This document shows, piece by piece, positions 1 through 37,735 of a DNA stretch of 37,735 bases (positions within the stretch are counted from its first letter, which is position 1; each line of letters begins with the position of its first letter). The stretch comes from Sulfuritalea sp. (lineage in GTDB: Bacteria > Pseudomonadota > Gammaproteobacteria > Burkholderiales > Rhodocyclaceae): NCBI GenBank assembly GCA_011526165.1, contig WYAY01000133.1, positions 1-37,735 of the forward strand. The letters are read 5' to 3'. A model generated the notes under the pieces. The model saw only the letters and a program-made list of their open reading frames with translations. It searched no databases and had not been told where the DNA came from. The position numbers and the translations under genes are program-made.

Positions 1-928
1 GCACGGCGCACATGGCGGCGATCTCCTCGGCCACCTCCTCCGGCGTGCCGTCGGACTCGGCGAGCAGGATGGCTTCGGCATTCAGGTCGTAGCCGGCATG
101 CACGTAGTCCTCGACGGCGGCCGTGGCCGGTTTGTCCATCATCTCCAGCCCGGCCGGGATGATGCCGGCGGCGATGATGTCGGCGACGGCGTTGCCGGCC
201 TTCACCACGTCGTCGAAGGAGGCCATCGCCACCTGGGCGAGCTGCGGCTTCGGCGTCAGCTTCACCGTCGCCTCGAGCACGATGCCGAGCATGCCTTCCG
301 AGCCGATCATCAGGGCGAGGAGGTCGTAGCCGGGCGAATCCAAAGCTTCGTTGCCGACCTCCACCACCGTGCCGTCGATCAGCGCCACGCGCAGGCGCAG
401 CACGTTGTGCACGGTGAGGCCGTATTTCAGGCAGTGCACGCCGCCGGAGTTCTCGGCGACGTTGCCGCCGATGGTGCAGGCGATCTGGCTGGAGGGATCG
501 GGCGCGTAGTAGAGGTTGCAGGGCGCCACCGCTTCCGAGATGGCGAGGTTGCGCACGCCCGGCTGCACGCGCGCGGTGCGCGCCAGCGGATCGATGTCGA
601 GGATGCGCATGAACTTCGCCAGCGACAGCACGACGCCGTGCCTGACCGGCGTGGCGCCGCCCGACAGCCCGGTGCCGGCGCCGCGCGCCACCACCGGCAC
701 GCGCAGTTCGTGGCATAGCTTCAGCACGGCGACGACCTGCTCCTCGCGCGTCGGCAGCGCCACCAGCAGCGGCAGCTGGCGGTAGGCGGTGAGGCCGTCG
801 CACTCGTAGGGCACGAGGTCTTCCTGCTCGACGAGCAAAGAGTCAGTCGCCAGGATACGGCGCAGGCCGGCGACGAGGCGGGCGATCTCGGCTTCATCGA
901 GTTGGCGGTGTTCTTCGTTCGAGCCCAT
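1..928 (-). CDS. glcD: FAD-linked glycolate/D-lactate oxidase subunit GlcD (3' end cut by window)
   Basis: This reads from ATG at 928 off the left edge, giving 309 codons of a family usually near 480-500. The start has a strong ribosome site (GGAGGAAAG directly before ATG). The visible part is the FAD-binding PCMH half: GAGTGLSGGATP is the pyrophosphate-binding loop, followed by YAPDPSS and GGNVAENSGGVHCLKYG, all typical of GlcD. The enzyme oxidises a 2-hydroxyacid such as glycolate or D-lactate to the 2-oxoacid and passes electrons to GlcE/GlcF-type partners, which would lie beyond the left edge. It follows the glycerate kinase gene on the same strand after 52 bases, so the two are probably co-transcribed and serve C2/C3 hydroxyacid use. 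The substrate cannot be fixed from sequence: D-lactate dehydrogenases of the same fold look alike. Family call firm, substrate open. Confidence 0.88.
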   Translation of the reverse strand, partial: MGSNEEHRQLDEAEIARLVAGLRRILATDSLLVEQEDLVPYECDGLTAYRQLPLLVALPTREEQVVAVLKLCHELRVPVVARGAGTGLSGGATPVRHGVVLSLAKFMRILDIDPLARTARVQPGVRNLAISEAVAPCNLYYAPDPSSQIACTIGGNVAENSGGVHCLKYGLTVHNVLRLRVALIDGTVVEVGNEALDSPGYDLLALMIGSEGMLGIVLEATVKLTPKPQLAQVAMASFDDVVKAGNAVADIIAAGIIPAGLEMMDKPATAAVEDYVHAGYDLNAEAILLAESDGTPEEVAEEIAAMCAV

Positions 929-980
929 CTTTCCTCCAGTCGCACATCTTATCCGTCCGGCCCGGCGGCAGCCATGCGGG

Positions 981-2267
981 TTAACGCCGATCGCCCACCA
1001 CATAGATGGCGCGGAAGTCGTTCACGTTGGTGCGCGTCGGGCCGGTGACGACCAGATCGCCGAGCGCGGCGAAGAAGCCGTAGCCGTCGTTGTCGGCCAG
1101 GCACGCCCTGGCGTCCAGCCCGGCGGCGCGGGCGCGCGCCAGCGTGTCGTCGGTGAGCAGCGCGCCGGCATTGTCTTCCGTGCCGTCGATGCCGTCGGTG
1201 TCGCAGGCGAGGGCGTGGATGCCCGGCGCGCCGTCGAGCGCCAGGGCCAGCGCCAGCAGGAATTCGGCGTTGCGCCCGCCGCGCCCCTGCCCGCGCAGCG
1301 TCACGGTGGTCTCGCCGCCGGAGAGCAGCACGCAGGGCGGCCGCGCCGGCGCGGCATGCTGCGCGCAGGATTTCGCGATTCCCGCCATGACCTTCGCCAC
1401 CTCGCGCGCCTCGCCCTCGATGGCGTCGCCGAGGATGAACGGCGCGATGCCCGCCGCGCGTGCCGTTTCCGCCGCCGCCGCCAGCGCATCCTGCGCGGTG
1501 GCGATGGTGCGCGTCTCGCAATGGACGAAGCGCAGGTCGCCCGGCTTCGGCGTCTCGCTGGCGCCGGAGCGCAGCAGCGCCACGACGGCATCGGGCGCGT
1601 CGATGCGGTAGCTGGCCAGCACCGCCAGCGCGTCGGCGCAGGTGGTGGGGTCCGGCACGGTCGGCCCCGAGGCGATCACCGCCGGGTCGTCGCCGGGCAC
1701 ATCCGAGACGGCCAGGGTGACGACGCGCGCCGGATAGGCCGCCGCGGCGAGCCGCCCGCCCTTGATCGCCGAGAGGTGCTTGCGCACGCAGTTGATCTCG
1801 GCGATGGAGGCGCCGCTTTTCAGGAGTGCGCGGTTGACCTGCTGCTTGTCGGCCAGCGTGACGCCCTCGAAGGGCAGCGCCAGCAGGGCCGAGCCGCCGC
1901 CGGAAACCAGCACGATGACGAGGTCGTCGGAAGTCAGTCCGCGCAGCACGGCGAGGATGCGCGAGGCGGCTTCGCGGCCGGCGGCGTCGGGCAGCGGATG
2001 CGCCGCCTCGACCACCTCGATGCGCCGGCAGGGCAGGCCGTGGCCGTAGCGCGTCACCACCAGACCCGAGAGTTCGCCCGGCCAGTGCGCCTCGACCGCC
2101 CGCGCCATGGCGGCGGCCGCCTTGCCGGCGCCGACCACCAGGGTGCGCCCCGGCGGCGGGGGCGGCAGGTGGGCCGGCAGACGGTGCGCCGGGTCGGCGG
2201 CGCGCACGGCGGCATCGAACAGGCTGCCCAGGAAGGCTCGCGGCGAGGAGTTCATCGGAAAAAGCAT
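981..2267 (-). CDS. gckA: Glycerate 2-kinase (MOFRL family, TtuD/GckA type)
   Basis: A 428-residue cytoplasmic enzyme of the MOFRL glycerate kinase family, which phosphorylates D-glycerate to 2-phosphoglycerate. Older annotations call it hydroxypyruvate reductase TtuD. The N-terminal half has a nucleotide-type loop VVGAGKAAAAMA, then a glycine-rich SGGGSALL and the long conserved stretch around NCVRKHLSAIKGG. The C-terminal MOFRL domain holds GGRNAEFLLALAL and ends in TRTNVNDFRAIYVVG. Length is normal for the family. Two starts are possible: ATG at 2267 or an in-frame ATG at 2255 (MNSSPR). Neither has a clear ribosome site, though GGGG lies 12 bases upstream of the second. It is followed by glcD and preceded by an inverted repeat at 2296-2314 that may control it. 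The pairing suggests glyoxylate/glycerate assimilation. Confidence 0.9.
   Translation of the reverse strand: MLFPMNSSPRAFLGSLFDAAVRAADPAHRLPAHLPPPPPGRTLVVGAGKAAAAMARAVEAHWPGELSGLVVTRYGHGLPCRRIEVVEAAHPLPDAAGREAASRILAVLRGLTSDDLVIVLVSGGGSALLALPFEGVTLADKQQVNRALLKSGASIAEINCVRKHLSAIKGGRLAAAAYPARVVTLAVSDVPGDDPAVIASGPTVPDPTTCADALAVLASYRIDAPDAVVALLRSGASETPKPGDLRFVHCETRTIATAQDALAAAAETARAAGIAPFILGDAIEGEAREVAKVMAGIAKSCAQHAAPARPPCVLLSGGETTVTLRGQGRGGRNAEFLLALALALDGAPGIHALACDTDGIDGTEDNAGALLTDDTLARARAAGLDARACLADNDGYGFFAALGDLVVTGPTRTNVNDFRAIYVVGDRR
1931..1939 (-). repeat. Recurring motif GACTGACTT inside gckA
   Basis: On the coding strand the copy reads GGA CTG ACT TCC, encoding Gly-Leu-Thr-Ser. GGA and ACT are uncommon codons beside this genome's GGC and ACC. 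Confidence 0.6.
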
Positions 2268-2295
2268 ACCCCGGCGGATGGGCCTGCGCCGCCCA

Positions 2296-2314
2296 TGTAG
2301 GAAAAATTCCTACA
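2296..2314. promoter_or_regulatory. Perfect inverted repeat, candidate operator
   Basis: TGTAGGAA-AAA-TTCCTACA is a perfect 8+8 bp inverted repeat with a 3-base centre. It lies in the short region between the divergent gckA (minus) and the small gene at 2396 (plus), 29 to 41 bases before the gckA start depending on which ATG is used. Symmetry, size and position fit a binding site for a dimeric regulator. A second, weaker repeat (ATGGGC / GCCCAT, 2278-2296) abuts it. The regulator is not identifiable here. Confidence 0.5.
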
Positions 2315-2335
2315 GCCGATTCATCCCCGCCCCTA

Positions 2336-2364
2336 TTCAGATTTCATGCCACCTGCCGTTTAAT
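2336..2364 (+). promoter_or_regulatory. Possible sigma70-type promoter for the small gene at 2396
   Basis: TTCAGA (2336-2341) and TTTAAT (2359-2364) are separated by exactly 17 bases and lie about 30 bases before the ATG at 2396. The match is moderate (TTCAGA is a weak -35 box), but this is the most AT-rich part of the intergenic region. Low to moderate confidence. Confidence 0.35.
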
Positions 2365-2395
2365 GTGTCATATACCGCCGCAAAAGGAGTGGCTC

Positions 2396-2638
2396 ATGCA
2401 AACCGAACGCCGCAAACATCACCAGCTGAGAGCCCTGTTCGACGAGGCTTACGAACGGGTCGAGCCCTGCCTCGCGGCGGCGTCGCCGAAGGGCATGCCG
2501 GTCGAGTGGCTGGTGTTCCGCAAGGCGCGCGCCGCCTATCCGCAGCTCTCCACCCTGGAACTTTTCATGCTCGCGATGGCCTCACAAAGGGTGTATCGCA
2601 GCAGGCACGCTCCGCGGCAAGGCCGGCTGGCCTTCTGA
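2396..2638 (+). CDS. Small hypothetical protein, 80 residues
   Basis: The start at 2396 is chosen because AAAAGGAG sits seven bases before this ATG; an in-frame ATG 33 bases upstream has no such site. The product is an 80-residue, soluble, helix-rich protein with many basic residues at both ends (MQTERRKHHQ at the start, RSRHAPRQGR near the end) and a hydrophobic centre around LSTLELFMLAMASQ. There is one cysteine (C25), no signal peptide and no membrane segment. Codon use matches the neighbours. A strong terminator follows at 2701-2732, and a possible promoter precedes it, so it looks like a single-gene transcription unit. I do not recognise the family. That it is a real gene rests on the ribosome site, terminator and bias. 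Confidence 0.65.
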   Translation: MQTERRKHHQLRALFDEAYERVEPCLAAASPKGMPVEWLVFRKARAAYPQLSTLELFMLAMASQRVYRSRHAPRQGRLAF

Positions 2639-2700
2639 CGGCATGGCTTGACGGTACGATTCCTCCTCACCCGCCCATATCCCCCTCCTTGGGCGGCTCC

Positions 2701-2732
2701 AAGCCGGCGCAGCGTGCGCCGGCTTTTTTTTT
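2701..2732 (+). terminator. Rho-independent terminator
   Basis: A perfect 11-bp stem (2701-2711 with 2715-2725, loop GCG) runs straight into an unbroken T run (2724-2732). It closes the small gene ending at 2638 and insulates the metallophosphoesterase starting at 2762. Confidence 0.9.
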
Positions 2733-2761
2733 GACGCCTGACGCGGCATGATGCTGCAATC

Positions 2762-3505
2762 GTGCGCACCGCCCTCCTCGCCGACATCCACAGCAACCTC
2801 GAAGCCCTGCAGGCCTGCCTGGCGCATGCGCGGCGCGAGGGTGCCGAGCGCTTCGCCTTTCTCGGCGACCTGATCGGCTACGGCGCCGACCCGCTCGCCT
2901 GCCTGGACATCGTCGCCGGGCTGGTCAATGCGGGCGCGCTTGCCGTGCGCGGCAACCATGACGAGGCCTGCCTCGGCGGACAGCTCGACGCCATGCATGT
3001 CGTCGCGCGCGACGCCATCTACTGGACGCGCGAGCGGCTCGGCGAGAAGGAGCGCATCTTCATCGCCGGCCTGCCGCTGACGGTGGCGGAGGGCGAGCGC
3101 CTGTACACGCATGCCAGCGCCGACCGGCCGGAGGCCTGGACCTATATCACCGGCCCCCGCGAAGCCGCCGAGTCGCTGGCGGCGACGCCGGCGCGCCTGG
3201 TCTTCGCCGGCCACGTGCACCATCCCCTGATCTACTTCACGACGCCGGGCGGCGGCCTGCGCCCGTTCGATCCGGTGCCGGGCGTGCCGCTGCCGCTGTC
3301 CGACTTCCGCCGCTGGCTGGTGATCGTCGGCTCGGCCGGGCAACCGCGCGACGGCAACCCGGCCGCCTGCTACGCGCTGCACGACGAGGACGCCGGCACC
3401 CTCACCCACTTCCGCGTGGCATATGATGCCGAGGCGGCGGCGAAAAAAATCATCGAAGCCGGATTGCCGGAGCGGCTGGCATGGCGACTGACCAGGGGGG
3501 AATAG
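2762..3505 (+). CDS. Calcineurin-like metallophosphoesterase
   Basis: A 247-residue single-domain phosphoesterase of the calcineurin-like (YfcE/DUF2156-free, Pfam Metallophos_2) type. Every metal motif is present: D8-x-H10 (LADIHSN), GDLIGYG with D36, GNHDE with N65/H66, H117 in THAS, and GHVHHP with H151/H153. These hold two metal ions for phosphoester hydrolysis in the cytoplasm. The substrate is unknown; relatives include diadenosine-polyphosphate and protein phosphatases. The start is GTG at 2762, since the nearby ATGs at 2748 and 2751 are out of frame and MRTALLADIH is the usual beginning of the fold. No good ribosome site is visible. Its last 25 bases overlap the start of a protein-kinase stub (3481), suggesting the pair was once a co-translated phosphatase/kinase unit. 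Confidence 0.85.
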   Translation: MRTALLADIHSNLEALQACLAHARREGAERFAFLGDLIGYGADPLACLDIVAGLVNAGALAVRGNHDEACLGGQLDAMHVVARDAIYWTRERLGEKERIFIAGLPLTVAEGERLYTHASADRPEAWTYITGPREAAESLAATPARLVFAGHVHHPLIYFTTPGGGLRPFDPVPGVPLPLSDFRRWLVIVGSAGQPRDGNPAACYALHDEDAGTLTHFRVAYDAEAAAKKIIEAGLPERLAWRLTRGE

Positions 3506-3591
3506 GCGAAGGCCGGCTGGCGCCGGGCGCGGCGGTGGGCGGCTTTCGCATCGGCGAACTGCTGCACGAGGGCAACGTGGCCCTGCTCTGA
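3481..3591 (+). pseudogene. Truncated Ser/Thr protein kinase N-terminus (remnant)
   Basis: An ATG at 3481, inside the end of the phosphoesterase gene in another frame, opens 36 codons ending in TGA at 3589-3591. The product ends GGFRIGELLHEGNVALL. That matches the first strand and glycine-rich loop of Hanks-type kinases (pattern GG-[FY]-R-I-x-x-L-L-x-E-G), where a kinase would continue for about 250 more residues. Nothing of the catalytic lobe follows: the stop is one base before the end of the opposing gene. I read it as the left stump of a deleted kinase gene. The call is inference from a short match; a small unrelated reading frame is the alternative. Confidence 0.5.
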
Positions 3592-3592
3592 C

Positions 3593-6382
3593 TCAGACGC
3601 TCACGCGCGGCTTGCGGTGCTCCTCTTCGAGGTAGGCGAGGCGCTCGGCGTAGGGGATCTCGCCCTCGAAGCCGCCGAGGCGCACGTTGCGCAGCCATTC
3701 GGCGGCGTAGTAGTCCAGGACGCGCTGGACCTGCTTCTTCTCCACGCTGCCGCCGCCGAGCAGGTGCTTGAAGCGCGCCTGCAGCTTGAGGAAGGCGTCG
3801 CCCGGGTTGCGCGGCGTCGGGTAGGTCTCCAGGTAGGGCACGCCGTGTTCGAAGGTGACCGGGGAGAACAGGCCGCCCTCCTCCGAGAGATAGGCCAGGT
3901 CGTAGGTGAGGCTGTCGGCGGTGAACTTCCAGCCGGTGGTGCACGGCTGCAGGAAGTGCAGGAAGGCGCCGTCGATGCCGTCCTCCAGCGCGCGCGCCAC
4001 GACGCGGGTGATGTGCTCCTGGCGGTGCAGGTTCATGCGCGCCGAGATCGTCGCGCCGTGATCGGCCATGATTTCGACGATGGGCTTCTTGCGCAGCTCG
4101 TTGCCCATCGGCTTTTCCTGGCCCTGCGGGTTGGTGGTGGTGTGGCCGCCCGGCGCGGAAGCCGCCGAGTACTGGTTGCCGGTGTTCTGGTAGCCCTCGT
4201 TGTCGTAGCAGACGTAGAGCGCGCGCTGATTGAGTTCGAGGTCGAGCGGGTCCTGCGCCAGCTTCTGCAGGCGCGAGAACAGGCCGGAGAGGTTGCCGAA
4301 GCCGATGTCGAAGGTGGCGCCGTCGCCGCCCCAGCCCAGGTGCAGCGTGCGCTTCATGGCCGCGCGCAGGGCGGCGCCCTCGTCGCCGTTCACCTTGTGC
4401 GCATATTTCAGCCGCGCCTTCTTGGCGGCGAGGCCGCCGAGCAGCTCGGAGGGCGCGCCGCCGAAGACGCCATGCAGCGAGGGGTGCTTCTTGCCGGTGT
4501 AGGGCCAGATGCCGGAATACACCTCGAAGCAGCCGGTCGCTTCATAGGTGATGATCTCCTCGAAGCCGGTGGCGGTGGCGGTCTTGGTGACCAGCCCGTA
4601 GATGGAATTCACCGGGCAGCCGAGGCAGTTGCGGATGCCGGGTTCCAGTCCGCTGCCCATGGCGGCGAGCGGGTCGAGGTTGATGCGGGTCCACGGGCGC
4701 CGCAGCGGGTAGCGCGCCGGCACGCCGGCGCCGGCCAGCGCCACCACGCGCGCCAGGTCGTGCGCGCCGGGCGCGATGACGGCCTTCGGCAGCCACTTGA
4801 TCTCCGGCACGATCTTGTCGCGGATCAGCGCCAGCACGCGCCCCGGCGAGCTGTCGGCGCGCTGGCTGCGGCCCATGGCGAGCACGGCGCGGCGGAAATC
4901 CTCCAGCGTCGCCTTCTCCAGCGGCAGCGCGCCCCCGTGCGCGTCGGGGATGGTGAACGCCGCCTTGTCGGCGAGCGCACGCAGCTTGGAAAGCGCCTCG
5001 GCGAGCGAGAAGTTGCGCAGCACCAGCCCCTGCGTGCCGAGAATCGACGACGGCGTCTCGCCGCGCAGGCGCGCGGACACCACGGCGGAGAGGTTCACCA
5101 GCGGCTCGGGGTTCTCCAGGGCGCGGATCAGCCGCAGCGTGTCGCGCGCGGTGGCGACGACAGCGCCGAGCGCGTGCTTCTCCAGCACCGCGATGCAGTA
5201 CAGGTCGAACAGCAGGTCGAGATCGGAGAGCGCATCCACGCGCGCCTCGGCACGGCGCCCGCCGCGGCCGGAATCGATGCTCACGCTGTAGCCGGCGGCG
5301 GCCTCGCGCAATTCCGCCAGGGCGGCCTGCTGCGCGGCGCGCGCCGCGTCGTCGAATTCGCCGGCGGCCTTCATGCCGGCCGAGACGGCCAGCCAGTTGA
5401 GCTCGGGGCGCAGCGCGACCAGCGCACGGCCGAGCTCGGTCTCCTGCCAGCGCGTCGGGTCATCGCCGCGCACCGCCGCCGGATGCGACAGCGCCTCGCG
5501 CTGCGCCTCGGGGAAGCGGAAGGCGGCGAGCAGGCCGGCCAAAGTCAGCTTCGGCGCGCCGGCAAGGCGCGCCTCCTCGCGCGCCAGCAGCGCATCGAGG
5601 AAGGCGAGGAATTCGGCCGCCGGCACGCCATAGTCGGCGCCGGTCTCCTCGGCCAGCGCCGCCAGCCCGGCGCCATCCATCTCGGCGAGCGCGCGGTTGA
5701 AGTCGCCCTGGCGGAACACCGTCACGACGCAGCCCTGCGCGGCGAGCGCCGCCGCGCGCTGCGCCAGCGCCGCCGCATCGGCCTGCCGGTTGCCCGGCGC
5801 CAGCTCGACGAAGCCGCTCAGGTGGTTGTGGAACAGCGCGCTGGCGTTGATGGCCGTGTCGCGCACGCCGAGGCGCTGCAGCAGGCGCGCCGCCTTCTGC
5901 AGGCTGGCGAGCAGGTATTCCAGCGCGATGCCGGCATCCTGGGCCAGCGCCAGCAGGCCGCGCTCCGGTCCGCCTTCGGCGAGCCCCTTGACGGGCAGGC
6001 CGCGACGGGCAAGTTCGTGCAGCACCGACCAGGCCTCGTCGGCCTTCGAGGCCGAGGCGGGCAGGCGCGCCAGTTCGTCGCTCAATTCGTCGAGGAGAAA
6101 GTCGGAGCGCTTGACCTCGGCGCCGAGCGCATGCATCAGCTCCGCCACGCCGGCGGCGACCAGCCACTGCTCGCGCGGGATCAGGCCGGCGACTTCCTCG
6201 GCGGAAGACTCGGCGACGTTCACCGCCAGCGGGCTGGCGCCGATCAGCAGCTGCACCCCGGCGGGCAGCGCCTGCGCCTGGGCGACGATGCGCGCGGCGA
6301 GGGCCAGGCCCGCATTCGGGTCGAGCTTGCCGGCGTGGAAGAACTCGGCCGCGGCGGATTTTTTCGCTTTCTTCATCTGCAT
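3593..6382 (-). CDS. Pyruvate:ferredoxin oxidoreductase-type beta subunit with ~550-residue N-terminal extension
   Basis: A 929-residue protein. Residues from about 560 on match the thiamine-diphosphate beta subunit of pyruvate:ferredoxin oxidoreductases. NCLGCPVN (C586, C589), ATGCFEV (C618) and QPCTTGW (C814) give the four [4Fe-4S] ligands. GWGGDGATFDIG (686-688 GDG) and CYDNEGYQNTGNQ are the TPP/Mg and substrate-channel motifs. Ordinary PorB proteins are about 300-330 residues, so residues 1-550 are extra. This part is helix-rich and alanine/leucine-rich, with almost no cysteine (C218, C396), no membrane segment and no motif I recognise. It is the last gene of the cluster, 124 bases after the gamma-alpha gene, with two hairpins between them. 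The ATG at 6382 has only a weak ribosome site (AGGA); MKKAKK two codons on is an alternative. Fold and cofactors are clear; the substrate is not. Confidence 0.85.
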   Translation of the reverse strand: MQMKKAKKSAAAEFFHAGKLDPNAGLALAARIVAQAQALPAGVQLLIGASPLAVNVAESSAEEVAGLIPREQWLVAAGVAELMHALGAEVKRSDFLLDELSDELARLPASASKADEAWSVLHELARRGLPVKGLAEGGPERGLLALAQDAGIALEYLLASLQKAARLLQRLGVRDTAINASALFHNHLSGFVELAPGNRQADAAALAQRAAALAAQGCVVTVFRQGDFNRALAEMDGAGLAALAEETGADYGVPAAEFLAFLDALLAREEARLAGAPKLTLAGLLAAFRFPEAQREALSHPAAVRGDDPTRWQETELGRALVALRPELNWLAVSAGMKAAGEFDDAARAAQQAALAELREAAAGYSVSIDSGRGGRRAEARVDALSDLDLLFDLYCIAVLEKHALGAVVATARDTLRLIRALENPEPLVNLSAVVSARLRGETPSSILGTQGLVLRNFSLAEALSKLRALADKAAFTIPDAHGGALPLEKATLEDFRRAVLAMGRSQRADSSPGRVLALIRDKIVPEIKWLPKAVIAPGAHDLARVVALAGAGVPARYPLRRPWTRINLDPLAAMGSGLEPGIRNCLGCPVNSIYGLVTKTATATGFEEIITYEATGCFEVYSGIWPYTGKKHPSLHGVFGGAPSELLGGLAAKKARLKYAHKVNGDEGAALRAAMKRTLHLGWGGDGATFDIGFGNLSGLFSRLQKLAQDPLDLELNQRALYVCYDNEGYQNTGNQYSAASAPGGHTTTNPQGQEKPMGNELRKKPIVEIMADHGATISARMNLHRQEHITRVVARALEDGIDGAFLHFLQPCTTGWKFTADSLTYDLAYLSEEGGLFSPVTFEHGVPYLETYPTPRNPGDAFLKLQARFKHLLGGGSVEKKQVQRVLDYYAAEWLRNVRLGGFEGEIPYAERLAYLEEEHRKPRVSV

Positions 6383-6431
6383 GATTGCGTCCTGGCGAAG
6401 ATCATTCGATTCATTCCCACCCTCTCCCCCG

Positions 6432-6493
6432 CCCTCTCCCGCCCGGGCGGGAGAGGGGGTATTCGTCCCCTCTCCCCGCTTGCGGGGAGAGGG
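6432..6493. repeat. Two GC-rich perfect hairpins between cluster genes (REP-like)
   Basis: Bases 6432-6457 form a perfect 26-base palindrome (CCCTCTCCCGCCC and its complement). Bases 6468-6479 pair with 6482-6493, a 12-bp stem with loop TT. Both arms carry the same CCCTCTCCC core, and a further copy of the motif, GGGAGAGGGG, follows. There is no T run, so these are not typical terminators. They resemble REP-type intergenic repeats, and related hairpins occur at 11740 and 20674. They may tune expression of the last gene. Confidence 0.7.
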
Positions 6494-6506
6494 CTAGGGA
6501 GAGGGG

Positions 6507-8783
6507 CTATAGGTTCACTCCCACATAAGCCTTCTCGCGCGCGAGATGGATCTCGCCCTTCTGCTCGCGCAGCGCCTTGAGCATCTCGTCGCGCGCCAGG
6601 GCCAGCGAAGGCGTGCGCCCGCCGAGGCCGTAGATGCGCGAGTACAGGCGCGTGCCGCTGGCGGCGAGGTCGTATTCGTTGGCCACGCCGGCGAGCTCGG
6701 TGTACAGGCGCCCGCCGACGGCGCCGAAGGGGTCGTCGCGGTCGTACACGAAGACGTGCTTGCCGGCGATCAGCTTCGCCCACTCCGCCTTCGGGAAGGG
6801 GCGCAGCAGATTGGGATGCAGCACGCCGACCTCGACACCGATTGAAGCAAACTCGCGCGCCACCTCCTCGAAGGTGCCGTGCGCGGCGCCGGCGACGACG
6901 AACAGCGTCGGCGCCCGCTCGTTCCAGGCCTGCACCGCGCCGTAGCGGCGGCCGGTGGCGGCGGCGAACTTGTCGAACACCCTCTCGCACACCTCCAGCG
7001 CCAGCGCCATGGCGACATGGCGCTGGTAGTCGGTGTCCATGCGCGCGTTGGAGAGCTGCAGCGCGCCCATGATCGACTCGTTGGGCGTGAACACATAGCG
7101 CCGCACGTAGTCGAAGGCCGGGTCGGCGTAGAGCGCGCGCGCCTGCGCGTCGGTGAGCGCCAGGTAGCGCTCCGGCGCATGGCTCACCTCGAAGCCCTCG
7201 GAACCGACGATCACCGGCGTCATCACCGCGCGGTCGGGGATCATCTCGATGGCGCCGCGGCGCACGCGGCCGTCGGGCCCGATCAGGCGCGCCGGCCGGT
7301 ACTCGGCGTAGAGGCCGATGAGCCAGGCCATCAGGTGGAAGTCGTAGGCCTGCTGCACGTCGCGCGTCATGAAGACGATGTAGCCGGCGTCGAGCGCCAC
7401 CTTGTAGAGGTCGGAGTGGTCGTTCTCGACGTCGAGCGGCGCATTGAGCGAGCGCACCACGTTGGAGATCACCACGTTGCCCATGCGCATGCCGCCGATG
7501 GTGTGCAGGATCTCGGCCATCAGCGCCAGGCCCTGCGATGACGAGGCGGTGAACGCCAGCACGCGGTCGCGCGCCGCGCCCATCAGGGCGCCGGCGGCGC
7601 CGTGCTCGGACTCCGGCGTCACCGATTCGGCGGTAAGGTCTCCGTCGGCGATCATCTGCGCCAGGTATTCGACGATGGCCGTCTGCGGCGTGATCGGATA
7701 GGCCGCCACCACCGAGGGGAACTGGTTGAGCACCTGCGCCGCGGCGCGGGCGATGGCGCGGTTGCCTTCCTCGCACTGCACTTCCTGGCCGGCGGGCGGG
7801 TCGTTCGGCGCGACGCGGCCGAGCGCGGCGCGCGCCGGCAGTCCGGGCGCCTCGCCCAGCACCTGCTCGCGCGCCTGGCGCAGGGCGTTGACGTTGGCGC
7901 GCACCTTCTCGCCCGGACCGAACTTGTCGGTGAGCGAAGCTTCCACCACCTTGGCGAAGGCCTCGGCATCCACCGCCTCGGCGCCGAGCAGGCCGAGCAT
8001 GCCGCCGATCAGGGCGTAGTTGGGCGGCATGCGCTTGCCGCGCACCAGCCGGTCGGCGTCGAGCGTGCACAGGTGGTAGGGCTCGTGGAACTCGGCCACC
8101 TTGCGGAAGGCCTTCGGCTCCAGCTCGGTGTTGACGATGATGGCGATGTGGCGCGGATCGTGCGGCGGATACTCGCGCAGCAGCGTGCGCAGCAGCGGGA
8201 ACAGCTTCGGGTCGAACAGCAGCACCACGTCGGGCACGACGAAAGGCGCGTGGTTGAGGATGGGCTCGCGGCTGACCACGCCGTAACCCTTCACCGGCGC
8301 GCCCTTCTTCGAGGGATCGAAAAGCGGGAAGGCGCGGCCGTTGTAGCCGGCGGCAACGAAGGCGGCGACGAGGTCCTGCGTCGCCGAGACCACGCCCGAG
8401 CCGGCCGAGCCGAGCAGGAACACCTTGAGCTGGCGCGCCTCGATGCGGCGGACGAAGTCCTGGCTGGCGAAGGCGGGGTGCGTGGCATAGAGGCGCTGCA
8501 GGGCGCCGGCCGGGTCGAGGCCCTGCTCGCGCAGGGCGAGCAGCGATTCGACCGGATAGTTGCCGGGCTTCAGCGGTGCCTCGACGATGCCGGCGAGGAA
8601 GTCGCGCCCGGCGGCGTCGATGCCGCCGGTCTGGGCATCGTCGAGATCGCCGATGCGCAAGCCCCCGAGCGTGAAGCCGACGCGCCCGCGCGAGGCCATC
8701 TGCACGGCGCGGGCGAAGGCCACCAGGCTCTTGTGGCGGCTGGCGAGCACCTGCGGGTCGCCGCCGAGTTGGATCGCGGTCAT
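6507..8783 (-). CDS. 2-oxoacid:ferredoxin oxidoreductase, fused gamma-alpha subunit (pyruvate type)
   Basis: A 758-residue protein. Residues 1-110 are unassigned. Residues about 117-305 form a gamma (POR_C) domain, with VFLLGSAGSGVVSATQ as the glycine-rich entry and FDPSKKGAPVKGYGVV as the conserved mid-motif. From about 335 the alpha subunit follows: AAYPITPQTAIVEYL (around 361), a TPESEHGA region, TASSSQGLALMAEIL (412-426) and NDHSDLYKVAL. Together with the beta protein at 3593 it would complete a PFOR-type enzyme that decarboxylates a 2-oxoacid to the acyl-CoA and reduces ferredoxin. The start at 8783 is set by an ATGA overlap with the stop of the iron-sulfur protein gene, a sign of translational coupling. 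The long N-terminal piece before the gamma domain is unusual. Pyruvate is the likeliest substrate from the PorA-like alpha motifs, but this is not provable here. Confidence 0.85.
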   Translation of the reverse strand: MTAIQLGGDPQVLASRHKSLVAFARAVQMASRGRVGFTLGGLRIGDLDDAQTGGIDAAGRDFLAGIVEAPLKPGNYPVESLLALREQGLDPAGALQRLYATHPAFASQDFVRRIEARQLKVFLLGSAGSGVVSATQDLVAAFVAAGYNGRAFPLFDPSKKGAPVKGYGVVSREPILNHAPFVVPDVVLLFDPKLFPLLRTLLREYPPHDPRHIAIIVNTELEPKAFRKVAEFHEPYHLCTLDADRLVRGKRMPPNYALIGGMLGLLGAEAVDAEAFAKVVEASLTDKFGPGEKVRANVNALRQAREQVLGEAPGLPARAALGRVAPNDPPAGQEVQCEEGNRAIARAAAQVLNQFPSVVAAYPITPQTAIVEYLAQMIADGDLTAESVTPESEHGAAGALMGAARDRVLAFTASSSQGLALMAEILHTIGGMRMGNVVISNVVRSLNAPLDVENDHSDLYKVALDAGYIVFMTRDVQQAYDFHLMAWLIGLYAEYRPARLIGPDGRVRRGAIEMIPDRAVMTPVIVGSEGFEVSHAPERYLALTDAQARALYADPAFDYVRRYVFTPNESIMGALQLSNARMDTDYQRHVAMALALEVCERVFDKFAAATGRRYGAVQAWNERAPTLFVVAGAAHGTFEEVAREFASIGVEVGVLHPNLLRPFPKAEWAKLIAGKHVFVYDRDDPFGAVGGRLYTELAGVANEYDLAASGTRLYSRIYGLGGRTPSLALARDEMLKALREQKGEIHLAREKAYVGVNL

Positions 8784-10201
8784 TGTTTCTGTTCTCCCAT
8801 GTCGAACTGGCGCGGCGCGCCCTCGATGACGTCGTGCGGGCAGCAGGAGATGCAGATGCCGCAGGACTTGCAGTAATCCGGATCGACCTCGAAGACGAAG
8901 GGCTGCTGACCGAAGAGGTCTTCCATGTCGCCGATCGCGGCATGGCTGCCGTCGGCCTTCAGGAGCCAGGCGCGCAGGCCGCGCACCAGCGCCGGCATGG
9001 CGCCGGTCGGCACCAGCGGCACGATGCGGATGGCCGAGGTCTCGCCGCCGCCGCCCTCCGGGCAGTGGGTGACGCAGAGCGCGCATTCCGGCCCGAGGCA
9101 TTTCTCCAGCCGCGTGTACACCGGCACCTCGTTGCCGTAGGGCGTCTTCCAGGCGGTCGACGTGCCCGGCGGCAGCAGGCCGCCGATCGGGCGGCGCTTG
9201 GCGCCCAGGTAAGCCTGGCTGACGCGCGCCTGGCCGATCAGCTCGGCGAGGCGCTGGCGCCCGCCGGCCGAGTCGATCTCGATGTCGGCATGCAGCACCT
9301 CGTCGATGACCGCGTGCAGGATGGCGCCGAAGTCGTACTGGCCCTGCGTGAGACCGGACAGCGACGGCAGCGCCCGGTAGACGGTGCGCGCGGCGCGGCG
9401 CGCCAGCTCCGGCGCGCGGCCGTTCTCGCGCGCCCAGCGTTCGAGCTCGGCGTCCGGATCGCGGCTGTCGACGAAATGGCCGGCGACGCCCATGGTCTCG
9501 ATGAGCGGATAAAAGCCGGCCTCGTCGAGCGCCCGGTTGGCCGCCTTCAGGTCCTCGGCGTCATAGGGATCGAAAGTCAGTCCCGCCGACACGGCGAGCG
9601 GATTGGCCACCGCGAAGTCCGCCGGCGGCGGGTTGGCGGCGGCGTCCGCGGCATAGGGGTTGGGCAGTTCGACGAAGAGGGTCGACTCGTAGAGCGGGTT
9701 GACCATCTCCAGCGAGATGGCGCGCTCCGGACAGATGTAGATGCACTGCGCGCACTGCGAGTTGCCGGTGCATTCCTCGTCGCGACGCTGCTCGTCGGGC
9801 TTGCCGAAGCCGTCGTCGCTGTAGACGCGCTTGGGGCAGACCTGGATGCACAGGCGGCAGCCCTTGCACAGGGCGTAGTCGACGATCTGGCGGTAGATCG
9901 GCTGCGACTTGGCCGAAGGCTCGAGCAGCAGTTCGGGCGGCAGCGGCCCCTCGGCGATGAATTCGATGCGGCGCGCACGGCGCTTCGCCTCGGCCAGCGC
10001 TGCGGCGTCGAACAGCAGGCGGCGCAGGCGTTCGAGCACCGTGCCGTCGACCAGGGCGCGGGCCAGCGCCAGGCCCTCGACGTGGAAGCCTGCGGCGACG
10101 GCCTGCTGCGCCAGCGCCTCCAGCTCGGCGCCGGCGGCGGCCGGCGGCGGCGCCACGCGGCGCCGGCTGGCGCTGCTGGCAACGGGATTTTGCACGGTCA
10201 T
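8780..10201 (-). CDS. Four-cluster ferredoxin-type electron carrier of the oxidoreductase cluster
   Basis: A 473-residue protein with two separate pairs of [4Fe-4S] motifs. Pair one is C112-x2-C115-x2-C118-x3-C122-P with C144-x5-C150-x2-C153-x3-C157-P. Pair two is C368-x4-C373-x2-C376-x3-C380-P with C444-x2-C447-x2-C450-x3-C454-P. The first pair looks like the delta subunit of Kor/Oor enzymes and the second like the delta (PorD) subunit. About 210 cysteine-free residues lie between them, and residues 1-100 carry no cluster. It sits between the Kor-type and Por-type genes, 13 bases after the beta-gamma gene and overlapping the gamma-alpha gene by four bases. The start at 10201 has AGAGGTG six bases upstream. 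I infer that it collects electrons from one or both oxidoreductases. It has no NAD or flavin motif, so the final acceptor must be elsewhere. Confidence 0.85.
   Translation of the reverse strand: MTVQNPVASSASRRRVAPPPAAAGAELEALAQQAVAAGFHVEGLALARALVDGTVLERLRRLLFDAAALAEAKRRARRIEFIAEGPLPPELLLEPSAKSQPIYRQIVDYALCKGCRLCIQVCPKRVYSDDGFGKPDEQRRDEECTGNSQCAQCIYICPERAISLEMVNPLYESTLFVELPNPYAADAAANPPPADFAVANPLAVSAGLTFDPYDAEDLKAANRALDEAGFYPLIETMGVAGHFVDSRDPDAELERWARENGRAPELARRAARTVYRALPSLSGLTQGQYDFGAILHAVIDEVLHADIEIDSAGGRQRLAELIGQARVSQAYLGAKRRPIGGLLPPGTSTAWKTPYGNEVPVYTRLEKCLGPECALCVTHCPEGGGGETSAIRIVPLVPTGAMPALVRGLRAWLLKADGSHAAIGDMEDLFGQQPFVFEVDPDYCKSCGICISCCPHDVIEGAPRQFDMGEQKQ
9574..9582 (-). repeat. Recurring motif GACTGACTT inside the four-cluster ferredoxin gene
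   Basis: On the coding strand it reads GGCGGGACTGACTTTCGA, encoding Ala-Gly-Leu-Thr-Phe-Asp. The 14-base core GGGACTGACTTTCG recurs exactly at 35171 in yhdP. Confidence 0.6.
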
Positions 10202-10214
10202 TGCATCACCTCTC

Positions 10215-11720
10215 TCAAAGTCCCTTGAGGCGGTCCGCCTCGGCGAAGCCGGTGGCGAGCGCCTTCTGGTTGAGGGCCGGGTTCTTCTTGCCGACGCTCT
10301 TCATCACGGCGGCGGTGACGGCCTCGCGCGACATCAGGCCGAAGTAGTCGAGCGCCAGGGCCAGCGCCAGGATGTTGATGCCGAGCTCGCGCTTCGGCGG
10401 GCGCACCTCGCGCGCCAGCAGCTCGCCGATGGGCGAGGCGATGACGCGCGGGTCGTCGTAGGTCTCGCGCACCGCCGTGGCGTTGGCGAGGATGCGGCCG
10501 TCGGGCGCCACCTCCTTGCGGAACTTGTCGAACGTCTCCTGGTTCAGCGCCACCAGCACGTCGAGCCGGTCGGACTGCGGGAAGTGGATCTCGCCGTCGC
10601 TGATGGTGACGTCGGAGTAGGCCTCGCCGCCGCGCGCCTCGGGGCCGTAGTTCTTCATGAAGACGCCGTTCTTGCCCGCGCGCACCGCCGCCGCAAGGGC
10701 GATCTCGCCGGCGCTGATGACGCCCTGCCCGCCCGAGCCGGCGAAGCGCAGCGAGGTGCGCTTGGCGCGCAGGTCGGTCTCGGGTTGCGGCGACACTGCC
10801 TCGACCTCTTCCCGCCCCGCCTCGACCGCCTTTCTGCTGCGCGCCAGGCAGTCGGCGTAGCCGGGCGTGTTCTGCAGGTCCGGGCGCGCCACGCGGTGGA
10901 TGACGCCGAGCGGCTTCAGGCGCGCGCGCTCCTCCGCCGTCATCTCGCGCCAGCGCTCCACCGACGCGATCTGCTGCTCGATGTGCTGGCGGTAGCGGAA
11001 GGACTCGGCGCGCTTGTTGCGCGTGCCCCAGCCGGTGTGGCAGAAGCCGAGGACGTTGATGAAGGAGAAGCCCTTGTGGGCCAGCCCTTCCGCGATCAGT
11101 TCGTCGAGCTGGTCCTGGTGCTCCTGCAGGGTGGTCACCGCGCCCTGGGCGACGAAGCCGGCGCCGGCGCCGATGGCCAGGTCGATCAGGCTGAAGGACG
11201 GCTCGAACACGCCGTAGGGCGCCGAGGCGCCGACCTCGCCCTGCGGCGAAGTCGGCGAGTGCTGCGCGCCGGTCATGCCGTAGGAGTGGTTGTCGTAGAC
11301 GATCAGCGTCATGTCGAGGTTGCGCCGCGCGGCATGGATGAAGTGGTTGCCGCCGATGGCGAAGATGTCGCCGTCGCCGGCGGCCAGCACCACGGTGAGC
11401 TCGGGCCGCGCCATCTTCAGCCCCGAGGCGAAGGCGAGCGAGCGGCCGTGGGTGGTGTGCACGGTGTTGAAGTCGAGGTGGCCCGGCATGCGCGAGGTGC
11501 AGCCGATGCCGGAGACCATGGCGACGTTGTTCTTGATCGCCTCGACGCCGGCCGGATCCATGTAGTCGACGCCGAGGCGGCGGCCGAGCTGGCGCATCAG
11601 CGCCACCTGGATCGAGCGCTGCATGTTGCCCAGGCCGCAGCCCTCGCACCAGATGTTGCGGCGCATCTGCGTGCGCCGCAGGTCGGGCATTTCAAGCGAG
11701 CAGACAAAGGGGGCGTTCAT
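10215..11720 (-). CDS. 2-oxoacid:ferredoxin oxidoreductase, fused beta-gamma subunit (2-oxoglutarate type)
   Basis: A 501-residue fusion. Residues 1-280 are a KorB/OorB-type beta subunit: WCEGCG (C25, C28), SGIGCTSRMPGH (C74), AAGDGDIFAIGGNHFIHAAR (TPP site, 115-118 GDGD), VYDNHSYGMTGAQHSPT and FCHTGWGT (C227) supply the TPP pocket and the [4Fe-4S] ligands. Residues about 322-500 are a gamma domain: RFAGSGGQGVISAGEIAL, then NYGPEARGGEAYSDV. Gamma is more often a separate subunit or fused in front of alpha, so beta-gamma is an unusual order. With the stand-alone alpha encoded upstream (11800-13077) it makes a complete enzyme of the 2-oxoglutarate/2-oxoisovalerate family. The ATG at 11720 follows GGAGGGGG. 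A 79-base spacer with a hairpin separates it from the alpha gene. Substrate assignment is tentative. Confidence 0.87.
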   Translation of the reverse strand: MNAPFVCSLEMPDLRRTQMRRNIWCEGCGLGNMQRSIQVALMRQLGRRLGVDYMDPAGVEAIKNNVAMVSGIGCTSRMPGHLDFNTVHTTHGRSLAFASGLKMARPELTVVLAAGDGDIFAIGGNHFIHAARRNLDMTLIVYDNHSYGMTGAQHSPTSPQGEVGASAPYGVFEPSFSLIDLAIGAGAGFVAQGAVTTLQEHQDQLDELIAEGLAHKGFSFINVLGFCHTGWGTRNKRAESFRYRQHIEQQIASVERWREMTAEERARLKPLGVIHRVARPDLQNTPGYADCLARSRKAVEAGREEVEAVSPQPETDLRAKRTSLRFAGSGGQGVISAGEIALAAAVRAGKNGVFMKNYGPEARGGEAYSDVTISDGEIHFPQSDRLDVLVALNQETFDKFRKEVAPDGRILANATAVRETYDDPRVIASPIGELLAREVRPPKRELGINILALALALDYFGLMSREAVTAAVMKSVGKKNPALNQKALATGFAEADRLKGL

Positions 11721-11739
11721 CGTGGTGCCCTCCCCCCTG

Positions 11740-11760
11740 CCCCCTCCCGGCGGGAGGGGG
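11740..11760. repeat. GC-rich hairpin in the alpha to beta-gamma spacer
   Basis: A perfect 9-bp stem (11740-11748 with 11752-11760, loop GGC) of CCCCCTCCC type, in the 79-base gap between the alpha and beta-gamma genes. It resembles the two hairpins at 6432-6493. Its right side ends 20 bases upstream of the beta-gamma ATG and supplies the GGAGGGGG ribosome site, so folding could mask translation. Confidence 0.55.
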
Positions 11761-11799
11761 TGACGACAGTTCGCCGCTGCGCGGCGCCGGTTTCCTGGT

Positions 11800-13077
11800 T
11801 CATCGCACGATCTCCTGGTGAATGTCGCGCGGCGCGATGAGGCGCATGTCGACGCGGTGTATGCCGATCACCGGCGGCGGCGGCGTGCCGGCGGCGCGTG
11901 CCGCCTCGCAGGCGAGGCGCTCGACTTCCAGCCGGTACTGGCCGAGGTTGAGCTCGGCGACGACGACCTTCTTCGCGCGCGCCAGGTGCGGCGCGAAGGC
12001 GCCGGCATCCGAGGGCCACAGCGTGATCGGGCGCAAGAGCCCCGCCTTGACGCCCTGGGCGCGCGCCTCCAGCACGGCGTCCTTGGCGGCGCGGGCGGTG
12101 ATGCCGTAGGCCACCACCAGCACCTCGGCGTCCTCGGCGAGGAAGCTCTCGGTCTTGAGGATGTCGGCGCGCGCCTCCTTCGTCTCCAGCTTGGCGTGGA
12201 TGCGTTTCTGCAGCTGGTCGATCAGGCGCACGTCCTTGGTCGGCAGGCCCTTGCGGTTGTGGTAGAGGCCGGTGAAGTGGGCACGGTAGCCCTCGCCGAA
12301 GGGCGCCAGCGGCGGCACGCCGCTGGCGGTCTGGCCGAAGGCCTCGTAGTCCTCCGGCGCGCCGGAGGGATAGGGGCGATTGACAACGGGCACGAGGTCG
12401 AGCGGCGGCAGCAGCACCGGCTCCTTCATCTGCGCCACCTTGGCGTCGGGCAGCAGGATCACCGGCGTGCGGTACTTCTCGGCGATGTTGAAGGCGCGCA
12501 CCGTCTCCTCCCAGCACTCCTGCACCGTGGCCGGCGCGATGGCGACGATGGGATGGTCGCCGTGGGTGCCCCAGCGCGCCTGCATCACGTCGGACTGGCC
12601 GGGATCGGTCGGACCGCCGGTCGAGGGTCCGCCGCGCATGACGTTCACCACCACCAGCGGCACTTCCACCAGGCAGGCGTAGCCGAGGTTTTCCTGCTTG
12701 AGCGAGAAACCGGGGCCGGAGGTGGCGGTGAAGGCCTTGACGCCGCCGAGCGAGGCGCCGATGGCGGCGGCGATGCCGGCGATCTCGTCCTCCATCTGCA
12801 GGTAGCTGCCGCCGTGGCCCATGATGTGACGCGCGGCGTATTCGAGCACCTCGGTCGAGGGCGTGATCGGATAGCCGCCGAAGAAGCGCGCACCGGCTTC
12901 GAGCGCCGCCTGCGCGATGGCGTCGTTGCCGCCCAGGGTGGTGCGCCGCGCCTGCTTCAGGCGTCCGGCCTGGATGGCCTCCCGCACTGCATTCACCCGG
13001 CGCAGGTCGATGACCGGTGCCGAGCCCGCCGCCGGCGCGCGTCGCGCCTGCGCGGCCTCTGCCGCTGCTGCTGACAT
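11800..13077 (-). CDS. korA: 2-oxoacid:ferredoxin oxidoreductase alpha subunit (2-oxoglutarate type)
   Basis: A 425-residue alpha subunit. It has GGYPITPSTEVLEYAA (67-80), TATSGPGFSLKQEN (118-130) and RGGPSTGGPTDPGQSDVMQ followed by ARWGTHGDHP (148-176), which is the signature of KorA/VorB/OorA proteins. Residues 1-45 are a low-complexity leader. The gamma domain that precedes alpha in some KorA proteins is absent; it is carried by the next gene instead. The enzyme would convert a 2-oxoacid plus CoA to acyl-CoA, CO2 and reduced ferredoxin; 2-oxoglutarate is the best guess. The start at 13077 is chosen for GAGGAAAT just upstream; a longer frame reaches 13200 through AT-rich DNA and is unlikely. 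It is the first gene of the five-gene cluster and is divergent from chrA. Confidence 0.88.
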   Translation of the reverse strand: MSAAAAEAAQARRAPAAGSAPVIDLRRVNAVREAIQAGRLKQARRTTLGGNDAIAQAALEAGARFFGGYPITPSTEVLEYAARHIMGHGGSYLQMEDEIAGIAAAIGASLGGVKAFTATSGPGFSLKQENLGYACLVEVPLVVVNVMRGGPSTGGPTDPGQSDVMQARWGTHGDHPIVAIAPATVQECWEETVRAFNIAEKYRTPVILLPDAKVAQMKEPVLLPPLDLVPVVNRPYPSGAPEDYEAFGQTASGVPPLAPFGEGYRAHFTGLYHNRKGLPTKDVRLIDQLQKRIHAKLETKEARADILKTESFLAEDAEVLVVAYGITARAAKDAVLEARAQGVKAGLLRPITLWPSDAGAFAPHLARAKKVVVAELNLGQYRLEVERLACEAARAAGTPPPPVIGIHRVDMRLIAPRDIHQEIVR

Positions 13078-13105
13078 GATTTCCTCGCTCCTGGACGCGC
13101 CCCGC

Positions 13106-13119
13106 CGCGATGCATCGCG
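13106..13119. promoter_or_regulatory. 14-bp palindrome upstream of the oxidoreductase cluster
   Basis: CGCGATGCATCGCG is a perfect palindrome 29 bases before the korA ATG. It lies next to the AT-rich stretch 13121-13165 (runs of A/T such as TATTTTTTTAA and ATTTGATATATAG) where the promoter most likely lies. It is placed so that a bound regulator could block transcription start or early elongation. No regulator is known from the sequence. Confidence 0.4.
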
Positions 13120-13443
13120 ATCTATTTTTTTAAGGCGCAAATATTTGATATATAGGATATTCCCCCGCGGACCCACTAGGCCGCACGATAGCCGAGTCAC
13201 CGGGAATTCTCAACTTTCCTGATGGGGGTATATGGCGATCTTTTGACCTGAGGCAAAAGTCAGTCTGCGCGGGACGGCGGTGCGATGAACTTGCCGCACC
13301 GCCGACTGCCCCGCCCGGCGACTGTCATTCATGGCGCAGTCATTCTGTTAAAATTTTTCCGCCGGGAAATCGCGGACTCCCGGCTTTCCCAAGACGGTGT
13401 CCCGTCCAAGTGCCGCCCATCGTGATTCCTGCGAGGATATATC
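13120..13443. other. Divergent intergenic region between korA and chrA
   Basis: No gene is seen here. The korA side is strikingly AT-rich (13121-13165) for this genome. The middle has an inverted repeat CTTTTG / CAAAAG (13240-13259) overlapping one copy of the recurring AAGTCAGTC motif (13257-13265). On the chrA side a strong hairpin (13275-13284 with 13295-13304, 10-nt loop) precedes a possible -10 box TAAAAT (13349-13354). No clear -35 box accompanies it; two direct GTCATTC repeats (13324, 13339) lie there. Promoter positions are tentative. Confidence 0.5.
13257..13265 (-). repeat. Recurring motif GACTGACTT, intergenic copy
   Basis: Reads CAGACTGACTTTTGCC on the minus strand, pointing toward korA. 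It is one of seven exact copies of the 9-mer in the window and one of two outside genes. The flanks resemble the other intergenic copy at 27574. Confidence 0.6.
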
Positions 13444-14805
13444 GTGGACACCGACAACACCCAAGCTCCCCCACCCGTTTCGCTCGGCGAGGCGTTTCTC
13501 TACTGGCTGAAGCTCGGCTTCATCAGCTTCGGCGGCCCGGCCGGGCAGATTTCCATGATGCACCAGGAACTGGTCGAGCGCCGGCGCTGGATCTCCGAGC
13601 GGCGCTTCCTGCATGCCCTCAACTATTGCATGCTGCTGCCCGGCCCGGAGGCGACGCAGCTGGCCGTCTACATCGGCTGGATGATGCATCGCACGCCCGG
13701 CGGCATCATCGCCGGCGTGCTGTTCGTGCTGCCCTCGCTGTTCCTCCTCATCCTGCTCACCTGGATCTATCTGGCCTTCGGCAGCCTGCCCGTGGTGGCC
13801 GGCATCCTCTACGGCATCAAGCCGGCGGTGACCGCGATCGTGGTGTTCGCGGCGTACCGCATCGGCTCGCGCGCGCTGAAGAACGGCGTGCTGTGGGCGA
13901 TGGCGGCGGCGGCCTTCGTCGCCATCTTCGCCTTCGACGTACCCTTCCCGGCCATCGTCCTCGTCGCCGCCCTCCTCGGCTACGTCGGCGGCCAGCTCGC
14001 ACCGGGGAAGTTCAAGGCCGGCGGCGGCCACGGCGCGGCCGACAAGCATTTCGGCCCGGCCCTCATCGACGACGATACGCCGCCGCCATCCTGGGTGCGC
14101 TTCTCCTGGGGCCGGCTGGTCGGCTATAGCGCTGTCGGCCTCGCGCTCTGGGCCGGCGCCATGGCGCTGCTGACGGCGCAGGGCGGCTGGGGCGGCGTGC
14201 TGACGCAGATGGGCTGGTTCTTCACCAAGGCGGCGCTGCTCACCTTCGGCGGCGCCTATGCCGTGCTGCCCTACGTCTACCAGGGCGGCGTCGAGACCTA
14301 CGGCTGGCTCAGCGGCCCGCAGATGATCGACGGCCTGGCGCTGGGCGAGACGACGCCGGGGCCGCTGATCATGGTGGTGGCCTTCGTCGGCTTCGTCGGC
14401 GGCTGGACCAAGGAAATTTTCGGCACCGAATCGCTGTTCCTCGCCGGCGCGGCGGGCGCGACGGTAGCGACCTTCTTCACCTTCCTGCCCTCATTCCTGT
14501 TCATCCTCGTCGGCGGCCCGCTGGTGGAGGCGACCCACGGCGACATCAAGTTCACCGCGCCGCTGACCGGCATCACCGCCGCCGTCGTCGGCGTCATCGT
14601 TAACCTGGCGGTATTCTTCGCCTGGCACGTGCTGTGGCCGCAGGCCAGCGCGGCAGCGCCCTTCGCCGGAGGCTTCGAATGGCCGGCGGCGCTGATCGGG
14701 CTGGCCGCCGCCGTCGCCCTGTTCCGCTACAAGCTCGGCATCATGCCGGTGATCGGCGCCTGCGCGGCGGCGGGGCTGGCCCTTTCTCTCTTGCCGGCCG
14801 CATGA
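13444..14805 (+). CDS. chrA: Chromate transporter ChrA (long, two-domain form)
   Basis: A 453-residue inner-membrane protein of the CHR family, with the usual duplication of the Chromate_transp domain. The N-terminal half opens with LKLGFISFGGPAGQISMMHQ and continues to YCMLLPGPEATQLAVYIGW. The C-terminal half repeats it as TKAALLTFGGAYAVLPYVYQ and LALGETTPGPLIMVVAF. About ten hydrophobic segments are visible, and the two halves are joined by a hydrophilic linker around residues 185-225. ChrA exports chromate using the membrane potential, which gives chromate resistance. The start is GTG at 13444, with GCGAGGAT upstream. The ATGATG at its stop overlaps the next gene's start, so both are translated together. 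No ChrB-type regulator is present. Confidence 0.92.
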   Translation: MDTDNTQAPPPVSLGEAFLYWLKLGFISFGGPAGQISMMHQELVERRRWISERRFLHALNYCMLLPGPEATQLAVYIGWMMHRTPGGIIAGVLFVLPSLFLLILLTWIYLAFGSLPVVAGILYGIKPAVTAIVVFAAYRIGSRALKNGVLWAMAAAAFVAIFAFDVPFPAIVLVAALLGYVGGQLAPGKFKAGGGHGAADKHFGPALIDDDTPPPSWVRFSWGRLVGYSAVGLALWAGAMALLTAQGGWGGVLTQMGWFFTKAALLTFGGAYAVLPYVYQGGVETYGWLSGPQMIDGLALGETTPGPLIMVVAFVGFVGGWTKEIFGTESLFLAGAAGATVATFFTFLPSFLFILVGGPLVEATHGDIKFTAPLTGITAAVVGVIVNLAVFFAWHVLWPQASAAAPFAGGFEWPAALIGLAAAVALFRYKLGIMPVIGACAAAGLALSLLPAA

Positions 14806-15404
14806 TGCGCGGCATCCTGGCATGCGCCGCACTGCTTTCCGCCTGGTCGGGAGCGGCGCTCGCCCAGGCACCCATCCCGCCATCCTCGGTGGTGCGCTTC
14901 AACACCCTCTGCGCCACCTGCCACGAGGGCGAGTGCAGCGCGCGCCTGAGCTTCCGGCTCGATCCCGGCGCCACCGACGGCCACATCCGCCGCTATACCG
15001 GAGACATCAGCCCGCAGGCCGCGCGCGAACTCAACGCGCTGCTCGAGCACATGAAGCTCGAGTGCGGCTACTACGCCATCGACCTGCCCGCGCCGAAGGA
15101 CGGCCGCTGGAAGGCGGCGCTGCTGCAGCAGCTGCATGCCGCCGAGGAGAGGGCCTACTTCATCCCGCTCGGCCGACTGGAAGCGGGGCGGCACCGCTTC
15201 ACGCTCGGCTTCGAGGGCGAGGCCGAACTCTCGGTGCAGCTCGTCTCGGCAACCTTCGAGATCGCCGAGCAGCCGGCGCTAAAGACAGGGAACGGACGCG
15301 TCGTCGTCGAGTTGGAGGCGGCAAGGGCCGGCGAGCACTACCTGCGGCTGCGCACCGAGCAGCCGGCCCGCCTGCTTACGCTGGAAAGGGATTCGCTACG
15401 CTGA
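14802..15404 (+). CDS. Secreted protein with one c-type haem motif
   Basis: A 200-residue protein. Residues 1-22 form a signal peptide (hydrophobic core ILACAALLSAWSGAALA, cleavage likely after ALA-QA). At residues 36-40 CATCH is a CxxCH haem-attachment site, followed closely by more cysteine in HEGEC. A later cysteine lies in KLECGYY. The rest, from about 100 on, is beta-rich (repeated EAGRHRFTLGFEGEAEL-like strands) and unlike a small cytochrome c. It is therefore a periplasmic monohaem protein with an extra domain I do not recognise. It starts inside the stop codon of chrA (ATGA), so the two are one operon. Its stop lies one base from the stop of the opposing hyfI. Haem binding is inferred from the motif; the function, perhaps periplasmic electron transfer or redox sensing, is unknown. 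Confidence 0.8.
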   Translation: MMRGILACAALLSAWSGAALAQAPIPPSSVVRFNTLCATCHEGECSARLSFRLDPGATDGHIRRYTGDISPQAARELNALLEHMKLECGYYAIDLPAPKDGRWKAALLQQLHAAEERAYFIPLGRLEAGRHRFTLGFEGEAELSVQLVSATFEIAEQPALKTGNGRVVVELEAARAGEHYLRLRTEQPARLLTLERDSLR

Positions 15405-15405
15405 A

Positions 15406-15918
15406 TCAGCGCCGCACCGCCGCCAGGATGCCGGCGAGCAGGGCCTGCGGCGTCGGCGGGCAGCCGGGCACGCGCACATCGACCGGGATGACGTTCTCCA
15501 CCGCGCCGCAACTGGCGTAGCTCTCGCCGAACACCCCGCCCGTGCAGCCGCAGTCGCCCACCGCCACCACCAGCTTGGGGTCCGACGTGCAATCGTAGGC
15601 CACCTTCAGGGCATGCGCCATGTTCTTCGTCACCGGGCCGGTGACGAGCAGCAGGTCGGCATGGCGCGGACTGGCGACGAACTTGATGCCGTAGCCCTCG
15701 AGGTTGGTGCAGGGATTGTTCAGCGCGTGGATCTCCAGCTCGCAGCCGTTGCAGGAGCCGGCGTCCACCGCGCGGATGGTCAGCGCGCGGCCGAGGATGC
15801 GCAGGATCTCGTCGCTCATCCGGCTCATTTCGCGCGCCATCTCGCGCTCGCCGGCGGGGGCAGGCGGCGGCTCACTGACGATGCCGGTGCGCAGGATGCG
15901 GCGGAGCATGGGGATCAT
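15406..15918 (-). CDS. hyfI: Hydrogenase-4/complex I-like small subunit (HyfI/NuoB family)
   Basis: A 170-residue protein of the NuoB/HyfI family, holding one [4Fe-4S] cluster at the membrane arm junction. GSCNGCELEI (C56, C59), GDCGCTGGVF (C123) and VPGCPPTP (C153) are the cluster ligands. It is shorter than HyfI of E. coli (about 250) and has a 40-residue basic leader that may bind the membrane or partner subunits. The start at 15918 is set by an ATGA overlap with the hyfG stop. It is the last gene of the six-gene operon. As in complex I, it would hand electrons from a ferredoxin-type partner to the HyfG active-site region. Confidence 0.88.
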   Translation of the reverse strand: MIPMLRRILRTGIVSEPPPAPAGEREMAREMSRMSDEILRILGRALTIRAVDAGSCNGCELEIHALNNPCTNLEGYGIKFVASPRHADLLLVTGPVTKNMAHALKVAYDCTSDPKLVVAVGDCGCTGGVFGESYASCGAVENVIPVDVRVPGCPPTPQALLAGILAAVRR

Positions 15919-17474
15919 GAGTCGTGTCCCGAGTAGGAAAGGTTGAACGACTTGTTGATGAGCGGGAAGTCGGGAACGATGTCCTTCATCACCGCATGTT
16001 CCAGCGCCGGCCAGGCCTGCCAGGAAGGATCGTGCGGATGCACGCGGGCAAGGCGTCCCTCGCCGTCGAGCTGCAGGCCGACCACCACTTCGCCGCGCCA
16101 GCCCTCGACCGCGCCGAGGCCCTGCGCGCCGGCCAGCGGCGGCAGCTCGGCGCGCAGTTCGCCATCGGGCAGCCCCACGGCGATCTCGCGCAGCAGGCGC
16201 AGCGACTCGAACGTTTCCGCGAAGCGCACCGCGGCGCGCGCGGCGACGTCGCCGCGCTCGTCGGTGGCCGGGCGCACGCCCAGCATGGCCCAGGGCGGCG
16301 GCGGCGTGTAGCCGGTGCGGTGGGCGCGCCCGTCGAGGATGAGTCCGGTGGCGCGCGCCGCCAGGCCGCTCAGCGACAGTTCGCGCGCCAGCGCCGCGTC
16401 GATGGCGCCGGTGGTGGCGAAGCGGTCCTGCAGGCCGGCGTGCTCGTCGTAGATCTTCTTCAGTTCCTTCACCTCGCGGCCGATGCCGTCGCACTGCTCG
16501 ACGATGGAAGACAGGCCCGGCGCTTCGAGGTCGAGCGCAACGCCGCCGGGCACGATGCGGTCCATCATGAAGCGGTGGCCGAAGAGCTTACCGTTCAGGC
16601 GCAGCCAGTCCTCCTTCAGGCGCATGAACTGCGAGAAGCCGAAGGCCAGCGCGGCGTCGTTGCCGAGCGCGCCGAGGTCGCCGAGATGGTTGGCGACACG
16701 CTCGCGCTCCAGCATCAGCGCGCGCAGCATGAGGGCGCGCGGCGGCGGGCTGACGCCGCAGGCCGCCTCCGCCGCCATGGCGTAGGCCCAGGCGCAGGCG
16801 CAGGTCGAGTCGCCGGAAATGCGCCCGGCGAGCCGCGCGCCGTCGGCGATGTTTTTCCCGACGAACAGCTTCTCGACGCCCTTGTGCTGGTAGCCGAGGC
16901 GCTGCTCCAGGCGCAGCAGCCGCTCGCCGATCACCGAGAAGCGGAAGTGCCCCGGCTCGATGATGCCGGCGTGGATGGGGCCGACGGGAATTTCGTGGGC
17001 GCCCTCGCCGCCGACCTGGACGAAGTCGTAGTCGCTCGGTGCGTTGGTGAAGCCGGTGCCCTCGCCCGCGTCGTGGCGCAGCGGGAACCAATCCTCCGGC
17101 CAGGCGCCGTGGCGCAGCCAGGGGCGCTGGTCGCCGCCCTCGTGGGCGATGCCGACCAGATCGCGCGTCGCCCGCTGCATGCGGTTGGCGGCGGGAAAGA
17201 TACCGGCGAGGTCGGGATAGGTGGGGCGATCCGCCGGCAGGTCGAGGCTGAGCCAGGCGTGGCCGGCATCGATTCCGAACACGCAATGCAGGCGAAAACC
17301 GCCGCTGCGCAGGCGCTCGTCGCTGCCCCACAGCGCGGCCAGGCGGCCGTCGGTGCGGTGCACGGCGACGGCGAAGGCCTGCAGGGCTTCGCCGTTGTCG
17401 GCATGCCCGCGCCAGACCGGGCTGCCGATGCCGGGCTGCTTGTCGAACTCGATGGGCTCGTCGAAGAATCTCAT
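15915..17474 (-). CDS. hyfG: Hydrogenase-like large subunit without NiFe ligands (Ehr type, HyfG family)
   Basis: A 519-residue NuoC-NuoD-type fusion. The NuoC-like part (about 1-135) has RDLVGIAHEGGDQRPWL and DWFPLR. The NuoD/HycE part has EIPVGPIHAGIIEPGHFRF, LGYQHKGVEKLF and FPLINKSFNLSYSGHD at the C-terminus. Real NiFe large subunits have two CxxC pairs. Here the first site reads RISGDSTCACAW (around 218-228) and lacks the R-x-C-x-x-C pattern. The C-terminal DPCxxC site reads DPSWQAW, with no cysteine. The protein therefore should not bind NiFe and belongs to the Ehr (energy-converting hydrogenase-related) group. It lies four bases after hyfF and overlaps hyfI. Its role in redox-linked ion pumping is inferred; the substrate (quinone or another acceptor) is unknown. 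Confidence 0.88.
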   Translation of the reverse strand: MRFFDEPIEFDKQPGIGSPVWRGHADNGEALQAFAVAVHRTDGRLAALWGSDERLRSGGFRLHCVFGIDAGHAWLSLDLPADRPTYPDLAGIFPAANRMQRATRDLVGIAHEGGDQRPWLRHGAWPEDWFPLRHDAGEGTGFTNAPSDYDFVQVGGEGAHEIPVGPIHAGIIEPGHFRFSVIGERLLRLEQRLGYQHKGVEKLFVGKNIADGARLAGRISGDSTCACAWAYAMAAEAACGVSPPPRALMLRALMLERERVANHLGDLGALGNDAALAFGFSQFMRLKEDWLRLNGKLFGHRFMMDRIVPGGVALDLEAPGLSSIVEQCDGIGREVKELKKIYDEHAGLQDRFATTGAIDAALARELSLSGLAARATGLILDGRAHRTGYTPPPPWAMLGVRPATDERGDVAARAAVRFAETFESLRLLREIAVGLPDGELRAELPPLAGAQGLGAVEGWRGEVVVGLQLDGEGRLARVHPHDPSWQAWPALEHAVMKDIVPDFPLINKSFNLSYSGHDS

Positions 17475-17478
17475 GGCG

Positions 17479-18936
17479 TCAGCCCAGCATGCGCGCGGCT
17501 TCCTGGAACCAGCGCGTGAGATAAGGCGGAATCCACAGCCCGAGCATCAGCACGATGGCCAGATGCACGAACACCGGGGTGATGGCCGGCGCGTGCGGCA
17601 GGCGCTGGGCGTGGGTCTCGCCGAACACCATCGGCTGCACCTTGCCAAAAATTGAAGCGAAGGCGACGCCGAGCGCCAGCAGCAGGATCGGCGTCGCCCA
17701 CGGGTGGTGCTTCATGGCGTGGGTGAGGATCATGAACTCGCTGGCGAAGACGCCGAAGGGCGGAAGCCCCAGGATGGCCAGCGTGCCGAGCATCAGGCCC
17801 CAGCCGATCACCGGGTTGATCCTGATCAGGCCGCGGATGTCCTCCATGACCTGCGTGCCGCACTTCTGCGCGGCGTGGCCGACGGCGAAGAAGATGGCCG
17901 ACTTGGTCAGCGAATGCAGCGTCATGTGCAGCAGCCCGGCGAAGTTCGCCACCGCCCCGCCCATGCCGAAGGCAAAGGTGATGAGCCCCATGTGCTCGAT
18001 GGACGAATAGGCGAACATGCGCTTGATGTCCTTCTGCCTCGAGAGGAAGAAGGCGGCCACCACCAGCGTGAGCAGGCCGAAGCCCATCATCAGGTTGCCG
18101 GCGAAGTCACTGGGGATGGCGCCGTCGGCGAGCACCTTGACGCGCAGGATGGCATACAGGGCGACGTTGAGCAGCAGGCCGGAGAGCACCGCCGAGACCG
18201 GCGTCGGGCCCTCGGCGTGGGCGTCGGGCAGCCAGTTGTGCAGCGGCACCAGGCCGACCTTGGTGCCGTAGCCGACCAGCAGGAATATGAAGGCCAGCGC
18301 CATGATGGTGGGATCGAGCTGGCCCTTGACGCCGACGAGGTAGGTCCACAGCAGCGCATTGCCGGTCTCGCCCAGCACGCGCTCGGCGGCGAAGTAGAGC
18401 AGGATGGTGCCGAACAGCGCCTGGGCGATGCCGACGCCGCAGAGGATGAAGTATTTCCAGGCCGCCTCCAGGCTGGCCGGCGTGCGGTAGAGCGAGACCA
18501 GCAGCACGGTGGTCAGCGTCGCCGCTTCCATCGCCACCCACAGGATGCCCAGGTTGTTGGTGGTGAGCGCCGCCAGCATGGTGAACATGAACAGCTGGAA
18601 CATGCTCTTGTACAGGCGCAGGCGCGGCGCACTGAGCCTGCCGTGCTCGCGCTCGTTGCGCATGTAGGGCCCCGAGAAGATGCTGGTGGTCATGCCGACG
18701 AAGGCGGTCAGCGTGACGAAGAAGACGTTCATCGAGTCGATGAAGAAGGCCTCGCCGAAGACGAAGCGCGGCCCGCCGGCGACGATCTCGGCGGTGAGCA
18801 GGGCCGAGGCGAGGAAGGTGCCGGCGCTGGCGATGATGTTGAGGTTGGGCGCCCAGGCGCGCTCGCCCGCCAGCGCCAGCGCGAGGCCGCTGGCGAGGGG
18901 GATGGCGAGGACCAGGACGAACAGGTCGAGCATCAT
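17479..18936 (-). CDS. hyfF: Proton-pumping antiporter-like membrane subunit (HyfF/NuoN family)
   Basis: A 485-residue polytopic membrane protein of the Mrp-antiporter/NuoLMN family. Typical sites are visible: WVAMEAATLTTVLLVSLYR, GYGTKVGLVPLHNWLPDAHA with EGPTPVSAVLSG, and FAYSSIEHMGLI. The conserved glutamate in TM5 (in MEAAT) and the lysine in TM7 (in TKVGL) that form the proton path are present. Length is near E. coli HyfF (about 526). The ATG at 18936 overlaps the hyfE stop. In the complex it would be one of two pump modules; the operon has HyfB as the other and no HyfD. Confidence 0.9.
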   Translation of the reverse strand: MMLDLFVLVLAIPLASGLALALAGERAWAPNLNIIASAGTFLASALLTAEIVAGGPRFVFGEAFFIDSMNVFFVTLTAFVGMTTSIFSGPYMRNEREHGRLSAPRLRLYKSMFQLFMFTMLAALTTNNLGILWVAMEAATLTTVLLVSLYRTPASLEAAWKYFILCGVGIAQALFGTILLYFAAERVLGETGNALLWTYLVGVKGQLDPTIMALAFIFLLVGYGTKVGLVPLHNWLPDAHAEGPTPVSAVLSGLLLNVALYAILRVKVLADGAIPSDFAGNLMMGFGLLTLVVAAFFLSRQKDIKRMFAYSSIEHMGLITFAFGMGGAVANFAGLLHMTLHSLTKSAIFFAVGHAAQKCGTQVMEDIRGLIRINPVIGWGLMLGTLAILGLPPFGVFASEFMILTHAMKHHPWATPILLLALGVAFASIFGKVQPMVFGETHAQRLPHAPAITPVFVHLAIVLMLGLWIPPYLTRWFQEAARMLG

Positions 18937-19589
18937 TTTTCCTTCAGCCGCTCCAGGTGGCGGATGTCCAGGCTGTCGAACTGGTCGCGGATCTGGAAGA
19001 AGAACACGCCGAGGATGATGACGCCGATCAGCACGTCGAGGGCGATGCCGAGTTCGACCACCATCGGCATGCCGTAGGTGGCGCTGGTGGCGGCGAGGAA
19101 CAGGCCGTTTTCCATGGCAAGGAAGCCGATCACCTGCGGCACCGCCTTGCTGCGCGTGATCATCATGAGGAAGGCCAGCATCACCGAGGCCAGCGCGATG
19201 CCGAGCGTGCCGCGGCTGACGGTGCTGGAGAGCTGCGAGATCGGCAGGGCGACGTTAAAGGAGATGATGACCAGCACGATGCCGACCAGCATGGTGGTGG
19301 GCACCTTGATGAGCGGCTCGACGTCCCACTTCACTTCCAGCCGGCGCACCAGGCGGTGCAGGATCCACGGCAGCAGGATGGCCTTGAGCAGGAGCGTCAG
19401 CCCGGCCGACCAGTAAAGGTGCGTCTGCCGCGTGGTGACGGCGACCACCAGGGTGGACAGGGCCAGCGTCAGGCCCTGCAGGGCGAACAGGTTGATCAGC
19501 GTCAGCACGCGCCGCTGCGCCAGCATGGCGAAAGCGAGCAGCAGGATCGTCGCGGCAAACAGGTTGATCAGCTGCGTGGAAAGGCTCAT
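18933..19589 (-). CDS. hyfE: Membrane subunit HyfE (NuoK-like)
   Basis: A 218-residue hydrophobic protein of the HyfE family (E. coli HyfE is about 216). At least six membrane segments are visible, for example LFAATILLLAFAMLAQ near the start and the NuoK-like part GFLAMENGLFLAATSATYGMP with the conserved membrane glutamate. The start at 19589 is fixed by the ATGA overlap with the hyfC stop. The C-terminal tail (QIRDQFDSLDIRHLERLKEK) is charged and cytoplasmic. It contributes to the ion channel of the membrane arm. Confidence 0.9.
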   Translation of the reverse strand: MSLSTQLINLFAATILLLAFAMLAQRRVLTLINLFALQGLTLALSTLVVAVTTRQTHLYWSAGLTLLLKAILLPWILHRLVRRLEVKWDVEPLIKVPTTMLVGIVLVIISFNVALPISQLSSTVSRGTLGIALASVMLAFLMMITRSKAVPQVIGFLAMENGLFLAATSATYGMPMVVELGIALDVLIGVIILGVFFFQIRDQFDSLDIRHLERLKEK

Positions 19590-20545
19590 ACCCGGCTCTC
19601 CAGCAGCAACCGCACCAGCAACCCCAGCACGGCGAAGAGGAAGGCGGTGCCGAGGAACTCCGGCGCGCGGAAGATGCGCACCTTGGCGTTGAGAGTCTCG
19701 ATCAGCGCCAGCAGCGCCCCGCCGATGGCGAGCTTCGCCACCACTACCGGAATCGCCAGCAGCAGGCCAGCGAAGCTGTCGCCCTGGGCGATGCCCCAGG
19801 GGAAAAACAGCGCCAGGCCGAGGCAGGAATAGGCGTAGAGCTTGAGGCTCGCCGCCCACTCGATCAGCGCCAGGTGGCGGCCGGAGTACTCGAGGATCAT
19901 CGCCTCGTGGATCATGGTCAGCTCGAGGTGCGTAGCCGGGTTGTCCACCGGCACGCGGGCGTTCTCGGCGAAGGAGACGAAGGTGAAGGCGATGCCGGCG
20001 AAGGCCAGGCTCGGGTAGATGACGAACTCGCGGTGGGCGAGCGTCTCGACGATGGTCGCCACCGAGGTCGACTGCGCGATCATGGCCATGGTGAAGATCA
20101 CCATCAGCAGGGCCGGCTCGGCGAGGAAGCCGACCAGCATCTCGCGCCGCCCGCCCAGCGTGCCGAAGCTGGTGCCGATGTCCATCGCCGCGAGGGAAAT
20201 GAAGATGCGCGCCAGACCGAAGACGCCGACCAGAGCGATGGTGTCGGCCGACGGCGCGAAGGGCAGGTCGGTGGACAGCACCGGGATGATGGCGCAGGCC
20301 AGCAGCATGCAGCCGAACACCACGTAGGGCGCGAAGCCGAACAGCGGCGAGGCGCCGTGCGCCAGCACGACATCCTTGTGGAACAGCTTGTGCAGCATGT
20401 AGTAGGGCTGCAGCAGCGGCGGCGCCGAGCGGTTCTGCAGCCAGGCGCGGCACTGGTTCACCCAGCCGGTGAGCAGCGGCGCCAGCGCCAGCGCCAGCAC
20501 GATGGCCAATAGCTGCCAGAGCAGACCGGAGATGCTCATATCCAT
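19586..20545 (-). CDS. hyfC: Membrane subunit HyfC (NuoH-like)
   Basis: A 319-residue protein like HyfC/HycD/NuoH, the subunit that joins the peripheral arm to the pump modules. NuoH signatures are present: LLQPYYMLHKLFHKD, a charged loop ENARVPVDNPATHLELTMIH with the conserved glutamates, and EYSGRHLALIEWAA. E. coli HyfC is 315 residues, which supports the start at 20545 (MDMSISGLL); MSISGLL two codons on is equally possible. An in-frame run back to 20614 lies in the repeat-rich spacer and is unlikely to be coding. Confidence 0.9.
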   Translation of the reverse strand: MDMSISGLLWQLLAIVLALALAPLLTGWVNQCRAWLQNRSAPPLLQPYYMLHKLFHKDVVLAHGASPLFGFAPYVVFGCMLLACAIIPVLSTDLPFAPSADTIALVGVFGLARIFISLAAMDIGTSFGTLGGRREMLVGFLAEPALLMVIFTMAMIAQSTSVATIVETLAHREFVIYPSLAFAGIAFTFVSFAENARVPVDNPATHLELTMIHEAMILEYSGRHLALIEWAASLKLYAYSCLGLALFFPWGIAQGDSFAGLLLAIPVVVAKLAIGGALLALIETLNAKVRIFRAPEFLGTAFLFAVLGLLVRLLLESRV

Positions 20546-20561
20546 GCACCCGAGCAACGCA

Positions 20562-20693
20562 GTCCGGCCGCCGGGCCGTCCCAAGGCCGGACGGCACGTT
20601 CGCGGAGCGAACAAGCACGATCACGTTTCACCGAAGCGTCCCGTGATAAACGAGCGCAGCGAGCGAGCGGGCTCCCCCGCCTCGGGGCGGGGG
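20562..20693. repeat. Hairpin-rich spacer between hyfB and hyfC
   Basis: The 172-base gap holds three inverted repeats: GTCCGGCC (20562-20569) with GGCCGGAC (20585-20592); GTTCGC (20598-20603) with GCGAAC (20607-20612); and CCCCCGCC (20674-20681) with GGCGGGGG (20686-20693). All other joints in this operon are overlaps or only 4 bases, so this gap stands out. No T run follows the hairpins. It could be a REP/BIME-like element that sets the ratio of HyfB to the other subunits. Confidence 0.6.
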
Positions 20694-20717
20694 CCGGGGG
20701 GTGGGGGGCGATCCTCC

Positions 20718-22727
20718 TCATGGCCGCGCCACCAGCAGGAGGAGGATCAGGGTGAGGAAGCTGTAGAGCAGGTAGATGGCGATGCGGCCGCCCTGCAGTC
20801 CGGTGATCAGCGCCGAAATGCCGTTCACCAGCCGCGCCAGCGGCAGGTAGAGTCCATGCCAGAAGTGGTCCTCCACCTTCACGCTGTAGTACGGCTTCTC
20901 GTCGCGGAGCGTCGGAAAGTGCCGCTCCATGCGGAACATCGGCTCGAAGATGCGGCGGATCGGCTGGCTGAAGCCCTCGGCCGTGTCCTGCGCGCGCGGA
21001 CCCTGGAAGACATAGCCGCAGTCCCAGGCCGGCGAGCGACGCGTGCGGCCATGATAGAGCCGGTGCACCAACTGGCGGCCGAGCAGCACCGCGGCAACGA
21101 TGGTAACGAGGAAGATCAGCGGCTCGTAGCTGGCGCGGTCGGGCGAGATCGGCGCCAGCATCCACCAGCCGTGCTCGCGCACCTTGTCGGACAGCCCCGT
21201 GCCGAGCAGCTGCGTCGTTGCGGCATCGATGCGGCCGATCACCCAGGTCGGCAGCACGCCCAGCGCCAGCGTCAGTAGCCCCAGCCAGGCCAGGCCGGCG
21301 CGCTCCCAGGGGCCGGCGTCGTGGGCGTCCTTCAGCGCCTCCTCGCGCATCTGGCCGAGGAAGACGATGCCGTAGAACTTGACCATGGCAAAGCCGGCCA
21401 GCGCCGCCACCAGCGCCACCACGGCGGCGGCCACCGGCACCACCATGTTGAGCCAGGCATGCGGCAGGCCCGGCGAGAACAGGAAGGCCTGCAGCAGCAG
21501 CCACTCGGAGACGAAGCCGGACAGCGGCGGCAGGCCGGCGCTGGCGATCACGCCGGCGAGCGCCAGCCAGGCCACCCAGGGCATGCGGTGGATGAGGCCG
21601 CCCAGCTTGCCGAGGCTGCGCTCCTTCGTCGCGTGCAGCACCGAGCCGGTGCACAGGAACAGCAGGCTCTTGAAGCCGGCGTGCGCCAGGCAGTGGTAGA
21701 GCAGCGCGGTCATGGCCAGGGCCGCCAGCGCCTCCATGCGGTAGGCATGGAAGATCAAAGTCAGTCCCAGCGCCACGGCGAGCAGGCCGATGTTCTCGAT
21801 GGAGGAATAGGCCAGCAGGCGCTTCATGTCGCTCTGCACCGTGCTGTAGAGCACGCCGAAGAGGGCCGTTGCCAGCCCCACCGCCATCGCCGCCACGCCC
21901 CACCACCACAGCGGCGTGCCGACCAGGTCGAAGGAAACGCGCAGCAGGCCGTAGATGGCGGTTTTCAGCATGACGCCGCTCATCATGGCTGAGACCGGCG
22001 AGGGCGCCGCCGGATGCGCCTCCGGCAGCCAGACATGCACCGGCAGCAGGCCGGCCTTGGCGCCGAAGCCGAACAGGGCCAACAGCCAGGCCACCGAGGC
22101 CCAGAACGGCGTGTGCGGCTGGGCGCGCATGCCGGCAAAGGTGTAGTCGCCGCTGCCGGCGGTCATCACGCCGAACGAAAGCAGGATGGCGATGGCGCCG
22201 ACGTGGGCGATGAGCAGGTAGAGATAGCCGGCGCGGCGGATCTCGGCGTGGCGGTGGTCGGTGGTCACCAGGAAGAACGAAGACAGCGCCATGACCTCCC
22301 ACGCCACCATGAAGGCGTAGGCGTCGTCCGCCAGCAGCACCAGCTGCATGCTGGCGAGGAAGACGTGGTACTGCAGGCACATCAGGCCCGGCGCCGTGCC
22401 CTCGCCCTTGCGGAAATAGCCGGCGGCGAAGACCGAGATGCCGGCCGAGGCGAAGCCGACCAGCAGCACGAAGACGGCGGTGAGGTTGTCCAGGCGCAGA
22501 TGGAAGGGCAGGTCGGGCAGGCCGATGGCCAGCACCGCGGTCTGCGGCCCGCCGCCCAGATACGAGAGAGAAGTCAGTCCCGCCAGCACGGCGACCGCCG
22601 CGCCGAGCGGGAAAAGAACCTTGCTGATGAAGAAGAAGTTGCGCGGCGCGAGGACCCCGGCGAGCCCGATCGCCAGCCAAGCGCAGGCGGCGATGAGCAG
22701 AACGTCAATGGGTAGCAGGGTAGGCAT
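20718..22727 (-). CDS. hyfB: Antiporter-like membrane subunit HyfB (NuoL-like)
   Basis: A 669-residue polytopic protein; E. coli HyfB is 672. Antiporter motifs are clear: VAWEVMALSSFFLV (TM5 glutamate), GFGAKAGLLPVHVWLPEAHP with APSPVSAMMSG, LAYSSIENIGLL, and the long C-terminal part with GYVFQGPRAQDTAEGFSQP. About 14-16 membrane segments are expected. It is the first gene of the operon hyfBCEFGI. A -10-like TAGAAT lies on the minus strand at 22749-22744, about 17 bases before the ATG at 22727, with no matching -35 and no ribosome site, so transcription may also read in from the carrier gene 62 bases upstream. Two copies of the GACTGACTT motif are inside it. Confidence 0.9.
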   Translation of the reverse strand: MPTLLPIDVLLIAACAWLAIGLAGVLAPRNFFFISKVLFPLGAAVAVLAGLTSLSYLGGGPQTAVLAIGLPDLPFHLRLDNLTAVFVLLVGFASAGISVFAAGYFRKGEGTAPGLMCLQYHVFLASMQLVLLADDAYAFMVAWEVMALSSFFLVTTDHRHAEIRRAGYLYLLIAHVGAIAILLSFGVMTAGSGDYTFAGMRAQPHTPFWASVAWLLALFGFGAKAGLLPVHVWLPEAHPAAPSPVSAMMSGVMLKTAIYGLLRVSFDLVGTPLWWWGVAAMAVGLATALFGVLYSTVQSDMKRLLAYSSIENIGLLAVALGLTLIFHAYRMEALAALAMTALLYHCLAHAGFKSLLFLCTGSVLHATKERSLGKLGGLIHRMPWVAWLALAGVIASAGLPPLSGFVSEWLLLQAFLFSPGLPHAWLNMVVPVAAAVVALVAALAGFAMVKFYGIVFLGQMREEALKDAHDAGPWERAGLAWLGLLTLALGVLPTWVIGRIDAATTQLLGTGLSDKVREHGWWMLAPISPDRASYEPLIFLVTIVAAVLLGRQLVHRLYHGRTRRSPAWDCGYVFQGPRAQDTAEGFSQPIRRIFEPMFRMERHFPTLRDEKPYYSVKVEDHFWHGLYLPLARLVNGISALITGLQGGRIAIYLLYSFLTLILLLLVARP
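21758..21766 (-). repeat. Recurring motif GACTGACTT inside hyfB (first copy)
   Basis: On the coding strand it reads CTG GGA CTG ACT TTG ATC (Leu-Gly-Leu-Thr-Leu-Ile), in the same reading phase as the other gene-internal exact copies. Confidence 0.6.
22571..22579 (-). repeat. Recurring motif GACTGACTT inside hyfB (second copy)
   Basis: On the coding strand it reads GGCGGGACTGACTTCTCT (Ala-Gly-Leu-Thr-Ser). It lies about 0.8 kb from the other hyfB copy; no other gene has two. Confidence 0.6.
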
Positions 22728-22789
22728 GTCGGTGCGACACGCATTCTACCAGCCCGGCCGCCCCGCCCGCGCGCCGGGCCGGTACACCC

Positions 22790-24733
22790 CTACAACACGA
22801 TGTTGATCATCACCATCAATACGACGAGGAACAGCAGCGTCATGACGCCGCCGGCGCGCATGAAATCGGCGACGCGGTAGCCGGCCGGTCCCATGATGAG
22901 GGCATTGACCTGGTGGGTCGGCAGGAAGAAGGAGTTGGAGGTTGCTAGCGCCACCGTGAGCGCGAACACCGCCGGGTTGGCGCCGGCGCCGATGGCGATG
23001 TTGACCGCCAGCGGCACCAGCAGCACGGTGGCGCCGACGTTGGACATCACCAGCGTGAAGAACGTCGCCAGCACGGCGATGGCCAGCTGCAGCACCCAGG
23101 TCGGCGTGCCGCCGAGCATCGACAGCGTCTGCTGCGCGATCCAGGCAGCGGTGCCGCTGGTTTCCACGGCAAGGCCGAGCGGGATCAGGCTGGCCAGCAG
23201 GAACACCGACTTCCAGCTCACCGCCTGGTAGGCCTCCTCGATCTTCAGCACGCCGGAGAGGATCATGCCGATGGCGCCGGCCATCAGGGCGATCGACAGG
23301 CGGGTGTCGGTGAACAGGATGAGACCGAGCGCGACGAGAAAGAAGGCCAGCGCCGCCCTCACCTTTTGCGGTCGCAGCTCCTCGTGCGGATACTCGGTGG
23401 TGAGGACGACGAAATTGCGGTCCTTCGCGACGCGCGCCAGCCCATCCCAGGAAGTATGCACGACGAGGGCGTCGCCCGCCTGCAAGGGGATGTCGCGGAT
23501 GCCGTCGCCCTCGCGCAGAGTCTGGCCGGCGCGATGCAGGGCCACCATGGCGAGGCCGTAGGTCTTGCGCAACCAGACGTCGCGCGCGCTCTTGCCGATC
23601 AGTTCCGAACCGGGCGGGACCACCACTTCGGCCAGACCGGCCTTGGCGGCGGAAAGCGAGTCGGTGAAAGCCAGCAGGTCGTCGCGCAGTTCCAGTCCGT
23701 TGGCGTCGACGAAGGCGTGCAGCCGTTCCGGCGCGCCGAGAATACCAAGCACGGTGCCTGCACCGATCGCCACAGTGCGATCCAGCCCACCCGGACCGAC
23801 GCGCGTCTCCTCGCCCGTCTGCGCCGCAATAACGCGCAGCCGGCCTGTACGCTCGACGTCATCGAGCGTCTTGTCGACCAGCGGACTGCCGGCCGGCACC
23901 ACCACTTCGAACAGGCCGTAGTCGAGACCGTACAGCCGCTGGAAATACTCCATGGTGTTGGTGGCCTGGGTGATCGTCTCGTGCCCGCCGCCAGGCAGGA
24001 CGAAGCGGCCCGCGATCACGAAGTAGGCGATGCCGGTCGACAGCAGGGCGAGGCCGATCGGCGTCACCGTAAACAGCGCCCAGGTCTGCATCTGGTGCTC
24101 GGCCGGCAGCGCCTTGTTGGAAGTGAGGATGAGGTCGTTGAGCAGGATCAGCGGGCTGGAACCGACCATGGTGATGGTGCCGCCGAGGATGGCGCAGAAG
24201 CCCATCGGCATCAGCAGGCGCGACATCGGCAGGCCGGTGCGCGCGGAAATGCGGGAGACCACCGGCAGGAACAGCGCCGCCGCGCCGACGTTCTGCATGA
24301 AGCTGGAGATGAAGCCGACCGTGCCGGAGATGGCCGGGATGACGCGCGCCTCGGTGCGACCGGCGACTTTCAGGATGGTGCCGGCCAGCCGGCCCATGAG
24401 GCCGGTCTTGTCGAGGCCGGCGCCGATGATCATGACGGCGATGATCGAGATGACGGCGTTGCTGGAGAAGCCGCGGAACAGCTCCGAGGACGGCACCAGC
24501 GGCTTCTCGAAGCCCGCCAGGCCGCCGAACTGGCTGATGAGGCCGAGCAGCACCATGATGCTCACCGCCGCCACGTCGACGCCGACAACCTCGAAGGCGA
24601 AGAGAAAGACGGTCAGCAGCAGGATCGCCATCACTACGGCGATCTCACGGCTGGGGACGACGGAGGCGACGGCCACGCCGATCGCGCCGAACACGACGGC
24701 GGCGATCAGCGTCTTCACGGGCAGTGCGGGCAT
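22790..24733 (-). CDS. SLC13/DASS-type anion permease with two TrkA_C domains
   Basis: A 647-residue inner-membrane carrier. The N-terminal membrane half includes MIIGAGLDKTGLMGRLAGTI, SSFMQNVGAAALFLPVV and GFCAILGGTITMVGSSPLIL, typical of the SLC13/citrate-transporter and ArsB group. A soluble insert at about 240-440 carries two TrkA_C-like domains (EVVVPAGSPLVDKTL and EVVVPPGSELIGKSA are the repeated beginnings). The second membrane half follows with SNVGATVLLVPLAVNIAIG and LPTHQVNALIMGPAGY. Proteins of this layout usually carry sulfate or dicarboxylates, sodium-coupled; the substrate is not settled. The start at 24733 is chosen for GGAA upstream of MPALPVK; a frame 12 codons longer is less likely. 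It is divergent from the SulP transporter, another possible sulfate carrier. Confidence 0.85.
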   Translation of the reverse strand: MPALPVKTLIAAVVFGAIGVAVASVVPSREIAVVMAILLLTVFLFAFEVVGVDVAAVSIMVLLGLISQFGGLAGFEKPLVPSSELFRGFSSNAVISIIAVMIIGAGLDKTGLMGRLAGTILKVAGRTEARVIPAISGTVGFISSFMQNVGAAALFLPVVSRISARTGLPMSRLLMPMGFCAILGGTITMVGSSPLILLNDLILTSNKALPAEHQMQTWALFTVTPIGLALLSTGIAYFVIAGRFVLPGGGHETITQATNTMEYFQRLYGLDYGLFEVVVPAGSPLVDKTLDDVERTGRLRVIAAQTGEETRVGPGGLDRTVAIGAGTVLGILGAPERLHAFVDANGLELRDDLLAFTDSLSAAKAGLAEVVVPPGSELIGKSARDVWLRKTYGLAMVALHRAGQTLREGDGIRDIPLQAGDALVVHTSWDGLARVAKDRNFVVLTTEYPHEELRPQKVRAALAFFLVALGLILFTDTRLSIALMAGAIGMILSGVLKIEEAYQAVSWKSVFLLASLIPLGLAVETSGTAAWIAQQTLSMLGGTPTWVLQLAIAVLATFFTLVMSNVGATVLLVPLAVNIAIGAGANPAVFALTVALATSNSFFLPTHQVNALIMGPAGYRVADFMRAGGVMTLLFLVVLMVMINIVL

Positions 24734-24795
24734 GATGTTTCCAGTTCCTCGCTGATAGTGATCGGGCAAGGCAGCGATTATCGGCCAATGGCGCA

Positions 24796-24819
24796 GCGTT
24801 GGCGATACGGCAACGCCAA
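24796..24819. promoter_or_regulatory. Overlapping inverted repeats between the two transporter genes
   Basis: GCGTTG (24796-24801) pairs with CAACGC (24811-24816), and TTGGCG (24799-24804) pairs with CGCCAA (24814-24819), each with a 9-base spacing. The block is in the 232-base divergent region and could be a shared operator. An A/T run follows at 24842-24850. Evidence is symmetry only. Confidence 0.35.
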
Positions 24820-24922
24820 TTGCATGACGTTTTCCCAGCGGTTTTTTTTATCGCCGAATGAGCGCCTTGTATTCTCAGAGAAAAAACCGGCGTCTTGCTT
24901 CAGGCCATGCCCCGCACGGCGC

Positions 24923-24928
24923 TAGAAT
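24923..24928 (+). promoter_or_regulatory. Possible -10 box for the SulP transporter
   Basis: TAGAAT lies 38 bases before the chosen start at 24966. TTCAGG 18 bases upstream (24899-24904) would be a weak -35. If used, it rules out the longer start at 24858. Confidence 0.3.
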
Positions 24929-24965
24929 GGCGCTTTGCGCCGCGAGACGGCGCATGCACCGCACG

Positions 24966-27515
24966 ATGAAACCTTCCCCCGCTTCCCTGCGCCGCTTCCT
25001 CCCCTTCCTGCTGTGGTGGCCGCGCGTCACGCGCGGCACGCTGCGTGCCGACCTGCTCGCCGGCTTCTCCGGCGCGCTGATCGTGCTGCCGCAGGGCGTC
25101 GCCTTCGCCACCATCGCCGGACTGCCGCCGCAGTACGGCCTGTATGCCGCGATGGCGCCGGCGGTGATCGCCGCGCTGTTCGGCTCCAGCTGGCACCTCG
25201 TGTCGGGGCCGACCACGGCGATCTCCATCGCCGTCTTCGCGGCGCTCTCGCACCAGGCGCTGCCGGGCTCGGCCGAGTACATCCGCCTCGCACTGACGCT
25301 GACCTTCCTGGTCGGCGTGTTCCAGCTCGCGCTCGGCCTGGCGCGCATGGGCGCGCTGGTGAACTTCATCTCGCACAGCGTGGTGATCGGCTTCACCGCC
25401 GGCGCCGCCATCCTCATCGCCGCCAGCCAGGTGCGCAGCTTCTTCGGCATCGACATCCCGCGCGGCACACCGTTCTACGAGATCGCCCGCCTGCTCGTCG
25501 TGCGCGCCGGCGACATCAATCCGTGGGTCGCCGGCATCGGCCTCGTCACGCTGGCCTCGGGCCTCCTTTCGCGCCGCTACCTCAAGCGCGTGCCCTACAT
25601 GATCGTCGCCATGCTGGTCGGCAGCCTCGTCGCCGAAGCGATCGTGCTGTGGCAGGGTACGGCCGCCGGCATCGTCACCGTCGGCGCCCTGCCGGCGCAG
25701 CTGCCGCCGCTGTCGCTGCCGGACTTCTCGCTCGATGCGCTGCGCGTCACCCTCGGCCCGGCCTTGGTCATCACCATGCTGGCGCTCACTGAAGCAGTAT
25801 CCATCGCGCGCGCCATCGCGGTGCGCTCGGAGCAGCGCATCGACGGCAACCAGGAGTTCATCGGCCAGGGGCTGTCCAACATCGTCGGCGCCTTCTTTTC
25901 CGCCTATGCCTCGAGCGGCTCCTTCAACCGCAGCGGCGTGAACTACGAGGCCGGCGCGCGCACGCCGCTGGCCTCGGTGTTCGCCTCGCTTTTCCTGCTC
26001 GCCGTGCTGCTGGCGGTGGCGCCGCTCGCAGCCTACCTGCCGACCGCCGCCATGGCCGGCATCCTCTTCCTCGTCGCCTGGGGCCTGATCGACTTCCACC
26101 ACATCCGCCACATCTGGCACACCAGCAAGGCCGAGACGGCGATCCTCTTCGCCACCCTGATCGGCACGCTGTTCAACCTGGAGGCGGGCATCTTCCTCGG
26201 CGTCACCCTGTCGCTGATGCTCTATCTGCACCGCACCTCGCGCCCGGAGATCGTCCCGTTGGTGCCGGCGGCGCAGGAGGGCGCCTACCATTTCGTGCGC
26301 GCCCAGGGGCATCCGGAATGCCCGCAACTGCGCATCGTGCGCATCAACGGCGCCGTCTACTTCGGCGCCGCCAGCTACGTGCAGCAGGCGCTGCAGGAGA
26401 TCGACGAGGCCAACCCGCTGCAGAAATCCGTCCTGATCGCCGCCGCCCGCATCAGCCACATCGACATCGCCGGCGCGGAAGTCCTAGCCCAGGAAGCGCG
26501 CCGGCGCCGGCGCCTGGGCGGCGGCCTGTACTTCTACCGGCTCAACCAGGAGGCGCAGCAGTTCCTGCGCAAGGGCGGCTACGTCCGGGACATCGGCGAG
26601 GGCGCCTTCTTCCCGGTCATGAGCGACGTCACCCGCGCGCTCTACTGGTCGCTCGACCCCGACGTCTGCCGCAGCTGCACCAAGCGCATCTTCAAGGAAT
26701 GCCACGGCGGCGTGCTGCCCGACGGCCTGCGCCGTCAGCGCCTCCTGTTCGCCACCGACGGCAGCGAATTCAGCGAGCGGCCGCGCGAGATCGCGCTGGC
26801 CCTGGCGCGCGGCTTCGGCGTCACGCTCGACGTCGCCACGGTGGTGGCCTCGCCGGCAGAGGACGCCGAAGCGCACGCGCGACTCGAGACCGTGATGCAG
26901 ATTGCCCGCGCCGCCGGCGTCGATTGCAAGCCTGTCGTGCGGCACGGCAGGCCGGCGGTGAAGGAGGTGCTTGCCGCAGCCGCCGACGCCTCCGCCAACA
27001 TCCTCGTCATCGGCCGGCGCCCGCCGCGCGGCGACCTGAAGGAACGCCTGCTCGGCGACAACGCCGCGCAGATCATCGCCGGCGCGCCCAGCCACGTCCT
27101 GATCGCCGGCTGGAAGTCGCAGATATGGCGCAAGCGCATCCTGCTGGCCGCCGACTTCGCCACCTGCGGCGGCGCACTCGACATCGCCGCCCAGCTGGCT
27201 CGACTCTCCGGCGTGCCGATCACGCTGCTCGCCGCCGGGGACGCCGCACCCGAGGCACGTGCCGCCGACGCCGAGCACGCCGCCGGCCTGCTGCGCCTCG
27301 AAGGCTGCGACTGCGACGTGCGGCTGGCCGCCGAAGCACTCGCCCCCGCCACCCTGCGCACAGCACAGGAAGTGGGCGCCGACCTGGTCATCCTCTTCGA
27401 TCAGCGCCGCAAGGCCATCGACCAGATCGCCGGTGCACTCGATTGTCCCGTGCTGGTGGTGAAGGTCGGCGTCGACCTGCTCGACATCGAGGCCGCCGTG
27501 GCGAAACAGGCCTGA
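24966..27515 (+). CDS. SulP-family anion transporter fused to STAS and two universal-stress domains
   Basis: An 849-residue protein. Residues about 15-410 are the SulP membrane part: RADLLAGFSGALIVLPQGVAF and GLPPQYGLYAAMAPAVIAALFGSS (signature), SGPTTAISIAVFAAL, and NQEFIGQGLSNIVGAFFSAY with SSGSFNRSGVNYEAG. A STAS domain follows (about 450-560, QLRIVRINGAVYFGA). Then a short cysteine-rich link, C568-x2-C571-x7-C579-H580, and two universal-stress (UspA-like) domains (about 588-710 and 715-849; RRQRLLFATDGSEF, IGRRPPRGDLKERLLGD). SulP proteins carry sulfate, bicarbonate or other anions; the soluble part would sense nucleotide or stress. The start at 24966 (MKPSPAS) is chosen for the family boundary, with ATG 24954 close to a weak GAGACGG site. 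The second stress domain looks more divergent. Confidence 0.85.
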   Translation: MKPSPASLRRFLPFLLWWPRVTRGTLRADLLAGFSGALIVLPQGVAFATIAGLPPQYGLYAAMAPAVIAALFGSSWHLVSGPTTAISIAVFAALSHQALPGSAEYIRLALTLTFLVGVFQLALGLARMGALVNFISHSVVIGFTAGAAILIAASQVRSFFGIDIPRGTPFYEIARLLVVRAGDINPWVAGIGLVTLASGLLSRRYLKRVPYMIVAMLVGSLVAEAIVLWQGTAAGIVTVGALPAQLPPLSLPDFSLDALRVTLGPALVITMLALTEAVSIARAIAVRSEQRIDGNQEFIGQGLSNIVGAFFSAYASSGSFNRSGVNYEAGARTPLASVFASLFLLAVLLAVAPLAAYLPTAAMAGILFLVAWGLIDFHHIRHIWHTSKAETAILFATLIGTLFNLEAGIFLGVTLSLMLYLHRTSRPEIVPLVPAAQEGAYHFVRAQGHPECPQLRIVRINGAVYFGAASYVQQALQEIDEANPLQKSVLIAAARISHIDIAGAEVLAQEARRRRRLGGGLYFYRLNQEAQQFLRKGGYVRDIGEGAFFPVMSDVTRALYWSLDPDVCRSCTKRIFKECHGGVLPDGLRRQRLLFATDGSEFSERPREIALALARGFGVTLDVATVVASPAEDAEAHARLETVMQIARAAGVDCKPVVRHGRPAVKEVLAAAADASANILVIGRRPPRGDLKERLLGDNAAQIIAGAPSHVLIAGWKSQIWRKRILLAADFATCGGALDIAAQLARLSGVPITLLAAGDAAPEARAADAEHAAGLLRLEGCDCDVRLAAEALAPATLRTAQEVGADLVILFDQRRKAIDQIAGALDCPVLVVKVGVDLLDIEAAVAKQA

Positions 27516-27529
27516 GCACCGGCTGCGGC

Positions 27530-27558
27530 TTGGCCGGCCGCCGGTTAAGCGCTACACT
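27530..27558 (+). promoter_or_regulatory. Possible promoter for the adenosyltransferase gene
   Basis: TTGGCC (27530-27535) and TACACT (27553-27558) are 17 bases apart, 42 bases before ATG 27601. The predicted leader would include the GACTGACTT copy at 27574. No cobalamin riboswitch fits in so short a leader. Confidence 0.4.
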
Positions 27559-27573
27559 GCGCCGTCCTGCACA

Positions 27574-27582
27574 GACTGACTT
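27574..27582 (+). repeat. Recurring motif GACTGACTT upstream of the cobalamin adenosyltransferase
   Basis: The only exact copy on the plus strand, in the leader 19 bases before ATG 27601. It again points in the direction of transcription of the nearest gene. Confidence 0.6.
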
Positions 27583-27600
27583 TTCCCGGAATCCGCCGCC

Positions 27601-28155
27601 ATGGGACACCGCCTCTCGAAAATCTACACGCGCACCGGGGACGCCGGCAGCACCGGCCTGGCCGACGGCTCGCGCGTGGCCAAGGACAATCCGCGCATCG
27701 CCGCGCTGGGCGAACTCGACGAACTCAACTCGGCGGTCGGCCTGCTGCTGACGGAGGAACTGCCGGAGGACATCCGCCGGCTGCTCACCGGCATCCAGCA
27801 CGACCTGTTCGACCTCGGCGGCGAGATGGCCATCCCCGGCTCGGCGCTGCTCAACGAGAAGAGCGTCGGCGAGTTGGAGGCGGCCATCGACCGCTGGAAC
27901 GGCGAGCTGGAACCTTTGAAGGAATTCATCCTGCCCGGCGGCACGCGCGCCGCCGCGCTGGCGCACCTGGCGCGCGCAGTGTGCCGGCGCGCCGAGCGGC
28001 GGCTGGTGGCGCTGGCCGCCGGCGAAGCCGTCAGCGAGACCGGGCGCAAATACGTGAACCGCCTCTCCGACCTGCTCTTCGTGCTCGGCCGCACGCTAAA
28101 CCGCGTCGCCGGATGCGGCGACGTGCTGTGGCGGAAGGACCGGGCGCGCGGCTGA
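27601..28155 (+). CDS. ATP:cob(I)alamin adenosyltransferase, PduO type
   Basis: A 184-residue enzyme that transfers the adenosyl group of ATP to cob(I)alamin, making coenzyme B12. The ATP-site signature [15 protein letters not shown] is at residues 9-23, [11 protein letters not shown] follows at about 41, [11 protein letters not shown] (about 125) and [14 protein letters not shown] (about 150) form the helix-bundle core. Length is that of single-domain PduO/MMAB proteins. It implies an adenosylcobalamin-dependent enzyme in the cell, for example methylmalonyl-CoA mutase or a diol dehydratase, not present here. It may have its own promoter (27530-27558) and ends 21 bases before the stop of the opposing aroG. 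Confidence 0.92.
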
Positions 28156-28176
28156 ACGCCGCGCGAGGCATCGCCG

Positions 28177-29322
28177 CTACTCGCGGTCGAGCAGCGCCAG
28201 GCGGCGGGCGCGCACCGCCTGCGCCAGCAGGTCCAGCGCCTCGAGCGAATCCTCCCAGCCGAGGCAGGCGTCGGTGATGCTCTTGCCGTACTCGAGCGGC
28301 TTGCCCGGCACGTGGTCCTGGCGGCCTTCCTTGAGGTGCGACTCCACCATGACGCCGAAGATGCGGTCCTCGCCGGCGGCGAGCTGCGCGGCGACGTCGC
28401 GCGCCGCCTCCATCTGCCGCTTGAAGTCCTTGCGGCTGTTGCCGTGGGAGAAATCGACCATGACGCGCGCGGCCAGGCCCGCGGCGCCGAGCTCCTTGCA
28501 GGCGCGGTCCACGCTGGCGGCGTCGTAGTTCGGCTCCTTGCCGCCGCGCAGGATGACGTGGCAGTCCTCGTTGCCGTTGGTGGACACGATGGCCGAGTGG
28601 CCGGACTTGGTCACCGAGAGGAAGCAGTGCGGATGCTGCGAGGTGCGGATGGCGTCGACGGCGATCTTCAGGTTGCCGTCGGTGCCGTTCTTGAAGCCCA
28701 TCGGACAGGACATGCCGGAGGCCAGCTCGCGGTGCACCTGGGATTCGGTGGTGCGCGCGCCGATGGCGCCCCAGCTGACGAGATCCGCAATGTACTGCGG
28801 CGTGATCATGTCGAGGAATTCCGTCGCCGCCGGCAGGCCCATCTCGTTCAGGTCGACCAGCAGGTGGCGGGCGATGCGCAGGCCTTCGTTGATTTTGAAG
28901 CTGCCGTCGAGGCGCGGATCGTTGATGAGGCCCTTCCAGCCCACCGTGGTGCGCGGCTTCTCGAAATACACGCGCATCACCACCAGCAGGTCCGCAGCCA
29001 GCCGGTCGGCCTCGGCCTTCAGGCGCGCGGCGTAGTCGATGGCGGCGTCGAAGTCGTGCACCGAGCAGGGCCCGATCACCACCAGCAGGCGGTCGTCGGC
29101 GCCGTGCAGGATGCGGTGGATGGCCTGGCGCGCGCTGAACGTCGTCTCCACCGCCGTCGGCGTGGGCGGGAACTCGCGCAGCAGGTGCGAAGGCGGCGCC
29201 ACCTCGTGGATGTCGCGGATGCGCACGTCGTCGGTGATGGCGCGCGGATAGGCCAGCCCGCCCTTGGGGCCGGGACTGACGGAGGCGATGTTCGGCTTGC
29301 TCGACTTGCTCGGGGCGTTCAT
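28177..29322 (-). CDS. aroG: 3-deoxy-7-phosphoheptulonate synthase, class I (AroG type)
   Basis: A 381-residue DAHP synthase, first step of aromatic amino acid synthesis (phosphoenolpyruvate plus erythrose-4-phosphate). It matches E. coli AroG closely: VVIGPCSVHD, YFEKPRTTVGWKGLINDP, WGAIGARTTESQVHREL, CPMGFKNGTDG, ILRGGKEPNYD and KSITDACLGWED. The N-terminus is about 30 residues longer than AroG. The usual body starts near VRIRDIHEVAPPSHLLREFP, so a later start cannot be excluded, although no other in-frame ATG is near. The ribosome site is weak. It follows tldD after 70 bases on the same strand. AroG-type enzymes are inhibited by phenylalanine or tyrosine; which applies is not visible. Confidence 0.95.
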   Translation of the reverse strand: MNAPSKSSKPNIASVSPGPKGGLAYPRAITDDVRIRDIHEVAPPSHLLREFPPTPTAVETTFSARQAIHRILHGADDRLLVVIGPCSVHDFDAAIDYAARLKAEADRLAADLLVVMRVYFEKPRTTVGWKGLINDPRLDGSFKINEGLRIARHLLVDLNEMGLPAATEFLDMITPQYIADLVSWGAIGARTTESQVHRELASGMSCPMGFKNGTDGNLKIAVDAIRTSQHPHCFLSVTKSGHSAIVSTNGNEDCHVILRGGKEPNYDAASVDRACKELGAAGLAARVMVDFSHGNSRKDFKRQMEAARDVAAQLAAGEDRIFGVMVESHLKEGRQDHVPGKPLEYGKSITDACLGWEDSLEALDLLAQAVRARRLALLDRE

Positions 29323-29392
29323 GTTCGGCCGCGCTGCATGGGATTGAGGTGCTGCATTTTAACGCATGGGCGGCTTGCGCCCATGCAGGGGC

Positions 29393-30844
29393 TCAGCCGG
29401 TGCCGCCCACCGTCAGGCCGTCGATGCGCACGGTCGGCTGTCCCACCCCGACCGGCACGCTCTGGCCTTCCTTGCCGCAGGTGCCCACACCCGGGTCGAG
29501 CCTGAGGTCGTTGCCGATCAGGGAGACGCGCGTGAGGGCATCCGGGCCGTTGCCGATCAGTGTCGCGCCCTTCACCGGCTGGGTGATCTTCCCGTCCTCG
29601 ATCAGGTAGGCCTCGGCGGCGGAGAAGACGAACTTGCCGCTGGTGATGTCGACCTGGCCGCCGCCGAAGTTGGCGGCGTAGAGGCCCTTCTTCACCGAGG
29701 CGATGATCTCCTGCGGATCGCGGCTGCCGTTGAGCATGCAGGTGTTGGTCATGCGCGGCAGCGGCAGGTGGGCGAAGGATTCGCGCCGGCCGTTGCCGGT
29801 GGGCGCCACGCCCATCAGGCGGGCGTTGAGCGAATCCTGCAGGTAGCCGACGAGGATGCCGTCCTCGATGAGCACGGTGCGCTGCGTCGGGTTGCCCTCG
29901 TCGTCGACGGAAAGCGAGCCGCGCCGGTCGGGTATCGTGCCGTCGTCGACCACCGTGACGCCTGCAGCTGCGACGCGCTCGCCGATGCGGCCGGCGAAGG
30001 CCGAGCTGCCCTTGCGGTTGAAGTCGCCTTCCAGCCCGTGGCCGATCGCCTCGTGCAGCAGGATGCCGGGCCAGCCGCTGCCCAGCACCACCGTCATCTC
30101 GCCGGCCGGCGCCGGGCGCGCGGCCAGGTTCACGCGCGCCTGGTGCACCGCCTGCTTCGCATAGTCGCGCAGCACCGCGTCGGTAAAATAGGCATAGTCG
30201 TAGCGGCCGCCGCCGCCGCCGGAGCCCTGCTCGCGGCGCCCCTGCTCCTGCATGATCACCGTGACGGAGACGCGCACCAGCGGCCGCACGTCGGCGGCAA
30301 GGCGGCCGTCGCCGCGGGCGATCAGCACCACTTCGTACACGCCGGCGATGTGCGCCATCACCTCGGCGACGCGGGGGTCCTCGGCACGGGCGAAGCCTTC
30401 CAGCCGCTCGAGCAGCTTGACCTTTTCGGTGTCGGGCAGCGAGGCGAGCGGGTCGGCGGCGCCGTAGAGCGCCGGCTGCGTCCGGCCGGAGAGCATCGGC
30501 ACCAGCTTGTCCGATCCCTGCGCGGCGATGGCGCGGGTGGCCTGCGCCGCCGACTTCAGCGCCGGCAGCGAAATCTCGTCGGAATAGGCGAAGGCGGTCT
30601 TCTCGCCGGCGATGGCGCGCACGCCGACGCCGCTCTCGATGTTGAAGCTGCCCGACTTGACGATGCCCTCCTCCAGGCTCCAGGCCTCGGAGCGGGCGTA
30701 CTGGAAATACAGGTCGGCGTAGTCGAGCCGGTGGCGGAACAACTCGCCGAAGACGGTCTCGAGCTGGCGCGGAGAGAGGTCGAAGGGCGCCAGCAGGCGG
30801 GATTCGGCCGCGGCAAGGGGGGTTGGGGTCGGTGTCGTATCCAT
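29393..30844 (-). CDS. tldD: Metalloprotease TldD
   Basis: A 483-residue protein of the TldD/PmbA family. The metal-binding motif [11 protein letters not shown] is at 264-274 (H264, E265, H269), and the third ligand is C456 in GVGTCGKEG near the C-terminus. TldD works with TldE/PmbA to degrade unfolded peptides and modified-peptide precursors in the cytoplasm; a TldE gene is not in this window. There is a glycine run ([10 protein letters not shown]) around 208-216. It starts at 30844, five bases after the stop of the nitrilase-like gene, so the two are co-transcribed. The E. coli protein is 481 residues, so the length is normal. Confidence 0.94.
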
Positions 30845-30849
30845 GTTCC

Positions 30850-31650
30850 TCACAATACACGATGCTGCAGGGCCGGCAGGCTGGCTCGCACTTCGGCGAT
30901 GCGCACGGGGTCGAGCTCCGCCGTCACCACGCCGGGCCCTGCCGGCAGACGGTCGAGCACCTCGCCCCAGGGATCCACCAGCATGCTGTCGCCCCAGGTG
31001 CGCCGTCCGCTCGGGTGGGTGCCGCCCTGCGCCGCAGCCAGCACGTAGCAAAGGTTTTCCACCGCGCGCGCGCGCAGCAGCAGCTCCCAGTGGGCCTGGC
31101 CGGTGGTGTGGGTGAACGCCGCCGGCACCACCAGCAGGTCCACCGGTCCCATCGCGCGATAGAGCTCGGGAAAGCGCAGGTCGTAGCAGATCGACAAGCC
31201 GACGCGGCCGACGGGGGAATCGAAGGCGACGACCTCGCCGCCGGGCTCGATGGTCTGACTTTCATTGTAGCGCTCGGTTCCGCGCGTGAAGCCGAACAGG
31301 TGGATCTTGTCGTAGCGCGCCACGCGACGGCCGTCGTCGGCGTACACCAGGCAGCTGTTGCGCACCTTGTCCGGCAGCGAGGCTTCGAGCGGGATCGAGC
31401 CGCCCACCAGCCACACCTTGCAGCGCGCCGCCGTCTCGCGCAGGAAATCCTGCAGCGGGCCCTCGCCGTCCTTCTCGCGGGCACGTACCTTGTCCGTCTC
31501 GCTGCCGGAGATGAGCGGAAAGTACTCCGGCAGCGCCACCAGCCGCGCGCCGCGGTCGGCCGCCTCGGCCACCAGGCGGCCGGCCTCGCGCAGGTTCTGC
31601 GCGATGTCCGGCCCCGATACCATCTGCACCGCCGCGATCCGGGTTTTCAT
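30850..31650 (-). CDS. Nitrilase-family carbon-nitrogen hydrolase (Nit/omega-amidase group)
   Basis: A 266-residue hydrolase with the complete catalytic triad: E42 in ALPEYF, K115 in YDKIHLFGF, and C155 in [14 protein letters not shown]. The [12 protein letters not shown] segment after the lysine is typical of the Nit1/Nit2 type. Such enzymes clean up deaminated glutathione or release ammonia from omega-amides of 2-oxoacids; which one is open. Its ATG at 31650 overlaps the yhdP stop by four bases, and tldD follows after five bases. This yhdP - nit - tldD order is common in betaproteobacteria, as far as I recall. Confidence 0.92.
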
Positions 31651-34600
31651 TTCGTGTCCCCTTCTTCCTTCTTCGCCGTCGTCTGCTGCGAGAGCTTCTC
31701 CACCTTCGGATCGGCCCAGCTGCCGGTGATGGCGTACTCGAAAGCGAACATCTGGCCGAAGGGATCCTTGAGCAGCTTCTGCGCCACCCAGGCGGCGGCG
31801 CCGACGGCCGGGTTGGCGATCATGGCGCCAACCGCCAGCGTCTCGCCCAGCGCCGGCTCGATGCGCACGCGCAGGTTCTGCGTCTCGGCCGGAATGCTCA
31901 CTTCGCCTTTCATGTGTATCTTCGCCGACGGGCCCTGGATCTGCAGGTCCTGCGTGTTGAGCACACCCTGCGCCACCCTGGCGCTGCCGCCGATCGAATC
32001 GAAGGCGAAGCCGTCGCTGAAGATGTCGCGGAAATCCAGCGTGATGCGCCGCGGCAGCGATTGCAGGCTGAGGATGCCGAGCAGCCGGCCGACGCCCGGG
32101 TCCAGCTTGTTGAACTGGCCGTTGGCCGCCTCCGCCTTCAGCGTGCCGTTGAGCGTGGCGTGGTCGATCTGCGTCGGCGTGCCGTTCCAGGACACCCTGC
32201 CCTCCAGCTTCGCCGTGCCGCGCCTGACGGCGTCGGCGTAGCCGAGGCGCTCCATCATCTTGCCGATGCTGGCCACGTCGAGCCTGAAGTTCAGCTGCGT
32301 GCCACTGCCGCTCCAGAGGCCGTCGGAGACCAGCGTGCCGTCGGGGTTGCTGATGGCCAGCCTGTCCAGCTGCCAGCCGTTCGCCGCATTGGTCGCCGCC
32401 AGTTCCAGTTTGCCCAGCTTCCTGCCGCGCAGGGTGAAGCCGTCGGCGACGATGTCGAGGCCGGGCAGCTCGCGCAGGGGCTCCTCGGAGACCAGCGAAT
32501 GGCCGGGGCGCGTGTCGTTCAGGGTGAGCTGCTTCAGGCGGGCGCCGAGGCGGCCGCGGCCGTCCGACTTCCAGCCGAATTCGCCGCTCACTTCCCGGCT
32601 GGCCACCTGGCCCTGCCAGGTATTGTCCTGCAGCGCCGCGCGCAGGACGACTTCGTTGAAGGGCCGGTCGAAGGCGATCAGCTCGTTGGTGCGCAGGCTG
32701 AGCTGGGTCACCGGATGGCCGCCTTGCCCGCCGCCGTTGCCGCCGCCGGCGGCGAACAGGGCGCGCCAGAAATCCACGTTGAAGGCGGGCACGCTGGCCG
32801 CCAGCAGCACGCCCTGCTCCGGCAGCGCCGGCGCCTCGCCGATGCCGATGACGCCGCGTTCGATGACGATCCGTTCCTGGCCGTGGCGGCGCATCAGGCG
32901 GGCGGACATCTCGTCGCCGAGGCCGATGCGCAGCTCGTCGCGCCCTTCCGTCGCGCTGCTGCGCTCGAAGCGGAGGGGCAGCGTCTCGGCCGAGGTCTTG
33001 TTGAAGGGCTCGGGCAGGCTGGAGGCGATGCCCTGCAGGCTCGACTCCAGCCGGACATCGGCGCTGCGGTTCTTCACCAGCACGCTGGCGCGCCAGGGCG
33101 CACTGCCGGACAGATGCTCGAGCAGGCGGTGCTCCATCGTCTTGCGCATGCTGGCGATGTTCAGGCTGCCCTGGGCATTGATGGCCACCGCGCCGTCGCC
33201 GCGCGTGGCGGCATTGATGACGACGGGCGAGCCGAGCAGCTGCGCGCGCGCATCCTTGAGGCTGACGCTGCTGCCGGTGAAACGCAGGCGGCCGTTCACC
33301 TCGGTGAGCGGCGGCAGGTCGGCGTCCACGGTCAGCTCGTTGCGCAGGAACTGGTACTCGCCCTCGATGAGGGTGTTGGCGACCTGGCGCAGCGGCATGG
33401 TCAACTTGAGCGCCAGCGCGCCGCTGCCGGCGGCCTGCATGCCTTCCGTGAAGCGGTCAATCTGTCCCGAGACGGGGCTGGAGTCGATGAAGCGCAGGAA
33501 ATCGGCCGTCGGCCCGGCGGCGCGGCCGGCGATGCCGATGATCTCCTCCGGCGCCTCCAGGTCGGCGATCTCGGCGCTGACGCCGGACACGGCGACGCCG
33601 TAGATGCGGCCCTTGTCGGCGCGGATCAGCATGCGCCTGCCCTCGAACAGCAGGTCGCCCTGGATCCCCCCGATGGCGGGCCAGTCCGGCGCGAAACGCA
33701 GGTCGGCGCCGGCGATCTTCGCCGTGACCTGGAAGATGCCGTCCTTGCCGTCGGCGAAGGGGAAATCCTTCAGGTCGCCCTTCAGGCGCAGGCGGGCGTC
33801 GTCGGCGCGGCCGCCGGTGATGGCGGCGCGCAGCCAGTCGCGCACGTCGCGGTTGACCACCAGCGGCATGTAGCGCCACACCGCCGCGCCGTCGGCGCGC
33901 GTGAGCTTCGCGCTCATGTCGATCTCGCCGGGACCTTCCAGGCTGCTGCGGTAGCGGCCGGAGGCGCTGCCGGCGGCATCCTTGTTGTCGAAGGCGAGAT
34001 TCTGCAGCTGCAGGTCGATGCGGCCGTCGGCCATGGTCCAGTCCGCATTGGCGCTGAGCTGCTCGAACTCCAGGCGCGGATCGGCGAACACCGCCGGCAG
34101 TTCCAGCACGGCGCGGCGGCTGTCCAGGCTGGCGTGCCCGCCCTTCTCGCTGCCCTCGATGCTGCCCGTCATGCCGGCGAAGCCCGGGTAGAAGCCCAGC
34201 GAACGCAGGCCGAGGCCTTCGAAGCGGGCGCGCAGGTTGAACTTGGAAAGCGCGCCGGCCTCGCCTTTCCAGCCGAGCTTGAGATCGAAGATGCGCCCCT
34301 GCGGCGCGTAGTCGGTCAACGCCTTGCGCGTTCCCTCGTCCAGCGGCAGGAAGCCGGCCAGCCGCGCCAGCACGTCGAGGTCGAGCCCGTTGGCGGCCGC
34401 CTCGCCCTCCGCCGGCTGTTTGCCGACGGGCGGCGTCCAGCGCAGGCTGAAATCGGTCGGCGCCAGTGCGATGCCGTCGCGCGTGGCAAGCGCCAGCTTG
34501 CGCGTGGTCACCTCGAAGCCGTTCTGCGGCAGGCGGCCGGACAGGCGGCCGTTGAGATGGGCCAGCTCCAGCATCGGCAGTTGGCGCGCCAGGCGCAGCC

Positions 34601-35519
34601 TGACGTCGCGCAGGGCAATGTCGGCGGTGAGCCGGCTCAGCCGCTTCTCGTCGAAGCCGAGCCACAGGCGCATGCCGCCGGCGCCCTGCGGCAGCTCGAC
34701 GGGATAGTCCACCCAGGCGCGCCAGCCGGCGAGGTCGGCGTAATCGAGCTCGGCGTACACCTCGCCTTTCCACGATTGCAGATCGTCCAGGTCGCGGCCG
34801 CGGAAGTCGCCGCGCACGTCGAGGCGGGCGGTCAATTCGCGCGGCGGCGCCGCGGTCAGGCCGAAGCGGTGGCGACGGCCGTCGTTCTGCAGGACGAAGT
34901 TGAGCTGGGCCAGCTCCAGCGGCGGAGCGCCGCGCTTTTCGTCCTCCCAGCGGATGGCGGCATTGCGCACGACGATGCGTTCCTGCGCCAGCAGCCAGTC
35001 GGAGAAATCGCTGCCGTCAGCCTCGGTATTGAGCTGGATGCCGGCGACGAAGATGCGGCCGTCCTTCTCGCGGCGGATGTGCAGGGTGGGCGAATCGACT
35101 TCCAGCCGGTGCAGCCGCAGCTGCCAGCGCCACAGCGAGGTCCACGACAGCTCCGTCTCGACCGTGTCGAAAGTCAGTCCCGGGCGGCCGGCGGCATCGT
35201 GGATGCTGAAGCCGCGCAGGGAAAGCTGCGGCCGCAGCCCCTGCCAGCGGGTGTCGATGCGCGCGATGCTGACAGGCAGCCCGGCCGCCTGCGAGATGCC
35301 GCGCTCGATGTCGGCGCGGTAGTTCTCGATGTTCGGCAGCACCGAGTAGCGCAGTGCCAGGATGATCAGGGCAAAGCCGAAATAGCCGAGCCAGAACAGC
35401 CAGACCAGCGTGCGGCGCAGCCAGGCGGGCAACCAGGCGAGGCGAACCAGGCTGGCCAGCCGAACGGCAAGGCCCGGGCGGGTCGGTTGAGGGTGCGGGG
35501 TCGTGTCTTCTTGCATCAA
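31647..35519 (-). CDS. yhdP: AsmA-like envelope protein YhdP (DUF3971)
   Basis: A 1290-residue protein of the YhdP/AsmA family, which spans the periplasm and carries phospholipid toward the outer membrane. One membrane segment is near the N-terminus (about 36-60, LVWLFWLGYFGFALIILALR), then a very long periplasmic part of repeating beta strands with DUF3971 followed by an AsmA_2-type C-terminus. E. coli YhdP is about 1266 residues. A charged tail ([13 protein letters not shown]) ends it. The start is ATG at 35519 (MMQEDTT), with the second Met equally possible. It shares a 90-base divergent region with glnE and overlaps the nitrilase gene by four bases. Confidence 0.92.
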   Translation of the reverse strand: MMQEDTTPHPQPTRPGLAVRLASLVRLAWLPAWLRRTLVWLFWLGYFGFALIILALRYSVLPNIENYRADIERGISQAAGLPVSIARIDTRWQGLRPQLSLRGFSIHDAAGRPGLTFDTVETELSWTSLWRWQLRLHRLEVDSPTLHIRREKDGRIFVAGIQLNTEADGSDFSDWLLAQERIVVRNAAIRWEDEKRGAPPLELAQLNFVLQNDGRRHRFGLTAAPPRELTARLDVRGDFRGRDLDDLQSWKGEVYAELDYADLAGWRAWVDYPVELPQGAGGMRLWLGFDEKRLSRLTADIALRDVRLRLARQLPMLELAHLNGRLSGRLPQNGFEVTTRKLALATRDGIALAPTDFSLRWTPPVGKQPAEGEAAANGLDLDVLARLAGFLPLDEGTRKALTDYAPQGRIFDLKLGWKGEAGALSKFNLRARFEGLGLRSLGFYPGFAGMTGSIEGSEKGGHASLDSRRAVLELPAVFADPRLEFEQLSANADWTMADGRIDLQLQNLAFDNKDAAGSASGRYRSSLEGPGEIDMSAKLTRADGAAVWRYMPLVVNRDVRDWLRAAITGGRADDARLRLKGDLKDFPFADGKDGIFQVTAKIAGADLRFAPDWPAIGGIQGDLLFEGRRMLIRADKGRIYGVAVSGVSAEIADLEAPEEIIGIAGRAAGPTADFLRFIDSSPVSGQIDRFTEGMQAAGSGALALKLTMPLRQVANTLIEGEYQFLRNELTVDADLPPLTEVNGRLRFTGSSVSLKDARAQLLGSPVVINAATRGDGAVAINAQGSLNIASMRKTMEHRLLEHLSGSAPWRASVLVKNRSADVRLESSLQGIASSLPEPFNKTSAETLPLRFERSSATEGRDELRIGLGDEMSARLMRRHGQERIVIERGVIGIGEAPALPEQGVLLAASVPAFNVDFWRALFAAGGGNGGGQGGHPVTQLSLRTNELIAFDRPFNEVVLRAALQDNTWQGQVASREVSGEFGWKSDGRGRLGARLKQLTLNDTRPGHSLVSEEPLRELPGLDIVADGFTLRGRKLGKLELAATNAANGWQLDRLAISNPDGTLVSDGLWSGSGTQLNFRLDVASIGKMMERLGYADAVRRGTAKLEGRVSWNGTPTQIDHATLNGTLKAEAANGQFNKLDPGVGRLLGILSLQSLPRRITLDFRDIFSDGFAFDSIGGSARVAQGVLNTQDLQIQGPSAKIHMKGEVSIPAETQNLRVRIEPALGETLAVGAMIANPAVGAAAWVAQKLLKDPFGQMFAFEYAITGSWADPKVEKLSQQTTAKKEEGDTK
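35171..35179 (-). repeat. Recurring motif GACTGACTT inside yhdP
   Basis: On the coding strand it reads CCC GGG ACT GAC TTT CGA as bases, with the reading phase giving Pro-Gly-Leu-Thr-Phe-Asp. The core is identical to the copy at 9574 although the proteins are unrelated. Confidence 0.6.
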
Positions 35520-35609
35520 TGGTCTGGGCGTCCCGCCACGTTACAATCCCGGCAAACGCCCATCTGCGATAGTCGATTCTACCTGTAAAAACATCCATAT
35601 AACGCCCCA
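35520..35609. promoter_or_regulatory. Divergent region between yhdP and glnE
   Basis: Only 90 bases separate the two starts, so both promoters must be here or inside the genes. A -10-like TACAAT (35542-35547) points toward glnE with no convincing -35. On the minus strand TTTACA lies near 35590. Both are weak. Confidence 0.3.
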
Positions 35610-37735
35610 ATGCCCGATCCGACCGACAACCCCGCCCTGCTCGAACGCATCCTGCCCCTGAGCCGCTTCCTGGCCAGGCTCCTCGAAAGCCGTCCGGAGA
35701 TCGGCGTGGCGCTGCGCGCCGACCTGCACCACTCCTTTGGCGAGAAGGCCATGCGCGACTTCCTCGCCGCCGAGGCGGCGGACGAGGCGGCGCTGCGCCC
35801 CGGCCTGCGCCGGCTGCGCGCCGCCGTCATGGCCCGCCTCGCCGCGCGCGACCTGGCCGGCCTGGCCGACCTGGCCGAGGTGACCGAAACCATGACCGTC
35901 CTGGCGGACGTCGCCGTCGACCATGCCGCCGCCGTGTTGTCGGCCGCGCTGGCCGCGCGCCACGGCACACCGCGCTCCGCCGCGGGCGAGGCGCAGGAGC
36001 TGGTCGTCGTCGGCATGGGCAAGCTGGGCGGGCGGGAGCTCAATGTCTCCTCGGACATCGACCTGATCTTCGTCTACCCGGAGGACGGCGAGACCGACGG
36101 CGACGGGCAACGGCTGTCGAATTTCGATTTCTTCACGCGGCTGGGCCGCCAGCTGATCGGTGCGCTGGCCGAGATCACCGGCGATGGCCAGGTCTTCCGC
36201 GTCGACATGCGCCTGCGCCCGAACGGCGATTCCGGCCCGCTGGTGGCCGGCTTCGACATGCTGGAGAACTATTTCGTCACCCAGGGCCGCGAGTGGGAGC
36301 GCTACGCCTGGATCAAGGCGCGACCGATGCGCGGCGCGCGCAGCGAAGATCTCTCGGCCCTGGCGCGGCCCTTCGTCTTCCGCAAGTACCTCGACTATGG
36401 CGCCATCAACGCCATGCGCGACCTGCATGCGCAGATCCGCCGCGAGGTGGCGCGCCGCGACATGGCCGACAACATCAAGCTCGGCCCCGGCGGCATCCGC
36501 GAGATCGAGTTCATCGCCCAGGTCTTCCAGCTCATCCGCGGCGGCCGCGACAAGGCGCTGCAGGTCCGCCCGACGCTGCTGGTGCTGCAGCTCCTCGCCG
36601 AGCGCGGCATCCTCGACGAGGCCGCCGTGCGCGAGCTGGCCGCCGCCTACCGCTTCCTGCGCAAGCTGGAGCACCGCCTGCAATACCTCGACGACGCGCA
36701 AGCCCACACCCTGCCGCAAGGCCCGGCCGACCGGGCGCTCATCGCCCGCGGCATGGGCTTCGGCGATTACGCCGCCCTGCTCGAGGAACTCGACGACCAT
36801 CGCGCCAACGTCAGCCGGCACTTCGAGGCCGTCTTCGCCGACCCCAACCGCCAGGGCCACGACCTCGCCGCCGTCTGGCACGGCTGCGAGGGAGGCGAAA
36901 ACCTGCAGGAAGCGGCGCAGGAGCTCGCCCGCCTCGGCTACGCCGACGCGGCGAGCGGCGCGCAGCGCCTGGCCGGCATCCGCAACGGCAGCCGCTACCA
37001 GCAGATGCCGGCCGGCATCCGCGAGCGCTTCGACGCGCTGGTGCCGCGCCTGATCGAGGCGGCGGGGCAAACGCCCAATGCCGATGCGACGCTCGCGCGC
37101 GGCCTCGACCTGCTCGAGGCGATCAGCCGCCGCGCCGCCTACCTCGCCCTGCTGCAGCAGTACCCGCAGGCCCTGCAGAAGGTGGCGCGGCTGGCGAGCG
37201 CCTCGAGCTGGGCGGCGACCTATCTCACCCGCCACCCGGTGCTGCTCGACGAGCTGCTCGACGCCCGCCTGCTGGAAGCCGTGCCGGACTGGGCCGCCTT
37301 CCGCGCCCAGCTCGCCGACGAGCTCGACGGCCACGAGCCCGACACCGAGCGGCAGATGGACCTCATGCGCGAGGCCCACCACGCCCAGGTGTTCCGCCTG
37401 CTGGCGCAGGACCTCGCCGGCCTGCTCAGCGTGGAGAAACTGTCCGACCACCTCTCCGAGCTGGCCGACATCATGCTCGACCTGGCGCTGCGGCTGGTCT
37501 GGCGCAAGCTGCTGAAGCGTCACCGCGACGCGCCGGCCTTCGCCGTCGTCGCCTACGGCAAGCTGGGCGGCAAGGAGCTCGGCTACGCCTCCGACCTCGA
37601 CATCATCTTCCTCTTCGACGACGACCACCCCGACGCGCCGGAGATCTACGCGCGGCTGGCGCAGCGCATCAACACCTGGATCTCCAGCGCGACGCCGGCC
37701 GGCATCCTGTTCCAGACCGACCTGCGCCTGCGCCC
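35610..37735 (+). CDS. glnE: Glutamine synthetase adenylyltransferase GlnE (3' end cut by window)
   Basis: The first 708 codons of a protein usually about 900-990 residues. GlnE adds AMP to, and removes it from, glutamine synthetase under control of PII. The N-terminal nucleotidyltransferase (adenylyl-removing) half has GMGKLGGREL (135-144) and SSDIDLIF with D149 and D151. Helical linker motifs such as KLGPGGIREIEFIAQ and FLRKLEHRLQY follow. The second nucleotidyltransferase starts at AYGKLGGKELG (648 onward) with D662 and D664. The window ends within it, in the stretch FQTDLRLR. The start at 35610 (MPDPTDNP) has no strong ribosome site but fits the family. No frameshift is seen. Confidence 0.93.
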   Translation, partial: MPDPTDNPALLERILPLSRFLARLLESRPEIGVALRADLHHSFGEKAMRDFLAAEAADEAALRPGLRRLRAAVMARLAARDLAGLADLAEVTETMTVLADVAVDHAAAVLSAALAARHGTPRSAAGEAQELVVVGMGKLGGRELNVSSDIDLIFVYPEDGETDGDGQRLSNFDFFTRLGRQLIGALAEITGDGQVFRVDMRLRPNGDSGPLVAGFDMLENYFVTQGREWERYAWIKARPMRGARSEDLSALARPFVFRKYLDYGAINAMRDLHAQIRREVARRDMADNIKLGPGGIREIEFIAQVFQLIRGGRDKALQVRPTLLVLQLLAERGILDEAAVRELAAAYRFLRKLEHRLQYLDDAQAHTLPQGPADRALIARGMGFGDYAALLEELDDHRANVSRHFEAVFADPNRQGHDLAAVWHGCEGGENLQEAAQELARLGYADAASGAQRLAGIRNGSRYQQMPAGIRERFDALVPRLIEAAGQTPNADATLARGLDLLEAISRRAAYLALLQQYPQALQKVARLASASSWAATYLTRHPVLLDELLDARLLEAVPDWAAFRAQLADELDGHEPDTERQMDLMREAHHAQVFRLLAQDLAGLLSVEKLSDHLSELADIMLDLALRLVWRKLLKRHRDAPAFAVVAYGKLGGKELGYASDLDIIFLFDDDHPDAPEIYARLAQRINTWISSATPAGILFQTDLRLR

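Follow-up and report, generated by a model that had tools for sequence, protein, structure and literature searches.

What does a bacterium make from five neighbouring genes that place two sets of 2-oxoacid:ferredoxin oxidoreductase (OFOR) subunits around a single iron-sulfur protein? Ferredoxin-dependent 2-oxoacid oxidoreductases set where CO2 enters and leaves the TCA cycle in its reductive and oxidative forms, and they supply a very strong biological reductant. The locus raises the question of whether its two enzymes are only neighbours or share an electron carrier.

Two catalytic sets around one ferredoxin protein

We analysed a 37,735-nucleotide stretch of Sulfuritalea sp. contig WYAY01000133.1 (the window), in which the minus strand of positions 3593-13077 carries five open reading frames without internal stops, in the order korA, korBC, fd4, porCA and porBx. 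KorA (11800..13077, minus strand; 425 aa) is an Oor/Kor-type alpha subunit with POR_N and PFOR_II domains (Pfam), and KorBC (10215..11720, minus strand; 501 aa) is a beta-gamma fusion (TPP_enzyme_C and POR). On the other side of Fd4 (8780..10201, minus strand; 473 aa), a four-cluster ferredoxin protein and presumed bridge, PorCA (6507..8783, minus strand; 758 aa) joins a 118-aa N-terminal extension to gamma and alpha parts (POR, POR_N and PFOR_II), and PorBx (3593..6382, minus strand; 929 aa) joins an N-terminal part of ~570 aa to a PorB-type beta subunit, recognised by the PorB model and by the solved chains 9bt4_C and 5c4i_C. Pfam and NCBIfam thus place two complete alpha/beta/gamma sets in the cassette, each with the superfamily's alpha (domains I/II), gamma (III) and beta (VI). 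The original prediction had described two such sets on five same-strand genes, which the open reading frames and both domain libraries bear out, and a single protein with two far-apart cluster pairs between them; at 8780..10201 the domains found were indeed all of ferredoxin type, and the cassette holds no delta gene other than fd4. The ~570-aa N-terminal part of PorBx had gone unmentioned there.

Junctions along the window cassette measure +79, +13, −4 and +124 nt, the fd4 stop overlapping the porCA start by 4 nt. Across the four unbroken loci described below, with starts chosen by alignment, 13 of 16 junctions are at most 79 nt, four of these being 4-nt overlaps, and the remaining three are 109, 124 and 166 nt. 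The porCA-porBx junction spans 124 nt in the window versus 9, 8 and 5 nt in loci L003, L005 and L006, and the window's gap (6383..6506, minus strand) contains a strong GC-rich hairpin (fold z = −5.25). Upstream of korA lies the sole promoter-like site in 3300-13450 (13185..13213, minus strand), a consensus match only, with 0.3 expected in shuffles. That the five genes form one operon-like cassette is part of the joint two-headed explanation developed below, for which we see an even chance.

Distribution and inheritance of the cassette

A pattern scan for Fd4 in genome_contigs (84,980 species genomes, contigs of at least 3 kb), which is blind to distant relatives, returned 31 candidate stretches and four confirmed loci at 93, 85, 73 and 68% identity. 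All five genes are present in all five Fd4-bearing genomes, the window's own included, and in four of them the cassette is contiguous with a single order, L003, L005 and L006 carrying all five genes as in the window. In the fifth genome (G1022) it is split over contigs: L004, a contig of 3,932 bases, carries korBC-fd4-porCA alone, a full-length PorBx (87%) lies on another contig, and KorA (93%, residues 1-306, cut by the contig end) lies on a third. The conserved co-occurrence that the original prediction called for is therefore seen in 5/5 genomes, with the same order in the four unbroken loci, and half a cluster beside an intact ferredoxin protein, the arrangement it regarded as contrary, was seen in none of the five. 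Because the grouping recurs in every one of these genomes it is not a chance one, and its behaviour as an inherited unit is supported.

Whole-protein searches found Fd4 in two of 200 genomes of the order (the window's own and G083, the L003 genome), and in the window's own alone among 369 genomes of the class and 101 of the family; two other same-genus genomes among those 101 gave no Fd4. Within G083's family, two of 64 genomes carry it, G083 and the L005 genome, both of one genus. PorBx was matched in 18 of 398 phylum genomes, over its whole length only in the window's own, the other 17 matches covering about residues 574-898 at 35-40%. PorCA was matched in three of 399 order genomes, the third over the alpha part only, and its nearest relative outside the cassette (G1125) is found among separate delta-, alpha- and beta-like pieces that look like an ordinary set. 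Plasmid records gave no Fd4 match, and PorBx core matches alone in three records. The cassette is rare and occurs in some betaproteobacteria.

Flanking genes are a metallophosphoesterase and a chromate transporter in the window, an alpha/beta hydrolase and MgtE in L003, genes without a Pfam match plus an AraC regulator on one side and UvrB on the other in L005, and AAA and TetR in L006. As a partial exception, L006 has an alpha/beta hydrolase as the second gene beyond the cassette, on the opposite side to that of L003. Since the adjoining genes differ among the four unbroken loci, the cassette looks like a stand-alone unit, and these differing flanks together with the patchy distribution suggest that it moved as a block.

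Residues and relatives of the two heads

KorA clears the curated NF006412 threshold (2-oxoacid:acceptor oxidoreductase alpha) and falls below that of the 2-oxoglutarate model NF007206. Its best solved match is 1yd7_A (349 bits), followed by 8ys5_A, a 2-oxoglutarate synthase alpha chain (290 bits). The YPITP motif (69-73) and Arg148 are invariant in 4/4 sequences, and from its motif context we take Arg148 to be the superfamily's substrate arginine. For the beta part of KorBC the best solved match is 8ys5_C, a 2-oxoglutarate ferredoxin oxidoreductase beta chain; the protein scores below NF007207, and none of the 25 models listed was passed. One [4Fe-4S] site is predicted, at Cys25, 28, 74 and 227, of which the first three are invariant in 4/4 full-length rows and Cys227 in 5/5.

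KorBC Arg77 aligns with a lysine of 5b48_B, a chain presumably from Sulfolobus tokodaii, that is counted as residue 49. According to the parts available of one report, a K49I change in the S. tokodaii enzyme abolished use of 2-oxoglutarate and left pyruvate use in place, and KorAB of Hydrogenobacter thermophilus is 2-oxoglutarate-specific and has no residue matching Lys49 (PMC5020499). Arg77 is thus a weak guide to substrate, because a 2-oxoglutarate-specific enzyme manages without a Lys49 equivalent.

The Por-type head lies further from described families. The nearest model to PorCA is PorA_Arch (211 bits, cut-off 550), and PorBx, whose beta domain occupies its last third, scores 138 bits against the PorB model (cut-off 405); Pfam TPP_enzyme_C matches that domain weakly (22.2 bits versus a cut-off of 21.9), the NCBIfam PorB models better. 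All NCBIfam scores listed for both proteins are below curated cut-offs. Solved pyruvate:ferredoxin oxidoreductase (POR) chains are nonetheless recovered, 9bt4 being the best match for the PorCA alpha part, with 9bt4_C and 5c4i_C matching the PorBx core. In PorCA the YPITP motif (362-366) and Arg444 are invariant in 4/4 sequences, and Arg444 aligns with an arginine of 1b0p and 7plm; the roles of this alpha motif and of the substrate arginine in the superfamily are described in the accessible part of an earlier study (PMC5020499). PorBx has one predicted [4Fe-4S] site at conserved Cys586, 589, 618 and 814. Both alphas, KorA and PorCA, therefore carry YPITP with a candidate substrate arginine, and both betas, KorBC and PorBx, carry four proximal-cluster cysteines.

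Placed by hand, PorBx Val621 follows the matching cysteine by three residues, the same spacing that Lys49 has from its own. The N-terminal ~570 aa of PorBx had no match in NCBIfam, in Pfam (searched with the whole protein) or among solved structures, and the N-terminal extensions of both PorCA and PorBx are kept in 4/4 aligned relatives. The closest relatives point to 2-oxoglutarate as the putative substrate of one head and to pyruvate or a different small 2-oxoacid as that of the other, and the residues fit a 2-oxoglutarate head and a pyruvate-type head; judged by its sequence, the Por-type head may work like Por, yet it stands outside the curated Por families.

Fd4 carries two conserved cluster pairs

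Of the 17 cysteines in Fd4, 16 fall into four four-cysteine motifs (112-122, 144-157, 368-380 and 444-454), motifs two and three having a longer first gap. All 17 are invariant in 5/5 sequences. Invariant columns make up 59/72 (82%) of the first cluster region and 100/134 (75%) of the second (n = 5 sequences), compared with 38/95 in the N-terminus and 70/169 in the middle (40-41%), so that conservation is much higher in both cluster pairs than in the linkers. Estimates of dN/dS were below 1 in 16/16 region-by-pair comparisons. The N-terminus (~95 aa) and middle (~169 aa) are kept in 5/5 sequences, and the middle gave a weak profile match (probability 54%) that includes the delta-part insert of the hosts' very long single-chain OFORs. 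AlphaFold models of Fd4 (5-row alignment, mean pLDDT 45.8) and PorBx (4 rows, 39.6) were too low in confidence for use.

The two pairs differ in how closely they resemble described delta subunits. The first (84-aa stretch searched, 9692..9943, minus strand; Cys 112-157) had been predicted to resemble a Kor/Oor delta subunit, and this likeness proved weak: generic 2[4Fe-4S] domains match better, OGOR_delta ranks sixth in NCBIfam (27.2 bits), and 8ys5_D, the OorD chain, comes 29th among 34 solved matches (E = 0.014). It is the cassette's only candidate for a 2[4Fe-4S] delta serving the Kor head, and because its match is generic, this assignment depends on gene order and on there being no other delta in the cassette.

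The last third of Fd4 (8780..9217, minus strand) combines a PIGG/PG/KT/PVY stretch with the second cluster pair (Cys 368-454), and PorD models are its two best NCBIfam matches. It aligns in two pieces with residues 3-79 of the POR delta chain 9bt4_G (whole E = 1.4e-5); the piece with the PIGG...PG...KT...PVY stretch and first cluster reaches 11.8 bits alone (E = 0.7) and the piece with the second cluster E = 0.001. Two four-cysteine motifs follow the PIGG...PG...KT stretch, as in PorD, and whole Fd4 scores 53.7 bits against TIGR02179 (PorD), short of the cut-off of 60.05. The predicted resemblance of pair 2 to PorD accordingly holds, and the second half of Fd4 is PorD-like while falling outside curated PorD.

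A possible two-headed system and its alternatives

We propose that the cassette encodes a two-headed 2-oxoacid oxidoreductase with a 2-oxoglutarate-type Kor head, a pyruvate-type Por head and both delta roles joined in Fd4, a reading in which we place about equal belief and doubt. It starts from observed gene content, order, co-inheritance, conserved cluster ligands and the PorD likeness of pair 2. Pair 1 would serve Kor, and Fd4 would bridge the heads physically; the substrates and the direction of flow are likewise putative. The order korA-korBC-[pair 1...pair 2]-porCA-porBx is the one expected had korD and porD fused where two operons meet, the two cluster pairs being colinear with the two gene halves. 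From gene order, fusion and the lack of another delta gene, Fd4 probably ties both enzymes together. In each head a TPP site would lie between alpha and beta, and beta would hold one [4Fe-4S] cluster; pair 1 would dock on the Kor head and the PorD-like pair 2 on the Por head, each beta cluster handing electrons to the Fd4 pair that serves its head. Electrons from both heads would thus enter Fd4 and then leave by a common exit or pass from head to head. Counting against a two-headed system are the generic match of pair 1, the below-cut-off NCBIfam scores of PorCA and PorBx, and a sample limited to five genomes, of which two share a genus.

Fd4 might instead be the Por head's alone, the PorD-like half acting as delta and the first half as a built-in exit ferredoxin, while Kor, in the manner of two-subunit Kor enzymes, uses free ferredoxin and the enzymes are only operon neighbours. 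The generic match of pair 1 fits this arrangement, and OFORs without an intramolecular ferredoxin domain have been described, including KorAB of H. thermophilus (PMC5020499, in the portion available). Since the hosts have 9-12 POR gamma domains each, a free ferredoxin or an outside delta could serve the Kor head. We nevertheless judge a Por-only carrier somewhat unlikely, as KorA and KorBC come close to the Oor type, in whose solved form, 8ys5, chain D is a ferredoxin-type chain of 113 aa, and the Kor genes accompany Fd4 in 5/5 genomes. A chance fusion of delta genes, leaving two ordinary enzymes at fixed stoichiometry with no electron coupling between the heads, would suit a family that fuses subunits readily, as the beta-gamma and gamma-alpha fusions within the cassette illustrate. 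Against it, the N-terminus and middle of Fd4 are kept in every genome and the PorCA and PorBx extensions in all aligned relatives, which suggests an assembled structure; we regard such a fusion as quite improbable.

Whether the Por-type head acts on another 2-oxoacid (aryl or branched) and serves aromatic catabolism rather than central metabolism is a question separate from bridging, and the likelihood we give it is not additive with those of the other alternatives. The hosts look like anaerobic aromatic degraders, with benzoyl-CoA reductase B matched in 4/5 genomes and, in L003, lying on the cassette's contig ~31 kb away; PorCA and PorBx are also distant from the curated pyruvate models. We hold this substrate to be unlikely given that the best solved matches are the POR chains of 9bt4, that the top NCBIfam models are pyruvate synthase subunits, and that the scanned neighbours in the four unbroken loci (some were left unscanned) include no recognisable aromatic-pathway gene.

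An extension of the two-headed proposal has Fd4 wiring the heads into a redox-neutral coupled enzyme, in which oxidation at one would pay for reductive carboxylation at the other. An example would be 2-oxoglutarate + acetyl-CoA -> succinyl-CoA + pyruvate, or the reverse, without free ferredoxin. The 2-oxoglutarate and pyruvate half-reactions have nearly equal potentials. We think this coupling a long shot; if true, it would mean a gain of pyruvate for cells living on acetyl-CoA from aromatics.

Host context

The five genomes contain 10, 10, 11, 9 and 12 POR gamma domains, the cassette's two included, and their hosts are probably anaerobic aromatic degraders with several other OFORs. Some roles suggested by this setting were rejected. 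That the cassette generally acts as a dedicated electron donor to benzoyl-CoA reductase is not supported: subunit B is over the cut-off in only two of the five genomes, and in both of these other POR gamma domains lie <10 kb from it. The L003 reductase that shares the cassette's contig is an observation counter to this rejection. Replacement of 2-oxoglutarate dehydrogenase fails as a general role because its E1, missing in the window's 85%-complete genome, is present in the other four (4/5). A complex-I/hydrogenase-like cluster at 15406-22727 of the window was set aside as the electron acceptor, nothing similar being found among the scanned neighbours of L003, L005 and L006.

Comparison with known systems

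Among described OFORs, the way in which the one catalytic set is fused differs, and so does the presence of a ferredoxin domain (PMC5020499, PMC8091585, as far as the accessible text of each goes). Like single-chain PFOR (1b0p), the cassette has the same catalytic domain set plus a built-in ferredoxin part, and the hosts also encode very long single-chain versions (open frames of 1,644 and 1,690 aa); single-chain PFOR carries one catalytic set on one chain, whereas the cassette places two sets around one carrier. The Kor head resembles 8ys5, the best solved match for the beta part of KorBC and the second for KorA, which we take to be OorABCD of Helicobacter pylori. 8ys5 has separate chains, among them the ferredoxin-type one, whereas the cassette has a beta-gamma fusion and lacks a separate delta gene. 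The Por head resembles POR 9bt4, whose chains are the best solved matches of the PorCA alpha part and the PorBx core and also of the PorD-like part of Fd4. Where 9bt4 has alpha, beta, gamma and delta chains, the cassette fuses gamma to alpha and extends beta by 570 aa; the delta equivalent in Fd4 shares its chain with a second ferredoxin domain, and additional sequence separates its clusters.

The closest precedent, and the only shared-subunit case found in the literature available to us, is a partial one, the por/vor cluster of Thermococcales, in which two 2-oxoacid:ferredoxin oxidoreductases are encoded together and share a gamma subunit (Por/VorG), with three transcription units in T. guaymasensis (PMC4058850, in its accessible portion). 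It is like the cassette in placing two such enzymes in one cluster with a common subunit. As far as that source describes it, gamma is common there and each enzyme has its own delta, whereas in the cassette each head has its own gamma, not one gamma for two alpha/beta sets, and the ferredoxin protein is common. The accessible portions of the literature on these enzymes yielded no enzyme in which one joined delta serves two catalytic sets, which agrees with the original prediction that no enzyme of this make-up had been described, Thermococcales por/vor being a partial precedent. A kept fusion of two delta-type carriers would physically link the pyruvate and 2-oxoglutarate nodes of metabolism, and the cassette opens a direct test of electron exchange between such enzymes without a diffusing ferredoxin. 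Set against the systems covered by these sources, OFOR clusters with a shared subunit are already known, and what is new is the joined delta-delta carrier for two catalytic sets.

N-terminal parts and junctions of the cassette

The N-terminal parts of PorBx (residues 1-570; gene at window 3593-6382) and PorCA (residues 1-118; gene at 6507-8783) were both present in all four aligned sequences, that of the window included. Neither part matched any NCBIfam family, and PorBx residues 1-570 matched no solved structure. Repeat-like GC-rich inserts were observed in the cassettes of two genomes, each at a different junction (window 6383-6506, and 7243-7351 in L003, the cassette locus of relative G083).

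Further OFOR genes

The window's genome encodes another OFOR-rich cluster (L054, G000:C149), which has ferredoxin-type subunits in addition to a Kor-like pair and a PorD-PorA-like set, and which possibly acts on aromatic acids. Single-chain OFORs of great length were found at L061 (G1022:C275, in the genome that carries cassette locus L004), L060 (G1024:C114) and L058 (G000:C142), with alpha, gamma, insert-split delta and beta parts. Their open frames span 1,644 and 1,690 aa, and 1,085 aa at L058 in the window's genome, where the contig end cuts the frame.

Other features of the window

ARAGORN called a tRNA-Met at window 15014-15085, which may be a false call; it overlaps an ORF on the opposite strand (14634-15404) that matched no Pfam family. 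A membrane cluster resembling complex I and group 4 hydrogenases occupies 15406-22727; its subunits are of the 20-kDa, 49/30-kDa and NADHdh types, plus two that are antiporter-like. The large subunit of NiFe enzymes bears a CxxC pair, in place of which that of this cluster has RISGDSTCACAW, such that the encoded complex, judged from its sequence, looks like a hydrogenase-related one without NiFe.
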